This document shows, piece by piece, positions 1 to 58,737 of a stretch of DNA of 58,737 nucleotides (its first letter is position 1; every line of letters begins with the position of its first letter). Position numbers and translations under genes: made by a program. The DNA comes from a virus. The stretch is from positions 1 to 58,737 of IMG/VR virus record IMGVR_UViG_3300037150_000108, one strand, 5' to 3'. Below the pieces are notes generated by a model. That model ran no database searches. It was not told the DNA's origin and saw nothing but the letters and a program-made list of their open reading frames with translations.

Positions 1-16
1 CCGCCGCGAGCGCCAG

Positions 17-415
17 TTGCGCCGGATGTGGCGCCGCGAGTTCAAAGAACTGGGCAGGCCCTACCCAACGATGGCGACGATTGCTTTTGTGGAACTGGAC
101 GCAATACGCCTGCCTGAGTGGGCATATGCCAAAAGAATCAAAGGCTTATCTTGGTCTGACTATTCTATCTGGATGCGTCGGATTCTTGCGCGGCAACTCT
201 TCAGCCAGGACGAGCGGGCCGGGGGGCATCCGAAGATCACATTCAGCCTTATGAGGCCGTGCAAGTTGTGCAAAAGAATCCTCCTCGGAGACGATGCCGA
301 GCGGCGATTCAAGTACGATCTCCTGCCTGCCGGGTGGTGCATCCCATGCGACACGGACTGCAAAGAGGTGGAGCAGAGGCGGAAGAAAGTGCTACGTGTA
401 AAATCGGCTCAGTGA
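17..415 (+). CDS. Hypothetical protein with C-terminal Cys pairs, possibly 5'-truncated
   Basis: I do not recognise this protein of about 132 residues. The C-terminal third carries two cysteine pairs (CKLC and CIPCDTDC), suggesting a small zinc-binding module, and the N-terminus is basic and Arg-rich. The start shown is a TTG with no clear ribosome site, and the frame stays open back to base 2, so the true start may lie before the window. It is followed 33 bases later by another small gene on the same strand. The function is unknown. Confidence 0.5.
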   Translation: MRRMWRREFKELGRPYPTMATIAFVELDAIRLPEWAYAKRIKGLSWSDYSIWMRRILARQLFSQDERAGGHPKITFSLMRPCKLCKRILLGDDAERRFKYDLLPAGWCIPCDTDCKEVEQRRKKVLRVKSAQ

Positions 416-448
416 CTAAACCAGCAGCGCAACGGAAGGGCAAATCAA

Positions 449-697
449 ATGGCACAGCAGGAACTTAGCTCCTCAGAGATGTACGGCATCGCCAAACGGA
501 TCAACAACGAACTGGAAGTCTTGCCCATGCACACCCATTCGGCCATCTGCGAGATGATCCGGGTCGGCATGCAGCATAGAAACCTGGCCATGCAGGCAGC
601 GGCAAACGCAGAAAACAATGCACGGCAGGAACGGGCGCTGGCGATTCAGGAAAAGATGCGGGCGGGTGCGGCAATCAGTCAGTCTCCGCCGAACTAA
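449..697 (+). CDS. Hypothetical small protein
   Basis: This is an 82-residue, mostly helical, charged protein with no recognised domain. A purine-rich ribosome site (GGAAGGG) lies upstream of the ATG, and the next gene follows after ten bases, so it belongs to the rightward unit that leads into the fibre genes. The middle (Ala/Asn/Glu/Arg-rich) could form a short coiled coil. No signal peptide or membrane segment is seen. The function is unknown. Confidence 0.6.
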   Translation: MAQQELSSSEMYGIAKRINNELEVLPMHTHSAICEMIRVGMQHRNLAMQAAANAENNARQERALAIQEKMRAGAAISQSPPN

Positions 698-706
698 GAG
701 GGAACG

Positions 707-2230
707 ATGCGAAGATTGCGTTTCGCCGGCCTGATCGCCGGGTTGCTGGCAACTCTCCCCTGCGGAGCGCAATTCACTTCCCCCTACGTTGGAGTGCAGG
801 GTACGCTCTCTACGTCCTCCGGAACCCCAGCAGCAAATGCCACCATCACCTTCGTCCCCTCTCAGGTCTTTTTCGTAGCCGGAACCTCTGTTGTAGTCTC
901 TGAGGGCCAGTGCGGGACCGACCTCAACGGAGCAGTCGTAGGCATCGGCAACCCCCTTACAGGTCCGCGAGTTACCCCACAGTTCACCGGAACTCTGCCG
1001 GTTGGCAACTACTACATCCAATTCACGTGGTACGATCAGTTCGGCAACCAGACATTGCCATCGCCTGAGGTGGCGGTTCAACTCACCAGCATCGGAGAAC
1101 TTCAGGTTCTCCCGCCCGTTGGAACTGGACCGCCTCAGGCAACCGGCATGAATGTCTACATCGGTGCAACCTCAGGATCTGAGCAGTATCAAGGGCATAC
1201 CACCACAACGACTGCCCAGTACACCCAGGCCGTCCCACTGGTTACCGGAGCCGCCGTCCCCACCTTGAATCTGACTCCATGCCGGGTGGTAGCCAACGAT
1301 GCAGGCTTCCCCACCGGGACTGGATACACGGTAAGCCTCCTCGATTCAAGCGGCAACACGCTATTCAGCTACCCGGAACTGTGGCAGTTCTTCGGTCCCG
1401 GATCGACTTATAACCTGTCGCAGGGCATCCCTTACTATCATGGACAGGTAACTTACCCGATTCCGATTCTCACAATTCCTTATAACCACAATCCTCAGTC
1501 CATCTCGGGCGCCTTGAGCCTGTCCGGTTACAACCTCTACAACGTCGGCGCGGTGGGTGTAGGCACTTCGACGCCGGCCTGGGGCGTGGATGTCGAGGGA
1601 ACAGGCCTCGATGCCCTTATCAACTCTGCAGGCGGGTATCTGGTCAATGGGACGGTTGGAGCTTCAGGAACCTGCCTTGCCTCTGACGGGACGGCCTACG
1701 ACACGCCTGTAACCTGCAACACAGCTTTCTATCAGACCATCCAGTTGAACGGCATCCCGGTAGCGCAGCAGCCCATCCTGAACTTCCTCAGCCCGATCAC
1801 GGTCGTCGCTGCGGGCGGGAAGACGAACATCGGCGTGTCGACCACCGGCTCTGAGTCGGAGGTGGTGACGGCAGCCTCGGCCTCAGCTACTGGCTACTAT
1901 GCGGTTTGGGATGCATATGGCGGACTGACTGGGATCGCTCCAGTGAGCACCGTGATCGCCACGCACATCGTTACCGTAGGCCGGGCACTCGATACCGTTT
2001 ATCACAACACCGGCACGAACCCGATAACCGTAGCGGCGAGTGTCGATTGGGCCTCCACCGGCACAGAGACTGCCTATGTGGACACGGCAAGTTCATGTAC
2101 GACTGCAGTTTCGGCAGTTTCTTCGACTCTGGCATCAGGGTCGCTGACGTTCATCGTGCCGGTCGGGTCGTATTACAAAGTTCACACCGACGTTGCTGGG
2201 ACCATTCAGGAATGGACGGAGTGGTACTAA
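707..2230 (+). CDS. Secreted-type tail fibre/adhesin protein
   Basis: A 507-residue protein with a clear Sec-type signal peptide (MRRLRF, a hydrophobic core, then cleavage near CGAQ, about residues 1-22), followed by Ser/Thr/Gly-rich beta-type sequence typical of phage fibres. Around residues 100-150 it carries a fibronectin-like module ending in the motif GMNVY. The same module recurs three times in the nozzle protein at 43970-47500. A further motif near residue 265 (SGALSLSG) resembles phage fibre segments. AGAGGG precedes the ATG at 707. It is the first of five consecutive leader-bearing fibre genes. The role in host adsorption is inferred from composition and context. Confidence 0.65.
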   Translation: MRRLRFAGLIAGLLATLPCGAQFTSPYVGVQGTLSTSSGTPAANATITFVPSQVFFVAGTSVVVSEGQCGTDLNGAVVGIGNPLTGPRVTPQFTGTLPVGNYYIQFTWYDQFGNQTLPSPEVAVQLTSIGELQVLPPVGTGPPQATGMNVYIGATSGSEQYQGHTTTTTAQYTQAVPLVTGAAVPTLNLTPCRVVANDAGFPTGTGYTVSLLDSSGNTLFSYPELWQFFGPGSTYNLSQGIPYYHGQVTYPIPILTIPYNHNPQSISGALSLSGYNLYNVGAVGVGTSTPAWGVDVEGTGLDALINSAGGYLVNGTVGASGTCLASDGTAYDTPVTCNTAFYQTIQLNGIPVAQQPILNFLSPITVVAAGGKTNIGVSTTGSESEVVTAASASATGYYAVWDAYGGLTGIAPVSTVIATHIVTVGRALDTVYHNTGTNPITVAASVDWASTGTETAYVDTASSCTTAVSAVSSTLASGSLTFIVPVGSYYKVHTDVAGTIQEWTEWY

Positions 2231-2291
2231 TCGTGGGCGAAGTAGTTTCGCCTAATCCTCAACCTCTAACCGTTCCACGGAGAAAAAGACA

Positions 2292-3281
2292 ATGCGCAGA
2301 ATCGTAGCGTCAATCGCTTTCTTGCTGGCGTCGTTGACGCCGGTTCTTGCCCAGGGATTCACGCCCGCAGCCAATCCTTCATGGGTGCGAGCAAACGACT
2401 ATGGTCGATGGGCACTGCAGGGGCAGTCAGCTAACACCTATACCTTCCAGGTATCCGGGTTTTCTCCCTGCACCATCACCCAACTCAACTTCGGCAACTC
2501 CTCGACCTTCTATGCGTTCTCGGATGCGGTGGCTCTGGCTCCCGTCCTCATCCAGGACAACAACCAGGCCAACTCCGAAGTTGTCACTCCGGGGAGCTAC
2601 CTTGCGCCCACCGAGACCACCTGCGGGCCGACGCTGGCACCCTCCAACGCGCACACCACGTTCTCTCTGCAGTCGGGCACAGGCGGGTTGCAGGAAGCTC
2701 TGAACGTCCGCGACGGCAAGAGCCCGTCGACGATCATTCTGGATGGCGAGTGGTATAGCGCAATCTCGAACATCTCCCAACAGAACGCGACTCTGAAAAA
2801 CAGCACGACCCCGGCAGACGTCATCGGCACTGCAACCTGCGTGGCAGGCGAGACGGTCATCGACGTAACCACTACGCCGTGGACCTCTTACGGATGCAAC
2901 GCTTCCAGCAAGCTGGTGACGATGACGCCTTCGCCTAAGGTATCGATCGCCGCGGGCGCTGGTGCAGGTACTTCACCGACCATCGCCATTGTGGGCGGAT
3001 CGAGCCAGGGCACCGGAACCGTAACCCTGACCACAGGCACAACACCAACGGCCTCGGCTGCGGTCTTCACCGTTACCTTCCCTCCTCCGGACTACGGTGG
3101 CGGGTTTGTTTATGCGGGGTCCTGCACCGTGACTTCAGTGGGTTCGGCCAATACCTACTCCACTGAGGTTGTCACCTCGACTGCAGGTTCTGCCACAACG
3201 GGCGGAACGCTGGTCTTTACCGCAAGCTCAACTGCTCTGACCGCTTCGGTGGCATACAAGTTCACCTATAGCTGCCACTAA
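2292..3281 (+). CDS. Secreted-type fibre protein with C-terminal beta module
   Basis: A 329-residue protein with a Sec signal peptide (MRRIVA, hydrophobic core, cleavage near LAQG at about residue 21) and a Ser/Thr/Gly-rich mature part. The last roughly 80 residues contain the pattern TTGTTP..AAVFTVTF, later Cys and Tyr positions, and an end rich in ALTA. The end of the neighbouring 1219-residue fibre has a similar pattern, so the module appears duplicated. GGAG lies just before the ATG. A hairpin that could terminate transcription follows the stop. The likely role is a fibre or accessory adhesin; there is no enzymatic signature. Confidence 0.6.
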   Translation: MRRIVASIAFLLASLTPVLAQGFTPAANPSWVRANDYGRWALQGQSANTYTFQVSGFSPCTITQLNFGNSSTFYAFSDAVALAPVLIQDNNQANSEVVTPGSYLAPTETTCGPTLAPSNAHTTFSLQSGTGGLQEALNVRDGKSPSTIILDGEWYSAISNISQQNATLKNSTTPADVIGTATCVAGETVIDVTTTPWTSYGCNASSKLVTMTPSPKVSIAAGAGAGTSPTIAIVGGSSQGTGTVTLTTGTTPTASAAVFTVTFPPPDYGGGFVYAGSCTVTSVGSANTYSTEVVTSTAGSATTGGTLVFTASSTALTASVAYKFTYSCH

Positions 3282-3291
3282 AACCAACAGG

Positions 3292-3323
3292 GCCGGTCTC
3301 CTCAATGGAGGCCGGCTGTTTCC
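3292..3323 (+). terminator. Hairpin with short T-rich tail, possible intrinsic terminator
   Basis: A ten-base-pair stem (3292-3301 with 3307-3316, one G-U pair, five-base loop) is followed by TGTTTCCCTT. It lies between two fibre genes and just before the ribosome site of the second. The T-tract is weak, so it may only partly terminate or may process the message. Confidence 0.45.
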
Positions 3324-3337
3324 CTTAGAGGGTGAGC

Positions 3338-6300
3338 ATGCGGAAGCTTCTGGCGTTACTGATTATTGGGTGCGCGTGTGCGATTCATGCACAGGTCATT
3401 GGGCTCGATCCCACGCCGATGGCTGTCTACTACTGGAACATAGGAACAAGCCAGTGGACTGCCTGCTCAAACAGTTCTACCGCCGAACCATTTCAGAGCA
3501 CTCCTCAGGCTTTTGCGCTCGAAGGATTCAACTCTGTCCTTGGCCAATGGACGCCGCAGACCTCGTGCCCAGGCAGCGGATCAGGTTCGGGACTTACCAG
3601 TTTTCAAGGGCGCACCACTGCCGCGGCTGTGCTGCTGCTGTCAGACATCAATACCGTCCTCAAGACTGCTACGAGTTGCAACGTTGCAGGCGGATACACA
3701 TACTCGCCATATTCGAACTCATGCATCCTGAGCGGAGGCGGCTTTACCGCGGGCGGAGATCTGAGCGGGACATCGACCGCGCAGACGGTGATCGGCATCC
3801 AGGGCAAGGCGGTAGTGAATACGGCGCCGACCAATGGGCAGGTGTTGACATGGAATACCGGGCTGAATGAGTACGTGCCGATTATCCCGCCCCTCGCAAC
3901 CTCGTCGACCTTCGGCACGGTCAAGCCTGACAATACGACAGTAACGATCTCCGCAGGCATTCTCTCGGCGGTGGGAGGGGGTGGTGGTTCACCATGCGCC
4001 ACGGCAAACGCGGTGCAGATTTCTACAGGCAGTGCGTTTGGTTGCGACCCGAACATCACCATCAACACCACGATACACACGCTGACCAGTCCTCAGTTAT
4101 ACGGAAACTCCGTCAACCCGGCTTATAACTCGTCTCTCGGCGCGTGGGTTCCCTACTACAATCCCTGCACAAACACACAACTGACAGGTGATACCGGGGG
4201 AGATTACACCTATTCTCAATGTCATAAAACCGTATTCAACGATTACAATCCAGGGTTCAGCTATGGCAATAGCAGCATTACCAGCAACCAAGGATGGAAC
4301 CTGCCTTATGGATATTTTTTAGATGTAAATGAGTTCGGCAATGGGATTACGAATGGAAGTGCAATAAACTATAACGCCAACAAAGAAGGTGACTCGGCAT
4401 TGTCGAATTGGAATATGTGGGCGAAACCTGCATGGATTGAAGCATCAGGAGAAGGTACACAAGCACTGCGCATAACTTTTGCCGAGCAGCCTGAGTATCT
4501 TGGCACAGTAAGCAGTGGAACTGCCGGACAGACGGTGGTCAACCTTACCTGCACATCTCATTGCGCAAACGACCCTAATAATGGCGGCGGGTCTGGAATT
4601 GGATTGAACTCTGATCTGATCGACCTAACCAGCGGACAGAGCGGCACTGGAACTTACGTGGGTGGCGGCGGGACGAGCCCCGCCTACATAACGACCAGCC
4701 TAACCGTTACCAGCTCGATCGAAGGAAGTTTCTCAGCCGCAATCGACGTTCCGCGCACTGTTGGCAACACGACAGGCCAACTTTCAAAGGCGACTATTAC
4801 CACGACGCTGAATGTGACTGGAGCTACGGCGATCACGGTCGGGCAAATTTGTTTTGCATTGGGACCGGAGTATTTTGAGCGGTTCACCCCATCGGCAGTA
4901 GGAAGTTTAGGTGGTGGAACACAATCAGTCACAGCAGTATTTCACTACTCGCACACCAGCGGAACGGTATTCTTTTGTGGAGGTTCAGCAGGTGATGCGT
5001 TAGAGCAAACTGTAACGACTGTTGGCTCTAATCGCTATGTTGAGGATGTCTATGGATCAGAAGCACCACACACGCTCATCATTGGGCATCAGATTCCTAG
5101 CGGAGTGACATCAGTATTTACCGGCTCATCCGTTGCGACCGTTCAATACCATGCAGCCTCGGTGGTTGGAGTTATAAACAGCGGCACCGGAGTACCGGAT
5201 GGGGGCCAGCTCACTGTCGATGCTAATGGTACTTTCGCTTCTGGAGATGCAGTTGAGGATACAAACAACATCGCGGCCATCTACAATCTTCTGGACTTCA
5301 GCGCTGGGGCGAGCACGATCAATAATCCCTATGCACAAAGGCTTGAGAATTCACACTCTTGGGAAGGTTTAGGCGGTGGACTGAACCCCACAACCAATGG
5401 ATTCGAATACTACGACAATACAAACGCATCCAGCAACTATTCCGGGGCCGGGGGCGGGTATATCGCCCCATGGCTATTCGACATCCAAGGCGCAGTTTTG
5501 AACGGCCTGGCGTTCCAATACGCTCCTATCTATGGTGGTGCGACCGCGGTAGGAGCGCAGGCGAACTGCGCTGGTTACATGCTGTGCGTCGCGAGTGGTC
5601 CGATTCCAGGAGCGATATCCACAGTCGAAGGAATCTTCAACGAAGGCGATCAGGCAGGGTCAATAACATATGACCACGCACCTGAAACTTTCACCCTCAG
5701 TCCTAACGTTTATATTCGTGAAGCATTGACGTTAGGAACACCGTCTGTAGATTATGGGTCAATCGTGCTTTCAGGCGCGTTTGTCAACAATCAGTACACG
5801 GGAGGAGGTCCATCTTCACAAGGTGCACTGTTCAACAGTGGAAACGGAATAACTGATCCACATGGAGAAGTAAGACTTCAAGCGTGGAACTATATTAACT
5901 ATCTGCCGACACTAGCTTTTGAAAACACCGCTGGAACGTTACTCAGTAGCATTGGCATGGATGCGGCCGGACATGTTTCGATCAACTCTGCGGCAAGAGG
6001 AGATGCACTGGGGACGCTTGATCTAGCCAATGAAACCGTCACCAATGAAATGGTCACCAAGGAAACGGTCAATGGAACGAATCACTGCGCTAACTTCCAA
6101 GTAGGGACGTCAACAGTATGCACCCCAAGCCCTTACGCGCTGTTCGAGACGGACTTCGTAATTGAAGACCCCACTGGAGCGACCGACCAGCGCCTTGCGG
6201 ATTTCATCAAGACAGGGGGCCACCTGTATGGGCGATTCGTCAACGATGCGACCACTGCAGCTAATGACTGGCTGGACGTGGCCTATGGCTCCGGTTACAC

Positions 6301-6994
6301 GGTTGCTAGTGTGACATTTCCTACGCTTACCGACTCCGCCCTAACTCCAGGCAACTGCGTGCAGGCTAGTACGGGAGGCTTGCTGACCACTACAGGCAGT
6401 CCGTGCGGCTCTGGCGGATCGGGCATCTCCGGCTTGACCGCAGGCTATATCCCTCTCGCGGGATCGGCCACGACCCTGACGGGCAACTCGCACATCGATG
6501 AGGTGACTAATGCAGGATACGACACCATATCCCAGCCAGTGATTGTCACGGGCACAGCTTCTCCCGCATCTGGTAAGGGAATCGTAGGCACGGATGGTAG
6601 CGGCAACGTCACGATATCCAACAATGGGACACCGTTTACGCCTGCCCTAACGCTCGGCGGGGCGCTGAGTTGCAGCAATCTGGCCTTTGGCACGGGAGCG
6701 GGAACTAGCCCAACCTGCACCTCGGTAAATGGCTACGACTCAACCTTCATCGTCAACATAACTACAGGGACGACGCCTGCCGCTAACAGTCCCGTGTTCA
6801 CTGTGACGTTTACGGCAAGCAGGGGCCATGTCAGCGCCTGTGCGATATCTCCGGTGTTTGGGGCGTACTCGACGACGTTGCAGATTCCTAGCACGAATAT
6901 GAGTTCTCCGAGTGCTACCAGCGTTGTGGTAGACAGCTCGGCAACCGCACTGACTGCCGCTACAGGCTACTTTTACACCTTGGTGTGCCCATGA
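3338..6994 (+). CDS. Large secreted-type tail fibre/spike protein
   Basis: A protein of about 1218 residues starting at the ATG at 3338 (GAGG at 3328-3331). An in-frame GTG two codons earlier is less likely. Residues 1-19 form a signal peptide (MRKLLALL to HAQ). The rest is low-charge Gly/Ser/Thr/Asn-rich sequence, with a region around residues 240-800 of more ordered beta-type sequence and aromatic repeats. Near the C-terminus are repeated fibre-style stretches (LTAGYIPLAG, LGGALSCSNLAFG), and the end resembles that of the preceding gene. Its stop overlaps the next start (ATGA). The likely role is host-surface binding. It has no recognisable catalytic motif. Confidence 0.65.
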   Translation: MRKLLALLIIGCACAIHAQVIGLDPTPMAVYYWNIGTSQWTACSNSSTAEPFQSTPQAFALEGFNSVLGQWTPQTSCPGSGSGSGLTSFQGRTTAAAVLLLSDINTVLKTATSCNVAGGYTYSPYSNSCILSGGGFTAGGDLSGTSTAQTVIGIQGKAVVNTAPTNGQVLTWNTGLNEYVPIIPPLATSSTFGTVKPDNTTVTISAGILSAVGGGGGSPCATANAVQISTGSAFGCDPNITINTTIHTLTSPQLYGNSVNPAYNSSLGAWVPYYNPCTNTQLTGDTGGDYTYSQCHKTVFNDYNPGFSYGNSSITSNQGWNLPYGYFLDVNEFGNGITNGSAINYNANKEGDSALSNWNMWAKPAWIEASGEGTQALRITFAEQPEYLGTVSSGTAGQTVVNLTCTSHCANDPNNGGGSGIGLNSDLIDLTSGQSGTGTYVGGGGTSPAYITTSLTVTSSIEGSFSAAIDVPRTVGNTTGQLSKATITTTLNVTGATAITVGQICFALGPEYFERFTPSAVGSLGGGTQSVTAVFHYSHTSGTVFFCGGSAGDALEQTVTTVGSNRYVEDVYGSEAPHTLIIGHQIPSGVTSVFTGSSVATVQYHAASVVGVINSGTGVPDGGQLTVDANGTFASGDAVEDTNNIAAIYNLLDFSAGASTINNPYAQRLENSHSWEGLGGGLNPTTNGFEYYDNTNASSNYSGAGGGYIAPWLFDIQGAVLNGLAFQYAPIYGGATAVGAQANCAGYMLCVASGPIPGAISTVEGIFNEGDQAGSITYDHAPETFTLSPNVYIREALTLGTPSVDYGSIVLSGAFVNNQYTGGGPSSQGALFNSGNGITDPHGEVRLQAWNYINYLPTLAFENTAGTLLSSIGMDAAGHVSINSAARGDALGTLDLANETVTNEMVTKETVNGTNHCANFQVGTSTVCTPSPYALFETDFVIEDPTGATDQRLADFIKTGGHLYGRFVNDATTAANDWLDVAYGSGYTVASVTFPTLTDSALTPGNCVQASTGGLLTTTGSPCGSGGSGISGLTAGYIPLAGSATTLTGNSHIDEVTNAGYDTISQPVIVTGTASPASGKGIVGTDGSGNVTISNNGTPFTPALTLGGALSCSNLAFGTGAGTSPTCTSVNGYDSTFIVNITTGTTPAANSPVFTVTFTASRGHVSACAISPVFGAYSTTLQIPSTNMSSPSATSVVVDSSATALTAATGYFYTLVCP

Positions 6995-7443
6995 GAATAG
7001 TCATCCTGACCATCCTTCTTTTCACTGTGTACGCAGCCACAGCCCAGGCACCATTGAACGCAGTGCTGATTGGGCCTGAGGGCATCACCATCACGGCTAC
7101 GACAGGAACAGCGGTTAGCTATCAGTTCGGGACTGCGGGCAAGTTCAACACGGTCACAGCGCCAAAGTATCCGCTACTAGTGTCCTGCTCCAGTGCGGCT
7201 CCTTGCGCGCTACTGGGCGGAGATCCTGACCCCGGAATTGCAAAGTCGATCTACGCCATCCAGCAGACTACGGCCTACACAGTGACACTGGCGCCAGGCA
7301 CGATGATCCAAGTCCCTGCGCTCCCGAAGCCTCCTTTGACCGTGGTTAGCACTTACATAATCAGCGGGCCTGTGACCTTGACCAATTACAGCGATGGTTC
7401 GTTCATCCTGAGCGGTGCTGGCTTAACGGCGGTGAAGAAATGA
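6991..7443 (+). CDS. Small secreted-type fibre-associated protein
   Basis: A 150-residue protein starting at the ATG at 6991, which overlaps the upstream stop as ATGA. It has a hydrophobic signal peptide (MRIVILTILLF to TAQA, about 20 residues) and a mature beta-rich domain with two cysteines (SCSSAAPC) that may form a disulphide. It is translationally coupled on both sides, so it probably works with the two large flanking fibre/spike proteins, for example as an adaptor or chaperone. I recognise no family. Confidence 0.6.
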   Translation: MRIVILTILLFTVYAATAQAPLNAVLIGPEGITITATTGTAVSYQFGTAGKFNTVTAPKYPLLVSCSSAAPCALLGGDPDPGIAKSIYAIQQTTAYTVTLAPGTMIQVPALPKPPLTVVSTYIISGPVTLTNYSDGSFILSGAGLTAVKK

Positions 7444-9812
7444 AGAAACTCATTAGACTTGTAATCATTCCATTCGCTCTTGCAGTGCTGTGTGGAACAG
7501 CGTTCGGCACCACCTTCTACATCCGCGGTGATGGCGGCAACCGCATCTCCTCCACTCTTCCCTATGGAATGTGCACAGGCACAACCGACGCAGCTTATCC
7601 CGGAACCACAAACCTCAATTGGCTTCCTGGCCAAGTCTTTTCGACTACAGGATCCTCAACTGCCATCGTAGACGCGAACGGAAATTACGAGTGGGTGACG
7701 ACGGCTGGCACAACCAATGCAACTACGCTACCGACATGGCCGGCGCACGCAGCCGGAGGCTCGCCTACCACCACTGATGGCACAGTGACATGGACTTATC
7801 AAGGGCCGGCTCCTATCGATCAGTCTTGTGGTTGGAGTGATCCTCGCTATGTGTGGACAGATGGCAGCACTGCGGGATCAATGGCAATGGGTGGCGGAGA
7901 CACACTGCTGCTTGAAAACAGTTATCCTTCAGGGCAGACATCCTGGCGCTTCGCCGGCCGAGCTACTGGTGGGACCGGACTAGGCTCTTTGTTCAACGGC
8001 TACCAAGGTGGCGGCGGTGATCCATATACCGACTACAACATCAACTTCCCGGCTGGAACTTCCGGCGCTCACACCAGAATCTTGGGCGCGAATTATGCAA
8101 GTTGCGGAACGGGGCAAAAGACCAATATCTTTGGCGGCTTTGCAGCGCTCGCAGTCATCAACCTTCAACAAACCAGCTACGTTGACGTTCAATGTCTGGA
8201 TATCACCGACCACAGCAGTTGTATTTTATTCGGCAACGCGCAGTTGCCATCATATTGTCAGCATGGTGGATCCCCCTATGACGACTTTGCGGACAACGGA
8301 ATTATGACTGATACCAACGCCAGCACTGGAGGATATCAACTTCCGCACAACATCCTACTGCAAGACCTCAACATCCACGGCCTTCCGGCCTCCGGCATCG
8401 CAGGAGCTATTGGTGGAGCTTTCACGCTGACTCGCATCACCTCAAACCGCAACGGTTTTGCCGGGTGGAATTTCGACTGGACGAGCGATGGTCTCGGGCG
8501 GATTCCGAACAATCCTGCGGCCACAATCAATGCGCAGTACGTGACTATGGACTGGAATGGCTGCAACGAAGAATATCCGATGGTTGATCCTGTCCCGATC
8601 ACCTACTGCTACAGCATCATCAATGGCGGATTTGGTGATGCGTGGAGTGGACAGGATTCAAACCTCGCTTCAATGACCTGTAACCACTGCGAGATGGCTT
8701 GGAACGTGAAAGACGCCTTCTTCGGCCCGCACACGGCGCTTGGCAGCGTCACCATCACCAACTCTACCGCATTCAACAATGGCGGGCAGACGTGGAAAGC
8801 AAATCTCGCCTCTACTGGCCAATTCCTGATGCAGAACACGTTGACCAATGCCAACTGTAGAAGGCTCGCCCAACCAGTCACCGGCACTCCCTCTACATTC
8901 AACACATACATTGATATCAATGATAATTTATGTCGTTCTGACGGTGCTGCTATCTCTCTAGTGTGGCCTATAGCTGGATCATTTGAAATTGATGACAGTA
9001 CCTTCGTCAGCGCAAGTTTGAACGTCGCCCTTGACTTCGGTTGTTGGAATACATTTACCTCTGTCTCGGTCGGTGCGGGCGGAACTGGATATACGGTAGG
9101 CGACGTACTCTATGTTGGTGGGACTCAAGCGACAGTCCAAGTCACATCTACTAGTTCTGGCGGGGTTATTACAGGGCTTACGATTATATCGGGCGGCCAA
9201 GTAACGAACGCTCCGCCGTACACCAATCCATTCACTGAATACTATATCTTCGGCGGCACTGGTAGTGGAGCAGCTGTCACCGTCGTCGCAAATACGCCTG
9301 CGACTTGCAATGGCGGTCCACGCATCCTGCGCAATAATAATTTTATTGGCTATACGAACACCAGCGATTACTACTGGAACGGCTCGCAGATTACTTTTAT
9401 CTGCTACTCGTCGTGCCAAGCACAGCCCGGAACGTCCGACGATACGATGTGGACAACGCGCAGCAACAACAACTTCTACGGCTATGCATCAGGAGTTCAC
9501 GGAGCTTGCACCTATGCGGGCGAGATATGCGGCAGTCCGATTATGACGGACCAACCTTCGCAGACCTGGACCAGCGAGACACAACTTGACCCGTTCACAC
9601 CATCGCTCCCAGCCGCCAGCAATAGCTTCTACCCCAGCAGCGGCAGTCCGCTGATTGGAGCAGGGATTACTTACAGCGGCATCCCTGCGACCGACTACTA
9701 CGGCGTGACTACTACCTCGCCCCCAGTGATCGGTGGGGTGAACTATAGTGGCGGATCTCCGACATCTTTGACGATCGGAGGCGGTGTGGTGCTCAGTGGG
9801 GTGATTATCTAA
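7440..9812 (+). CDS. Right-handed beta-helix tail spike with signal peptide
   Basis: A 790-residue protein with a signal peptide (MKKLIRLVII to TAFG, about 23 residues) and a long parallel beta-helix pattern: short strands with repeated Asn, Gly and small residues (for example ITSNRNGF, CEMAWNVKDAFFG, ITNSTAFNNGG). It resembles pectate-lyase-like phage spikes that cut or bind polysaccharide. About residues 540-620 form an inserted Gly-rich module (GGTGYTVGDVLYVGG and GGTGSGAAVTVV), a repeat type common in phage fibres. It is coupled by ATGA to the gene before and overlaps the lysozyme gene start by one base (TAATG). Depolymerase activity is inferred. Confidence 0.7.
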   Translation: MKKLIRLVIIPFALAVLCGTAFGTTFYIRGDGGNRISSTLPYGMCTGTTDAAYPGTTNLNWLPGQVFSTTGSSTAIVDANGNYEWVTTAGTTNATTLPTWPAHAAGGSPTTTDGTVTWTYQGPAPIDQSCGWSDPRYVWTDGSTAGSMAMGGGDTLLLENSYPSGQTSWRFAGRATGGTGLGSLFNGYQGGGGDPYTDYNINFPAGTSGAHTRILGANYASCGTGQKTNIFGGFAALAVINLQQTSYVDVQCLDITDHSSCILFGNAQLPSYCQHGGSPYDDFADNGIMTDTNASTGGYQLPHNILLQDLNIHGLPASGIAGAIGGAFTLTRITSNRNGFAGWNFDWTSDGLGRIPNNPAATINAQYVTMDWNGCNEEYPMVDPVPITYCYSIINGGFGDAWSGQDSNLASMTCNHCEMAWNVKDAFFGPHTALGSVTITNSTAFNNGGQTWKANLASTGQFLMQNTLTNANCRRLAQPVTGTPSTFNTYIDINDNLCRSDGAAISLVWPIAGSFEIDDSTFVSASLNVALDFGCWNTFTSVSVGAGGTGYTVGDVLYVGGTQATVQVTSTSSGGVITGLTIISGGQVTNAPPYTNPFTEYYIFGGTGSGAAVTVVANTPATCNGGPRILRNNNFIGYTNTSDYYWNGSQITFICYSSCQAQPGTSDDTMWTTRSNNNFYGYASGVHGACTYAGEICGSPIMTDQPSQTWTSETQLDPFTPSLPAASNSFYPSSGSPLIGAGITYSGIPATDYYGVTTTSPPVIGGVNYSGGSPTSLTIGGGVVLSGVII

Positions 9813-10285
9813 TGAGCTTTACTCAGGAACAAAACGAACAGGCATGCGTCACCTACGGCCCCCAGGTCGGGCCTCTGCCACCTGGAGTCGACGGCACGCG
9901 ATTACTCTGGGCTATTACGGGAGTCGAGTCCTCGCACGGAACCAACTGCACGCCGCGGCATGAGCCTGCCTTCGATGTGGGCGGGGCTTACGGCTCCCAT
10001 GCGCCCATGCCGGCGCTGCTGGCCATCTACGGCTCTCCTGCAGCGGCATCGAGCTACGGACCTTTGCAGGTCATGCTGTGCAACGCCCAGGGACTGTCCC
10101 CGGCAGGCTTCAACGACATCAACGAGGCCTTCCATGCCAGCGTCACATTCCTGAATCAGCAACTTCGGCACTTCCAGCCGAACAGCCTTGCAGAGATTGG
10201 CGAAGTTTGGAACGCGGGACACGTCACTCCAGATCCTGCTTACGTGGCAAAACTGACGGCGCAGTACTCAGTACCCATTCCATAA
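9812..10285 (+). CDS. Lysozyme/transglycosylase-like endolysin
   Basis: A 157-residue protein with lytic transglycosylase (SLT/goose-lysozyme-like) hallmarks: a helix with ITGVESSHG (candidate catalytic Glu39), the motif YGPLQVM (residues 82-88), and a later VWNAGH (about 131-136). Proteins of this fold cleave peptidoglycan glycan strands. It has no signal peptide, so release would need a holin. The small membrane proteins encoded immediately downstream fit that role. The start overlaps the previous stop (TAATG). Confidence in the fold is good; the exact cleavage type is uncertain. Confidence 0.75.
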   Translation: MSFTQEQNEQACVTYGPQVGPLPPGVDGTRLLWAITGVESSHGTNCTPRHEPAFDVGGAYGSHAPMPALLAIYGSPAAASSYGPLQVMLCNAQGLSPAGFNDINEAFHASVTFLNQQLRHFQPNSLAEIGEVWNAGHVTPDPAYVAKLTAQYSVPIP

Positions 10286-10297
10286 GGGGGGCGCGTG

Positions 10298-10675
10298 ATG
10301 GGGGAAGGTGAAGTGGAATCTGTCCGCCGGGCGATCGAGGATCTGTCACGTAAGACCGAAGCCCAGCATCAGGACAACCAGAGGACCTCGAGGAAGGATC
10401 GGGAAGCCTTCCTCGCGGCCATGACACAGCAGCGCGATTTGTTTCAGGAAGCGCTCAACAAGCAATTTCTGGAGCACATGGAGTTGGTCCGCTCCGTCGA
10501 CAAGGGATTTATCCTGGTGGAGTTGTGCGTCGGCACAGGAAAGCCTGGAGAAGGGCGGCTTGGCCAAGTTGAAGAGACGGTGGAGATGCTCAAGAAGTTC
10601 CGCTGGCAGGCATTAGCTTTGCTTGCCGCTGTGCTCTGGCTTGCGGACAAGATACGACCGGCTATCGGTCACTAG
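10298..10675 (+). CDS. Coiled-coil protein with C-terminal membrane anchor, holin candidate
   Basis: A 125-residue protein: a charged helical N-terminal region (residues 1-95, likely coiled coil) and one C-terminal membrane segment (WQALALLAAVLWLADK). This layout resembles XhlA-type phage membrane proteins that help lysis. A strong ribosome site (AAGGGGGG) lies before the ATG at 10298; a GTG just upstream is an alternative start. It sits directly after the endolysin gene. The holin role is inferred from topology and position only. Confidence 0.6.
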   Translation: MGEGEVESVRRAIEDLSRKTEAQHQDNQRTSRKDREAFLAAMTQQRDLFQEALNKQFLEHMELVRSVDKGFILVELCVGTGKPGEGRLGQVEETVEMLKKFRWQALALLAAVLWLADKIRPAIGH

Positions 10676-10702
10676 GGAAGAAAGATCGGGGAGGTAACTA
10701 AA

Positions 10703-10975
10703 ATGCACATATGGGTGGAAACGCATGGTTTTGAGTGCGTGTTCTTTTTGTTCGTGTTCTCGCTCATCATGTCCAACGCGCCTAAGCCTCCAGTTCATTG
10801 GGGGTTCTGGAAGCTTTGGGCCTTTGGAGCGATGAAGGCTCTGGGCGCAAGTGCTGCGATGGTCGAGCAGGCAAACCCTCTGGCGCAACAATTTCTCCAG
10901 ACTCAGACCGCAACGCCTGATAAAGTGGTCACAGAAACTGCAGCATCGTCTGGTCCGGTGACGGACCCAAAGTAG
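10703..10975 (+). CDS. Small membrane protein in lysis region
   Basis: A 90-residue protein with a hydrophobic N-terminal segment (CVFFLFVFSLIMS, about residues 12-24) followed by a Trp/Pro-containing stretch and an Ala/Gln/Thr-rich soluble tail. The position between the endolysin and a peptidase-like gene suggests a holin, antiholin or spanin-like accessory. There is no lipobox. GGAGG is upstream of the ATG. Confidence 0.55.
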   Translation: MHIWVETHGFECVFFLFVFSLIMSNAPKPPVHWGFWKLWAFGAMKALGASAAMVEQANPLAQQFLQTQTATPDKVVTETAASSGPVTDPK

Positions 10976-11004
10976 CGCCCCCGCAAGGGGAGAGGAGCAA
11001 CACA

Positions 11005-11424
11005 ATGAGCTTTCTGACCACAGTAGGCAAGGACATCAAATCGGTATTCTCCTGGCTCGGCTCGACAAAAGGGCAGGCCGTAGTGCAGACAGCGGAAGGC
11101 GCGGCAGAAGTTGTAGCCACGGCTGCCGGCGTCGGCGGTCCAGTCGCGGCTGGTCTAGGTCTGTTGAATAACTGGATGGGCGAGGCGGTCAAACTGCAGG
11201 CTATGGGTGAAGCGGCCGGAGCTACGCCAGCTTCCAACCCCATCAAAGCGGCGGCGGTTATCTCCACAATGGAGCCGGAATTGCTGTCATTCCTCCAGGC
11301 GAACGGCTATGTCACCACGAACGTCGGCGCACAGGCTGCAAGCATCAACACGGCAGCCGTAGCTCTCTTGAACGCCTTGGGAACCCCGGTTACTCCTGCG
11401 ACCGCGTCCCCAGCCAATGCCTAA
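11005..11424 (+). CDS. Hypothetical Ala/Val-rich small protein
   Basis: A 139-residue protein rich in Ala, Val, Thr and Gly. A mildly hydrophobic helix (about residues 33-60) could pack against a membrane. A GAGGAG ribosome site precedes the ATG. The 3' end overlaps the next gene by eight bases, indicating coupled translation. It lies inside the lysis region, so a lysis or virion accessory role is possible. I recognise no family. Confidence 0.6.
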   Translation: MSFLTTVGKDIKSVFSWLGSTKGQAVVQTAEGAAEVVATAAGVGGPVAAGLGLLNNWMGEAVKLQAMGEAAGATPASNPIKAAAVISTMEPELLSFLQANGYVTTNVGAQAASINTAAVALLNALGTPVTPATASPANA

Positions 11425-11890
11425 CAACCTCGTCATACGCTTCGTTAGTGGTGCCGGATTCGTCAGCGCGGCGATCCGGTACGTCACCAATGCGCCTTGG
11501 ATCATCCACGTAGAGGCTCTGTCCCGCGATGGCAATGCATGGACGGGCGCACACGCTGGATCTGGAGTTCAACCGCGTCCGCTGGACTACTGCAATCCCC
11601 GGATGGAACGTCGCTACTTCATGCCAGTCACGCAGTCAGAGTTCGACCGGGCGCACACGTGGCTGGAGTCAAAGATTGGCGAGAAGTACGACTATTTGGA
11701 CATCCTTGGCCTGGCTCTGAAGCATCGAGTATGGAACCCCCACCGGGTTATCTGCTCGGTATTGATGATGCAGTTTATGCAGCAGGCAGGAATGGAGCCG
11801 CTGAACGTCCTGGCTCAGTTCGACGCGCTCATCACCCCAGATGAATTGCACATGTCGAACCTGTTCATCGGGCGATCAAGGGGTTTCTAA
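11417..11890 (+). CDS. Permuted papain-like (YiiX/NlpC-type) cysteine peptidase or amidase
   Basis: A 157-residue protein whose motif order fits circularly permuted NlpC/P60-like proteins: an early His (IIHVEA, His31), then a GVQPRPL strand, KYDYLDILG, and a late Cys at the start of a helix (ICSVLMMQF, Cys113), followed by ITPDELHMS. Such enzymes hydrolyse amide or thioester bonds; in a lysis region a cell-wall peptide substrate is plausible. The start overlaps the upstream gene. The 3' end overlaps the convergent HD gene by 26 bases. Confidence 0.65.
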   Translation: MPNNLVIRFVSGAGFVSAAIRYVTNAPWIIHVEALSRDGNAWTGAHAGSGVQPRPLDYCNPRMERRYFMPVTQSEFDRAHTWLESKIGEKYDYLDILGLALKHRVWNPHRVICSVLMMQFMQQAGMEPLNVLAQFDALITPDELHMSNLFIGRSRGF

Positions 11891-12779
11891 GATACCGGAC
11901 AGCCGCGCTGTACTTCGCCAGCAGACGCAGGTACGTCTTCTCGGGCAGTTTGAACAGACGCTCGGGGTTCATGTTGTCCGCGAGGTCTGCCAGCTTCACT
12001 TTGATCGCCAGCGGGTTCTCGGAGACACGCCGAATGTAGGCCTCGTAGGACTCTCCATCCAGATGGCACAGTGCGATACAGCACCTCAGTACTTCGGGCT
12101 GGAACTCGGCCTGAATGGTAAGCGCCCATGTGTCGGTAAATTGCGAGTCCTCTAAAACGTCGTGCAGCAGCGCGCAGACCTGTTCCTCATGTGTCTCCAT
12201 CGCCATGGCTACGCGCGCAACGTGGAAGAGATAGCTTTCTCCTTGCATGTCGAGTTGCAGCCCATGCACACTGACGGCGATCTCCCAGGCTTTGCGTACC
12301 ATCTCTGCTGTGACCGGATCCAGCGGCGGCAGCGTCTCTTGTGGGGCTGGAGATGTAGTAATGTCGTCCAACATGTTTGGCCAGTTAGCCGCAATCTTGG
12401 CCATCAATTCCAGCGCTACATCTTTTGGTTGGTAACCGTGCAGGTATAGGTTCAAGATATTCGCAGTCTGGGATAGCCATATTTCCGGTTCTACTACCTC
12501 GTGCTTGGCTGCTGTCTCCTCAACTGCGTACTCATCGCGGTCTGTCATCATTGGTTCTATCGCCTTCGGATCGTCAGTCTCGCGGTACGGCCAAGCCCAT
12601 GCAGGCCAGTTACGCTTACGAACGCCGGGGCACAACTCCTCCAACACGTCGCCCAACGTTCGTTTGGCTGCCGTCTCCTCTATGGGTGATGCGAGGGGCT
12701 TCCAGTTGACACCTTTCGGACTGTCTTCGCAGATGCAGTTATACCTACGGCAATAATGGCACATCGCTCCGTCACCCAT
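11865..12779 (-). CDS. HD-domain hydrolase of the SpoT/MESH1 type
   Basis: A 304-residue protein. The C-terminal half has the metal-binding HD signature in the arrangement used by RelA/SpoT and MESH1 alarmone hydrolases: HVARVA (His186), LHDVLED (His206-Asp207 and Glu210-Asp211), and VKLADLADN (Asp265). This family removes pyrophosphate from (p)ppGpp or acts on related nucleotides. The N-terminus has a small Cys cluster (CHYC..CIC) and two EETAAK repeats. There is no synthetase domain. It is the last gene of the leftward operon, with GAGG before the ATG. The alarmone substrate is inferred; another nucleotide is possible. Confidence 0.75.
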   Translation of the reverse strand: MGDGAMCHYCRRYNCICEDSPKGVNWKPLASPIEETAAKRTLGDVLEELCPGVRKRNWPAWAWPYRETDDPKAIEPMMTDRDEYAVEETAAKHEVVEPEIWLSQTANILNLYLHGYQPKDVALELMAKIAANWPNMLDDITTSPAPQETLPPLDPVTAEMVRKAWEIAVSVHGLQLDMQGESYLFHVARVAMAMETHEEQVCALLHDVLEDSQFTDTWALTIQAEFQPEVLRCCIALCHLDGESYEAYIRRVSENPLAIKVKLADLADNMNPERLFKLPEKTYLRLLAKYSAAVRYLRNPLIAR

Positions 12780-12787
12780 TCGTTACC

Positions 12788-13162
12788 TCATTTCTGTCGC
12801 AAGTCCCTGAGAACCTCATCAGCCTCAAGCACAATGTTGGTGGCTTCCGTGCTACACACTGGACCAAACTCTATAAAGTCGCGCAATTTCTTGACCATCA
12901 GTTCTAGGTCAGAAACACGTTCCTGGGCAGCTTGGGCGGCCGCGTCAGTCCATGCTTCGGCTTCCGAGAAACGCCACTCACCGACATTCTCTACGCGCTT
13001 TTTACCACGTGAAGAGCGGCACCTCAGGGTGGACATTACGCACCACATCCACTGTTTAGTGCCGTCTGGTTGCTTGGCGAACGCACTACTTAGTTTGGCA
13101 TCCGGCCACACCTTGAGCACCTTCTGCTTCGCGCTCATCGTTTCCTTCGTCGGGTTAGTCAT
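12788..13162 (-). CDS. Hypothetical protein with coiled-coil region
   Basis: A 124-residue protein with a beta-type N-terminal half (KVWPDAKLSSAF..WMWCVMST) and a helical C-terminal half (about residues 65-124) likely to form a coiled coil. Its start overlaps the stop of the upstream gene as ATGA. Eight bases separate it from the HD hydrolase. It is part of the leftward operon; the function is unknown. Confidence 0.65.
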   Translation of the reverse strand: MTNPTKETMSAKQKVLKVWPDAKLSSAFAKQPDGTKQWMWCVMSTLRCRSSRGKKRVENVGEWRFSEAEAWTDAAAQAAQERVSDLELMVKKLRDFIEFGPVCSTEATNIVLEADEVLRDLRQK

Positions 13163-13821
13163 GGCGTCTTCCCTCCAGATGGGACAGGCTTAGAAAACTT
13201 TCTCCACAATTCGTCTGTCCACTTGCTGCACTCTGGAGTGGGTTTCCAAAATCCAAACTTGTCGAGCGTTATAAAGTCTGTATTTGCAATAATCATCGGC
13301 GTCACATCGCACTTGGTATTGCTGAAAGCCATGCCTTTCGGGGTCCATCTTCCAGTGTCGTTGAACATGACTCCATGAGCGATGAACAGGTCGCGCTCAA
13401 AATTGTATTCAGCACCCCATCCTGCGTCTTCAACGGCCCTCCAGTAAGCAAGCCTAACTTTTTCATCTGAGGTAAGCGGAATCGTTACCTTCTCTCTTGG
13501 TTTAGGTTGCGGAAGTTGCTCTGAACACATGACCTCGAACTTTCTTCCAGTGTCCGCGTTGATTTTGTCTAACCGCACCTGAAGAGAGTTGCACAAGGTA
13601 GTCACTTCGGCAGCGGTGTCCGGCTTGGCCTTCTCTGTTGCAGGAGGGGCAGGCTGCGTGCCGTTGTCCTCGGCCCAAATACCCCCAACCTTCTCGCAGT
13701 GCGCTTGGGTGTACTCGCTCAAGCCCACGACATGTCCATTCAGCACGCAGACCATCTTAGGCTTCGTCGTCTGCGCGTTCACCGAGAGGGCAATCAGTAG
13801 GAATAGGCTAGTCAATCTCAT
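13159..13821 (-). CDS. Secreted protein of unknown function in the early operon
   Basis: A 220-residue protein with a short Sec signal peptide (MRLTSLFLLIALSVNAQ) and a mature domain with several cysteines (CVLNG, HCEKVG, CNSLQ, CSEQLP, CDVTP, CSKWT), as expected for a periplasmic disulphide-bonded protein. A Pro-rich linker sits near residues 55-65. A phage early protein sent to the periplasm could act in superinfection exclusion, but this is inference. ATGA couples it to the downstream gene. The ribosome site is weak. Confidence 0.65.
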   Translation of the reverse strand: MRLTSLFLLIALSVNAQTTKPKMVCVLNGHVVGLSEYTQAHCEKVGGIWAEDNGTQPAPPATEKAKPDTAAEVTTLCNSLQVRLDKINADTGRKFEVMCSEQLPQPKPREKVTIPLTSDEKVRLAYWRAVEDAGWGAEYNFERDLFIAHGVMFNDTGRWTPKGMAFSNTKCDVTPMIIANTDFITLDKFGFWKPTPECSKWTDELWRKFSKPVPSGGKTP

Positions 13822-13869
13822 TTCACAGGCTCTTTCAGGCTAGGGGACAGTTGCCCATCCCCTGCCGGG

Positions 13870-14475
13870 TCACATCAGTTTGAGGTTCTTTGCAGCTTGT
13901 GCGGTCGCAGCACGTTCTTCTCGGCGCTTCTTCTGGCGCACCTGCTCGTCGTCCTCTTCCGGCTCCTCGGCCGCGGCATCAGCTTCCGCCTCACCTTCGT
14001 CGTCGGACTCTTCCTCTTCTTCTGGAGCATCGGTCACTTCAAAAGATGCGTCAAACTCCTCGCCGGCCATCTGTCCCGTCCAGCGCAACAAGTCAGTCGA
14101 GAACCCGCAAACCATTTGGAACTTTACGACTGTCTCCGGGTCTTCCTCGCTTGCCATATTCTCCACGATGAAATGTGAGAGTTTGGCCTTCGGTGCCTCG
14201 ATTGGAGAAGGGCCAAAGAGCTGCTGCTCGGTCATGATGACATTGCAGTAGTCGATGGTCTGGGTGCAGCGAACTACTTCGCCAGTCTTCATTACGAAGT
14301 CTCGCGCATCTGCAAGCCAGTCCGGAAAGCCTGTGACCTTCTGCCCGGTCAAGGGCATCGTTAGGAGTAGCTTCAGTCTCTTCTGCTTGGTGGGGGCCTT
14401 GCCTACCAGACCTACATACGACCGGATGCGGATACGTCGGATCGCCTTCGGGGAAAACCAGAGTTTCGGAGCCAT
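13870..14475 (-). CDS. Hypothetical protein with acidic tail
   Basis: A 201-residue protein. The ATG at 14475 is preferred because GAAAGG lies at the right distance, although the frame is open to 14520. The N-terminal 140 residues are ordered (KLWFSPKAIRRIRIRSY), and residues 140-185 are an extremely acidic Glu/Asp/Ala stretch followed by a basic end. Acidic tails of this sort occur in phage single-strand DNA-binding proteins and in DNA mimics. The position between RusA and other operon genes makes a DNA-related role plausible but unproven. Confidence 0.65.
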   Translation of the reverse strand: MAPKLWFSPKAIRRIRIRSYVGLVGKAPTKQKRLKLLLTMPLTGQKVTGFPDWLADARDFVMKTGEVVRCTQTIDYCNVIMTEQQLFGPSPIEAPKAKLSHFIVENMASEEDPETVVKFQMVCGFSTDLLRWTGQMAGEEFDASFEVTDAPEEEEESDDEGEAEADAAAEEPEEDDEQVRQKKRREERAATAQAAKNLKLM

Positions 14476-14506
14476 GCGTTTGCCTTTCGTGGTGCAGGAT
14501 GTGAAT

Positions 14507-15028
14507 CTAAAAGTTCTCAACCAGTGGAAGCTCGAGGGTAGTTGCTACCGGGTCGAGCACACGCACTCTGACTTCTACGCGCTCCCGAGTTCCATACTGC
14601 TTGCGTGGCCTGTCAAACTCAACGACTTGCGAGTCGTCTTCGTACAAAACGCCTGTGAGCGCATCGAGAACTGCTCGGATCAACTTGTCTAAGTCCGGCC
14701 GCACCACCATCTGCGTGCGCTTCTGGCTGACCGATGCAGGCCTGACGAACGTAAACACTACGGCTACGGATACCGGGATATGCCTGCCCGCCATCGGCTT
14801 CGGGAACTTCGCGCGCACCAGAGCGTTGTGGGCTTCTGCTGATACGTGGCGCCGGTAGGCTTTCAGGTCGGGATTGTCCGAAGTCAAGATCGACCGCGGC
14901 TTCTGCACCCAGATAGGCTTTCCGTCAGGCGTGCAGGGGTTCTGAGGGTCCACGCGGCCTTCGATGATAAATCCGGCGACCGAACCCTGGGGCTCGCCAA
15001 CTCTGTCGACTGCAAAGCTAATCTCCAT
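14507..15028 (-). CDS. rusA: RusA-family Holliday junction resolvase
   Basis: A 173-residue protein matching RusA endodeoxyribonucleases: a beta-strand motif (VAVVFTFVRP) followed by the catalytic segment RPDLDKL, then LDALTGVLYEDDSQV with the third acidic position. RusA acts as a dimer on four-way DNA junctions and is common in phage recombination and replication modules. The N-terminal 60 residues follow the usual strand pattern. GAGG precedes the ATG, and the start overlaps the upstream zinc-protein gene by eleven bases. It fits with ERF and YqaJ in the same operon. Confidence 0.85.
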   Translation of the reverse strand: MEISFAVDRVGEPQGSVAGFIIEGRVDPQNPCTPDGKPIWVQKPRSILTSDNPDLKAYRRHVSAEAHNALVRAKFPKPMAGRHIPVSVAVVFTFVRPASVSQKRTQMVVRPDLDKLIRAVLDALTGVLYEDDSQVVEFDRPRKQYGTRERVEVRVRVLDPVATTLELPLVENF

Positions 15029-15227
15029 CCTGCACCTCTACCAGTCGGGGCTCGGCTGGGCGCACCAGCTTGTCCAACGTGGGGTCTTGGCAGTCTCGAT
15101 GCTGCACGCGAGAGCCTACAAACCTCCAGCGATGATGCAGGAGAATGGGCAACTCGCACAGGGAACAGATGCGCCCTCGAGTCTCTGGCCACGGGCGTCC
15201 GCAACTCGGGCAGTTTCCGGTGTTCAT
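15018..15227 (-). CDS. Small zinc-ribbon protein
   Basis: A 69-residue protein with paired cysteines and histidines (CPSCGRPW, ICSLC, then HH and HRDC), consistent with one or two zinc knuckles. Such proteins may bind nucleic acid or help other early proteins. It overlaps RusA downstream and the next gene upstream by four bases (ATGA). The function is unknown. Confidence 0.65.
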   Translation of the reverse strand: MNTGNCPSCGRPWPETRGRICSLCELPILLHHRWRFVGSRVQHRDCQDPTLDKLVRPAEPRLVEVQDGD

Positions 15228-15466
15228 AGTTTGTCCGCATACAAACGAACAGCATTATCCGTGCTCGGTATTATCACGACAGCATGACCTAGCAGCCGCG
15301 CCGTAGCTACCTTGGCAAACGATTCGGGAGTAAGTATCAGCGACTCAATATTTACCCACCCAGCGCCCCAATCGGAAGCCCAACGATTTTTCTGTCGATT
15401 CAGGACGCACTCAAGCTCATAAACACGCTTCTGTAGCCTCCGCGCTTCCCTCTGGCTGATCTTCAT
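15224..15466 (-). CDS. Small coiled-coil protein
   Basis: An 80-residue protein starting at the ATG at 15466, which overlaps the HNH gene's stop as ATGA. The frame is open further upstream, but that extension is antisense-like and overlaps the HNH gene. Residues 1-30 form a basic heptad-like helix (EARRLQKRVYELE). The rest is mixed strand and helix with a Trp pair. Function unknown; the coupling to the HNH endonuclease gene is notable. Confidence 0.6.
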   Translation of the reverse strand: MKISQREARRLQKRVYELECVLNRQKNRWASDWGAGWVNIESLILTPESFAKVATARLLGHAVVIIPSTDNAVRLYADKL

Positions 15467-15780
15467 CGAATCACCTCTGGCTTTCGCCCTTTGCCGTGCA
15501 TTTCCTCGATATGGCAGGCATAACATCCCCCGCACACGTTCTCTCTGCCCCAGCCGTGCACACGCTTGGCCTTGAGGTGCACCAGATGCCAGCGTTCGAG
15601 CACTGAGCCACCCTTGGGCAGCACGCGGGGACCGCTGCACTTAGTCGACAGGTGCAACTGGCAGCGCCCGCATGACTCCTCGTAGACCAATTCACGGATC
15701 GCGGACTTCTCTGCCGGCGTGGGCTGGCCGCGGCGTGTTCCTTTGCGGACCTTGTTGATCGGCTTACTTCGTGGGAGCAT
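15463..15780 (-). CDS. HNH endonuclease
   Basis: A 105-residue protein with an HNH fold: a zinc-binding CxxC pair (CGRCQLH), WHLVHLKAKRVHG (first His and strand), NVCGGCYACH and a final EEMHGKG. It could be a replication-associated or homing-type nuclease; free-standing HNH proteins near terminases help packaging, but no terminase is seen here. The ATG at 15780 is chosen because it overlaps the exonuclease gene by 17 bases. An alternative start at 15813 lies deeper inside the upstream gene. Confidence 0.75.
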   Translation of the reverse strand: MLPRSKPINKVRKGTRRGQPTPAEKSAIRELVYEESCGRCQLHLSTKCSGPRVLPKGGSVLERWHLVHLKAKRVHGWGRENVCGGCYACHIEEMHGKGRKPEVIR

Positions 15781-16570
15781 ACTTCCCCGTTCTCGCCCAT
15801 GGGGGCAGATCAAGACTTGTGATCCCCATCTCTGGGTCGAACTCCTCCACTGACCGCTTCAGTTGCTCCTTGAGCTTCGGGCTCTGCATCTGCTCCCGAA
15901 CCTGCTCTGGGTTGCCGCAGCGGGCGAGTAGCTTCTGCACCTTCTCCTCAACCTCTCCAAGAAACCGCACCACGCCGACCTCGATCTCCATGATGCGCTT
16001 CTCGTCGCGTGGCAGACGCTTCACGAATATCTGCAACTCTGGGTAGTTCTCGATGCGCGGATCATAGCTGGCGAAGTCTACCCAGTCTCGCTCCCAGCAT
16101 GCCATCTGTGTGTAGCACTGGTCCTTGTGTTCCTCAGGTACTTCGCAGTCGCCATCGATCATCCACTCAATATGCGTAACCGACGTTGGGCACTTGAATT
16201 CTGCCAGCCCGTCTTTGCCGATCAGACCATCAGGCGATGCAGCCAGCAACTCAATCCTGGGGTGGGTGGCTATGCCTACCTTGGCATCCCGGCCCGCGCA
16301 GGGCTCCACCTCGTTGCCGGAGACGATCTCGTAAGCTGCGCGTGCGTACTTCTCGTTGTCGGTTCCCCAAACCATCGCGTCTGAGACGAAGTGATCGACT
16401 GCATAACCCGTCAGGCGCTCGGTGACAACCTCGATCAGGTATCGCTTGCGTTTGGCGGTCGGGGCACCCTTTATGGTCAAGTCCATCACATCCTTGACGC
16501 GGGATGCGGTGACCTTGCCGATGCGGAATTGCAGCCAAGCTGGAGTTTGCTGCTGGATCTGGTGGATCAT
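15764..16570 (-). CDS. YqaJ-like viral recombinase (5'-3' exonuclease)
   Basis: A 268-residue protein with the motifs of the lambda-exonuclease/YqaJ superfamily: WLQFRIGKVTASR near the N-terminus, WGTDNEKYAR, the metal-binding SPDGLI (Asp), AEFKCP (Glu-x-Lys) and the helix QCYTQMACWE. It would resect double-stranded ends to give 3' single strands for the ERF annealing protein encoded in the same operon. The ATG at 16570 overlaps the upstream stop (ATGA); an upstream extension to 16729 is mostly the antisense of a neighbour. This completes a two-component phage recombination system. Confidence 0.85.
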   Translation of the reverse strand: MIHQIQQQTPAWLQFRIGKVTASRVKDVMDLTIKGAPTAKRKRYLIEVVTERLTGYAVDHFVSDAMVWGTDNEKYARAAYEIVSGNEVEPCAGRDAKVGIATHPRIELLAASPDGLIGKDGLAEFKCPTSVTHIEWMIDGDCEVPEEHKDQCYTQMACWERDWVDFASYDPRIENYPELQIFVKRLPRDEKRIMEIEVGVVRFLGEVEEKVQKLLARCGNPEQVREQMQSPKLKEQLKRSVEEFDPEMGITSLDLPPWARTGKYAPTK

Positions 16571-16755
16571 GGCTTGCCTGTCCGTTTCTTCCTGGGCGCC
16601 GCTTGGGGATATGCCTTGTCCCCGCAACGATGCTCCATGTCTCTCGGAAGCTCCACGCCGCAATGCGGACAAAGTAGAGACTTTCCGGGGAACCCGGACG
16701 CTTTGGCCACGCATCCGGTGTCGGTCCACTCCATTTCCAACGTGTTGAGGTTCAT
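16567..16755 (-). CDS. Small zinc-ribbon protein
   Basis: A 62-residue protein with LCPHCGVELP and HRCGDK, a compact zinc-binding motif, and a basic tail (PRKKRTGK). It is coupled by ATGA to the exonuclease gene downstream, so it may be a small partner or regulator of recombination. I recognise no specific family. Confidence 0.65.
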   Translation of the reverse strand: MNLNTLEMEWTDTGCVAKASGFPGKSLLCPHCGVELPRDMEHRCGDKAYPQAAPRKKRTGKP

Positions 16756-16767
16756 GTGACGGGCCTC

Positions 16768-17847
16768 CTAGTAGCTGATTTTCGTGTGAGGGATTTCGCC
16801 TTTGGCAATTGCTTCGACGATCTTCTTTGCGGCAGGCTCGGGAATCATCAGCGCAACGATGGCCGCTAAGACTTCCCGATTGATCTTGGCGCAGTGCCGC
16901 TTGTTGGCCTCGCGCTTCTCGGCGGCCTCTGTTTCCTTGCGGGTAGCCTCTTCGATCGCTGCTGCAGCCCTCTGGCGCTCAAGGACTACAGCCGCCTCTT
17001 CCCGGCGTTTGGCAATCTCGGCATGTTCCTTCTCGCGCAGTGCAGCCAGCCGCTCAGATTCGAGTCTCTGCGCCTCTGCCTGCTTCGCTCGGGCCTCTGC
17101 CTCAGCCTTTTCCAGTTCGACGCGCTCATGAGCCGCCTGCGCAGCCTTGGCAGCCGCTTCCTCGCGCCGCTTGGCCTCCCACTCAGCCCGTTCGGTGGCT
17201 TCCTTCGCAATCTGGGCCTCGCGTGCTTCCTGATCGCGCTTGGCTTGCTCTTTGCGCAGTGTCTCCAGTTCCGCACGCTCAGATTCCAACTTCTCGCGGC
17301 GGGCGATGGCTTCCTTGATCTGGCGGATCGTGACGACCACAACGGCCTGGGCGCGGCTTATGAACTCCTGCCAGTCATACTCCGTTGCCGTGATCGTTGT
17401 CAGCCGCTCCCGCATAACATCAACTGCCGTAGACTCCCAATAGCGCGAAGTCTCATCTCCGACCGTGACGAGGGATTGCAATGCAGCCTCATGCCGTGCA
17501 ACCCGCTCCTTCTCTGCGTTCTCCCAGTCGGTCAGGGGCTTGCGAACCTCAATCTGCAATGCCTCGAAGCGATCCCAGATGCGACCACGCTCCCGGTCGA
17601 TGGCCTTCAGTTCCTCCTTCCGGCCAGCCACAAGGTCTTTGCCGCTCGCCTCGACAAAGGTTTTGGACTTTGCCACCTTGAACGCGAGGGATGCCAGCGC
17701 CTTGCGGTTGGCCTCGGTTGAGATGTCCAGGCATGCGGCTTCCCGTCGCACCTCGGCTTCGATTGCATCCATGATCGGATCGAGCTTGCCGGGTTTGAAG
17801 AGTTCCGCAGGGGTGATGGTTTCGATTCTTGCCAGTTCGGTCGTCAT
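16768..17847 (-). CDS. Long coiled-coil protein of the recombination module
   Basis: A 359-residue protein. Residues 1-120 are mixed helix, and about residues 165-325 form an unbroken Ala/Glu/Arg/Lys coiled coil. A short C-terminal domain ends in a basic helix (AAKKIVEAIAKGEI). Proteins with this architecture are often found next to phage annealing proteins and exonucleases and are sometimes annotated as TolA-like from composition alone. GGAG lies before the ATG. A scaffold or clamp role in recombination is inferred; no catalytic motif is seen. Confidence 0.7.
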   Translation of the reverse strand: MTTELARIETITPAELFKPGKLDPIMDAIEAEVRREAACLDISTEANRKALASLAFKVAKSKTFVEASGKDLVAGRKEELKAIDRERGRIWDRFEALQIEVRKPLTDWENAEKERVARHEAALQSLVTVGDETSRYWESTAVDVMRERLTTITATEYDWQEFISRAQAVVVVTIRQIKEAIARREKLESERAELETLRKEQAKRDQEAREAQIAKEATERAEWEAKRREEAAAKAAQAAHERVELEKAEAEARAKQAEAQRLESERLAALREKEHAEIAKRREEAAVVLERQRAAAAIEEATRKETEAAEKREANKRHCAKINREVLAAIVALMIPEPAAKKIVEAIAKGEIPHTKISY

Positions 17848-17917
17848 GTGATTTCTCCAAGTTGATTGCGTTGCGTGTGCGGGTTAGGCTTTGTCTGTTT
17901 GCGCGGGATAGTTGGGA

Positions 17918-18097
17918 TCAGTCGGCATCGTCAAAGTCTCCATTCATCGCATCCAAGCAAAACTGCGAACAGCACCAGCGCCCATCGGGAAGCGCAAAAT
18001 CCTCGCCCCTACCTTCTCTAAATGCGGGGTCGGTGTCGTCGGCGGGGTATTCCTTGCCGCAAGGCTCATCGCAGCATGGGCAATGGATGATCTTCAT
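17918..18097 (-). CDS. Very small Cys-rich zinc-binding protein
   Basis: A 59-codon gene. The product has HCPCCDEPCGKEY near the N-terminus and RWCCSQFCLD near the C-terminus, a likely zinc-binding arrangement with an acidic middle and end. The ATG at 18097 overlaps the stop of the ERF gene as ATGA, so the two are co-translated. A role as a partner of the annealing protein is possible but unproven. Confidence 0.65.
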   Translation of the reverse strand: MKIIHCPCCDEPCGKEYPADDTDPAFREGRGEDFALPDGRWCCSQFCLDAMNGDFDDAD

Positions 18098-18882
18098 GCT
18101 GCCTGCTCCTGTAGTTCAGCCTTGCGTTTCTCGTATGCAGCCAGGATCGCGCTCATCGCCGGCCGATCGTTGAGCTTCTGTGCAGCCTTGTAGTTACCCG
18201 CGTAGATGGTCTTCAGTTCTTCCCGAGTTGCCGCGGCTTCGATGTTGGTGCAGGCATCGATCAGTTCTTCCTCGGCCATCGTGGGCTTCGCTGACGACTG
18301 CTGGCGGTTCCCGTCTGTGTCTGGCATCCCGGCCGCCATGCCCACCGCAGCGAGAAACGTGTACTTCTCGAGGTAGCTGAGGGTTGACGCCTTGGCCTGG
18401 ATGTCGTTCTTGGTGCCAGACGTATCAGGTCCAGACGTCAGCGGCACACCCGGCTCCTCATAGCTGCCGTACTTGAGGATGCAGGTCACAGTAAGGTCAG
18501 TGCCTCTCTCAAGGATGGCGTAGCCGTGCGTGATTCCATACTCGGCCAGCCCCTTCTGCGCCTCTGTGGTGATGTTGTCAAGATCAGCGAAGGAGTAAGT
18601 GAAGGTTCCGCCCGCCTTGGTCTGCACGGTAGCCATGCGCTTCTTGATGATCGCCGGAGGGTTCTTCTTGAACTCAGCCAGCGCGTGACGCATAGCCTTC
18701 TTGTCTTGCCTGATCTCCCACTTATCCTGCATATCGAGCAATTTGTTGAGCTTATCGATGTCAACGTTTGGATTGGAAGCGAGTTTGACGATGCTCGCCA
18801 TGAGCCCGCCGCCAGACTCTTCCGGAACCTGTCTGCCGGCGATTGCCTTCGCTTGCTGTACGACTATTTCTTGTGCTGCCAT
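18094..18882 (-). CDS. erf: ERF-family single-strand annealing protein
   Basis: A 262-residue protein with ERF superfamily features: a segment of repeated aromatic and Gly residues (TFTYSFADLDNIT), EYGITHGYAI, a strand with GSYEEPGVPL and the region TLSYLEKYTFLAAVGM. A Gln/Lys-rich linker follows. ERF proteins anneal complementary single strands at phage recombination ends, working with an exonuclease, here the YqaJ protein encoded a few genes downstream. The ATG at 18882 has GGAGG directly upstream; the longer frame to 19107 overlaps another gene. Confidence 0.85.
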   Translation of the reverse strand: MAAQEIVVQQAKAIAGRQVPEESGGGLMASIVKLASNPNVDIDKLNKLLDMQDKWEIRQDKKAMRHALAEFKKNPPAIIKKRMATVQTKAGGTFTYSFADLDNITTEAQKGLAEYGITHGYAILERGTDLTVTCILKYGSYEEPGVPLTSGPDTSGTKNDIQAKASTLSYLEKYTFLAAVGMAAGMPDTDGNRQQSSAKPTMAEEELIDACTNIEAAATREELKTIYAGNYKAAQKLNDRPAMSAILAAYEKRKAELQEQAA

Positions 18883-18895
18883 TGTGCCTCCAGCC

Positions 18896-19123
18896 TTACT
18901 TTGAATGGGTTGGGCAGTAGTCGGTATCGGGTCCGACGTGCTTTGCGCACTGATCACACATCTTGGCATCGCAGGTCCGTTTGTGCCCGACATCTCCGAC
19001 ACTGACACTGAAATCGCAGAGCTTCGTGTGCTCCCTATGCTTGCAGAACTGACACAGAGGACGCCGTGACCGTCGAATGATTGCGTGCCCACCTCCCGGT
19101 AGGTCAATCACTTCGCAGGGCAT
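18896..19123 (-). CDS. Small Cys/His-rich protein
   Basis: A 75-residue protein with several Cys/His groups (CQFCKHREHTKLC, CDAKMCDQC and YCPTH), enough for two zinc sites. The ATG at 19123 follows GGAGG, so it is preferred over a GTG at 19147. It overlaps the upstream small gene by 16 bases and lies 13 bases before ERF. Function unknown. Confidence 0.65.
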   Translation of the reverse strand: MPCEVIDLPGGGHAIIRRSRRPLCQFCKHREHTKLCDFSVSVGDVGHKRTCDAKMCDQCAKHVGPDTDYCPTHSK

Positions 19124-19260
19124 TGGCTGCCTCCGAACAACTTCCACCGGGCTTGGTCCGGCACGTTGCGGCCCTCGCGCAGAGCCTCGGCTTTGAGTGC
19201 CTTCAGTTGCGCGACTGTCACGCGGAACTTGAGAAACTCGGTCTTAGTCTTTGGTGCCAT
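19108..19260 (-). CDS. Small ribbon-helix-helix-like protein
   Basis: A 50-residue protein. The segment FLKFRVTVAQLKALKAEA followed by GRNVPDQAR has the strand-helix-turn-helix layout of Arc/CopG-like DNA-binding proteins. The ATG at 19260 has GGAGG eight bases upstream; a longer frame to 19344 lacks such a site. If it binds DNA it is a candidate regulator of the divergent control region. The assignment rests on pattern only. Confidence 0.55.
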   Translation of the reverse strand: MAPKTKTEFLKFRVTVAQLKALKAEALREGRNVPDQARWKLFGGSQCPAK

Positions 19261-19285
19261 AGAGTTACCTCCGGGACATGAGTCC

Positions 19286-19564
19286 CTATGCTTGCTTTCG
19301 CATTTCTTCCGCATCTTCTCGGCTAATGTGTTCCTGCGGCCCACAAACGGCTAAGGCCCCTTTGAGTGTGAGATGGAACATGCTAGCGCCGCCCCAGAGA
19401 GGGCCGGTGCGCTCAATGGCGTCACCTTCAGCCACCATCGCCTGCAACTCTGGATAATCGCCGCTCCCTGGGCCAGTACAAAAACGGTTGCGATAGGATG
19501 TGTTCTGCTTATTGGGCAACCCCAGCGCGAAGCGTGCGAGTTTCGTTTGTGCTTCAGTCATCAT
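19286..19564 (-). CDS. Conserved phage hypothetical (ALGL..YRN type)
   Basis: A 92-residue protein. The N-terminal pattern (EAQTKLARFALGLPNK, then SYRNRFCTGPG) resembles a small protein family I recall from many temperate phages, with a middle hydrophobic core (LWGGASMFHLTLKGALAV). The role of that family is not known to me. The ATG at 19564 follows GGGAGGTAAGGA; a second ATG three bases later is possible. Confidence 0.65.
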   Translation of the reverse strand: MMTEAQTKLARFALGLPNKQNTSYRNRFCTGPGSGDYPELQAMVAEGDAIERTGPLWGGASMFHLTLKGALAVCGPQEHISREDAEEMRKQA

Positions 19565-19567
19565 TCC

Positions 19568-19729
19568 TTACCTCCCTGCAAGTGAAAGTGCGATAAACAT
19601 GAGTACGACGCCTGCGCACAAGACGGCGAAGCAGACCAGTCCCAGCCCAATGGAGCGCCACATCTCGCGGCGTTGACGCTCCAAATGGTAGGCGTGCAGC
19701 GAGCCGTTAGGGTCGAATTGACCGGTCAT
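19568..19729 (-). CDS. Small single-span membrane protein
   Basis: A 53-codon gene. The product has a basic N-terminal helix (LERQRREMWRS) followed by one membrane segment (IGLGLVCFAVLCAGVVLMFI). The ATG at 19729 overlaps the upstream stop (ATGA) and the gene ends three bases before the next start. A membrane protein in an early operon could act in exclusion or host takeover; this is a guess. Confidence 0.65.
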   Translation of the reverse strand: MTGQFDPNGSLHAYHLERQRREMWRSIGLGLVCFAVLCAGVVLMFIALSLAGR

Positions 19730-20331
19730 ACGATCGGCCTCAAAGCTTCCAGCGCCTTCAGCGCAGCTTCGGCATCGGCCAGCAACAGGTTAGCCTCAGC
19801 CAGACCTTTCGCCCAATACTCGTCGTTGGGGTAGGATTCTACGTTTTGCTGTGCGTGGACTACGTTGCCGATGGCAAGCCTACGCCCCATATAGAGTCCA
19901 TTCCAGAGCACCTTACTGGCTTCCTTGGACACTAGCAGGGCTTCGCAGTCATCCTCGACGCCTTCTTTGCCCCGGATACCGCCATCGGGGGATAGCGCTT
20001 GCAGGATCGATTCTGTATCATCGCTGTTGTAATCCATATCCCATGCATCCATGATGGCCATCGCGTGCGCCCGATTGTCGTTGAGGAGGGTTGCGCCGAG
20101 ATAGATCTTCCGCAATGTCTCACGGAATTTGGGTGTCTGCGCCTCGTACATCGCCTGAGCGCGGCACTCTTCCCCGCAGAAGTTTCCTTCGTCGCACTCC
20201 ACTGGGATATCCACGAAGGTCGAGGGTTGATCGTTCCAGTCAAGATCCTCGTCTTGCGCGAAGGGTTCTTGGCAATAGTTGCACTGCACCATGCTTATGT
20301 CTTGCCGGTCAATCAGCTTAGCTTGACTCAT
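19726..20331 (-). CDS. Hypothetical protein with N-terminal zinc finger
   Basis: A 201-residue protein with CNYCQEPF and later FCGEECRAQ near the N-terminus, likely one zinc site. A central acidic region and an Ala/Leu-rich C-terminal helical stretch (about residues 170-200) follow. The start overlaps the upstream small gene by four bases, with GGAGGAGCG just before. Function unknown. Confidence 0.65.
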   Translation of the reverse strand: MSQAKLIDRQDISMVQCNYCQEPFAQDEDLDWNDQPSTFVDIPVECDEGNFCGEECRAQAMYEAQTPKFRETLRKIYLGATLLNDNRAHAMAIMDAWDMDYNSDDTESILQALSPDGGIRGKEGVEDDCEALLVSKEASKVLWNGLYMGRRLAIGNVVHAQQNVESYPNDEYWAKGLAEANLLLADAEAALKALEALRPIV

Positions 20332-20477
20332 CGCTCCTCCTTTTGCATCACTTGCAATCCGGTGCGGGGCTCATCTGTCCGCACGTGAGTTCCCCAATAG
20401 GCGCCCATGACGAAGCCGACGCACCATGCTCCCCAGTAGCGGCTGATCGTTTCAACCAAGTGCAGAAAGTTAGGCAT
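20328..20477 (-). CDS. Very small membrane-type protein
   Basis: A 49-codon gene. The product has a short aromatic and hydrophobic core (YWGAWCVGFVMGAYWG) that could insert in a membrane, and a charged tail. A strong ribosome site (AGGAGGG) lies before the ATG. It overlaps neighbours by four and eight bases. Function unknown. Confidence 0.6.
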   Translation of the reverse strand: MPNFLHLVETISRYWGAWCVGFVMGAYWGTHVRTDEPRTGLQVMQKEER

Positions 20478-20640
20478 CGAACCCTCCTGCAAGCGTCTTG
20501 CCGTCCAGCGATATAGGTGCCTGATGGAAGCACTCCGGCCTGCACTCAGGGCACGGAACCGCGACCAGAGCCCACTTCACCAAGTCGTTGACTTCAATCG
20601 CGCAGATGAATCGCGCTCCATTGCAGCGTTTGCATGTCAT
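20470..20640 (-). CDS. Very small zinc-binding protein
   Basis: A 56-codon gene. The product has TCKRCNGA and, after a hydrophobic stretch, [11 protein letters not shown], forming a two-part zinc ribbon. The ATG overlaps the stop of the pentapeptide-repeat gene as ATGA, so translation is coupled to it. Function unknown. Confidence 0.65.
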
Positions 20641-21278
20641 TTGGGCACCTGCATCGCAAGAGCCGCAGTCTTGGCAAACTCAAACGCACGAACGCGCTCC
20701 TCGCACTTCTCTGAGCCGTCGTCGGGAAACTCTTTTACGTTGCTGTTTCGGATGCCGATCTTCTCCCACTTTTCGAGTGAATACCAGATACATCCCATTC
20801 GCACCCATCGCTCTCCATTCTCAAATAGAACGGCGTGGACTTCGTAGTAATAAAGCCCGGAGAAGACGCGCATCGCATGGACTTTCTTCGTCGCACCGTA
20901 GGCACCGCGCAGGTAGGCACCGCGCAGGTTGGCACCGCTCAGGTCGGCACCGCTCAGGTCGGCACCGCTCAGGTCGGCACCGCTCAGGTCGGCACCGCTC
21001 AGGTTGGCACCGCTCAGGTTGGCACCGCTCAGGTCGGCACCGCTCAGGTCGGCACCGCTCAGGTCGGCACCGCTCAGGTCGGCACCGCTCAGGTTGGCAC
21101 CGCGCAGGTCGGCACCGCTCGGGTCGGCACCGCGCAGGTTGGCACCGCGCAGGTAGGCACCGCTCAGGTCGGCACCGCTCAGGTTGATGCGCTTCGATAC
21201 TGCTTCAACGAGCGCATCTTTTAGGATTGTTGCGGCAGAAGTGAAGATCACAGTGCCGACAGTGTTGACTATGTCCAT
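20637..21278 (-). CDS. Pentapeptide-repeat protein, first gene of the leftward operon
   Basis: A 213-residue protein. Residues about 31-128 consist of 19 pentapeptide units plus a partial one, mostly ADLSG or ANLSG, which fold as a right-handed quadrilateral beta-helix. Other family members (Qnr, MfpA) mimic DNA and act on gyrase. The N-terminus is helical, and a C-terminal domain of about 85 residues ([15 protein letters not shown] and later) is not repeat-like. The ATG at 21278 follows GGAGGCGG and a promoter 27 bases further back. As the first gene it should be among the earliest expressed. A DNA-mimic or anti-defence role is inference. Confidence 0.8.
20901..21185 (-). repeat. Nineteen tandem copies of a 15-base unit
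   Basis: Nineteen 15-base units, nearly identical (GGCACCGCTCAGGTC with changes at three or four positions), run without interruption and encode the pentapeptide repeats. The near identity suggests recent expansion by slippage or recombination. The array is coding, has no spacers and is not a CRISPR. Confidence 0.9.
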
Positions 21279-21304
21279 TTCGTTCCGCCTCCAACGGTGG
21301 AACC

Positions 21305-21334
21305 ACCATACACCCACCTTAGTCCACAAGTCAA
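21305..21334 (-). promoter_or_regulatory. Predicted leftward early promoter
   Basis: Reading leftward, TTGACT (five of six consensus bases, at 21329-21334) and TATGGT (four of six, 21305-21310) are separated by 18 bases. They lie just upstream of the pentapeptide-repeat gene. The CCACAA repeats overlap the upstream element, suggesting regulation. Confidence 0.6.
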
Positions 21335-21369
21335 CCACAATTTTCCACAAGCACATCAAACTTTTGTGG
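21321..21369. promoter_or_regulatory. CCACAA repeats with a DnaA-box match
   Basis: Three CCACAA copies at 21324, 21335 and 21345 are spaced 11 and 10 bases apart, one DNA turn each, and an inverted copy lies at 21364-21369. The third is part of TTTTCCACA (21341-21349), a full match to the DnaA consensus TTWTNCACA. The same nine bases recur at 22650. The site could be an origin element or an operator for the early promoter. Confidence 0.45.
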
Positions 21370-21382
21370 TACGCTCAAATCT

Positions 21383-21465
21383 GGGTGCTCCAACACCCGT
21401 GCCGTGGGTCCGGCCCGACTCTCGGGGCGTGCTTTAGCTGTCCCGATGGAGACGATGGCCGGACC
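21383..21465 (+). promoter_or_regulatory. Structured RNA leader upstream of the rightward operon
   Basis: A small hairpin (GGGTG 21383-21387 with CACCC 21394-21398) precedes a larger two-level structure: a perfect nine-pair stem (21407-21415 with 21457-21465) enclosing a five-pair stem (21422-21426 with 21442-21446). No T-tract follows. It ends 15 bases before the ribosome site at 21480-21485. I match it to no known riboswitch. Confidence 0.4.
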
Positions 21466-21491
21466 TGCAGGCGCCACTATGGAGGCGGCAA

Positions 21492-21782
21492 ATGTACGAA
21501 GACCTGAATCCCCAAGACCTATTCATCCCGCCCGCAGGGGCTATGCAGTTCGAACTTATCCCAAATGAAAGCCGGAAAACAGATGCGCTGTGCGAGTGGG
21601 AGGAAGCCTTCGAATTGGACGTGATATGGGTTGCTTCTTCCGTCCCATCTTTGTGCTGCAAGGTTCATGCGGTCGCCTATCCCGTTCTAGCCCAATGCCT
21701 GCCAGAGAGCCTAGCTAATAAGGTTCTATCTGACCCCCGCGAAATCGTAGTATGCGCTTGCCATGGGAGGATCATCGAATGA
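21492..21782 (+). CDS. Hypothetical small protein
   Basis: A 96-residue protein with several cysteines and a hydrophobic C-terminal half (VIWVASSVPSLCC, VAYPVLAQCLP). There is no signal peptide and no recognised motif. GGAGG is five bases before the ATG, and the stop overlaps the next small gene (ATGA). It is the first gene behind the structured leader. Function unknown. Confidence 0.6.
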   Translation: MYEDLNPQDLFIPPAGAMQFELIPNESRKTDALCEWEEAFELDVIWVASSVPSLCCKVHAVAYPVLAQCLPESLANKVLSDPREIVVCACHGRIIE

Positions 21783-21868
21783 ACGCCGAAGAAACCTACA
21801 TCAACCCCTATCCTGCGGTGAAACGCATGAAGCTGGCTGCGTTCCGGGCGAATGGTGGGCTGGTTTGA
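21779..21868 (+). CDS. Very small peptide gene coupled to the methyltransferase
   Basis: A 29-codon frame. GGGAGG lies upstream of its ATG, it overlaps the previous stop as ATGA, and its own stop overlaps the TTG start of the methyltransferase (TTGA). The product is basic and unremarkable. It may act as a translational bridge rather than as a working protein. Confidence 0.45.
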   Translation: MNAEETYINPYPAVKRMKLAAFRANGGLV

Positions 21869-22557
21869 AACCCTACTACGAGCACGGCGGCATCACGATC
21901 TACCACGGCGATTGCCGCGAGATATTGCCACAGTTGGGGCGGTTTGACTTGTTGCTCAGTGACCCGCCGTGGGGATCAGATACGCGATGTAACTCCCAGA
22001 GATTTACGCGGCCTGCATCTTCGTGGTGGAAGGAGCAGAGTACAGCGCATGTTACGCCCCACATTGACATAGAAGGCGACAAAGAAGAGTTCGACCCACG
22101 CGATCTAATCTTGCAGCCTGCGATTCTATGGGGCGCGAACCATTTCACGCGCCACTTACCCCATTCTGGCGGTTGGCTTATTTGGGACAAGCGCAAGGGA
22201 ATCGAACAGATCGCTGAAAAAGGATGGCCACTCGGAGAGGCTGAACTGGCTTGGACAAATGTGAGGGGATCAACCCGCGTGTTCCGAAACCGATGGGCAG
22301 GACTTCTCCGAGATTCGGAAGAGGGACACTTTTTCCATCCTACTCAGAAGCCTATCGCGCTAATGGAGTGGTGTATCCGCCAAGTGCCCACTAAGCCAAA
22401 GAACCTGATTGATCCTTACATGGGCGCAGGCTCATCTCTCGTAGCAGCCAAGGCCGCTGGACTTGAAGCAGCAGGCATAGAGCGCGAAGAGAAGTATTGC
22501 GAAATCGCAGCAGAACGGCTAAGCCAAGAGGTATTCGACTTTGGCTGTCAAGAGTAG
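21865..22557 (+). CDS. DNA (adenine-N6 or cytosine-N4) methyltransferase
   Basis: A 230-residue protein from the TTG at 21865, which starts right at the family's usual N-terminus (KPYYEHGGITIYHGD). An in-frame ATG at 21763 would overlap two genes. It has the catalytic motif DPPW (residues 33-36), a target-recognition middle, FHPTQKP, and the SAM-binding DPYMGAGSS (residues 183-191); this order is typical of amino-methyltransferases of phages. No restriction partner is adjacent, so it probably protects phage DNA from host restriction or regulates expression. The target site is unknown. Confidence 0.85.
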   Translation: MKPYYEHGGITIYHGDCREILPQLGRFDLLLSDPPWGSDTRCNSQRFTRPASSWWKEQSTAHVTPHIDIEGDKEEFDPRDLILQPAILWGANHFTRHLPHSGGWLIWDKRKGIEQIAEKGWPLGEAELAWTNVRGSTRVFRNRWAGLLRDSEEGHFFHPTQKPIALMEWCIRQVPTKPKNLIDPYMGAGSSLVAAKAAGLEAAGIEREEKYCEIAAERLSQEVFDFGCQE

Positions 22558-22628
22558 CAAGTTAGATTCAGTTTTAGTGTGAAGGTAGCCTGTCAAGAGT
22601 TACTGATTAGGTTCACAGAAGGTTGCCT
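22545..22628 (+). repeat. Imperfect direct repeats downstream of the methyltransferase
   Basis: CTGTCAAGAGT occurs at 22545-22555 and 22590-22600. The following bases also match imperfectly (GTTAGATTCA against ATTAGGTTCA), and GAAGGTAGC/GAAGGTTGC ends each unit (22581-22589 and 22618-22626). The first unit overlaps the end of the methyltransferase gene. Confidence 0.6.
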
Positions 22629-22649
22629 AAGAATGTCCTCTTTTGCCTG

Positions 22650-22805
22650 TTTTCCACAATTTCAGTTTTGTGAAATCGCACATGTCTGGTAGGGTGGCAC
22701 TTGTCACGCCGACCCGCGAGACATACGATGGCAACACGCAGGCCTGATCACCTGCGCAGTGGTCGGGATGCTCTGATAGGCGTCCCGGCCTGCCTTCACT
22801 ATCAG
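22650..22805 (+). promoter_or_regulatory. Control region before the replication genes
   Basis: This non-coding stretch holds TTTTCCACA (22650-22658, a full DnaA-box match). It also has a six-base inverted repeat ATTTCA/TGAAAT (22659-22664 and 22671-22676) and a perfect seven-base inverted repeat CTGATAG/CTATCAG (22773-22779 and 22799-22805) that ends at the ribosome site. I see no convincing promoter hexamers. It is a candidate origin or operator. Confidence 0.4.
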
Positions 22806-22815
22806 GAAGGAATGG

Positions 22816-24069
22816 ATGTACAACAAGCTGTTCACGAAGATTCTCGACTCCACGATATGGCTGGAAAGCGACCGGACGCGGCTCGTCTGGATCACGCTGC
22901 TGGCGGTCATGGACGAGGATGGCTACTGCCAGCTTGCCTCGCCGGCCAATGTAGCCAACCGCGCCGCCGTGCCGCTCGAAGACACCAAGGTTGCACTGGC
23001 CATACTTGAGGCACCCGACCCTGACTCTTCCGACCCAGACAACGAGGGCCGACGTATCGAGAAGGTGCCAGGCGGATGGATCGTTCTCAATGCCCAAAAA
23101 TACAGGGAGACGGTCACTCGGATTGAGGTCAAGAACGGCAACCGGATGAGAGTAAAGCGGTATCGACAGAGGAATGAAGGCTTGCCGGATGATGAAGGCG
23201 TCGATGGATACGTCTACTACGCGCGCAACTACGATCTCATCAAGATTGGCTTCAGCCGGAATCCCTGGTCGCGGGTGAAGGAGTTGGGGAAGTTCAACCC
23301 AAACGTGGAACTTCTAGCTACTGAGCGCGGCACTTATATGCTGGAAAAGCAACGCCATGAACAGTTTGCCGCATACCATAAAGAGGGTGAGTGGTTCACA
23401 TGCGTAGACGAAATACTCAACTACGCAAAGTCAATAGTAGTTACTACGCTGAATAGTAGTAACGTCGTAGTCACACAATCAGAAGCAGAAGCAGACACAG
23501 TAGCAAAAACATTATCCCTTGCAGTTGCAAAAGAACTGGCGAAACAACAAAAGCTTTCTCGCGCTAAAAAGCAGCGCGAGGCACAAGCGAAGGCTCCGAC
23601 CAAGACTGATATCGCGAAGATACGGCACAAAGAGTTCAAGGCAGCCATCGGCCTCTACTGGAAATCGAAGAATCCCGGTGTCGAGATGCCGTGGGGCGCA
23701 CCTGAGGGGCAAGCCTTGGAAATCTGGCTCCGTGAGTGCCCTACGACGACGATTGAGCAATTTACCGGATATCTGCGCAACCGTTTCAAGTCGGAGGTAA
23801 ACCACACTGAGCGGCCGAGCATCTGGATCCGCAACATTGTGGGGTATGCGCAAGAGCCCCTGAATAAATTCAAACAACCTCAGAGCACCAACGGCAGCAT
23901 CAACGGAGGCAGCAATGGGAACGGACATTACAAAGGAAAAACAGAGCAAAGCCTTGACGCAGCACGAGAAGCCATCGAAGCAATCGAGAATCGTCGCAAT
24001 GCTGGCGATCTTGGGTATCCGGCGACAGGCGAAGTTGAGCAGCCAAGACTACCAGGTGCTAGCAGCTGA
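22816..24069 (+). CDS. Replication initiator-like protein with embedded GIY-YIG (T5orf172-like) domain
   Basis: A 417-residue protein. Residues 1-110 look like the winged-helix N-terminal domain of phage replisome-organiser proteins (KLFTKILDSTIW, LVWITLLAVMDEDG, VANRAAVP). Residues about 130-205 carry a T5orf172/MUG113-type GIY-YIG nuclease-like core: GYVYYAR, LIKIGFSRNPWSRV, then EKQRHEQF and GEWF. The C-terminal part has a coiled segment, a second ordered region (about 280-350) and a Ser/Asn/Gly-rich linker. GGAAGGA precedes the ATG. The next genes encode a loader and DnaB, supporting a replication role; nuclease activity is unproven. Confidence 0.7.
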   Translation: MYNKLFTKILDSTIWLESDRTRLVWITLLAVMDEDGYCQLASPANVANRAAVPLEDTKVALAILEAPDPDSSDPDNEGRRIEKVPGGWIVLNAQKYRETVTRIEVKNGNRMRVKRYRQRNEGLPDDEGVDGYVYYARNYDLIKIGFSRNPWSRVKELGKFNPNVELLATERGTYMLEKQRHEQFAAYHKEGEWFTCVDEILNYAKSIVVTTLNSSNVVVTQSEAEADTVAKTLSLAVAKELAKQQKLSRAKKQREAQAKAPTKTDIAKIRHKEFKAAIGLYWKSKNPGVEMPWGAPEGQALEIWLRECPTTTIEQFTGYLRNRFKSEVNHTERPSIWIRNIVGYAQEPLNKFKQPQSTNGSINGGSNGNGHYKGKTEQSLDAAREAIEAIENRRNAGDLGYPATGEVEQPRLPGASS

Positions 24070-24283
24070 TTTGGAAGAGTTTGATTTGCCGTACATTGCG
24101 CTCGCACTAGAGCGCATCGGGAAAACTCCGCGACCAGAGGGAGAGCCATCATTTCCAGCCGTAGGCACGCTGATACTAGCCATCCGCGATGCACACCCCC
24201 GTAGGGACGTGTTAGCAGAAATTCGCGCGCGCAATGCCAAAGCAATGGCCGAAGTGGAAGCGGAGTCTAAACTTGGGAATTGA
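23915..24283 (+). CDS. Probable helicase loader (G39P-like)
   Basis: A 122-residue helical protein. The segment from IVAMLAILG through DYQVLAADLEEFDLPYIA to PSFPAVGTLILAIRD follows the layout of phage helicase loaders of the G39P/DnaI-like group. It lies between the initiator-like gene and DnaB. Its start overlaps the initiator gene by 155 bases in another frame; GGAGGCAGCA right before the ATG supports this unusual start. A later ATG at 23999 would lose the basic N-terminus. The function is inferred from position and pattern. Confidence 0.6.
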   Translation: MGTDITKEKQSKALTQHEKPSKQSRIVAMLAILGIRRQAKLSSQDYQVLAADLEEFDLPYIALALERIGKTPRPEGEPSFPAVGTLILAIRDAHPRRDVLAEIRARNAKAMAEVEAESKLGN

Positions 24284-25541
24284 CGCCATCCGCGAAGGCG
24301 TTCCAGCCTCGATCCACACCGAAGTCGCCATATTAGGGGCCATAATGCTGGACCCGCTGGCGCTGGCAGACGCTCGTGCGAGGCTGGTGGCGGGGGATTT
24401 CATCCTCGACTCGCACCAGAGGGTCTACAGGGCGATTCTGGCGGTTGGCGAGGGTGCAGACTTCACGACTGTGCGCGCAGAACTCGAGCGGCGCCGCGAG
24501 ATGGATGCGATTGGCGGGATCAACTACCTCCTGAGCCTGACTGAAGGCATCCCGCGCAACTTCAACATCCAGGCCTACGTCGAGATTGTCTTGCAGAAGG
24601 CCATGCTGCGGCGAGTCATGCAAATCTGCCACGATGGGCAAGTCCGGGCTCAGGACGAGTCTGAAGACGCCTACGAGGTTGCCGACTGGATCACGAAGCA
24701 GTTGACCGAGGAGCGGCCGGAGCAGTCTGTATCTGTCTTTGACGCCATGCCCAAGGCGTTGAAATCGCTGGATGAGTCGGCAGGGAACGTCATCTCTACC
24801 GGGATACGCGAGCTCGACGACTTCACTTCGGGCGGGATGCGGACCAAGGAACTATGGATCATCGGGGCTCTGCCTTCCCGCGGCAAGTCATCCCTTGCCC
24901 GTCAACTTGAGCGGGGCGCTCTTTGGGCAGGCGTTCCGGTCCATACGCACACCATCGAGATGGGCAACAACGAGTGGCTAAACTACCACGCAGCGGTGGT
25001 GGGTGGGGTGCCGGCGTGGAAGCTCAGAACCCCCTACGCCATGCCTGTAATGGATCGGCACAACATGAACGTTGGGGGCGCTACAGTGCAGAACTGGCCC
25101 TTCCTGCTCGATGACTGCGGCCAGGTCCACATCAACACGCTCTTAGCCAAGAGCAGGCTGTCAGTGATGCGGCACGGCACCAAGGTAGTGGTGGTCGATT
25201 ACCTGCAGATGCTCGACGGGGATGAGAAGGAGAAGCGGAACCAGATGGGCACGGCGGCGAAGAAACTCAAGCAGTTCGCCAAGGTCCATGATTGCTGCGT
25301 GGTGGCGCTCTCGCAGCTTGCCCGCAGAGGCGACATCAACGCGCGCCCAACCATGCAGGATCTGAAAGAATCAGGCGACCTCGAAGCAGCCGGCGACGTG
25401 ATCTTACTCAATTACATGCCAGTGGACGATGGGCACTTCACAGGCGACGACGAGATCATCATTGCGAAGCAAAGGCATGGAGCAATTGGTTCAATTCCAA
25501 TGCGTTACGACAAAGAGACGTTGACATTCAGAGCGAGGTGA
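24273..25541 (+). CDS. dnaB: DnaB-like replicative DNA helicase
   Basis: A 422-residue protein from the TTG at 24273, which has GGAG seven bases upstream; an ATG at 24234 without a ribosome site is the alternative. The N-terminal domain (EVAILGAIMLDP, DFILDSHQRVYRAI) is DnaB-like. The RecA-like core has a Walker A variant (GALPSRGKSS), a Walker B (VVVVDYLQML), VVALSQLARR and the arginine-finger region near IIIAKQRHG. It unwinds DNA at the fork as a hexamer. It follows the loader gene, forming an initiator-loader-helicase cassette. Confidence 0.9.
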   Translation: MGIDAIREGVPASIHTEVAILGAIMLDPLALADARARLVAGDFILDSHQRVYRAILAVGEGADFTTVRAELERRREMDAIGGINYLLSLTEGIPRNFNIQAYVEIVLQKAMLRRVMQICHDGQVRAQDESEDAYEVADWITKQLTEERPEQSVSVFDAMPKALKSLDESAGNVISTGIRELDDFTSGGMRTKELWIIGALPSRGKSSLARQLERGALWAGVPVHTHTIEMGNNEWLNYHAAVVGGVPAWKLRTPYAMPVMDRHNMNVGGATVQNWPFLLDDCGQVHINTLLAKSRLSVMRHGTKVVVVDYLQMLDGDEKEKRNQMGTAAKKLKQFAKVHDCCVVALSQLARRGDINARPTMQDLKESGDLEAAGDVILLNYMPVDDGHFTGDDEIIIAKQRHGAIGSIPMRYDKETLTFRAR

Positions 25542-25543
25542 TT

Positions 25544-25798
25544 ATGCACAGCATAGCTGAAATTGTGGAGCAAATCGTGGTTGAGCCTGAGGCACAAAAG
25601 CGGTTCTTCGGACCTGAGAAGCGCAAGCGCGGCCCTTACATGCCCACCAGCCAACTCAGGTATGAGCGCAGGTATGCAGCGAAGATGGGCGTAAGGTTGG
25701 ACACTGTGCGTTTGATGGGCGGCGCCGAGAAGCTGGAGAAGCTTGAGCCGCACATCCAGAGGCTGTTGCTCGGCATCTCGAAGCGGGTTAGCGCATGA
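25544..25798 (+). CDS. Hypothetical basic protein
   Basis: An 84-residue protein with many Lys and Arg residues (GPEKRKRGPYMPTS, LRYERRYAAKMG), possibly nucleic-acid binding. GAGGTGATT precedes the ATG, two bases after the helicase stop, and its own stop overlaps the next gene (ATGA). No known family was recognised. Confidence 0.6.
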   Translation: MHSIAEIVEQIVVEPEAQKRFFGPEKRKRGPYMPTSQLRYERRYAAKMGVRLDTVRLMGGAEKLEKLEPHIQRLLLGISKRVSA

Positions 25799-25968
25799 AA
25801 CTTGCAGACCAAATCCGTCAGATTCAGCTCAAATTGCGCGAGCGAACCATAGGCACACCACTGCCTGCAACTCACGTAAACACCCCAGTCTGGACTGAAC
25901 CTCCGAAACGTGACATGGGTAGTTTTGCAATAGTCGAAGTTCTCCAAAACGACGGATCGAGAAAGTAA
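25795..25968 (+). CDS. Small hypothetical protein
   Basis: A 57-codon gene coupled by ATGA to the preceding one. The product has a basic amphipathic N-terminal helix (LADQIRQIQLKLRERT) and a Pro/Thr-rich middle. No known motif. It is the last gene before a non-coding gap with a possible promoter. Confidence 0.55.
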   Translation: MKLADQIRQIQLKLRERTIGTPLPATHVNTPVWTEPPKRDMGSFAIVEVLQNDGSRK

Positions 25969-26007
25969 GCGACACCACCGAATACATCTCTGACCGCTAA
26001 CGAATCG

Positions 26008-26013
26008 TATAAT
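26008..26013 (+). promoter_or_regulatory. Perfect -10 hexamer, possible promoter
   Basis: TATAAT lies in the 110-base gap before the gene at 26078. No good -35 hexamer is found at 16-18 bases upstream, so it would need an activator or be weak. Confidence 0.35.
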
Positions 26014-26077
26014 GCGTGGGAGGGTTTGGGAGGGCAAGAACCAAACCGCAGTAACGATCTTCGAGGAGACTGAAACC

Positions 26078-26494
26078 ATGCCGCAAGTCATAAACGTCTA
26101 CAACTTAGCCGCTGCAGGGGGCGCACCGCTCATCATTCGCTGCACGCGTGTGACGTCTCGCATGGAGATCATCGAGGATGGCTCTGCGAACGGTGGGTTC
26201 CAGCAAGGTCTTATCGGGCAGCAACTTACACCTGTTGGGTTTGGCGTGAACACGGTCGGCTCGACGTTCAACGTTGCCCCAAATGTGGACGATGAGCCGC
26301 TGGTGTTTGCAGGGTATTCCGGGGACACAGAGCCGCATACTGTGCCTATTGGCAATGGTGGCAGTGGGACGGATCGGTTGGGGAATCCTCAGCCTGTCAG
26401 CCCTGGGGGGCCTGCGACGTTGGGCACAGCCATTGTGCAGTTGACGTCAGCGAGCGCGAACACGACCAAGGTGCGAGTTACTGAGTGGTTCTAG
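26078..26494 (+). CDS. Hypothetical Gly/Thr-rich protein
   Basis: A 138-residue protein of mixed beta pattern with a Gly/Pro-rich central loop (GNGGSGTDRLGNPQPVSPGG) and a C-terminal strand. Such short beta-sandwich proteins can be capsid decoration or tail proteins, but position between early genes argues against certainty. The ATG at 26078 with GAGGAG upstream is preferred over an earlier in-frame start at 26012. No family is recognised. Confidence 0.55.
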   Translation: MPQVINVYNLAAAGGAPLIIRCTRVTSRMEIIEDGSANGGFQQGLIGQQLTPVGFGVNTVGSTFNVAPNVDDEPLVFAGYSGDTEPHTVPIGNGGSGTDRLGNPQPVSPGGPATLGTAIVQLTSASANTTKVRVTEWF

Positions 26495-26497
26495 GTG

Positions 26498-26536
26498 TTG
26501 CAATCGTACACGGCCATGTGTATATTACGCACATGG
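26498..26536 (+). promoter_or_regulatory. Promoter with a palindromic operator around its -10
   Basis: TTGCAA (26498-26503) and TATATT (26521-26526) are 17 bases apart. A perfect seven-base inverted repeat, CCATGTG (26514-26520) and CACATGG (26530-26536), brackets the -10 with a nine-base centre. A dimeric repressor bound there would block transcription. The next gene starts at 26547. Confidence 0.6.
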
Positions 26537-26546
26537 AGGCAACAAA

Positions 26547-26708
26547 ATGGACTCTGCAACCGCTTATCTCATGGGAATCGAATACTTTGAGTGGGGATTC
26601 GACTTGTTCAAGGCGCTGGACTCATTCGACCGAAACTATCCCGCAGCGTCAGCGCACCGCTTCTCTGTGATTGACGGATGGGAAAGCGCAAAGGAAGGCA
26701 GCGTATGA
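26547..26708 (+). CDS. Small hypothetical protein behind the palindromic promoter
   Basis: A 53-codon gene with GGAGG upstream and its stop overlapping the next start (ATGA). The product is acidic and aromatic (IEYFEWGFDLFKALDSFD). It is the first gene of the unit controlled by the promoter at 26498-26536. Function unknown. Confidence 0.6.
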   Translation: MDSATAYLMGIEYFEWGFDLFKALDSFDRNYPAASAHRFSVIDGWESAKEGSV

Positions 26709-27055
26709 GCCAAGTCCAGCGCACCGCCAATCACTGCGACATCTGCGGGCACGAGTGGCTACCTCAATCCGGGGTAGCCTACTCGCATTGCACCAGTGGA
26801 AAGTGCCGGTCGCGCAAGTGGGATAGGGGAGAGGCCGAAAAGGTGAAGGCACCGGTCTCCAAAACCGGGCACGCGGGTTCGACTCCTGCCTCCCCTGCCA
26901 AACTCGCCGAGCGTATCGCCACCGGAGCAGAAGGCAAGGCGCTGGCGAGCCGAGCTGTAAAAGTTCTACTGGAGAAGCGACCCCACCTCAAGCCAGTCTG
27001 CCCGTCCTGCGGGGCGCTCAATGGGATGCACCAGAAAGGGTGTAAAGCTAAATGA
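26705..27055 (+). CDS. Two-zinc-finger protein whose frame runs through a tRNA gene
   Basis: A 116-residue frame. The N-terminal part has HCDICGHEW and HCTSGKC (one zinc site), and the end has VCPSCGALNGMHQKGC (a second). The middle (about residues 40-65) is translated from the tRNA-Trp gene at 26825-26900, giving the typical phantom sequence GSTPASPAK. The frame is open throughout. It may be one protein that absorbed the tRNA as a linker, or two proteins separated by a tRNA. The ATG is coupled by ATGA. Confidence 0.55.
   Translation: MSQVQRTANHCDICGHEWLPQSGVAYSHCTSGKCRSRKWDRGEAEKVKAPVSKTGHAGSTPASPAKLAERIATGAEGKALASRAVKVLLEKRPHLKPVCPSCGALNGMHQKGCKAK
26825..26900 (+). tRNA. tRNA-Trp (anticodon CCA)
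   Basis: A 76-base cloverleaf. The acceptor AGGGGAG pairs with CTCCCCT, followed by G and an encoded CCA. The D-arm has a three-pair stem with GG in the loop. The anticodon arm is CCGGT-CTCCAAA-ACCGG with anticodon CCA; its stem and loop match those of E. coli tRNA-Trp as I recall it. The T-arm is GCGGG-TTCGACT-CCTGC (one G-U pair). The odd point is A at position 8 instead of the near-universal U. It lies wholly inside the open frame 26705-27055. Confidence 0.85.
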
Positions 27056-27363
27056 GGGAACGCCAAATGCAGACTGATACCGAAGAAACCCCAGCCGGGA
27101 TGGAGGCTATTCTTCCTCCGCGAGACTCCCATCAGGCTGTATACGCACAAAAAGTAACTTCTGCGGAATGGCGAGGATTTCTTGACCGCATCCCTCTAAA
27201 TGCACGAGGTGACGGCGCCACCCTGCTTGCTGCCGCATACTTCTTTCTACTTCGAATAGAGCGCGATCTGGCAGATCGGCAGACTCTACCAGAGCCAATT
27301 TTCCGCAGTGTGGGCAGACGATCCCGAAACCTCTTGATGTGGGCATATCGGGAGGTCATCTGA
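27052..27363 (+). CDS. Hypothetical protein
   Basis: A 103-residue protein coupled by ATGA to the preceding gene. The C-terminal two thirds are helical (GDGATLLAAAYFFLLRIERD, and RSRNLLMWAYREV). Its stop overlaps the next start by one base (TGATG). I recognise no motif. Confidence 0.6.
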   Translation: MRERQMQTDTEETPAGMEAILPPRDSHQAVYAQKVTSAEWRGFLDRIPLNARGDGATLLAAAYFFLLRIERDLADRQTLPEPIFRSVGRRSRNLLMWAYREVI

Positions 27364-27506
27364 TGACTCTGGACGACTACCCACGCATCATGGTGCTCAC
27401 CCTCGTAGCCTTTCTGGCCCTCTGCAACGCTGGCAACTTCATCTGGCTGGTGTGCGACTGGTGGAACAAGAGTGGCAAAGGATATTGGGCGCGATGGACC
27501 CAGTAG
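27363..27506 (+). CDS. Small Trp-rich membrane protein
   Basis: A 47-codon gene starting in a TGATG overlap. The product has one membrane segment (IMVLTLVAFLALCNAGNFIW) and five Trp residues in its last 20 positions. Function unknown. Confidence 0.6.
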   Translation: MTLDDYPRIMVLTLVAFLALCNAGNFIWLVCDWWNKSGKGYWARWTQ

Positions 27507-27550
27507 GCGAGCTTCTACGCATCCACCAACCGTTAGACGGAGGAGATTCC

Positions 27551-27736
27551 ATGCGATATCGGGGTGCAGCAGGTGGGGCGAAGATGTTGGAACTGCTGGC
27601 CGATGCGCAGGCATCAGCCGACCAGGGGGCAGATGTGGTGCTGATCACGCGCTACCAGAATGGCGTAGTGACGTACAAGCCAGTTGAGCCTAGACTGGAA
27701 GTTGTGGACGCGGTATTGAAGGCGCTGGAGGCATGA
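27551..27736 (+). CDS. Hypothetical small protein
   Basis: A 61-residue protein. The ATG at 27551 follows a strong GGAGGAGATT; earlier in-frame starts at 27452 and 27494 overlap the upstream membrane gene. It is Ala-rich, helical at both ends, with a short beta hairpin (DVVLITRYQNGVVTYKP). Its stop overlaps the next gene (ATGA). Function unknown. Confidence 0.6.
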   Translation: MRYRGAAGGAKMLELLADAQASADQGADVVLITRYQNGVVTYKPVEPRLEVVDAVLKALEA

Positions 27737-28113
27737 TGAACCGCAGGGCATTTCTCAAACTCTTTGCAGCAGCCGGGCCGGTGGCAGCGGTGGCGCCGAC
27801 GTACTTCTTTGCGCCAGTGGGTGGGTGGAAGACTCGCACCCCAGCGGGCGATGCGTTTGCTCAATTCCTTGCGCGCATGAACAACACTGATTCCGTCGAG
27901 ACGGCGGCCGGCCGGCAATTCTGGTACATGCACCCGGCGCACAAGCCTCTGATCGACGAACTATTCGAGCCGGTTCCCAAAGAACTGTGGGCACCAGAGT
28001 TGTCGGCAGACTGCATCCAGAAGTGCAACCACCTGATCGGCAAGTATCGAGCCGAATGGATTGCCGAGATGGTACGCGCCGGCAAGAAAGTGCAGCCAAT
28101 CCAATGGATATGA
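27733..28113 (+). CDS. Protein with twin-arginine (Tat) signal
   Basis: A 126-residue protein whose N-terminus reads MMNRRAFLKLFAAAG followed by a hydrophobic, Ala/Pro-rich stretch: a twin-arginine export signal (RRAFLK). The mature part is helical with no recognised domain (FWYMHPAHKPLIDELF). Tat export implies folding, perhaps with a cofactor, before transport. Similar leaders occur on some phage proteins of unknown role. ATGA couples both ends. Confidence 0.65.
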   Translation: MMNRRAFLKLFAAAGPVAAVAPTYFFAPVGGWKTRTPAGDAFAQFLARMNNTDSVETAAGRQFWYMHPAHKPLIDELFEPVPKELWAPELSADCIQKCNHLIGKYRAEWIAEMVRAGKKVQPIQWI

Positions 28114-28301
28114 TCCCGGTCGACTCCGCAGCAGTCTCAGCCATCGGCTACCAGGGTGGCGTGCTCGGGCTGAAGTGGAACTCAGGCAAGACCAGCTATC
28201 ACCCGGGCGTGCCTGAATCGGTCTACCTCGGCCTGATGCAGGCTGAATCCAAAGGGCGCTTTATCGCCCAGCACATCCGCAAACAGTTCCCCGCAAAATG
28301 A
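28110..28301 (+). CDS. KTSC-domain protein
   Basis: A 63-residue protein that is almost entirely a KTSC domain: IPVDSAAVSAIGYQ, then GLKWNSGKTSYHPGVPESVY, and ESKGRFIAQHI. The domain is found alone in many phages and at the end of some lysyl-tRNA synthetases; its activity is not well defined. The ATG at 28110 overlaps the upstream stop; an ATG two codons earlier is possible. Confidence 0.8.
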   Translation: MIPVDSAAVSAIGYQGGVLGLKWNSGKTSYHPGVPESVYLGLMQAESKGRFIAQHIRKQFPAK

Positions 28302-28459
28302 TGAAGTTCGACGACTGGGTGGCCAAGGTCAAGACACTGGTGGGCGACGATCTCCCAGATTGCTCGCAGGAGTTGCTGCTTGAGCTTTATCGTTCCGGCA
28401 TGTACCCGGTAAGTGGCTTTGCTTACATCCGGAACTGCCGCCAATGGCCAGTACGGTAA
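28298..28459 (+). CDS. Small hypothetical protein
   Basis: A 53-codon gene starting with ATGATG that overlaps the preceding stop. The product is short, helical and amphipathic (FDDWVAKVKTLVG, CSQELLLELY). No domain was recognised. It is the last small gene before the second fibre module. Confidence 0.55.
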   Translation: MMKFDDWVAKVKTLVGDDLPDCSQELLLELYRSGMYPVSGFAYIRNCRQWPVR

Positions 28460-28518
28460 TCTAGACGTGGCCGCTCGGTGTGGGGCCTTCAAGCTGCTCA
28501 GACCAGCAGGAGGCTCCA

Positions 28519-29865
28519 TTGCGAGCACGCGACATCTTTGGATTGTTTGCCGTAGGGATCTTGCTGGCGGCAATGACCGCACAATGCCAAACCACCTACT
28601 CATCCCCGCCTCCGCCCTTCCTGGGCACCGGCTACAGCACATCCACATCTGACTACGTGACTTTCACTCTGACCGCGGCGGGCGGCGCCAGTTTCGCATC
28701 AGCCCCCCCACCCGCAACCCTCTACGGCTACAACACTTTGGCAAGCCTTTACTACCCGATCTGCGTCAACTCGGATGGAAGTCTTTGCGGAGGTGGTTCA
28801 GGCACGGTCACGGCGGTTTCAGTTGCGACAGCTAATGGCATCTCCGGCACGTCTTCGGGGGGCGCAACTCCAGCACTTACGCTTACGCTGGGCGCGATCA
28901 GGCCGACCTCACTCACCACTCCCACGGTCATCCCGACTGGCACAACGGTTGCAGCCCTGCCCTCGAGCGGCAACACGACCTATCAGCAGTACTGGGTGAC
29001 GGATGCGACCAGCCTGACTGATTGCACGGTTGGCAGCAGTAGCGGATACGCCCATGCTTGCCAGTGGAGCGGATCGGCGTGGGTGACAGCTATTCCTGTG
29101 CAGCCTGTGACATTGGGAGGGACCGGACTTGCCACACTGACGGCTCACTCTCTTCAGATCGGCAAAGGAACGAGCAGTCCGAATCAGATGGCTGTCTGTG
29201 GGACAGGGGTTCCCGTTGTTGGTGTGACCGGTGCTGACCCGATTTGTTCGGCAAGCGGAGCATTAGGCACGAACGCTTTCAATAGCACGACAATTCCCGC
29301 CGCCCAAGTAGCGGCGAACTTAGCGTCGTCCGGCGCAACGGGTGTGACAGGGCAGTTGCCGATTGGACAAGTAGGAAGTGCAGGACTATCGGCCTCGGGT
29401 GGTGTTGCGATTGCGTCAACAGGAGCTATTAGCCTTAGCGGGATTCCTGGATCTGCTATGACTAACAACACCGTCACAGCCACTCAGCTTGCCGCACAGT
29501 ATTCCAAAGGCTCCTGCACTGAAGCATGGGGTGGCAGCGGCACGTCTCATGCGCTGACTTCCGGCGATGATGCCGTATCGAACAATACTTGCTATAACGA
29601 TTCAGGCGTGACGCGCACCATCACGGCCGTCAAGTGCCGTAACGACAACGCCTCGAACACCACGACAGTAAACCCCACCTTTGGCAGTGCGGGGACGGGC
29701 ACGACTATCCTGAGCGGCGCTCTGACCTGCGGTAACAGTTACGCCTACTCGTCTACGGGCACGGTGAGCAACGCGAGTTGGACAACCGGCACAGGAATCA
29801 CCCCGGCGATGGCTGGGACGCTCACTGGAACCAGCGTGGCGATGATCGTGGAGTATACGTTCTGA
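28519..29865 (+). CDS. Secreted-type tail fibre protein
   Basis: A 448-residue protein starting at the TTG at 28519, six bases after GGAGG (the frame is open to 28480 without a ribosome site). Residues 1-23 form a signal peptide (RDIFGLFAVGILLAAM to CQ). The rest is Ser/Thr/Gly-rich with fibre motifs (SGTVTAVSVATANGISG, VTLGGTGLATLTA, TGQLPIGQVG) and a C-terminal Cys-containing beta module. It overlaps the next start by one base. Probably a receptor-binding fibre, related in style to the module at 707-9812. Confidence 0.65.
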   Translation: MRARDIFGLFAVGILLAAMTAQCQTTYSSPPPPFLGTGYSTSTSDYVTFTLTAAGGASFASAPPPATLYGYNTLASLYYPICVNSDGSLCGGGSGTVTAVSVATANGISGTSSGGATPALTLTLGAIRPTSLTTPTVIPTGTTVAALPSSGNTTYQQYWVTDATSLTDCTVGSSSGYAHACQWSGSAWVTAIPVQPVTLGGTGLATLTAHSLQIGKGTSSPNQMAVCGTGVPVVGVTGADPICSASGALGTNAFNSTTIPAAQVAANLASSGATGVTGQLPIGQVGSAGLSASGGVAIASTGAISLSGIPGSAMTNNTVTATQLAAQYSKGSCTEAWGGSGTSHALTSGDDAVSNNTCYNDSGVTRTITAVKCRNDNASNTTTVNPTFGSAGTGTTILSGALTCGNSYAYSSTGTVSNASWTTGTGITPAMAGTLTGTSVAMIVEYTF

Positions 29866-30611
29866 TGAAGACTCCTATCTCTATCCTCGCGCTCTTGTCG
29901 CTTTGCCTCTGTCTCGGGGCCAAGCAGCAGACCATCAGTGCTTCATTTCCGATTGCGAGCGGTGGCGGCACACCAATCAGCCTCGTGCAACTGAATAGCG
30001 GCTCCTACAATCCACAAACCTGCGCCGCCACTTTCACAAACAACACGGCAGGGCATATCGGCGCTATCGCCGTTGAGTGGAATATTACCAGCGGCACTAA
30101 TGGCATCGCGTCGGTGACTGATACCTCCGGCAATAGCTACACGATAAGTGCTGCATCGGCCTCAAGCTCGGTCAATTCAAATTCGCAGTTCGCTTACACG
30201 ACCGCGCTGCTTGCTCACACAGGCACCAACACCGTCACAATAACAATGAACTCTACAGCTTCAACCTGCGGAGCAACTGCATACGAATTGACGGCGGGCA
30301 GTTTCGATCAGGCAACACACGCAGAGACGACAAATACAGCAACCCCTAATTTCGGTTCCATCACAACGACGCACAACGGTAGCTTCTATATCGCAGCAGG
30401 TACGATTCAAAATGGATTTGGGTTTGCCTCGGGATGGTTCACCGCAAATTCTCCCTTCACGTCGGGTGGTCAGTCGGGAGCAGGTAATTATAGTTCCGCC
30501 GATATGTATTACGCGCAAACAACGGCGGGTGCTGTAACTCCTTCTATGACTAGTAATTATCCCGGTTACACAGGGCCTAACGCTGGTTCTACGATTACCT
30601 TCCATCCATGA
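29865..30611 (+). CDS. Secreted-type Ig-like beta protein
   Basis: A 248-residue protein with a signal peptide (MKTPISILALLSLCLCLGA; a Cys near the cleavage region could be lipidated, but the motif is imperfect). The mature part is one or two beta-sandwich domains with repeated small residues (IGAIAVEWNITSGTNGIASV, NTVTITMNSTASTC). It is coupled to genes on both sides (TGATG and ATGA). The likely role is a fibre accessory or adhesin. Confidence 0.6.
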   Translation: MKTPISILALLSLCLCLGAKQQTISASFPIASGGGTPISLVQLNSGSYNPQTCAATFTNNTAGHIGAIAVEWNITSGTNGIASVTDTSGNSYTISAASASSSVNSNSQFAYTTALLAHTGTNTVTITMNSTASTCGATAYELTAGSFDQATHAETTNTATPNFGSITTTHNGSFYIAAGTIQNGFGFASGWFTANSPFTSGGQSGAGNYSSADMYYAQTTAGAVTPSMTSNYPGYTGPNAGSTITFHP

Positions 30612-32173
30612 TAAGAGCCTTGTTCATTTGCGTCCTGCTGACAACTCCCGCGTGGGCGACGACCTATTACGTCAGTTTTACCAATGGGTTGGACTCGCAC
30701 ACAGCGACTCAGGCGCAGTCGAAAACTACGCCGTGGAAGAACGCGCCGGGGATGCAGACCTGTGCGAGTGCTTGCGCCTCGACCACGATCAATGCTGGAG
30801 ATTCGATAATCCTTGAGGGCGGCGATACTTGGCCAAATGCGTCATTTGAATGGGCGCTTCCGTCGAATGGAACGAGTGGAAGCCCGATCTATGTTGGCGT
30901 AGACAAGACATGGTATATCGGCGGATCGTGGACACGACCCATCCTGACTGCTGGTAGTTCCCTAATCACGAACAACAATAACGTGATGATAGCGATGGTC
31001 AATTACACGACGTTCGACAACTTCGAGATCACCGGGTTTTACTGGACGCTGGCATCGTGTTCCGGGCCAGTGAACTGCACGATTATCAATATGGGCCAGG
31101 ATACTGGCCAGACAGTTGAAAATCTGTACGTCCACGGGTGGACTCATGCAGGCACCAATAGCTCATCGAACAACGGAGTTGCAACGGGCATTCTAACCGG
31201 CGCAAGTGGCGGCACAAGCGTTGCCCACGACATCGTGATTGTGGGAACAGACGTGAGCGGAGATCATAGCCTTACTGCCTTCTATGGTGGCCCTCCAACG
31301 GTCTACAACACTTATTGCAAACAGGTGGCGAGTTGCTTCATCACCGGCTCGCAGGCGTTGGTTCATGACAACTACATCGCAGACATTGGCCCTGCCTACT
31401 GCAATACTCCAACCATCACCGGATGCACCCATGAGAACGGATTTGAGGACAACGGCGATCAAGGGCTGCTGTTCTACAACAACGTCATCACCAATGTAAA
31501 CGCAGGTTTGGCCATCTGGATTGCCCCAAATCCTACCTATACAGCTAGTGTCTTCAATAATGTTATCTACGGGGTGCATGATAACCAGGTGCTTGACTTT
31601 GCTCCGCCAGTCTATATTTCCGCGCTGTGCCCGCAAGGAGCGACAGGCAACAACTACTGCCTGGCGGCAGGAAACTACATCGTTGAGAACAACACTGTCC
31701 AGTGTGGCGACGACTCGACGCAGTATGACGGATGCCAATCTGGGGTAGGAATCATCGGCTCAGGCTCGATTGCCAACTCCTTCGTCTACCAGAATAACCA
31801 CTTCATCACCGCGACTACCGCAAGCGGATGCTACTCCGGAACAGGTCACGCAACAAGTTGCACCTTCGCAGCCTCCAATGTGGTCCAGACGCAGACCACA
31901 GCGAACGGGCAAGGTTACACATCATCCCAGACTTTTGCGTTCTATCCGACCAGCGGCGGAAGCACGATTGGCGCGGGTACGAACCTGACGGGCAGTTGGC
32001 CGATTGGAAGCACCAACGATACGACGTACGCTTGCACAGATGCGAGCAACATCGCTACCTGTCCAGCAAGAACGCAGAACCCACGCCCAGCGAGCGGCGT
32101 GTGGGATTCTGGATCCTACAACTATCTGACCAACGTCAACGCAGGCGGATCGTTCTTTGGATTTGGGCAGTGA
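30608..32173 (+). CDS. Right-handed beta-helix tail spike with signal peptide
   Basis: A 521-residue protein with a signal peptide (MIRALFICVLLTTPAWA) and a pectate-lyase-like beta-helix: TYYVSFTNGLDS at the start, then repeats such as NYTTFDNFEITGF, DNGDQGLLFYNNVITN and AGNYIVENNTVQC. This is the second such spike in the window, and both begin with a TTxY strand after the leader. Polysaccharide binding or cleavage is inferred. ATGA couples it to the gene before. Confidence 0.7.
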   Translation: MIRALFICVLLTTPAWATTYYVSFTNGLDSHTATQAQSKTTPWKNAPGMQTCASACASTTINAGDSIILEGGDTWPNASFEWALPSNGTSGSPIYVGVDKTWYIGGSWTRPILTAGSSLITNNNNVMIAMVNYTTFDNFEITGFYWTLASCSGPVNCTIINMGQDTGQTVENLYVHGWTHAGTNSSSNNGVATGILTGASGGTSVAHDIVIVGTDVSGDHSLTAFYGGPPTVYNTYCKQVASCFITGSQALVHDNYIADIGPAYCNTPTITGCTHENGFEDNGDQGLLFYNNVITNVNAGLAIWIAPNPTYTASVFNNVIYGVHDNQVLDFAPPVYISALCPQGATGNNYCLAAGNYIVENNTVQCGDDSTQYDGCQSGVGIIGSGSIANSFVYQNNHFITATTASGCYSGTGHATSCTFAASNVVQTQTTANGQGYTSSQTFAFYPTSGGSTIGAGTNLTGSWPIGSTNDTTYACTDASNIATCPARTQNPRPASGVWDSGSYNYLTNVNAGGSFFGFGQ

Positions 32174-32189
32174 GTACACTGGGGATGCG

Positions 32190-32543
32190 ATGAATCTACC
32201 GTGGGTAAGCCGCAAGACACTCGAAGCTCATACCCTCCAGGCCGAGTCAGCCCTTGAGGTGCATAAAGTTCTGAGCGCGGCAGCCCTAGAGCGTGCCAAT
32301 CTCGCCGTCGACCTCGCGCAGAACGAACTTGCCGAGGCCAAGGCCGATAATAAGCTCCTGATCGATCGCGTTCTCCAGACGGTTGGGCAGCCTCCACTCT
32401 TCCACCCGCAAGCTATCGCGCCCCAGCTTCAACCTGTCAGCGATCTCCCCGGTCCTGCAACGCGAACGAGTTTCGATGATGTACATAAGGCGTATCACGA
32501 GGCACGACGGTCCGGCACACTCAATCTCATGGCGGATAAATAA
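32190..32543 (+). CDS. Coiled-coil protein upstream of the portal
   Basis: A 117-residue protein starting at the ATG at 32190. The first 60 residues form an Ala/Glu/Leu coiled coil (ALEVHKVLSAAALERANLA), followed by a Pro-rich linker and a short C-terminal helix. Its stop shares a base with the portal start (TAATG). Function unknown; small coiled-coil genes in this position are common before phage portals. Confidence 0.6.
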   Translation: MNLPWVSRKTLEAHTLQAESALEVHKVLSAAALERANLAVDLAQNELAEAKADNKLLIDRVLQTVGQPPLFHPQAIAPQLQPVSDLPGPATRTSFDDVHKAYHEARRSGTLNLMADK

Positions 32544-35104
32544 TGGCTGATAGCGTACTCCCGATGCCTCTGCCTCCTTCGGCAGCCTCGCAAGTTGCAG
32601 CAATCTCGCCCGATAATCCGTCGCTTACGCCTCCCAACCACCAGTGGATGCAGCTTGGCCTGTCCGAAGACGACATCAAGGCCACGGTCAAGATCGTCAC
32701 GATGTATCGCAACCAGTGGGGGACTGACCGACTGAAGCGGTCCAAGGCCTGGATGCGCAACGTCCTGTTCTACCGGGGGATCCAGATCATCGACTGGAAC
32801 GAGGACTCGGGCTCGTGGATCGATTCGCTCTCGTGGTACGAGTCTTCCGGCTCGAATAAAGTGAAAGACGGCGAATCGACTGATTTGCAGCGGTTTATCC
32901 ACCCACTGACGCTGCTTCTCGGGCAGACGTTCATTGGCAATATGAGCCGCGAAGTCCCAAAGACAGTCGTCAAACCTGAAGATGCGCGCGTGCTGGCCGA
33001 CAAGACGACGGCGACGGCCGCACAGACGGCAGTGGGGATTATTGAGCGCAGAAACCACATCCGGCAGATGGTGCGTGGTGAGTTCGAGTTCCTGTATCTC
33101 TACGGCACGTACTTCAAGTGGACGCGCGGCGTGCTCGATGGCAACGACTCGGGCTGGGATACGCAGCCGGTTCTGGGCGAGATGAACGTCAATCTGCCTG
33201 ATCGCATGAGGTGCATGGGCTGCGGGACCGAGACGCCGGCAGACCAGCTCTCCCCCGATGAGGACGATGCCTCATCGGTCCCCTGCCCAAATTGCTCCAA
33301 GCCGATGGGTCAGGACTCGTGGCAGGAAGCGCAACAGGGCCCCACACGCCTCGGTGTAGTCGGCATGCAGAAGATTCCGCGGGCGATGGTGAAGCAGACC
33401 ATCCACTCACCGCTTGAGATCGATGCAGACCCGGAAGCCAAGAGCTTGGCTGCCACACCGACGCTCTCCTACGAGTACGAACTCGACATAGGCGAAGCGC
33501 GCATGATGTTCCCCGATGCCTGGGATAAGATCCACGAAGGCGCAGAGTCAACGACTTCCGACAATTCCTCCTACGATCGCCTCAGGCGGAACGAAAGCTA
33601 CGCCATGGGGTCCGGGTACACGACGGACGTCAGCCAGCAGAAGCCCACCTACGGGCAACACTGGGTGCAGCCGGTAGCTTATAACCGCACTGGCGATCCG
33701 GAGTACGCGAAGCGCATGATGGCAGCAGCGCCGGATGGGCTGAAGTTGACCATGATCGGCGGCGAGGTAGTCGGCGTCAAGAAGGCTATCCTCACGAAAG
33801 AATGGACTTTAGGCAGACTGCACGAGAACTTCGGCCTGTACTCGCAGTCGATTGCCGAGAACGTAACCAGCTTCAACGAGCGTTTCAACAACGCCATGTA
33901 CCTGTATGACGACTGGATGATGCGCGCGTCCTGCGGGCTGAACCTGATCGACGCAGCCATGATCGACGCAGATAAGTGGAAAGGCAACACGCTGGCGCCG
34001 GCGACGGTGGTGCCGGTTCCAACCAAGTTCGGCACGCAGAGGAGCCTGGCCGAGGCTTTCCTGCACTACGACATCCCGGTAAACCCAGCTTTGGGCATGT
34101 ATCCAAGCATGTTGCTGAACTTTGCGCAGATGCTGAATGGGCTTCCGGCACAACTGATGGGCAACGGCACGCAACCAGGCGTCGAGACCTTGGGCGGACA
34201 GCAGATTCAGCAGGAAGCCGGCAACACTGGCATCGCTCCATTCTGGGAGAATGTCAAGGACGAGCATGCCGATGCTGCGCAACTGGCGATCGAGTGCCTG
34301 CAGGAGCTTCTGAAGTGTGGGGCCGCACAGGAAATCTTCGAAGTCATCGAGGATGAAGGTTCGCAGTTCCGGTCGAACTACGTGAATCTGCAGAAGATGC
34401 AAGGCAGGGTGAAGGTTGATCCAGACGAGGATCAGGACTTGCCGCAGAGTCCGAGCGAGATTCGCGCAGCCTACCAGTCCCTGATGGAGGAGTTGACCAA
34501 GGGCAATCCGGCCGCACAGGCCATCTTCGATATGCCTGTCAACCAAGAGGTTATTGGGCAAACGCTGTACGGCAAGACGATTGTGACTCCGACCTCGGCA
34601 CAGCGCGCGAAGACGTTGCAGGACATTGCAACCCTCTTGCAGCAGACGGCAGAGCCGGTAATGAATCCGGACGGATCGATTGGTTCGAAGCTTCCTGTAG
34701 AGCCTTCGGTGATGGAGCAATTTCAATATGCCATCCCGACGATCGAGGACTGGTACATCGAGAACGCGGACCAGAGGATCAAGAACCCGCTGGGTTATGG
34801 GCAGGTTGAGGCCTATTGGGAGCAGTGTCTCGAAATGCAGACACAGCGGCAGGCCAAAGATGCCGCTAATAAGCAGAAGGTCACACAGGCCGGTGCGCCC
34901 CCACCCGACGCTCCAAACCCGCAGCAGCAGGCAATGGTGGCCGAGTTGCAGAAGCTCGCTTCGAATATGGTCGATCAGTTGGCGAAGTGGTCAACAATCG
35001 ACCCAATGTTGACGAAGGGGACCATTACAGGGCAGGTGGCTGCGGCAAATGATATTCTCGAAGCGACCTTGGACGCGAATAAACTTCTAGCCGGTGCGAA
35101 ATAG
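32543..35104 (+). CDS. Portal protein
   Basis: An 853-residue protein with the features of short-tailed phage portals: an N-terminal helical wing (RNQWGTDRLKRSKAWMRNV), a middle containing FYRGIQIIDW, a long stem/crown region, and a Gln-rich C-terminal barrel helix. It forms the twelve-fold ring through which DNA enters and leaves the head. Unusually, about residues 222-258 hold a zinc ribbon (CMGCG and CPNC) as an insertion. It is followed by scaffold and capsid genes, as usual. The assignment rests on length, order and pattern. Confidence 0.75.
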   Translation: MADSVLPMPLPPSAASQVAAISPDNPSLTPPNHQWMQLGLSEDDIKATVKIVTMYRNQWGTDRLKRSKAWMRNVLFYRGIQIIDWNEDSGSWIDSLSWYESSGSNKVKDGESTDLQRFIHPLTLLLGQTFIGNMSREVPKTVVKPEDARVLADKTTATAAQTAVGIIERRNHIRQMVRGEFEFLYLYGTYFKWTRGVLDGNDSGWDTQPVLGEMNVNLPDRMRCMGCGTETPADQLSPDEDDASSVPCPNCSKPMGQDSWQEAQQGPTRLGVVGMQKIPRAMVKQTIHSPLEIDADPEAKSLAATPTLSYEYELDIGEARMMFPDAWDKIHEGAESTTSDNSSYDRLRRNESYAMGSGYTTDVSQQKPTYGQHWVQPVAYNRTGDPEYAKRMMAAAPDGLKLTMIGGEVVGVKKAILTKEWTLGRLHENFGLYSQSIAENVTSFNERFNNAMYLYDDWMMRASCGLNLIDAAMIDADKWKGNTLAPATVVPVPTKFGTQRSLAEAFLHYDIPVNPALGMYPSMLLNFAQMLNGLPAQLMGNGTQPGVETLGGQQIQQEAGNTGIAPFWENVKDEHADAAQLAIECLQELLKCGAAQEIFEVIEDEGSQFRSNYVNLQKMQGRVKVDPDEDQDLPQSPSEIRAAYQSLMEELTKGNPAAQAIFDMPVNQEVIGQTLYGKTIVTPTSAQRAKTLQDIATLLQQTAEPVMNPDGSIGSKLPVEPSVMEQFQYAIPTIEDWYIENADQRIKNPLGYGQVEAYWEQCLEMQTQRQAKDAANKQKVTQAGAPPPDAPNPQQQAMVAELQKLASNMVDQLAKWSTIDPMLTKGTITGQVAAANDILEATLDANKLLAGAK

Positions 35105-35113
35105 GAGAACTTC

Positions 35114-36139
35114 ATGCAGATGGACGATATCAAGCAAGGCGACCGCGTAACCTACGCGATTGGCGATGTGGAGTACGACGCAGTTGCGCTTGGCTCAGTG
35201 ACGACAGGCTACAACCGTGCGATTCGTGCTGGCGGCGCCTTCCTGACCCTGCGCTACCTGAATGAGCAAGGCACCCCGGTAACCGTCAACGGAGCTGCGC
35301 TGTTGGGCACCGAGAACACCGACACCAGCGCGCCGCGGACAACGGGCTGGCATGCACGGCTTGCGGATCCAGAGAAGCGGCCTGAGCCTCAGCCGGTGCA
35401 GGACGCACCGACGCATGAGTTTGCGCAGCCGGCGCGTGAAGCTCCTCCAGCTACCCTGGGCGTCGGTCCAACGATTGAGGCGCCAGCCGATGACACGTCG
35501 CACGTTATGGACCCGGACTCGCTTGCGTTCAACGATGGCTCGCCCATTGTTCCTGATGAGACGCCGGTTGACGACGGACAGGGAAAGCCAGATCCGACCT
35601 ACGAGACAAAGACTTACGCGGACGGCACAACTGCCACCGGCATAGCACCTTTGCCCGACCTATCGCCCGCCGAGCAAGATGCAGCGCAGGCCGCTCCCGG
35701 TGATCCAGCGGCACAAAACTCGGCTCTGCCTTCCGCCGAGGACTTGGATGCAGTCGCGGCCGAGCAGCAAGTAGTGACCCGCGTTTCTAACGATGCCGTG
35801 AAAGAGCCTGTCTTCAGTCCTGATGCAGTGCCTTACGTATGGCATCCTGAAATGTCGCAATCGGGACGTGATCCCGGCAAGGACGATTCCCCAGCCGCAG
35901 CGGACCTCGCAGAAGCTCAAGCCAAGTCGCAGGCGGAGATTGAGGCGGCGGATGCTGGCAAAGCGCCTGCGATCAGCATTGCCGTTGACGAGATTCCCGG
36001 CACAGTCGAGACGGAATCCGGCCCTGAAGTAGTCAGCCAGCATGACCCCGCCGAGCTTTCAGAGCTTGAGCGTCTCAGCGCAGGTGGGACGCCGGACCCA
36101 GAGAACGCCATCGATCAATTGGTCGAAGGCGTTGAGTAG
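35114..36139 (+). CDS. Acidic, largely disordered structural-region protein
   Basis: A 341-residue protein. Residues 1-75 form a small beta domain (IKQGDRVTYAIGDVEY, TLRYLNEQG). The rest is Pro/Ala/Asp/Glu-rich and probably disordered. The position between portal and scaffold suggests a head-assembly or decoration role. GGAG precedes the ATG. There is no recognised family; an SH3-like N-terminal fold is possible. Confidence 0.6.
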   Translation: MQMDDIKQGDRVTYAIGDVEYDAVALGSVTTGYNRAIRAGGAFLTLRYLNEQGTPVTVNGAALLGTENTDTSAPRTTGWHARLADPEKRPEPQPVQDAPTHEFAQPAREAPPATLGVGPTIEAPADDTSHVMDPDSLAFNDGSPIVPDETPVDDGQGKPDPTYETKTYADGTTATGIAPLPDLSPAEQDAAQAAPGDPAAQNSALPSAEDLDAVAAEQQVVTRVSNDAVKEPVFSPDAVPYVWHPEMSQSGRDPGKDDSPAAADLAEAQAKSQAEIEAADAGKAPAISIAVDEIPGTVETESGPEVVSQHDPAELSELERLSAGGTPDPENAIDQLVEGVE

Positions 36140-36210
36140 AACTCCGCAGAGCCAGCCGCAGAAACCCCCGCACCAGAGGAAGCCGCCGCCGAACCGACCG
36201 CCTAACCCGA

Positions 36211-36239
36211 CGCAGCCCATTCGATATGGGTGGGCTGCG
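36211..36239 (+). terminator. Strong hairpin after the acidic protein gene
   Basis: A perfect nine-pair stem (36211-36219 with 36231-36239) has an 11-base loop that can itself pair (CCCAT with ATGGG). There is no T-tract, so it may stabilise or process the message instead of ending it. Confidence 0.4.
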
Positions 36240-36291
36240 CTACACTGATTCATCCGCAAGACCCGGAGAAATGCAATGAATCGATGGGTAT

Positions 36292-36462
36292 ATGCGATGT
36301 GCTCACTGTGGTAAGGATGTGGACCCGATGGAAGCAACCCGGATGGCAAATGTGTGGAGACAGTTGCTGAGTACCGTGGCTGAGAAGGTGCTGTGTACAT
36401 TGTGCCTTCAGTACGCTCTGGATAGATTCGCGCAACATGAAGATGGTGGGGTGAGCCACTGA
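36292..36462 (+). CDS. Very small zinc-finger protein
   Basis: A 56-codon gene in the gap before the scaffold gene. The product begins MRCAHCGKDV and has LCTLCLQY later, forming a treble-clef-like zinc site, with a helix between. The ribosome site is weak. It is probably real because the motif is complete. Function unknown. Confidence 0.5.
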   Translation: MRCAHCGKDVDPMEATRMANVWRQLLSTVAEKVLCTLCLQYALDRFAQHEDGGVSH

Positions 36463-36521
36463 TGGTCATTCCCATTCAGACCTGGCAAGCAGCAAAGTCC
36501 CCGTAGGCAAGGAGTAAGACA

Positions 36522-38222
36522 ATGGCAGGTACCGCAACGCCCGTAGCAGCAGCAGCGCCCGCACCTTCCGCCCCAGCGCCTAGCGCACCAGTTAGCGCCC
36601 CCTCAAGTACACCGGTCTCGACTCCAGCGCCAGTTTCCACGCCGGAAGCGCCTGCGGCACCGGTCTCTACCCCTGCCGAGGCGCCAGCGAGCGCACCTGC
36701 GGCACCCTACGACCCCAAAACCGCCCCCGCACCTCCGAAAAACACCGACTACCCCAACACTACCGAGGGGCAGGGCAAGTTTGCGACGGAGATGAACCGC
36801 TGGTACGCAGAGCACCCGGAAGGCGTTGCGAAGCCCGATGCAACCGTCCCACCCGCCGAGCAGACGCCGGAGCAGAAAGCATTAGCCGAGGCCGCGCCGC
36901 CAGAAGCCGCCAAGCCTGCCGCGCCCGAGGTTGCCGCTACCCCGCAGCAGCTTGCCGAGATGATGGGCAAGAACCCAGCTTTCAAAGACTTCATGGAGGC
37001 CAACCCGGACGTCAAGGGTCCAGTCTTCCAGATGGCGCGCGAGCTCGCCGCGGCCAAGCCGATTGCAGCGATGTTCCCCTCGGTCGAGGATGCAACGTTC
37101 GCGCAGGAGTATTCGAGTGCGATGGTGGGGCTCAAGACTGCCTCGATGCGCCTGATTGACAACCCTGACGGAGCCAGCGGATTCCTTGAGACGTTTGACT
37201 CGCAGTTTCAACAGGTTGGTGCGGACGGTAAGCCGGTCCTCGATGCTCAGGGCACGCCGGTGTACGACGCAGACCGTGACGCGGTGCGCGGCGCCATCTT
37301 CAACTCGGAAGTCCAGCAGTTTACGCAGCGTTTTACGAGCGAGATCGATGGGCTCAAGACCAAGTTGGCCGGCGCGTACCCCTCAGACTTTGCGCGCGCA
37401 CAGGACCAGGAGCGTTTAGGCAACCTCGAATACGCTCAGACCGCCCTCGAAGTGCTGGAATCCGTCCGCGATGGTAGTTTCTTCGAGTCAGCGCCGCCCG
37501 CGCCGGCAGCCGATGCGACTCCCGAGCAGAAGCAGTGGTTCGAGCAGGAAACTGCCAAACTAAAGGCTCAGCGCGATGAACTGGACGCGAGCAAGAAAGG
37601 CGCTTCGAAGGAGGCTCGCGCTGCGGCATCGCAGAAGTTCCAGACCTCCGTGCGCAATGAGATGGGTGCTTCGGTTGGCGTAATACTGGGGAATACGCTG
37701 CAGCAGATACTTGACTCTGGTGTTTACATTCCACAGGCAAACCTCGATGAGAAGTGGATTGATCTAGAAACACGGCAATCGACGAATACGGCATACATTG
37801 CGGGTAAGATATTCACCCAATTCGAGGAAAAGCTCAAGGCGCCTGGTTCGCGCACTCTGATGGAGATAGCGCAGCATGAACTTCTGCCGCAGAATGAACA
37901 AACTAGGGAGATTAGAAAGAACTGGTATGCGCGCAAAGCGGCTGAGATGATCCCCGATTTGCTCAACGCAGAGGTAGATCTAATTACGAGTAGGGTAAAG
38001 TTAGACCAGAAGACATTGGCGGAACGGGATGCCAAGCGTCGAGAGGTAGCCCAGCCAGAGCCGAGCACCGGAGGCAGCAGTCTACCGGGCAACGCGAGTC
38101 GGGAGCAGATTTTGCAGGCAGCAGAAGAGGCAGCGAAGAAGGATCCGGGCTTTGCAGCAGCAAACCCGACCGAGAAGCAGGCAAGGATTCTGACGCAGGT
38201 TCATCGGATGCAGAAGAAGTAG
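36522..38222 (+). CDS. Scaffolding protein candidate
   Basis: A 566-residue protein: a Pro/Ala/Ser/Val low-complexity N-terminus (about residues 1-75), a long helical body, and a basic C-terminal helix (EKQARILTQVHRMQKK) like the capsid-binding end of scaffolds. It lies directly before the major capsid gene. Scaffolds organise procapsid assembly and leave before packaging. GGAG is upstream of the ATG. A minor capsid role is the alternative. Confidence 0.65.
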   Translation: MAGTATPVAAAAPAPSAPAPSAPVSAPSSTPVSTPAPVSTPEAPAAPVSTPAEAPASAPAAPYDPKTAPAPPKNTDYPNTTEGQGKFATEMNRWYAEHPEGVAKPDATVPPAEQTPEQKALAEAAPPEAAKPAAPEVAATPQQLAEMMGKNPAFKDFMEANPDVKGPVFQMARELAAAKPIAAMFPSVEDATFAQEYSSAMVGLKTASMRLIDNPDGASGFLETFDSQFQQVGADGKPVLDAQGTPVYDADRDAVRGAIFNSEVQQFTQRFTSEIDGLKTKLAGAYPSDFARAQDQERLGNLEYAQTALEVLESVRDGSFFESAPPAPAADATPEQKQWFEQETAKLKAQRDELDASKKGASKEARAAASQKFQTSVRNEMGASVGVILGNTLQQILDSGVYIPQANLDEKWIDLETRQSTNTAYIAGKIFTQFEEKLKAPGSRTLMEIAQHELLPQNEQTREIRKNWYARKAAEMIPDLLNAEVDLITSRVKLDQKTLAERDAKRREVAQPEPSTGGSSLPGNASREQILQAAEEAAKKDPGFAAANPTEKQARILTQVHRMQKK

Positions 38223-38391
38223 GGAACTGGAATCGCTCAATTTGCGCAGCACGCGTGACAGTAGCCCCCCGGTCGCAGGGGAATAGCGCAATAGATTGAG
38301 GATGTTCTCGTTGGCAGGGCAATGGTAAGGCTCGCAAGATGCCGTTTGTGCAAAGTGCATAAGCGCACCCAGAACTAAAGCCAAACCCCCC

Positions 38392-38405
38392 AGCGCTTCG
38401 GCGCT
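38392..38405 (+). promoter_or_regulatory. UUCG hairpin in the capsid gene leader
   Basis: A five-pair stem AGCGC/GCGCT closes a TTCG tetraloop 18 bases before the capsid ATG. A second, stronger UUCG hairpin follows the capsid gene. Such stable loops can protect abundant mRNAs from decay. Nothing else is evident in the 200-base gap. Confidence 0.5.
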
Positions 38406-38423
38406 CGCCAAGGAGCATCTCTC

Positions 38424-39728
38424 ATGGCCATTCAGGATTACGGCACTGCCGCTGCGCAGGTGCCTCTCGATTTGCAGGTGGTTCAGCGTGATATTGAGCT
38501 GACCCAAAACATGGACTCCCTTCTGGAACAACAGTTTGGAGTCGAACAAGGCTCTGACGCCTCTCTGCAGGAATACCGGCATGGAATTCAGTTCTCCATC
38601 GGCGGTCACTCTGGAGGCTGGCAGCCGGACGGTGGTTCGCTCCCCAAGGGCATCGGGCCCGGCTACTCGCAGTTCATCATTGCGCCGATTCCGGTCATCT
38701 CTGCCTGGACTGCGACGCAACTGATGAAGTGGATTGCCGAAGGCGGCAAGGACATCTCCGCTGTCGATCCGGTTGCCCGCATGGTCTCAGACGCCAAGAC
38801 CAAGCACGCCCACTCCCGCGACACCTACCTCCAGGGCTACAACAACGGCATCGTCGGCACCGTGGACGCCAGCTACGCGGGCGGCAACATCGTCCAGATG
38901 GCGAATATCTCCTTCGGCGCCCGCCTGCTCGACGCAAACGAGAAGTACGCTGTCACCGACGCGAACCTGAACATTATCGACACGGTATACGTGACCGACA
39001 AGTTCTCGACCTCGATCGGAGCCGGCGACACGGCAACCCTCGATCACACCCCGGTCGGCCTCGCGTCCGGCTACAACTTCATCCCCACCGGCGTTACTTC
39101 GGGTACTCCGCTCTGGGTGCAGGGCCTCGAATACATCGTTGATCCCTCGAACACTGGCGACTACGACGGCGTTGACCGTTCACTGTCGTGGGTGCAGGCC
39201 CCGGCGCTGAACGCCACCAACGGCACCTTGACCCTCGGAACCATTTCGATCTTCAAGGCACGCCAGCAGCAGGCGCTGGGCACGGCAAGCTGGATGGACG
39301 GTGGCGACGACTGCTTCTGGTACACCCACCTCGCGCAGGCAACCTCTGCCGAGACCCTTGGGTTTGCCAAGAGCACGTACTTCCTGATGAACGGCAAGAA
39401 CGCCAACTACGACATCGGGCCGAAGGGCACCGATGAGTGGATGATTTCCGGCCGGAAGGTCATCACCGAATCGACTGCGGCGATTGACAAGCTGTACTCG
39501 ATGCGGAAGTCGGGCCTGCGTGCAGTGCGTTACCCCGGCAGCCAGAAGTTCCTCCCGTTTGCGGGTGGGAGCACACTCTGGTGGCCGCGGACGGACGGCA
39601 CCGGCAACTGGTTGAGCGAGTTCGACATGTACTACCAGGACTCGTCCAACTACTACGGCAAACTGCCTTGGTGGAACGGTGTCATCACCACGCTTGGCAT
39701 CAACGCTGCGTTTGCTGACGCGGTCTAG
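38424..39728 (+). CDS. Major capsid protein
   Basis: A 434-residue protein identified by position (directly after the scaffold candidate and before connector genes), length, balanced composition and lack of low-complexity sequence. It has an N-terminal helix rich in Gln/Asp (LQVVQRDIELTQNMD), a strand-rich middle (AGDTATLDHTPVGLASGYNF) and conserved-looking aromatic motifs (SGRKVITESTAAID, RYPGSQKFLPF) near the end. It has a strong ribosome site (AAGGAG) and is flanked by stable UUCG hairpins, as fits a highly expressed gene. Confidence 0.75.
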   Translation: MAIQDYGTAAAQVPLDLQVVQRDIELTQNMDSLLEQQFGVEQGSDASLQEYRHGIQFSIGGHSGGWQPDGGSLPKGIGPGYSQFIIAPIPVISAWTATQLMKWIAEGGKDISAVDPVARMVSDAKTKHAHSRDTYLQGYNNGIVGTVDASYAGGNIVQMANISFGARLLDANEKYAVTDANLNIIDTVYVTDKFSTSIGAGDTATLDHTPVGLASGYNFIPTGVTSGTPLWVQGLEYIVDPSNTGDYDGVDRSLSWVQAPALNATNGTLTLGTISIFKARQQQALGTASWMDGGDDCFWYTHLAQATSAETLGFAKSTYFLMNGKNANYDIGPKGTDEWMISGRKVITESTAAIDKLYSMRKSGLRAVRYPGSQKFLPFAGGSTLWWPRTDGTGNWLSEFDMYYQDSSNYYGKLPWWNGVITTLGINAAFADAV

Positions 39729-39739
39729 TTCGACGGCAT

Positions 39740-39763
39740 GGGGCTGGCCTTCGGGCTGGCCCC
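39740..39763 (+). terminator. Very stable UUCG hairpin after the capsid gene
   Basis: A ten-pair stem (39740-39749 with 39754-39763, two G-U pairs) closes a C(UUCG)G tetraloop. It is followed by TGCCTAATTT. It lies 11 bases after the capsid stop and may reduce read-through or stabilise the capsid message. Confidence 0.5.
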
Positions 39764-39794
39764 TGCCTAATTTGCAGGGCAAAGGAGCAGGACA

Positions 39795-40016
39795 ATGCCA
39801 GTCACCCGAGAGAATGTAACTGACGTATTCAGCTATCACGCACCGGACGCCGATCAACTCGTTGCATACGAGAAGCTCCGCACCGAAGCGCGGCAGTTCG
39901 CCAAGGCCATCATTGAGTTGGTTCCGGTTTGTGCCGACCAACAGGCTGCACTCCGGCATGTGCGCGAAGCCGTAATGACAGCAAACGCCGCAATTGCCCT
40001 CAAGGGCTCAATCTAG
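39795..40016 (+). CDS. Acb2/Tad1-like cyclic-nucleotide sponge (anti-CBASS/Thoeris)
   Basis: A 73-residue protein matching the small hairpin family that includes Acb2 and Tad1: VFSYHAP near the N-terminus, then YEKLRTEARQFAKAI, and a C-terminal helix AVMTANAAIAL. Acb2 binds the cyclic oligonucleotide signals of CBASS immunity without cutting them; Tad1 binds Thoeris signals. It follows the capsid gene and has AAAGGAG before the ATG, so expression should be strong. Which signal it binds cannot be told from sequence. The match is by recalled pattern. Confidence 0.8.
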   Translation: MPVTRENVTDVFSYHAPDADQLVAYEKLRTEARQFAKAIIELVPVCADQQAALRHVREAVMTANAAIALKGSI

Positions 40017-40022
40017 CGACCT

Positions 40023-40700
40023 ATGAATTTACATAGCCTCCCAACCCGCGACACTCCCCGGCAACTTACGGCGGAACTGACTCGGTACGGGGGGCTGAAT
40101 CCTTTTGGAGGGCCTCACTTCCGCGTGGTGCTGGCGCAGAACGTCAAGGAGCAGACCTTCGGCACCATGCGCAATATGCCAGTCTTGCAGGCAGATGCGG
40201 TAGACGACTGCCCCGAGGTTGAGCCTGAGTCTTTCGCATCTGGCGAGCTCTGGGTGCCGCGCTACAACGAGGAGGGATGGATACTCGAACGCTGGTTCCC
40301 GGCGCATGCATGGGGCACGCAGGCGGAGTGGGAGCAGGAAACCTCGCAGGATGGCGTGACTAGGCTCAAGGGCCAGTACCCGCGGCATGGCGACTACTTC
40401 ATGGTGAACGAGTTCTTCCACAAGTCACAGCAGCCTACCGACTTCTGGAAGGCATGCATCCAGGAATGCCTGCGGTCGCAGGAAGCGATGCCGGGTGATC
40501 CGGCAACCATCCTGAGCAGGAACCTTTACATGCACAGAATCAAGCAGGAGCAGCGTGAGGACGACTACCGCGAAGAGGTCAACCGGCTGCATAGGTCGGT
40601 TGTGGATCCGATGCTGGCAACCATCGGGCGCACGGCACAGTGTTTGCGGGACCAGATCAGAAGTGAGCAGGGTTTTGATTTCCACGTAGCAGCAGGATAA
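40023..40700 (+). CDS. Structural-region protein, connector candidate
   Basis: A 225-residue protein with an N-terminal beta region (GPHFRVVLAQNVKEQTFG) and a long C-terminal helix (EQREDDYREEVNRLHRSVV). It contains ELWVPRYNEEGWILERWFP. The position after capsid suggests a head-completion or tail-connector role, but I recognise no family. The ATG at 40023 has no good ribosome site; no better in-frame start is close by. Confidence 0.6.
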   Translation: MNLHSLPTRDTPRQLTAELTRYGGLNPFGGPHFRVVLAQNVKEQTFGTMRNMPVLQADAVDDCPEVEPESFASGELWVPRYNEEGWILERWFPAHAWGTQAEWEQETSQDGVTRLKGQYPRHGDYFMVNEFFHKSQQPTDFWKACIQECLRSQEAMPGDPATILSRNLYMHRIKQEQREDDYREEVNRLHRSVVDPMLATIGRTAQCLRDQIRSEQGFDFHVAAG

Positions 40701-40724
40701 ATCGCAGCACAAGGGAGAATTGGC

Positions 40725-41906
40725 ATGGCCACAGCAGTGCAAGTACCTTCAGGCATCGGCAACGCGGAGATTGGTGAGGCGCAACGTCTGTTCGCAGAGC
40801 AGGCAGAGGCGAAGTGTCTCGAAGCAATAGAGAATAGGCAGAGCACGCCCTTCACCATCATCAACTTCAATCCAGTGCCTTTGGGGCTGCAAGGCGTGCT
40901 GAAGCAGTACAAAGTCTGGACCCCGGACGACGGCAAGCTGCCTGAGAACGTCTTTCGCGTCGAGCTTGAGTACGACGGCAAGACGCGCCGCGGCCATGTT
41001 CTGACCATCCGTGAGCCGAAGAAAGACGGCAAGATGATCGGCGCGACCGGCACCGGAAACGCCGGCGAAGTCATCCCGCAGCGTGAACCCAAGCTCTACA
41101 TGCCGCGAGAGATTGCCTATTCATTTATGGAGCACTTCTCTCCCGTCTTTACGGCCAATCCTGGGACCATCCTTCCCCCAGCTCCGAAGGATGCACGCAA
41201 GATATTTGGCGTGCTGGTATTTGAGGGCGACATTCACACCTTTGAGAACCTGATGGCCGAGCAAGACCCGGACAAGCAAATCATCAACGTGCCTGTCTGC
41301 CACATCTCAACAGTCGGCAAGACCAGCATCAAGAGCTTCAGGACAGTAGATTTCCGGCTGGATGAGTACCTGCGGCAGATGTTCGCCGGCCAGCGCAAGT
41401 TTGCTGATGCGACGGTCGCGCGCGCCCAGCAGAAGTGGTCGGAGACGCAGACGATTGCCGACATTTCCGACTCCGATCGCGTCTGGTATCGCTGGATGAT
41501 CGACTTAGGCTATGCGCAGAAGCCGAAGCCTGGGGAGAAGACCTGGCTGAACGAGTATCTCGTTCTGAACGAGGAAGAGAAGCCAAACGCCAACCTGCGT
41601 AAGTGCCAAGCCTGCAAGGCGGTTGAGCCGGAGGAGAACACGCCATTCTGCCCACGCTGTAACGCTCCGGTGGACATCTTCCACACGTTCATGATCTTGG
41701 GCAAGCCTGTGGCGGAGATGTGGCTGCAATCACTCAAAGGTGACGAGCGCGAGACCGTCATCACCGAGATGCGCCTGCGCAAGCAGGGCTTTGGCGAGGA
41801 ACCGGAGGCACCGAAGGCGCGCGGCAGCTACAAAGGCCGTGGCAAGCTCGACCCCACGCAGGAGATACCGGCAGCAGACTCGGTTACGCTTCCAGGCGAG
41901 GAGTAA
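40725..41906 (+). CDS. Structural-region protein with zinc ribbon
   Basis: A 393-residue protein with a strand-rich first half (STPFTIINFNPVPLGLQG, FRVELEYDGKTRRGHVL) and a zinc ribbon near residues 297-320 (KCQACKAVE, FCPRCNAP), followed by a Lys/Gly-rich tail. It resembles in style the gene at 42684 (both have a strand IINF/VLNF and YFAYQM-like helices), so the two may be distant paralogues. The likely role is a minor virion or head-vertex protein. Confidence 0.6.
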   Translation: MATAVQVPSGIGNAEIGEAQRLFAEQAEAKCLEAIENRQSTPFTIINFNPVPLGLQGVLKQYKVWTPDDGKLPENVFRVELEYDGKTRRGHVLTIREPKKDGKMIGATGTGNAGEVIPQREPKLYMPREIAYSFMEHFSPVFTANPGTILPPAPKDARKIFGVLVFEGDIHTFENLMAEQDPDKQIINVPVCHISTVGKTSIKSFRTVDFRLDEYLRQMFAGQRKFADATVARAQQKWSETQTIADISDSDRVWYRWMIDLGYAQKPKPGEKTWLNEYLVLNEEEKPNANLRKCQACKAVEPEENTPFCPRCNAPVDIFHTFMILGKPVAEMWLQSLKGDERETVITEMRLRKQGFGEEPEAPKARGSYKGRGKLDPTQEIPAADSVTLPGEE

Positions 41907-41909
41907 GCC

Positions 41910-42647
41910 ATCAATACTTATTTTGACGTGAAGCAGACCGTGCGTTCGCTCATTGGAGACGATGATCCGAACGGCTGGCTCAAGGAAAGCTACCTTGGGC
42001 CTAAGGTCAACTTCGCGTATCGAAGGCAGACGCTTTACATCAAGCGTGCAACCGGCTCGAACCTTGAGAAGATGGTCGAGATCCCCGCGGCGGTCGATCA
42101 GAACTCTCTGCCAACTACGCAGGGGCTGACATCTCTGGCAGTCTTTCAGCAGCCTGGGAACCTGCTTGACGGGCTGTACGAGCCGCTGTACCTGTGGTGG
42201 AAGCCTTCAGGCGCACCAGAGACGTGGTATCGGCTCATCACCGAGAGGAAGACCATCCTTCCCGGCCAGCCGTTGCTGGGGCAGCCAGTTACCTCAACCT
42301 GGTGGGGTTCGGGCATGGGCTGGTGCTGGCGCGGCAACCAGCTATTCGTGACGCCGATCAGCTTCCCGGTGGATTTCCTCGTCGACGGTCGCTTCAACCC
42401 TCCGGCGCTGACGAAAGACGCGGACGTGCTGGTTGTCGACCCCGACATGGAGATATGCGTCACGATGGGCACGATCCCTCTGATCGGGCTTGAATCCGGC
42501 AATGCCGGATATGCCGCAGCTATTTCAGAGTGCGAGGCCTGCGCCGATGACATTGTGGCAAAGATCGTGCGCGGCAAGCAGGGGCAGACGGCGCGCGCCG
42601 GAAGTAATGGTCGCAGGGCTGCAGGATGTGGCTGGTTCTGGACGTAG
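41910..42647 (+). CDS. Head-tail connector candidate with ATC start
   Basis: A 245-residue protein. The best start is an unusual ATC at 41910, giving a product beginning (M)NTYFDVKQTVRSLIGDD, because GAGGAG is correctly placed before it. The next candidate, a GTG at 41928, has no ribosome site. The middle is beta-rich (NFAYRRQTLYIKRATG, TWWGSGMGWCWRGNQLF), and the segment from DADVLVVDPDMEI on is helical. The position between capsid and nozzle genes fits an adaptor ring protein. The family is not recognised. Confidence 0.6.
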   Translation: MNTYFDVKQTVRSLIGDDDPNGWLKESYLGPKVNFAYRRQTLYIKRATGSNLEKMVEIPAAVDQNSLPTTQGLTSLAVFQQPGNLLDGLYEPLYLWWKPSGAPETWYRLITERKTILPGQPLLGQPVTSTWWGSGMGWCWRGNQLFVTPISFPVDFLVDGRFNPPALTKDADVLVVDPDMEICVTMGTIPLIGLESGNAGYAAAISECEACADDIVAKIVRGKQGQTARAGSNGRRAAGCGWFWT

Positions 42648-42683
42648 CCATATACTGGATCGGCAGGGCAAAGGAGCCTCACA

Positions 42684-43460
42684 ATGGCAGTGCAACGGAT
42701 AGGGCAAGTGCGTCGTCTTGCGAGACGACTGGCGGCATGGCTGGACCCTTACACGCAGGAACTACTCGCAGAAGAGAATCGCAGGCGCCGGTTCGCAGAA
42801 GATCAGTTGAGTCTGCGAGGACGTAACAAATTAGAGCACGAGAATTTCCGCTTCAATTTGGAAGTTGAGTCTGAGAAGGGTGGCCCGAGATGCCCAGAGT
42901 TTACCGTGCTCAACTTCACTACCTTCGATTTGCGCATGGATGGACTTCTCAAGCGGTACTCTCTGCCACATGGAAGCGAAAAGTCATTTACTTTCAACGA
43001 CCATGTTTATTTAGCTTCTGTCTTGCGACTGAGAGAACCTCTCATCTACGGGAAGAACGTCGGGGCATTTCAGTGGGGATCGAGCCAGGGCGAGGCTGGC
43101 GCTTATCGGATGGCCGTGACTGTCACCCAAGCGCAGATCGCGGCGGCAATACTGGAGAAATTCAACCAGCGCCCAGTGTGCGGTGCCTTCTGTCTCCCGA
43201 AGGATGCGCGCGAACTTCCCGGCGTCATCGCGTTCATGGGCTCCCCCGACAAACTGCAATACGCTTTGGACTCTGGAGCATTACTTCAGATTCCAGTCAA
43301 GAGCAAGTATCTGCGCGGCAGCGTCGAGATCATGGAAGTGCTTGCGACAGAATACTTCGCGTATCAGATGGCCAATCGCGGCAAGTTGGACGAGGTTGCG
43401 ACGCAGATTCAGACGGAAGATAAGAGGATTGCCGAAGGACGTAAAAACCGGTTGGGCTAA
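42684..43460 (+). CDS. Structural-region protein
   Basis: A 258-residue protein with a basic N-terminal coil (RIGQVRRLARRLAAW), a strand-rich core (FTVLNFTTFDLRMDGLL, FTFNDHVYLASVL) and a helical C-terminus (ATEYFAYQMANRGK). AAAGGAG lies before the ATG. It resembles the protein at 40725 in layout. Probably a virion protein; function unknown. Confidence 0.6.
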   Translation: MAVQRIGQVRRLARRLAAWLDPYTQELLAEENRRRRFAEDQLSLRGRNKLEHENFRFNLEVESEKGGPRCPEFTVLNFTTFDLRMDGLLKRYSLPHGSEKSFTFNDHVYLASVLRLREPLIYGKNVGAFQWGSSQGEAGAYRMAVTVTQAQIAAAILEKFNQRPVCGAFCLPKDARELPGVIAFMGSPDKLQYALDSGALLQIPVKSKYLRGSVEIMEVLATEYFAYQMANRGKLDEVATQIQTEDKRIAEGRKNRLG

Positions 43461-43481
43461 ACTTTCAACAAGGAGATTTCA

Positions 43482-43850
43482 ATGCCAAACGCACTAACTC
43501 TGGTCCAAACCTCGCCGGCCTCGAACCCGGACAAGAACACCGTATCCTGCGCGGTCACTGGGGCTTATACCTCGGGAACCCCTGACCCCTTGCCGCTGGC
43601 GGCGATTGCCGATCCTCAGGAGTTGGTGCAGGTTCCGATGAATACGACTCCGCCCGTCACGCCGCGCTGGTTCGGGTTTTGTGCCGGGTACTATGCCCAG
43701 GTGCAGCGCAGCGTAAGCGCTGGTGTAACCTCCTTCGGCCTCAGATGGTTTGCCGCAGAGGGCAGCGAGCTCGCGTCGGCCAATTTCCCCGCTGCGATCC
43801 TCAATGGGGAAAGCTTCATCGAAATCCTCTGCCAAACCACTCAGCAGTGA
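43482..43850 (+). CDS. Small structural-region protein
   Basis: A 122-residue, Pro/Thr/Ala-rich beta protein with aromatic core positions (WFGFCAGYYAQVQRS). AAGGAGATT precedes the ATG. It lies just before the nozzle gene and could be a decoration or tail accessory protein. Its stop overlaps a very small gene (GTGA). Confidence 0.6.
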   Translation: MPNALTLVQTSPASNPDKNTVSCAVTGAYTSGTPDPLPLAAIADPQELVQVPMNTTPPVTPRWFGFCAGYYAQVQRSVSAGVTSFGLRWFAAEGSELASANFPAAILNGESFIEILCQTTQQ

Positions 43851-43960
43851 TTCGCCGGAATAAATATCGGCTGGAATGGGTGTTTGCTCGGCGTGCTTAC
43901 CAAGCATTCATTTTCCGATCCCACTACGAAGCTCTTCAAAAGTATGGGACCAGCTTCTAA
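43847..43960 (+). CDS. Very small basic protein
   Basis: A 37-codon frame starting at a GTG that overlaps the upstream stop (GTGA). The product is basic and aromatic (IRRNKYRLEWVFARRAYQAF) and ends ten bases before the nozzle gene. Composition is protein-like, but support is limited to coupling and position. Confidence 0.4.
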   Translation: MIRRNKYRLEWVFARRAYQAFIFRSHYEALQKYGTSF

Positions 43961-43969
43961 GAGGCTTAG

Positions 43970-46900
43970 ATGCCAACATGGGCCGGGACACCCGTACCTA
44001 TTGGAAGGATGCTCGGGCAGGTGGATCAGGACGACCCCACCAACCTGCCCGTAGGCTGCGCGGCGGTGTGCCGGAACGTGGACTTCACCAGAGACGCTAC
44101 CGGCGCGGGACTAAGCGCAACCACGCGGGCGGGCAACTCGCTTATTATTCAGGGAGTAAAGTCGCCCGGAACAGGGCTGATTGACTTCCAGTATGAGCCT
44201 GAGTCGGCAGATGATCCATTCTTTCAGCAGATACTCAGGTTCTCCATCACAGGAACCCTCGAACGTGAGTATCCAGTGGGAACAGGCCGGATGCAACCGG
44301 TTCCGGCAGGCATGTTCGTCCCTCCCACACAGAGTCACAAGATCGATGCACAGACGGCCAATCTGGTCTTTTCGTCCTATTCAGACCTGAAACGATCCAC
44401 CGCAGGGTGCTCAGGATACAACCCCAAGACTTTGAACCTCGATCCCTTGGGCATGAAGCCCTATGGGTGGAACTGGGCTCCGGCAACGTATGTCTATGCG
44501 GGCGAGGTGGCAACTCCTTCCATCTCAAACTCTGGACAGCAAGGCAACGGACACACCTACCAGGCGCAGAACTCAGGCTGGACAGCGACAACAGCCCCAG
44601 GTGAACCCGTTTGGCCTCTGACCGAGGGTGGAACGATCCTCGAGGCACCGGTGAAGGCAGGGCAGACCCCGGTTGAGTGGAAAGAGTTGACGATGGTGAT
44701 TGCAAATCGTCTTCCACAACCCGATGCCCCCGCACTTGCACTGGTCTCCGGAGGCTCTTTCCCGGCAAACCGGACAGTCTCAATCCTCCTGACCTTCACT
44801 AATGGCATGGGCGAGACCATCGCCGGGGCTACAGCGACAGTTACAACGACCGGCGCAGGGCAGGCGGTAGACGTCACTATCCCGACTTTGGCGTCTCTGG
44901 CTGGGTGGCTCTCGCAACTCGTTCCCCCGTACTCAATTCTGGGCATGAACGTTTATGAGGCTGACGTGCCTTTCGGCAATCCAGCGCCGGCGCAGTCGTC
45001 GTTCGAGCTGGTTGGGAGCTTCGCACTTGGATCCACCGCAACCGTGACGGCTACAGCAACCGGAGTGGCACCGCCAACCCTCAACAGCGCGCGCATTACT
45101 CCCGGGCAACTGCCTGCGCCGATCGTCGAGCCTGTGCTGACGCGCATCTCGGCAGGGAGCACAGTCGCCCCTCCAGGTGCTCCAGGGCTTTCCCTGCTTG
45201 GCTCTGGCGGTGCATGGCTCTACGCCCCAACCTTCCCGATCAACGTCTTTGTTTTGCTGACGCTAACCAACTCCTACGGAGAAACGACTCCAGGGGCTAT
45301 TTCCTCGATCGCAGTACCCGGGTCAGTCAATTCGGTTGAGGTTTCTCTGGCGGCGAGCTACGGGCCCACAGTAACAGGCGTGAACGTCTATGCTGCAGCA
45401 GTCGAGCCGACTGTAGGCATCCCGCTGACCAGCCAGTTCTACCTGGTAGGCAGCTTTGCGCTTGGGTCAACACCGGTTATCACCTTCGTCGACAACACGC
45501 ATGCAGTCCCTCCGCTGGTCAACACCGCAACCCTCCCGGTTGGAGCTTTTCCCGGTGGGCGAGACATTTGGGTGCGTCTGAGCTATTCGAACAACTTGGG
45601 CGAAACTCCGGTTGGGCCTTCAAACTCTATCCTCAACACGATCGCCAACGATGCGGTTCTGGTCACGCTCTCAGGAGTGGATACGCTTCCCCAGCTTGCG
45701 ACCATCAACGTGTACGAGGCTGACGTTGCCACCGGAGCTGTCGAACCCCCGATAAATGCCTATGCGCTGTTGGGGTCTTTTCCTGTAACTGCCTTGGTTT
45801 TCATCCTGCAAACGGCAGACGGCAAAGGCCCGGTCACGGTGAACGGTACTGGGCCTGGGGGGAATATCGCCGCCGACACCGCCGATGGAGGAATCAATGC
45901 GACTCAGGGCTATCGCTACGCTGTCCCAGCATGGATGAACCGCAACGAGACGGTTTCAGGCTTCACGCCCGCAGCCGCTTCGAAGTACATCGTGGACGAG
46001 GATGGTTGGGAGATTGCCGTCTTCAACGTGCCTATAGGGCCGCAAAACGTCATTGGCAGGCTGATCAACTGGACAGTAGCCGATGGAACCATCGATGGGC
46101 CATTCGCGTGGGTCGGGCAGGTCAACCTGCAGATTCCTTCAGTCGATCAGGTCTATCCCAACTCGTTTCTGTCAGATGGCATCACCATCATCCCAACCGT
46201 CTTCCTCGACAACATCACCACGCATGGCACATTCAACTTTACTGACGAGTTTCTGACGGGGAGCCTTTCGGTTGCGGCCGGAGGCAATAACACGACTGAC
46301 AGACTGACTTTGGGACCTCCTCCGCAGTCGGTGCGCATCGACTACTCAGTTACGGCAGATGCTTTGATCCATGCAGGAGTGGCTGGCTGGACCTCAGGGC
46401 TGGTAATTTCTCTGCGGGGCGACTATGAGAGCTACGACGCTTCAGGCAGCTACCTCCCCATCAGGACAAATTCAGGAGAGGTTTGCTGGGGCATCGTCGA
46501 GTATCGCAACCAAATTTACGCAATGCGCGAGCGGTCGGGGATGGTTGTTGTTCCAGGCACAGGCATGCCAAGCACGTGGGATGTGGTCGCGCGCTGGTCC
46601 GCAGCCAAGGGCAATGGCGTAGGTCCGTGCGGGCCTCGAGCTTTCGACTGCAATGGGCAGTTCATCATCTTTGTGCATCGGTCAGGACTCTACAAATACG
46701 ATGGCGAGAACGCTCCAGACCTGATGAGCAAAGAGATACCGCGGCAGTGGGGTTCAATAAACTGGGCAGCCGCAACCACCATCTGCGTATCGATCGACGA
46801 TGACACGCACACGGTAAGGCTTCAGGTCCCCACCGGCCAGAGCACCGTCCCGAATCAGGAGTTTTGCCTGTCGTATCTCGAGGGCTGGCTGAATCCAATT

Positions 46901-47500
46901 CACTTTTCCACCTTCTCACAGCGGGAAATCTCTCAGGAGGCGGCAAGACGGTGGAGTTTCAACGACGTCTCCGCCTACATCTGCAAGCGGATTTACCGCA
47001 CCGTGCCGAATCCCCCACCATTGCCTTTGGGGCCGGACGGAACTTCGCAGACAGGTTCTGACTTCTATGTCTCGCAACTTGCCTACGCGGCCAATGATCA
47101 GAGCGGCCTGATCAACGCCCGCACGCCCGGGCGATACAACGACAACGGCGCCGGAATCGATTGTAAGTACATGACCCAGAGCGCGGCCGACATGCAGAAA
47201 CAGTGCAAGCCCGAGGGTGTGACCATATCGATTGTTGGCCAGGGCGCGGTCAACGTGAGTTTTCTTGCTGGCAGACAGACCCTCACGGCAAACAAAGCAG
47301 ATACGAAGATTCTGCGGTGCACGCCGATGCAGTTGACTCCAAACGATGAGGACGACTTCACCCGCAGGCCGGACCGCAGGATCTCAACTTACTGGAAAGT
47401 GCTGCTGGACAACGGCGCACAGCCCGACGTGTGGTTCTCGGTCAAGAAGGCGATTGTTTACGTCATTCCCGTTCGGCAGGCGAGGAGCAGCAGCTCATGA
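43970..47500 (+). CDS. Tail nozzle / stabilisation-like protein with repeated fibronectin-like modules
   Basis: A 1176-residue protein. The first 130 residues (PVGCAAVCRNVDF, LIDFQYEP) and the C-terminal 400 residues (WGIVEYRNQIYAMRERSG, FIIFVHRSGLYKYDGE, WINW-like strands) resemble short-tailed phage nozzle or DNA-stabilisation proteins that form a beta-propeller below the portal. Between them, about residues 260-620, are three related modules, each ending NVYxA followed by LLGSF or LVGSF. These modules also occur in the fibre at 707-2230. ATGA couples it to the next gene. The role is inferred from pattern and order. Confidence 0.65.
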   Translation: MPTWAGTPVPIGRMLGQVDQDDPTNLPVGCAAVCRNVDFTRDATGAGLSATTRAGNSLIIQGVKSPGTGLIDFQYEPESADDPFFQQILRFSITGTLEREYPVGTGRMQPVPAGMFVPPTQSHKIDAQTANLVFSSYSDLKRSTAGCSGYNPKTLNLDPLGMKPYGWNWAPATYVYAGEVATPSISNSGQQGNGHTYQAQNSGWTATTAPGEPVWPLTEGGTILEAPVKAGQTPVEWKELTMVIANRLPQPDAPALALVSGGSFPANRTVSILLTFTNGMGETIAGATATVTTTGAGQAVDVTIPTLASLAGWLSQLVPPYSILGMNVYEADVPFGNPAPAQSSFELVGSFALGSTATVTATATGVAPPTLNSARITPGQLPAPIVEPVLTRISAGSTVAPPGAPGLSLLGSGGAWLYAPTFPINVFVLLTLTNSYGETTPGAISSIAVPGSVNSVEVSLAASYGPTVTGVNVYAAAVEPTVGIPLTSQFYLVGSFALGSTPVITFVDNTHAVPPLVNTATLPVGAFPGGRDIWVRLSYSNNLGETPVGPSNSILNTIANDAVLVTLSGVDTLPQLATINVYEADVATGAVEPPINAYALLGSFPVTALVFILQTADGKGPVTVNGTGPGGNIAADTADGGINATQGYRYAVPAWMNRNETVSGFTPAAASKYIVDEDGWEIAVFNVPIGPQNVIGRLINWTVADGTIDGPFAWVGQVNLQIPSVDQVYPNSFLSDGITIIPTVFLDNITTHGTFNFTDEFLTGSLSVAAGGNNTTDRLTLGPPPQSVRIDYSVTADALIHAGVAGWTSGLVISLRGDYESYDASGSYLPIRTNSGEVCWGIVEYRNQIYAMRERSGMVVVPGTGMPSTWDVVARWSAAKGNGVGPCGPRAFDCNGQFIIFVHRSGLYKYDGENAPDLMSKEIPRQWGSINWAAATTICVSIDDDTHTVRLQVPTGQSTVPNQEFCLSYLEGWLNPIHFSTFSQREISQEAARRWSFNDVSAYICKRIYRTVPNPPPLPLGPDGTSQTGSDFYVSQLAYAANDQSGLINARTPGRYNDNGAGIDCKYMTQSAADMQKQCKPEGVTISIVGQGAVNVSFLAGRQTLTANKADTKILRCTPMQLTPNDEDDFTRRPDRRISTYWKVLLDNGAQPDVWFSVKKAIVYVIPVRQARSSSS

Positions 47501-48297
47501 CCTACACTCCACCGGTTGACTATGACCTCATCGAATCTGCCATCAAGGGCAATCACGACTCCCTGCGCGTGCTCTTGCAGAGCTATAGCAAACAGATTCA
47601 GACGCTCAACGGTGCGACTGGGACCAGCGCAACCAACTCAAAGAACGTGGCAGCACCTCCGCAGGGCGCAATCAGCGTGCAGGGCGCGAACGGAGCTTTC
47701 AACTACTCGATCACGCCTCCGGTGCAGAATAATCCGACCGTGCTCTACCACCAGGTCAGTTACTCGCCCACCAAGACCTTTGCGAATGGCGTCGTGACTT
47801 TGCCGTGGTCGACGTCGACCTCAGGGGCAGTCAATGCGCCGGGGCAGCAGATGTTCTTTCGCCTGAAGTCCTCCTACAACACGGTGGTAGCCAATCAGCC
47901 TGTCCTGCACGGTCAAAGCGCAGTGTCTTCAGGACTTGTGTCGAGTGCGGCGATTGCCAACGGAGCAACGCTGGCGCAGACGAATATGGGCATCGTGACC
48001 AGCTCGCAGCAGTCCGGAACCGCGGCGATCAGCATCCACGGCGCTGGGGGGGGTCTGACCAGCCTGACGGCGCTCAAGAGTGGGGTGCAGTCGATCCTGC
48101 CGGCTGCGACCATCGTGGGTGCGGCGCTGGGTTCAAACAACTTCGTAGGCTACGATGGGAAGTCGTACCAGGTGAAGCCGACGCTCGGCGCAGTATTGCT
48201 CGATTCGCTCACGCCGATTGGCAAAGTCACCGTTGGTGGATCTGGCGGCGGCGGCGGGGCGGAGGCTGGTAACTCTGGAAGGATGACTAACGTATGA
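47497..48297 (+). CDS. Fibre-like structural protein
   Basis: A 266-residue protein with a short helical head (ESAIKGNHDSLRVLLQSYSK) and a long Gly/Ser/Thr-rich beta part (GAISVQGANGAFNYSITPPV, ending GGSGGGGGAEAG). The start overlaps the nozzle stop (ATGA). This arrangement fits a tail fibre or fibre adaptor attached through its N-terminal helix. There is no signal peptide, unlike the other fibre genes in the window. Confidence 0.6.
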   Translation: MTYTPPVDYDLIESAIKGNHDSLRVLLQSYSKQIQTLNGATGTSATNSKNVAAPPQGAISVQGANGAFNYSITPPVQNNPTVLYHQVSYSPTKTFANGVVTLPWSTSTSGAVNAPGQQMFFRLKSSYNTVVANQPVLHGQSAVSSGLVSSAAIANGATLAQTNMGIVTSSQQSGTAAISIHGAGGGLTSLTALKSGVQSILPAATIVGAALGSNNFVGYDGKSYQVKPTLGAVLLDSLTPIGKVTVGGSGGGGGAEAGNSGRMTNV

Positions 48298-48638
48298 GTT
48301 GGGAAATTCAGAGTGAGTCGGTGGATTTGGCTGAGGGAACCCACAGGTTTCTGCTCATCAATCGGAGCGTGATCGACCGCTCAGGAAACGCTGCAACGCA
48401 TGAATTTACCATCATCCTGGGAAGCGGAGCGGACGGTAGTTCCTGCCCCCACTGCCAGCAGCCAGTAAGCCGAGGATTGAGTTTGGGCGAGGATGGCAGT
48501 TTGGCGCACCCAGAATTGGGGGAGTTGAAGCCTTTTGACATGGTGAAGGCCCACCTTGCGAAATTGGATGCTTTCCACGCCCGAATGGCAGCCTATGCGA
48601 AACGGCACGGCGCCACCGTCTACAAAGGGCCAAAATGA
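48294..48638 (+). CDS. Hypothetical protein
   Basis: A 114-residue protein with a beta-type N-terminal half (SVDLAEGTHRFLLINRSV), one CxxC pair (CPHCQQP) and a helical C-terminal half (AHLAKLDAFHARMAAY). It is coupled by ATGA to both neighbours. No family recognised; probably a virion or tail-assembly accessory. Confidence 0.6.
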   Translation: MSWEIQSESVDLAEGTHRFLLINRSVIDRSGNAATHEFTIILGSGADGSSCPHCQQPVSRGLSLGEDGSLAHPELGELKPFDMVKAHLAKLDAFHARMAAYAKRHGATVYKGPK

Positions 48639-49069
48639 TGAAGGTTCGAAATTTAGAGCCGCGTGACCTTCCGCGCGTGTGGAGGATGGCAGCCGCGCAG
48701 AACAGACGCGATGGAACAAGCTACCCTGTCCCGGAGATCTTTGAACTGGACGAATCCAAGCCCGGATTCGGCAACCTAGTCCAGAACGTGCCTCTGGCGC
48801 TAGTCACAGAAAACAATGGAAGAGTCGTCAACTGCCATATTTTTACGCGAACCATAGAAGTAATGGGCTGGGGTGGAGGGCGTGACAATCACGAAATCTC
48901 TGCCGCCCACATTCCAATGGCCGCAGACTTTCTCAAACGCCGTGGCTATGACAGTTTGCTCGCTTTGGTGCCGAAACTGAGGGCAACAGATGCGCAAAGT
49001 ACACTGTTAGAGACATATGGGTTGCACCGGGTCGACAATCGCTTGGCAATGTATTTCAAAGAACTCTAG
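48635..49069 (+). CDS. GNAT-like acetyltransferase
   Basis: A 144-residue protein with the overall layout of the GNAT fold: VRNLEPRDLPRVWRMA (first strand and helix), a central strand pair (LALVTENNGRVVNC), a region like AAHIPMAADFLKRRGYDSLLALV, and a final LETYGLHRVD. The acetyl-CoA loop (QxxGxG) is not clear, so the protein could be a degenerate member. GNAT-like genes in this position occur in other short-tailed phages. Substrate unknown. Confidence 0.55.
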   Translation: MMKVRNLEPRDLPRVWRMAAAQNRRDGTSYPVPEIFELDESKPGFGNLVQNVPLALVTENNGRVVNCHIFTRTIEVMGWGGGRDNHEISAAHIPMAADFLKRRGYDSLLALVPKLRATDAQSTLLETYGLHRVDNRLAMYFKEL

Positions 49070-49083
49070 GGGAGACGCCAGCG

Positions 49084-50148
49084 ATGAGTCGAGCGCAAGA
49101 GCAGCAGGTCGCAGATACAGCCCAAGGGCAGAACAAGACGTTCAATACGAACGCTCAGGACGCCTTTACCGGTGCGAATAACTCGATCACGGCGCAGCAG
49201 GGCGACGTCAATCAATATTCGAATCAGCTATCTCAGTTCGCCGCTGCGAATCCCTATGGTGCAGGTGGTGCTTTCCAGACGGCAACCAACACAGCAACGG
49301 CCGGAGCAGCCGATGCAGGGAGTCAAGCGGCAGCGCAGGCAGCGCAGGCAGCAGCAGTTAGGACCGGGCAGAACGCTTCTGGTGGAGTTGCAGCAGGAGT
49401 TGCAGCCGATCAGTCGAACACTCGCAACCTAATGACAGAGCAGGCTAAAGCCAATGCCGATCGCATCACGCAGGGAGCAGGGTACGGTGCCAAGGTCTTG
49501 CAGGCGTCCGAGGTTCCAGCGACGTTGCAGGGTGCAATCACCGGCGAGCAGGGCAAGCTGGCTACAGCCGAGGCAGATGCGGGCAATCAGTCATTGGGTA
49601 TTGACCAGAGAGCCTCAGATACTCCGAGCGAACTGGAATTGCTCCAGCAAGGAGTAATGAAGGCTGGTGAGGCGTTCGCCGGTGGCGCTGGAGCCGCTAT
49701 GTGTCCAGCTAGGGGGTCGCTGTATCTGATGGCCGATGGAACCGAGAAGGCGGTCGAGTCACTCGAAGTGGGCGAGTACATCGCCGGTATCGACGGAGAT
49801 TCGGTACTTATCGAAGAAATTCAGAGTGCCGAATCTCCAGTGTTGAGAATCGAAACTGACGATGGCCATGTACTGACCTGCTCACGAGTCCATGCCTTTG
49901 CACAGCCGGTAGGTGGATTTGTAGTGGCGATGCACTCGATGGGCAAGATGGTGCTTACCTCAAGCCGAAGCAAGATTGTTAGTGTAGACCCAGCCGGATC
50001 CGCCAAAGTATTCAACATCATCACGGACGGTTCGCACACCTACAGGGCAAATGGGATGTGGTCGCTGGGGGTCGGAGAAGCAGAGCGGCAGGTAAGCATG
50101 GATCGATGGAACTCCATCGGCGAGAAGATGGAGGCCGCTCATGGGTAA
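49084..50148 (+). CDS. Internal virion protein with C-terminal Hint domain
   Basis: A 354-residue protein. Residues 1-200 are Ala/Gln/Asn-rich and helical, typical of internal (ejected) virion proteins. From about residue 207 a Hint (intein/hedgehog-type) domain begins: MCPARGSLYLMADG with candidate nucleophile Cys207, then VESLEVGEYIAGIDGD, DDGHVLTCSRVHAF (block-B-like His) and a final HTYRANGMWSLG. There is no terminal His-Asn plus C-extein nucleophile, so full protein splicing is unlikely; N-terminal cleavage or ligation is possible. It overlaps the next gene by eight bases. Confidence 0.7.
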   Translation: MSRAQEQQVADTAQGQNKTFNTNAQDAFTGANNSITAQQGDVNQYSNQLSQFAAANPYGAGGAFQTATNTATAGAADAGSQAAAQAAQAAAVRTGQNASGGVAAGVAADQSNTRNLMTEQAKANADRITQGAGYGAKVLQASEVPATLQGAITGEQGKLATAEADAGNQSLGIDQRASDTPSELELLQQGVMKAGEAFAGGAGAAMCPARGSLYLMADGTEKAVESLEVGEYIAGIDGDSVLIEEIQSAESPVLRIETDDGHVLTCSRVHAFAQPVGGFVVAMHSMGKMVLTSSRSKIVSVDPAGSAKVFNIITDGSHTYRANGMWSLGVGEAERQVSMDRWNSIGEKMEAAHG

Positions 50149-51688
50149 CGATTGGGCTGATGGTAGTGATCTTGCGCGCATGAGTCGGGGCGGCAACGTG
50201 TTGCCGGATATGGGCTACGACCCCGATGATGTAAAGATTAATCCGTCGATGCGGGCCGAGCTGATGCAGAAACTGGGCAGTCCCATGCAGCAGGTTCCCG
50301 TGCAGATGGCGCAGAACATGCCGCCGCCGCGTCCAGGCACTGACCCTGCCAGTCCAGCCAACAAGATTGACCAGAGTTATCTTCAGCACCCCCCGCCTCA
50401 GCCTGCAGCAGTTCCTGCGCAGCCCCTGCCGTCAACGCTACCCACACCGCAGAGCATGGCCGGCGGACCTCCGACAAGTTCATCTGTAAGCCCATCCGGA
50501 ACATCCACTCCGGCTGCTGCACCGATGTCATGGCAGGAACAGGCTGCACAGAAGACAGTGAATGAACGGCTTGGAGAGACGCTAACCCCTCCGGATACGA
50601 CGAAACTGGATGCAGATATCGCCTCGCGGAGCGTTCCGACAAACCCGCTCGGACAGACATACGCGCCTACTGCGATGCAGCGAATTGGCCGCGGAGTCAA
50701 GTCTGCGGTAGTTGGAGCAGCCGTAGGTGGAATACCGGGAGCGATCGTAGGAGCAGTCGAACCGGGAAAGATCATCGGCGGCAAGGACTACGGTGCTCCG
50801 AACAGTAAATATGGAGTGGCCGAATCGACTCGGAAGGCGACACTTGCAGCCGATCAGAAGCAAAGACAAGACCTTATCGACAAATTCAAGACAATGGCCG
50901 ATCTGCAAAAGGAGAGAAATACAACTCTCGCAGGAGTTGGCAAGACTACGCATGAGAGCTCCGGCGACGTAAACGTGGCGAACAAACTCCCGAATGAAAC
51001 GACGACGGCCAATGCGGACGCAACCCGAGCAGGAGCAGACCAGACGCGCGCAACGAACGAGGGCAACCCAAAGAACGAGCAGGAGGCACTTTCAAAGGCG
51101 TACACGACCGATGACCCGAAGGAAGCGGCGAAATACTTCAACATGGCGAAGGCTATGCACGCCGCGACGATCGAAGAGAAGCCGCCTCGTGCGCCTGGTG
51201 AGCAGCCAAGCGCCGGGTTGGTGGAGTTCAATGCCTTCTCAAGAGCTCGCCAGGGTGAAACTGGAAAGCCGTTGTCGTCCGATGACGTCCTGGGCTTTAT
51301 TCACAGGACTGACCCCGACGCACCTGAAGAGGTTGGGTCAATCGTGGCGCAGGCGATGGACGCCAAGCAAAAGTTTGCGGACAGTCTGACTCGCCAGCCT
51401 GACGGGACTTATCAGGATAAGGATGCCAAAGAGTACACAGCGCAGCAGTTCCAAGATCAGATCGACAAGATCGGGCGCTCGGACCCAAACACCAAGCTTG
51501 CGAAGAAGGGTTACACAATCGATGCGACTGGAAATCTGACGCCGACGCACACTTCGGCAGCGACACCGGCCGCCACCCCAGCTCCGGGCGCACCCAAGCC
51601 GCCGCGCCTCAATGAGGTGCGCAAGGGCTATCGCTACACTGGAGGAGATCCGGCCAGTCCTACAAGCTGGGCAAAAGTGAGGAAGTAG
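50141..51688 (+). CDS. Internal virion protein candidate
   Basis: A 515-residue protein: a Pro/Ser/Thr-rich disordered N-terminal third, a Gly-rich hydrophobic segment (SAVVGAAVGGIPGAIVGAV, about residues 190-208) that might interact with a membrane, and a helical, charged C-terminal half ending in KGYRYTGGDPASPTSW, a tail seen in many phage internal proteins. It is probably ejected with the DNA. It overlaps the Hint gene and is followed by the polyvalent gene with no gap. Confidence 0.6.
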   Translation: MGNDWADGSDLARMSRGGNVLPDMGYDPDDVKINPSMRAELMQKLGSPMQQVPVQMAQNMPPPRPGTDPASPANKIDQSYLQHPPPQPAAVPAQPLPSTLPTPQSMAGGPPTSSSVSPSGTSTPAAAPMSWQEQAAQKTVNERLGETLTPPDTTKLDADIASRSVPTNPLGQTYAPTAMQRIGRGVKSAVVGAAVGGIPGAIVGAVEPGKIIGGKDYGAPNSKYGVAESTRKATLAADQKQRQDLIDKFKTMADLQKERNTTLAGVGKTTHESSGDVNVANKLPNETTTANADATRAGADQTRATNEGNPKNEQEALSKAYTTDDPKEAAKYFNMAKAMHAATIEEKPPRAPGEQPSAGLVEFNAFSRARQGETGKPLSSDDVLGFIHRTDPDAPEEVGSIVAQAMDAKQKFADSLTRQPDGTYQDKDAKEYTAQQFQDQIDKIGRSDPNTKLAKKGYTIDATGNLTPTHTSAATPAATPAPGAPKPPRLNEVRKGYRYTGGDPASPTSWAKVRK

Positions 51689-54600
51689 ATGGCCGACGCG
51701 GTGATGGATGGACCCTGGACCGACTACGCCGCGCCTGCCAAACCACAGGCGACTGATGACGGGCCGTGGGCTGATTACGCTCCGCCTGCACCTCCCAAGT
51801 CAGTTGCTGCAACGACACCCATCCCGGAGAACTGGCCTTCGCAGACTGACGTAGACCGCCCAACCTACTACCACGGCGATCAAGGCGCTCCGGTGGGCAT
51901 GGCGCAGTCTGGACCTCCTGGTTACACGCCGCCAGCACCACCCACGCCGAAGCCGCCCATGCCTGTCTCGGAGGGCTCGATGGGCATCACAGGGATGCGG
52001 CAGAGCGGGCCTCCGGCGTTTGCTCCCCCCTCAGTAACCTTCAATGCGCCATCGCAGGGCGGCGACAATGGCGGCAGAATTTCAACCATGCCGCAGGACC
52101 GAGTAGCCGGAACGCTGCAGATGGCTCCTCCCTCAGTCGATATGCGGTACGACACCAGCCAAGACCCTAGTGGGCAGAGCGATCCCGCCGCCCGCGCCGG
52201 GATGGTTGCGCAGATGGCACAGGACCGCGCAACCGGAACTACACGCAACGCCGCACAGTCCATGCAGAATAGGCAGGACTATGAGAATTGGTCATCCAAG
52301 CTCCCGCGCCTGGTGCCTGAAGATCATCCTCTGACTCCGGAGGAACATCAGCAGATTGCGGACTTGACTGCAAAAGCGCAGGCACATAAAGGCCCGTTCA
52401 CCCCTACGTCGCAAGAAATGGATTTACTTCGCCGCGATGCTCTGCAACGACCAGGCATTGCAGGGGCAGTTGAGATGGAGTTGAGGCAGAAGCTCTCAGA
52501 CTTTAGCCGTGTAGATCAGTTGGCTATGATAATGGCGCTCCCTGAATCCAAACTGGTAAGCCTCTACTTTGGTGGGCAGATGGCCGTAGGTGCCATGCAT
52601 GAGACGCCTGCGGCATGGGCCGCTTACCAACGTGGGCACAAGGAACTCGCGGCTAGATTGGCAACCGGGGCCATAGTGGATGCGGCAATGGCTGCACTGT
52701 CCGCAAAGCACGTTGTGGGCGATACTCCCGGCAAGATAATCAACTCGTTCGGTGCCGAGAACTGGCAGGGTGATCTCCAAGTTCCTGATGAAGATGGCAC
52801 ATCTGCCAAACCACCGATGCCGGGATCGCCATACGGCCCAACTAGGGCTGCATCCCCGCCAGTTGAGCATGGACCGTGGGAGGACTTCCGGCCAGCCGCT
52901 CCGGTTGCACCCGCCCCAGTACAGGACACAACGCGCACCTTCACCGCACCGGCTAATGCAGCGCGCCGACCAATCTCCGCAGATGTTGCCCCTGCCGCGC
53001 CGCAATCTGGCGTGAAGTTCGATACCGGGCCGTTCGACTTCGATAAGTTCGAGGGCCGTCCGGTAGTGCAGGGTTCAACCGATCCCGCAGCCATTCGAGA
53101 ATCTGCCAAAGCGCAAGAGAAGCCAACCGTAGTTGCAGTAGAGAAGGCTGTCGCAGAGGTGCCGGGTGCCGAGGTAGACGGTTCTCGCCTGAAGAATGAG
53201 GCCTCGCAGCAGAACAAAGCCGACCGCGACAAGCCTGTCGAGACGCAGAAAGACCATCTAGGTGTGCGAGTTCCAGCGGACACGCCTGAAGCTCAGACGG
53301 CGGCAGTGGGCAAGATTGCCGAGCAGATGCCTGTCGTCGGGACTGAGCCGCTGGACAACAATGGGCTGAAGGGCACGCAGGTCTTTGTAAAGACTGGCGA
53401 GGCTGGAGAGGCGAACCAGACCTCAGAGGTTCAGGTTGTGCCCACATCGCAGGTTGAGGCGATGAAAGAGACTGACCCCATGTATGACGAGCAAAAGAAG
53501 GCGCTTGCGGCAGGGGACACAGCCAAGGCAGAGGAGATCGGCAAGCAGATTCACGAGATTCACGACGCTGCGCTAAAGTCTGGTGGTGGTGTCAAGAGTG
53601 ATCATTCTGGTACACTTTCGCCGGAGTCAAATTCGGAGGGTGGAGGGGATCGCGGAGAATCGCCAGAGCCGAAGGAGGGCGGAGCAGACAACGCTCTTCC
53701 CTCCCTCGATAACGCAAACGCGAAAACTAATCAAGCAGAGCCTGTTCCCCAGGCGTCCACAGAGAGTAAGGCAGTACCAACATCAGAGAGCGCGACTGGT
53801 AAAAAGGTTGCCTCAAAGTACGATTCAGCGTCCACGCAAGCCAACTTGCCCGAGAACAGCCCTGCGGCGAAGGCTGTGCGTGCGATCCAATCGCAGATCC
53901 CGAAGCCTTACCTAGCTGGCGATGGCATTGTCCAGGACCTGCATGTAACTGTGCGGTATGGACTCAAAGCAGAAGAGATAACCCCCGAGCTTCGGCAGTG
54001 GATCGAATCCCAGACTCCATTTCAGGCTAAGTTGGGCGTCACAACCAGCTTCCCGCCAAGCAAATACTCGGATGGCGCATCTCCTTTGATCGTGCCCGTC
54101 GAATCTCCTGAACTGCATAAACTCAACGCCGAGATAGAGAAGCAGGGAGACTTTGAGCCTTCCAGCTTTCCCGACTACAAGCCGCACGTCACAGTTGCGT
54201 ACCTCGACCCGAACCAGGTCAAGAACTATGAGGGTACGTGGCTGGCGAATGGCAAGTCGTTCCCTATTGACTCGATCACCGTCAGCAAGCGCGATGGGAC
54301 CACTGAAGACATTGCGTTCAAAGGGAAGTCGGCAGAGGTTGCCCCAGTCAAGGCAGGTTCCACCGTAAAGCTCCCCGATGGCCGCATCGGGCCTGTGATT
54401 GCGCTCAAGCCGAACCGCAGCGGAGATGGCTGGATCAAGGTCGGGAGTGCAAGAATTCCCTTCAAAGCAGGCGAGGCGCAGGTAGTCGACAAGAACGCGC
54501 CAGTCGAGGGCGTGACATCGGGAACCCCTGGGCACGAAACTCCCAAGCAGGGTGCAATCGCCGTAGACCTTGACAAGACCCTCGCAGAGTACAAAACAGG

Positions 54601-57600
54601 TGAGTTCCACCCCGAAGTCATCGGCAAGCCTATTCCCGAGCAGGTCGCAGCGGTCAAGCAGATGCTGGCGGATGGGAAAGACGTGTGGATCTTCACCGCG
54701 CGCGCCTCGCATCCGGACGGACTGCCTGCGGTCAAAGCGTGGACGAAGCAGCAGTTTGGCCGCGAGTTGCCGATCACAAACGTCAAGTATCCTAATTTTG
54801 AGCGATTTATCGATGACCGGGCAGAGTTGCCGGTGCAGATGCAGGAAGGCACAACTAAGCGCAACCGTGCTTTGGGAATAGATGAACCCGAGCGGATTCC
54901 TTTGAAGATGAAAGACGGCACGCCCTTTGTTCTTCAGCGGAAGTTCGCCGGACACTACGATGCTCTGGATGCAGAAGGAAACAAGATTGGGACGTTCGGA
55001 TACTTGCGCTATCCCAGCGGCGAATGGAAGATGGCAGGCGCTGAAGTAGAACCGCAATTCAGGCGCAAAGGTATCGCTACAGCCGCCTATGATGCACTCG
55101 AAAAGGTAGTCGGCGGGAAGTTTCAAGACACAGGAAGTCAGACTGACTACGGTAGATCATTCTGGGATTCCAGACGTGAGCAAGGAGGCAAGGATGCCAG
55201 TCAGCAATCTTCAGAGACGGTGGGCAAACAGCCCGAGCGGGGTAGCGGCACTCGGAGCGAAGAAAGTCAACGAGTGGAACCAGGAGTCAAAGGGAGTGAA
55301 GTTGCCGGAGAAGTCCAGCGGCCCAGCGCAGAGCCAGCAGGTGGAAGCAAGACTGCACAAGCCGGACCCGCACGCAGCGAAGGCGAAGTTCAAGGCAATG
55401 GCGGACAAGCGCAAGGGCCGGTAGAGAAGTTCAAAGCGCAGACCGAACAGCGCAAGCCGAAACCTTTGGCGCCGGGTGAATCAGCAAAGGAGCGAAATGG
55501 AAAACAAAAAGATAGTTCTAGCCCACGTACTGCGGACGCCGGAGGACGACCCGTTTCGGAAGGCGATGAGAGCGGTGGCGAAGGAACTCAACAGACGACC
55601 GAGTACAGTCCGGAAGTCACCCGCACCGAGGGCGTAGAAGACAAGCCGATCCCTGCCGCTGCACTGCAACTCAAGCCCCTGAAGGCGATGCCGCGCAATG
55701 GGACGATGCTCAAAAACTATGAGGGCGAATACCTGAAGGCTGCTCTAGAACCGGCACGCGCGGCGTGGGAGAAGCATTTGGAAGGCGTCCCTGAAGTTGG
55801 CTTTACCGAGCCGAAGACGCAGAACGGCCGCAAGCAGTTTACCGCGCAACTGATGACGGGAACCTATCCTCAGCCGTCGCTTGAAATCAAGGCGGGACGC
55901 GACAATATGTACGCGGTGATCTTCAGCGAATACCACACCCCAAAGGGCACCCAGCAGCCCATCAAAGTCGAACAGACGCTCGCCAGCGGCCTGAGCATGA
56001 AAGCGGCGAAGGATATGGCGGAAGCGCGGTTGCGCGGCGGCGAGATGACGAATCCCGGCGAACCGTTCTACTACAACAGCCGTGAAGTGCCCGACGTCAA
56101 GATCAAGAACACCGGGACAAAGCCGGATGGATTAGCGGCCAGCAAGCTCATCGTGCAGGTTCCAGGCGACGGTCGATTCACTATTCCTAACAACTTGACT
56201 GCCATCGAAGGGGCCATAGAGAAGGCTGACAAGTTCATTCCGCCGAAGGCAGACCGCTATGCGCTGCCCCGAGTTCCGAAAGCCCCGGACGAGTTCGACA
56301 ACGCGAAGCACATCGCCAACCTGAAGCGAGAGATAACGGACCTCGAAGCTGACGTGAAGCGTGCGGGCAACACTGGCGCTGCGTCGTCGTGGCAGGCCCA
56401 ACTGGATGCCACGCGGGAGCAGTTACGGGATGCGGAGGCAGGTAAGAATCAGTCCGAAGACCCGGAAGCAGGCTTCCTCGACATCTCCCCCCTCGTCAAC
56501 ATGGCTGCACCTCTGCGTGAAAACCTAGAGCATCGCAGCGAGATAGCCGACGTAGCCAACAACGTCCACGACGTTCTGCAAAGACTCGACCGCACCAACA
56601 AAGCCTCTACCCTCGAAGCCAAGGGCATTGCACGCGCTTTCCAAGATTCTGGATTCTCGAAAGAGGATGGCGATAAGGTCTTTGCCAGCATCGAAGACCC
56701 CAAAGTCCAACTGACCCCGGACCAGATCGGCCTCAAGTACAAGTGGATAGTGCCGCTCGACAAACGCGCAGCTAGCCAGCGCGCAATCACTTTGCTCATC
56801 AAGTCGCTGTCAGACAAAGATGCACAGAAGCGACGGGCGAAAGACGGAACAGAGTTCACACTCGAAGACATTCTGGCCGGCAGGGTTCCGCCCGAAGAGG
56901 TTGAGCGCGTTGCACCGGAGCAGCCGAACTACCAGCACCGCATCGCAGTAGACAAAAACACGTTGGTCGATCGCATCCTGGGCGACTCGATGAAGCGGTT
57001 CCGCGCTGGCGGATCTGCACTCTCCCGCACCTTCCCATCGAGCAATCGAAGCGTCTTCCACGAGATTCACGGTCCTGATGGCGAGAGAGAAACTGTTGCG
57101 GTCAAGCATGGCAGAGTCACTCGCTTCCGCATGGGCGCAGACGGTAAGCCGGTCCTCGAAGACTTGGGCGCCTTCCGCTCCGGCCTGACTGATGCAGGCA
57201 AGGAAACCGACGAGCGCATGGCTCCGTTCGTCCAGCGCATCACCGAATTGCGGAAAGAGATTGCGGAGATGCCCGAGGCTGACAGGCAGGAACAACTTGC
57301 CAGCGTGCAAGCGAAGATTGCCGACCTGCGCAAGCAGATGGACTTGCTCGATAAGGTCAAAGCTCCGGTAGGACGCACTTCGATGTTCGGCGGGAAGGTT
57401 GTCTATTCGACCGAGCCCACCTTTGGGCAGCGTGCGGAGATCTCGCGCAAGCTCGACGTACTCCTGAAGCGCGAGGAGCGGCTGAAGAACAGCACCGAGC
57501 CGATGCTCAAGAAGAATGTAACCAAGATGGAAGCCCGCAAGGAAGAGTTGAAGGGCAATGAAGACTTCCGCGATGCTGCACTCGACGAAGGCGAGAAGAT

Positions 57601-58737
57601 GCAGGGCAGGGTGTGGAAGGACAAGAACGGCGACCAGTGGAAGTTTGACCGCGGCACCACGAAATTCATCTCCCAGCAGACCGGCCAGGAGTACCACGCC
57701 AACGCCATGCTTTCCTCGCTGGTCAATTGGATGGAGACGAACAAGGCCATGAACGCCGCCGTCGTCATGGAGCGGCTGAAGGGCATCCTTGCGGATGAGG
57801 GTATGGCAGTCAAGTCGGATAATCCTCTGACCGTGCCCGACGGATGGAAGGGCACGACGTTGCAGCAGATGCGCGGCTACTACTTCCCGACGCACATCGC
57901 AGAAGCTCTGGACCAGTTTGACTACCTCCAAAGTCGGGGGCAGCCGAATATCGCAGAGAAGGCCAACCGCTTCATAATACAGACGGTGCTGATGAATCCG
58001 CTCATGCACGGCAAGAACATCGCAGCCAACTTCTTCACTGGCAAGGCAGCGGAGGCAATCACCGGGCGCGCTCTGGTTCCACGATGGTACGGAGACAACG
58101 CCAAGGCAGGCGTGAAGGCCGTCAACACCCTCAAGGACATGGGAGGGCCGGAGTACCGCCGTCTGTTGCGCCTGGGGCTTGATTTGCAGGGAGCAAGCAC
58201 CTCCTTCGACCAGACGACCAAGGACATTCTGCGAGGGTTCACCGACCAACTTGCGGCCGAGCCAGCGCAGAACAAAGCTCTGAGCGCGCTGATGGGCATA
58301 GCGGACGCCGGGAAGTGGTTGCAAGACAAGAACCATCTTGCAACCTTCGGCATCAACGACTTATTCCTGTTGCAATCGTTCTACGCACGCGAGTCCGAAC
58401 TCGAACGCCAAGGCATGCCTCAGGAGCAGGCGGAGACGGCAGCACGCGATTGGGCGCATCTCCAGGTAGCTGAGTACACGACGCCTATCCGGGTGGGTGG
58501 AAGTGCAGCGTTGGGCCGGCTGATGGAGAATCCGAACCTCTCAGCCTTCTGGCGCTACCACTTTGGCGGCATCTTGCGGCCGGTAATGAACGCCGTATCG
58601 GACGCAGTCGGATCGTTCAAGCCTGAGGAGGAAAGTGATCGCAACTCCCGAGGCCAGACCGAAGCGCAGGCCCGCATCAATGCGATTGCGCGGCTGGTGG
58701 TGTTGACAGCCTTCGCAACTGTCGTCTTTCCGAAGGT
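51689..58737 (+). CDS. Giant polyvalent protein (2H phosphoesterase, HAD and GNAT-like domains), truncated by the window edge
   Basis: An open frame of at least 2349 residues that runs off the right edge. Visible in order: three GPWxDY/F motifs in a Pro-rich N-terminal region; a 2H phosphoesterase domain with two H-x-T motifs (HVTVRY at His752 and HVTVAY at His833); a HAD-type phosphatase domain (VDLDKTL at Asp960, then FTAR and FIDDRA); a GNAT-like domain (FRRKGIATAAYDALE, about residue 1125); a long disordered linker (about 1155-1330); then helical regions. This multi-domain style is that of phage polyvalent proteins thought to enter the cell with the DNA. It follows two internal-protein genes. 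Confidence 0.7.
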   Translation, partial: MADAVMDGPWTDYAAPAKPQATDDGPWADYAPPAPPKSVAATTPIPENWPSQTDVDRPTYYHGDQGAPVGMAQSGPPGYTPPAPPTPKPPMPVSEGSMGITGMRQSGPPAFAPPSVTFNAPSQGGDNGGRISTMPQDRVAGTLQMAPPSVDMRYDTSQDPSGQSDPAARAGMVAQMAQDRATGTTRNAAQSMQNRQDYENWSSKLPRLVPEDHPLTPEEHQQIADLTAKAQAHKGPFTPTSQEMDLLRRDALQRPGIAGAVEMELRQKLSDFSRVDQLAMIMALPESKLVSLYFGGQMAVGAMHETPAAWAAYQRGHKELAARLATGAIVDAAMAALSAKHVVGDTPGKIINSFGAENWQGDLQVPDEDGTSAKPPMPGSPYGPTRAASPPVEHGPWEDFRPAAPVAPAPVQDTTRTFTAPANAARRPISADVAPAAPQSGVKFDTGPFDFDKFEGRPVVQGSTDPAAIRESAKAQEKPTVVAVEKAVAEVPGAEVDGSRLKNEASQQNKADRDKPVETQKDHLGVRVPADTPEAQTAAVGKIAEQMPVVGTEPLDNNGLKGTQVFVKTGEAGEANQTSEVQVVPTSQVEAMKETDPMYDEQKKALAAGDTAKAEEIGKQIHEIHDAALKSGGGVKSDHSGTLSPESNSEGGGDRGESPEPKEGGADNALPSLDNANAKTNQAEPVPQASTESKAVPTSESATGKKVASKYDSASTQANLPENSPAAKAVRAIQSQIPKPYLAGDGIVQDLHVTVRYGLKAEEITPELRQWIESQTPFQAKLGVTTSFPPSKYSDGASPLIVPVESPELHKLNAEIEKQGDFEPSSFPDYKPHVTVAYLDPNQVKNYEGTWLANGKSFPIDSITVSKRDGTTEDIAFKGKSAEVAPVKAGSTVKLPDGRIGPVIALKPNRSGDGWIKVGSARIPFKAGEAQVVDKNAPVEGVTSGTPGHETPKQGAIAVDLDKTLAEYKTGEFHPEVIGKPIPEQVAAVKQMLADGKDVWIFTARASHPDGLPAVKAWTKQQFGRELPITNVKYPNFERFIDDRAELPVQMQEGTTKRNRALGIDEPERIPLKMKDGTPFVLQRKFAGHYDALDAEGNKIGTFGYLRYPSGEWKMAGAEVEPQFRRKGIATAAYDALEKVVGGKFQDTGSQTDYGRSFWDSRREQGGKDASQQSSETVGKQPERGSGTRSEESQRVEPGVKGSEVAGEVQRPSAEPAGGSKTAQAGPARSEGEVQGNGGQAQGPVEKFKAQTEQRKPKPLAPGESAKERNGKQKDSSSPRTADAGGRPVSEGDESGGEGTQQTTEYSPEVTRTEGVEDKPIPAAALQLKPLKAMPRNGTMLKNYEGEYLKAALEPARAAWEKHLEGVPEVGFTEPKTQNGRKQFTAQLMTGTYPQPSLEIKAGRDNMYAVIFSEYHTPKGTQQPIKVEQTLASGLSMKAAKDMAEARLRGGEMTNPGEPFYYNSREVPDVKIKNTGTKPDGLAASKLIVQVPGDGRFTIPNNLTAIEGAIEKADKFIPPKADRYALPRVPKAPDEFDNAKHIANLKREITDLEADVKRAGNTGAASSWQAQLDATREQLRDAEAGKNQSEDPEAGFLDISPLVNMAAPLRENLEHRSEIADVANNVHDVLQRLDRTNKASTLEAKGIARAFQDSGFSKEDGDKVFASIEDPKVQLTPDQIGLKYKWIVPLDKRAASQRAITLLIKSLSDKDAQKRRAKDGTEFTLEDILAGRVPPEEVERVAPEQPNYQHRIAVDKNTLVDRILGDSMKRFRAGGSALSRTFPSSNRSVFHEIHGPDGERETVAVKHGRVTRFRMGADGKPVLEDLGAFRSGLTDAGKETDERMAPFVQRITELRKEIAEMPEADRQEQLASVQAKIADLRKQMDLLDKVKAPVGRTSMFGGKVVYSTEPTFGQRAEISRKLDVLLKREERLKNSTEPMLKKNVTKMEARKEELKGNEDFRDAALDEGEKMQGRVWKDKNGDQWKFDRGTTKFISQQTGQEYHANAMLSSLVNWMETNKAMNAAVVMERLKGILADEGMAVKSDNPLTVPDGWKGTTLQQMRGYYFPTHIAEALDQFDYLQSRGQPNIAEKANRFIIQTVLMNPLMHGKNIAANFFTGKAAEAITGRALVPRWYGDNAKAGVKAVNTLKDMGGPEYRRLLRLGLDLQGASTSFDQTTKDILRGFTDQLAAEPAQNKALSALMGIADAGKWLQDKNHLATFGINDLFLLQSFYARESELERQGMPQEQAETAARDWAHLQVAEYTTPIRVGGSAALGRLMENPNLSAFWRYHFGGILRPVMNAVSDAVGSFKPEEESDRNSRGQTEAQARINAIARLVVLTAFATVVFPK
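55194..55424 (+). CDS. Small gene overprinted inside the polyvalent gene
   Basis: A 76-residue frame in the +1 frame relative to the polyvalent gene, lying over its disordered linker. It has GGAGG at ideal distance before the ATG and a protein-like product (VSNLQRRWANSPSG, AKAKFKAMADKRKGR), more ordered than the Glu/Gly/Ser-rich main frame. If real it is expressed from the same message. Function unknown. Confidence 0.5.
   Translation: MPVSNLQRRWANSPSGVAALGAKKVNEWNQESKGVKLPEKSSGPAQSQQVEARLHKPDPHAAKAKFKAMADKRKGR
55497..55637 (+). CDS. Second small overprinted gene
   Basis: A 46-codon frame in the same alternative frame as the preceding small gene, with AAAGGAGCGAA before the ATG. The product is basic and helical (DPFRKAMRAVAKELNRRPS). 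The second well-placed ribosome site in 300 bases argues for real nested genes, but no homologue is known to me. Confidence 0.45.
   Translation: MENKKIVLAHVLRTPEDDPFRKAMRAVAKELNRRPSTVRKSPAPRA

Follow-up and report, generated by a model that had tools for sequence, protein, structure and literature searches.

The giant gene at the end of this viral contig encodes a protein in which residues 456-632, by their predicted structure, are a RelA/SpoT-type alarmone-synthetase fold, the most conserved part of the protein, followed by a 2H phosphoesterase, a HAD phosphatase and a GNAT acetyltransferase domain. The protein is of a known kind; what is new is the combination, a conserved module of synthetase and HAD, and a HAD that is circularly permuted in many relatives. 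Judged from its sequence and from structural models, it is probably a polyvalent effector carried in the virion.

Extent and surroundings of the giant gene

The contig is a 58.7-kb virus record, whose 58,737 nucleotides make up the window. The giant frame begins with an ATG and continues without a stop to the 3′ end of the contig, where it is still open, meaning that the gene is cut there and that its 2349 residues are part of the full length (Table 1). How much is missing can be estimated from nine relatives, in which 308-322 residues separate a hydrophobic segment from the C-terminus; since the corresponding segment of the window protein sits at the contig end, this spacing suggests that roughly 300 C-terminal residues are lacking. 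T7 gp16 was considered as a homolog of the C-terminus and dropped because the comparison was unsupportive.

Could so long a frame be an artefact? The longest open run in composition-shuffled copies of the same stretch was 261 codons, and L003, a relative of 2689 aa, aligns collinearly with residues 451-671 and 1532-2348 of the window protein, which gives no sign of a frameshift; together these results led us to reject the artefact reading. The single frame of more than 2300 residues reported in a preliminary description of this DNA therefore holds, and the two histidines 81 residues apart (His752, His833) and the aspartate (Asp960) that it singled out are exactly where it placed them. A sequence-only search of the whole giant protein against the PDB gave no match, there were no close DNA relatives of the right-hand 24.7 kb among cultured phages, and the bacterial genomes scanned held no prophage copies. 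Elsewhere in the window are a tRNA-Trp (cca) gene (26825-26900), a DnaB-like replicative helicase (24234-25541; PHROG 19, E 5.8e-67) and a gene at 707-2230 whose C-terminal end weakly matches a tail-fibre PHROG.

Table 1. Coordinates of the giant gene, its features and its upstream neighbors in the window.
Feature	Position	Strand	Details
Conserved neighbor, 1176 aa	43970..47500	+	35-70% identical in at least 10 relatives
Conserved neighbor, 144 aa	48635..49069	+	not matched to T7 gp13
Conserved neighbor, 354 aa	49084..50148	+	present before relatives
Upstream gene, 515 aa	50141..51688	+	conserved neighbor
Giant gene, putative polyvalent protein	51689..58735	+	2349 codons, open at contig end; L003 (2689 aa) matches in order
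N-terminal tandem motif GPWTDYAAP / GPWADYAPP	51710..51787	+	third copy GPWEDF at 52871-52888
Conserved helical segment ALPESKLVSLYF...	52529..52723	+	residues 281-345; matches L003 and L011
Predicted RelA/SpoT-type alarmone-synthetase-fold domain	53054..53584	+	residues 456-632; R500, K502, S506, K510, R513, D522, R527, E580, Q582
2H phosphoesterase domain	53801..54331	+	residues 705-881; H752-x-T and H833-x-T
SH3/KOW-like small beta segment	54344..54496	+	between 2H and HAD; named by eye
HAD phosphatase domain	54548..54844	+	canonical order D960LDKT, FTAR, K, FIDDR; Pnkp-3′-phosphatase-like model
GNAT acetyltransferase domain	54875..55183	+	RRKGIA loop; PF00583
Conserved C-terminal region	56456..58735	+	common to L002, L003, L026; hydrophobic segment 58676-58732

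Relatives of the genes that start at 43970, 47431, 48635, 49084 and, in part, 50141 occur in the same order in most related phages, ahead of the giant gene or the module gene. The terminase small and large subunit genes (TerS-TerL) come directly after the giant gene in L003 and also follow the small module gene in L014; in the window the terminase is beyond the contig end or unrecognized. That the gene directly follows internal virion genes, as had been proposed, is thus a plausible inference from position: the shared neighbors stand, but searches of PHROGs and Pfam identified no family for those of the window, and T7 gp13 was rejected as a homolog of the 144-aa neighbor after an unsupportive comparison.

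Domains of the giant protein

Two parts of the protein were missing from the preliminary description, the synthetase-fold domain and the conserved C-terminal region. A pairwise comparison with L003 exposed the former as a stretch of 48% identity (residues 451-671), and scanning with that stretch turned up relatives on more viral contigs. At a relaxed threshold Pfam RelA_SpoT was matched by 11 of 14 members (best E 8e-4; seven of eight in an earlier set), the window's own domain not being among them, and a sequence-only search of the PDB with the synthetase profile gave nothing significant, its top match being an alarmone synthetase at E 0.29-0.35, so that a comparison of folds was needed. The window's own segment was modeled with AlphaFold at a mean pLDDT of 84; all 38 PDB fold matches of this model at E≤1e-3 were alarmone synthetases or the tRNA pyrophosphokinase CapRel, and the best matches in a viral structure library include RelA/SpoT regions of large DdrB-like/ART-PolyVal phage proteins.

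Eight positions were invariant over 14 alignment rows (R49, K51, K59, R62, D71, R76, E129 and Q131) and S55 was nearly so; their window equivalents are the residues in Table 1, taken in sequence order with S506 for S55. All ATP-side and metal residues checked (R-x-K, S, K, R, D, R, E-x-Q) are therefore kept in the window, and the spacing K502-4-S506-4-K510-3-R513 is that of K66, S70, K74 and R77 in FaRel2 (PMC11782079). The domain shares its fold and ATP-side residues with the small alarmone synthetases and CapRel (RelP, RelQ, SaEAS/SaSAS, CapRel), although identity is about 10-20% among the matches listed and the window domain sits in a giant phage protein. At the acceptor G-loop, where relatives have Y114 (alignment numbering), the alignment gives the window a valine with an adjacent phenylalanine, and the SxH of guanosine-type synthetases is missing. 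The loop looks nearer to the GxN pattern of the adenosine enzymes (PMC12226406), but the alignment is uncertain there and we therefore predict no product; a claim that the acceptor tyrosine had been lost was withdrawn, since the alignment to SaSAS may be off by a residue at this point and cannot decide. The window's synthetase domain is the fastest evolving of the set (branch 1.13 in the synthetase tree), which, like its unusual acceptor loop and its missing match to Pfam RelA_SpoT, weighs against the effector reading given below.

The 2H domain was matched by Pfam PF13563 at E 2.8e-10, above its cut-off, and has both HxT motifs within a bilobal 2H fold. The model of residues 696-1165 has a mean pLDDT of 74.7 and a pTM of 0.42, making the relative placement of its domains unreliable, and all 35 of its PDB fold matches at E≤1e-3 fall on the 2H part (LigT, Usb1, cyclic phosphodiesterases, Acb1 and similar). 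Fold and HxT/HxT pair are common to LigT/Usb1 and to the anti-CBASS enzyme Acb1 (PMC9117128), but the best fold matches are of the LigT and Usb1 type, the motifs of Acb1 are 69 residues apart (H44, H113) versus 81 in the window, and the score for the Acb1 profile PF23474 was 24.9 bits against a cut-off of 27, on which ground Acb1 was rejected as its identity.

The window's HAD domain has all four motifs (DxDxT, T/S, K, DD) in order, matches PHROG 1238 (E 1.2e-9) and the polynucleotide kinase PHROG 415, and in the model resembles the phosphatase of T4 Pnkp (best E 4.5e-3), with which it shares fold and motif order, although the window protein has no kinase domain. The GNAT segment passed the PF00583 cut-off when residues 1063-1165 were scanned alone (E 2.9e-5; 24.8 versus 20.7 bits), contains the acetyl-CoA loop and has one related phage protein, L025; plain GNAT enzymes were absent from the best 50 fold matches listed for the 696-1165 model. 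The three domains of the preliminary description are thus borne out, all by profiles and the 2H and HAD also by fold.

At the N-terminus, none of 200 shuffles reached the window's tandem motif, and a tandem short motif, its sequence varying between phages, was found in 15 of 16 family N-termini (each ≤2/200 shuffles). The copies visible in L028, WDDE and WDET, fail this test. It is possible that the motif is a packaging or docking tag.

A shared synthetase-HAD module and a permuted HAD

By profile mapping, the synthetase domain is common to about 18 related phage loci; 18 were counted, leaving aside L018 (a truncated near-copy of L017) and L008, L013, L016, L020 and L027 (repeat contigs of loci already counted). 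Synthetase and HAD occur together in 15 of the 18, small separate genes included, the HAD being absent from L023, L028 and the truncated L007. The module is a small separate gene in L014 (486 aa), L019 (712 aa) and L021 (589 aa); in L019 the order synthetase-2H-SH3-HAD is exactly that of the window, and L014 and L021 have no recognizable 2H. A complete 2H was mapped in the window, L007, L009, L010, L012, L015, L017 and L019, with remnants left in L003 and L011; the L003 protein (4310-12379) retains about 47 residues of the domain, far from its synthetase domain, a sign of domain loss. Domains have been swapped freely between relatives. One of them, of at least 3850 aa (L015:8966-20515), also has GGDEF, DNA-methylase and SNF2/helicase domains, and another, of 3603 aa (L023:8159-18967), has a ddrB-like ParB domain and, by eye, a GNAT-like stretch right after the synthetase.

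The HAD is in canonical order in the window, L014, L019 and L021, but in L003, L006, L009, L010, L011, L012, L015, L017, L022, L024 and L029 motif I comes behind the rest of the domain, unlike in T4 Pnkp. When 10 of the permuted HADs were compared with a doubled canonical HAD, the Smith-Waterman score rose in 40 of 40 comparisons, by 1-23; canonical controls gained 0-5, and shuffled sequences scored far lower. Since motif I is short, the gain is a small one. Stronger evidence of permutation is the motif order itself: in all eleven sequences the sole DxDxT-type motif found comes after the acidic, K and FTAR-type motifs. Where the window has DD, most of the permuted HADs have DN. Just before the permuted core, L024:3-4871 (HVDLDPIGPPIP) and L015:8966-20515 (HVDTEPIGKPIP) have VDLD-PIG/VDTE-PIG strings, which may be relics of a lost N-terminal motif I. 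A single origin of the permutation is more than the synthetase tree can decide, the window row being too long-branched. The literature titles and passages searched contained no precedent for a circularly permuted HAD, which does not prove that none exists. A HAD like that of the window is also a separate gene beside thyX in Vibrio phage PVA7 (L005:2908-3612), where the annotation "phosphoheptose isomerase" is probably wrong.

What the giant protein may do

Polyvalent proteins with 2H, GNAT and RelA/SpoT domains, probably injected with DNA, were defined in 2017 (Iyer et al., PMC5512222), and phage-head-associated synthetases have an experimentally tested precedent in the MuF-linked adenosine 3′-pyrophosphokinases (PMC12226406); on these two grounds we assign the window protein to a known kind. 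Like the published proteins it joins several unrelated enzyme domains, with at least two catalytic activities of disparate type in one polypeptide, and the conserved block together with TerS-TerL of the relatives places its gene with virion and packaging genes. The proposal that it is polyvalent accordingly fits the definition; the domain combination is indeed unusual, as had been remarked, though RelA/SpoT, 2H and GNAT were already published in such proteins. A text search of the main text of PMC5512222 found no HAD domain, and we found no description of the four-domain combination, the permuted HAD or the tandem N-terminal motif. Pfam detected no LPD-type domain in the window protein; LPD1 appeared in L003 at E 4e-4, below the cut-off. 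The Apk2 MuF toxins (PMC12226406) resemble the putatively virion-carried window protein in being phage-head-associated and in having a 3′-pyrophosphokinase domain, but they have a MuF domain and immunity genes, whereas the window protein has no detected MuF and has 2H, HAD and GNAT joined on. Another similar protein, with a 2H domain 37% identical, is gp321 of the Acidobacteriota phage Tunturi_5 (PP885688), which adjoins virion genes and also has GNAT and ADP-ribosyltransferase domains, but has no synthetase, HAD or tandem N-terminal motif and has different flanks. That protein (L004:6597-10682) is annotated "MutT/NUDIX hydrolase", and Pfam finds in it ART-PolyVal stretches, 2H, GNAT and a weak SprT-like match but no NUDIX.

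How might such a protein act? We infer its packaging, ejection and catalysis. The N-terminal tandem motif would dock it in the particle, the protein would enter the cell alongside the DNA, and the C-terminal region, which includes the hydrophobic segment, may aid membrane passage or anchoring. Once inside, the synthetase domain could transfer pyrophosphate from ATP onto the 3′-hydroxyl of a tRNA end or of a nucleotide, which would slow translation or the growth of the host; the 2H might cut cyclic-nucleotide defense signals or 2′,3′-cyclic ends, the HAD might remove 3′-phosphates, and the GNAT might modify a host protein. The chemical theme that synthetase, 2H and HAD share is the ribonucleotide 3′ end.

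That chemistry fits repair as well as attack. The 2H and the HAD might heal tRNA or nucleotide 3′ ends damaged by defenses such as host anticodon nucleases or the tRNA-pyrophosphorylating CapRel/toxSAS, with the synthetase fold binding or reversing the marks. The HAD is like the 3′-phosphatase of T4 Pnkp, an RNA-repair enzyme, the 2H is like 2′,3′-cyclic phosphodiesterases, and the synthetase-HAD pair is conserved; we nevertheless regard repair as rather unlikely. We prefer attack because the synthetase has kept its ATP-side residues, those of ATP-dependent transfer, and the 2H comes without a ligase: neither an RNA ligase nor a 5′-kinase was seen in the giant protein, and the 2017 study reports that polyvalent 2H domains were in no case associated with RNA ligases (PMC5512222). 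In several members, moreover, the 2H is missing or decayed. The DN of most permuted HADs, the 2H fragments of L003 and L011 and the free swapping of domains might instead suggest a mainly structural ejection protein whose enzyme domains are decayed passengers; we think this improbable, given that in the window the synthetase residues, the two HxT motifs and all four motifs of the HAD are intact and that the module persists as small separate genes. Those same genes could speak for a host-takeover protein made after infection and never packaged, but the place of the gene, in a conserved block that in relatives runs up to the terminase genes, and a tandem N-terminal motif in nearly all members make this improbable too.

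Within the preferred reading of a virion-carried effector, a further idea, somewhat less likely even than repair, is that synthetase-(2H)-SH3-HAD would form one coordinated, virion-delivered machine for rewriting 3′ ends, whose own phosphatases trim or retune the pyrophosphorylated nucleotide or tRNA product. If so, the phage would be able to control translation or alarm signalling in its host at once, and to adjust that control. The small versions in L014, L019 and L021 make the module testable without the 2349-residue protein, and a small HAD phosphatase that occurs naturally in circularly permuted form, inside a fast-shuffling protein, is a useful case for studying domain rearrangement. If our reading of the giant protein as an ejected effector is right, a ready-made alarmone-type synthetase would be present in the cell from the very start of infection, arriving with enzymes able to erase cyclic-nucleotide alarms and RNA-end damage, and the toxic alarmone synthetases of bacterial immunity would be linked with virion-ejected phage effectors, two fields that are now apart.
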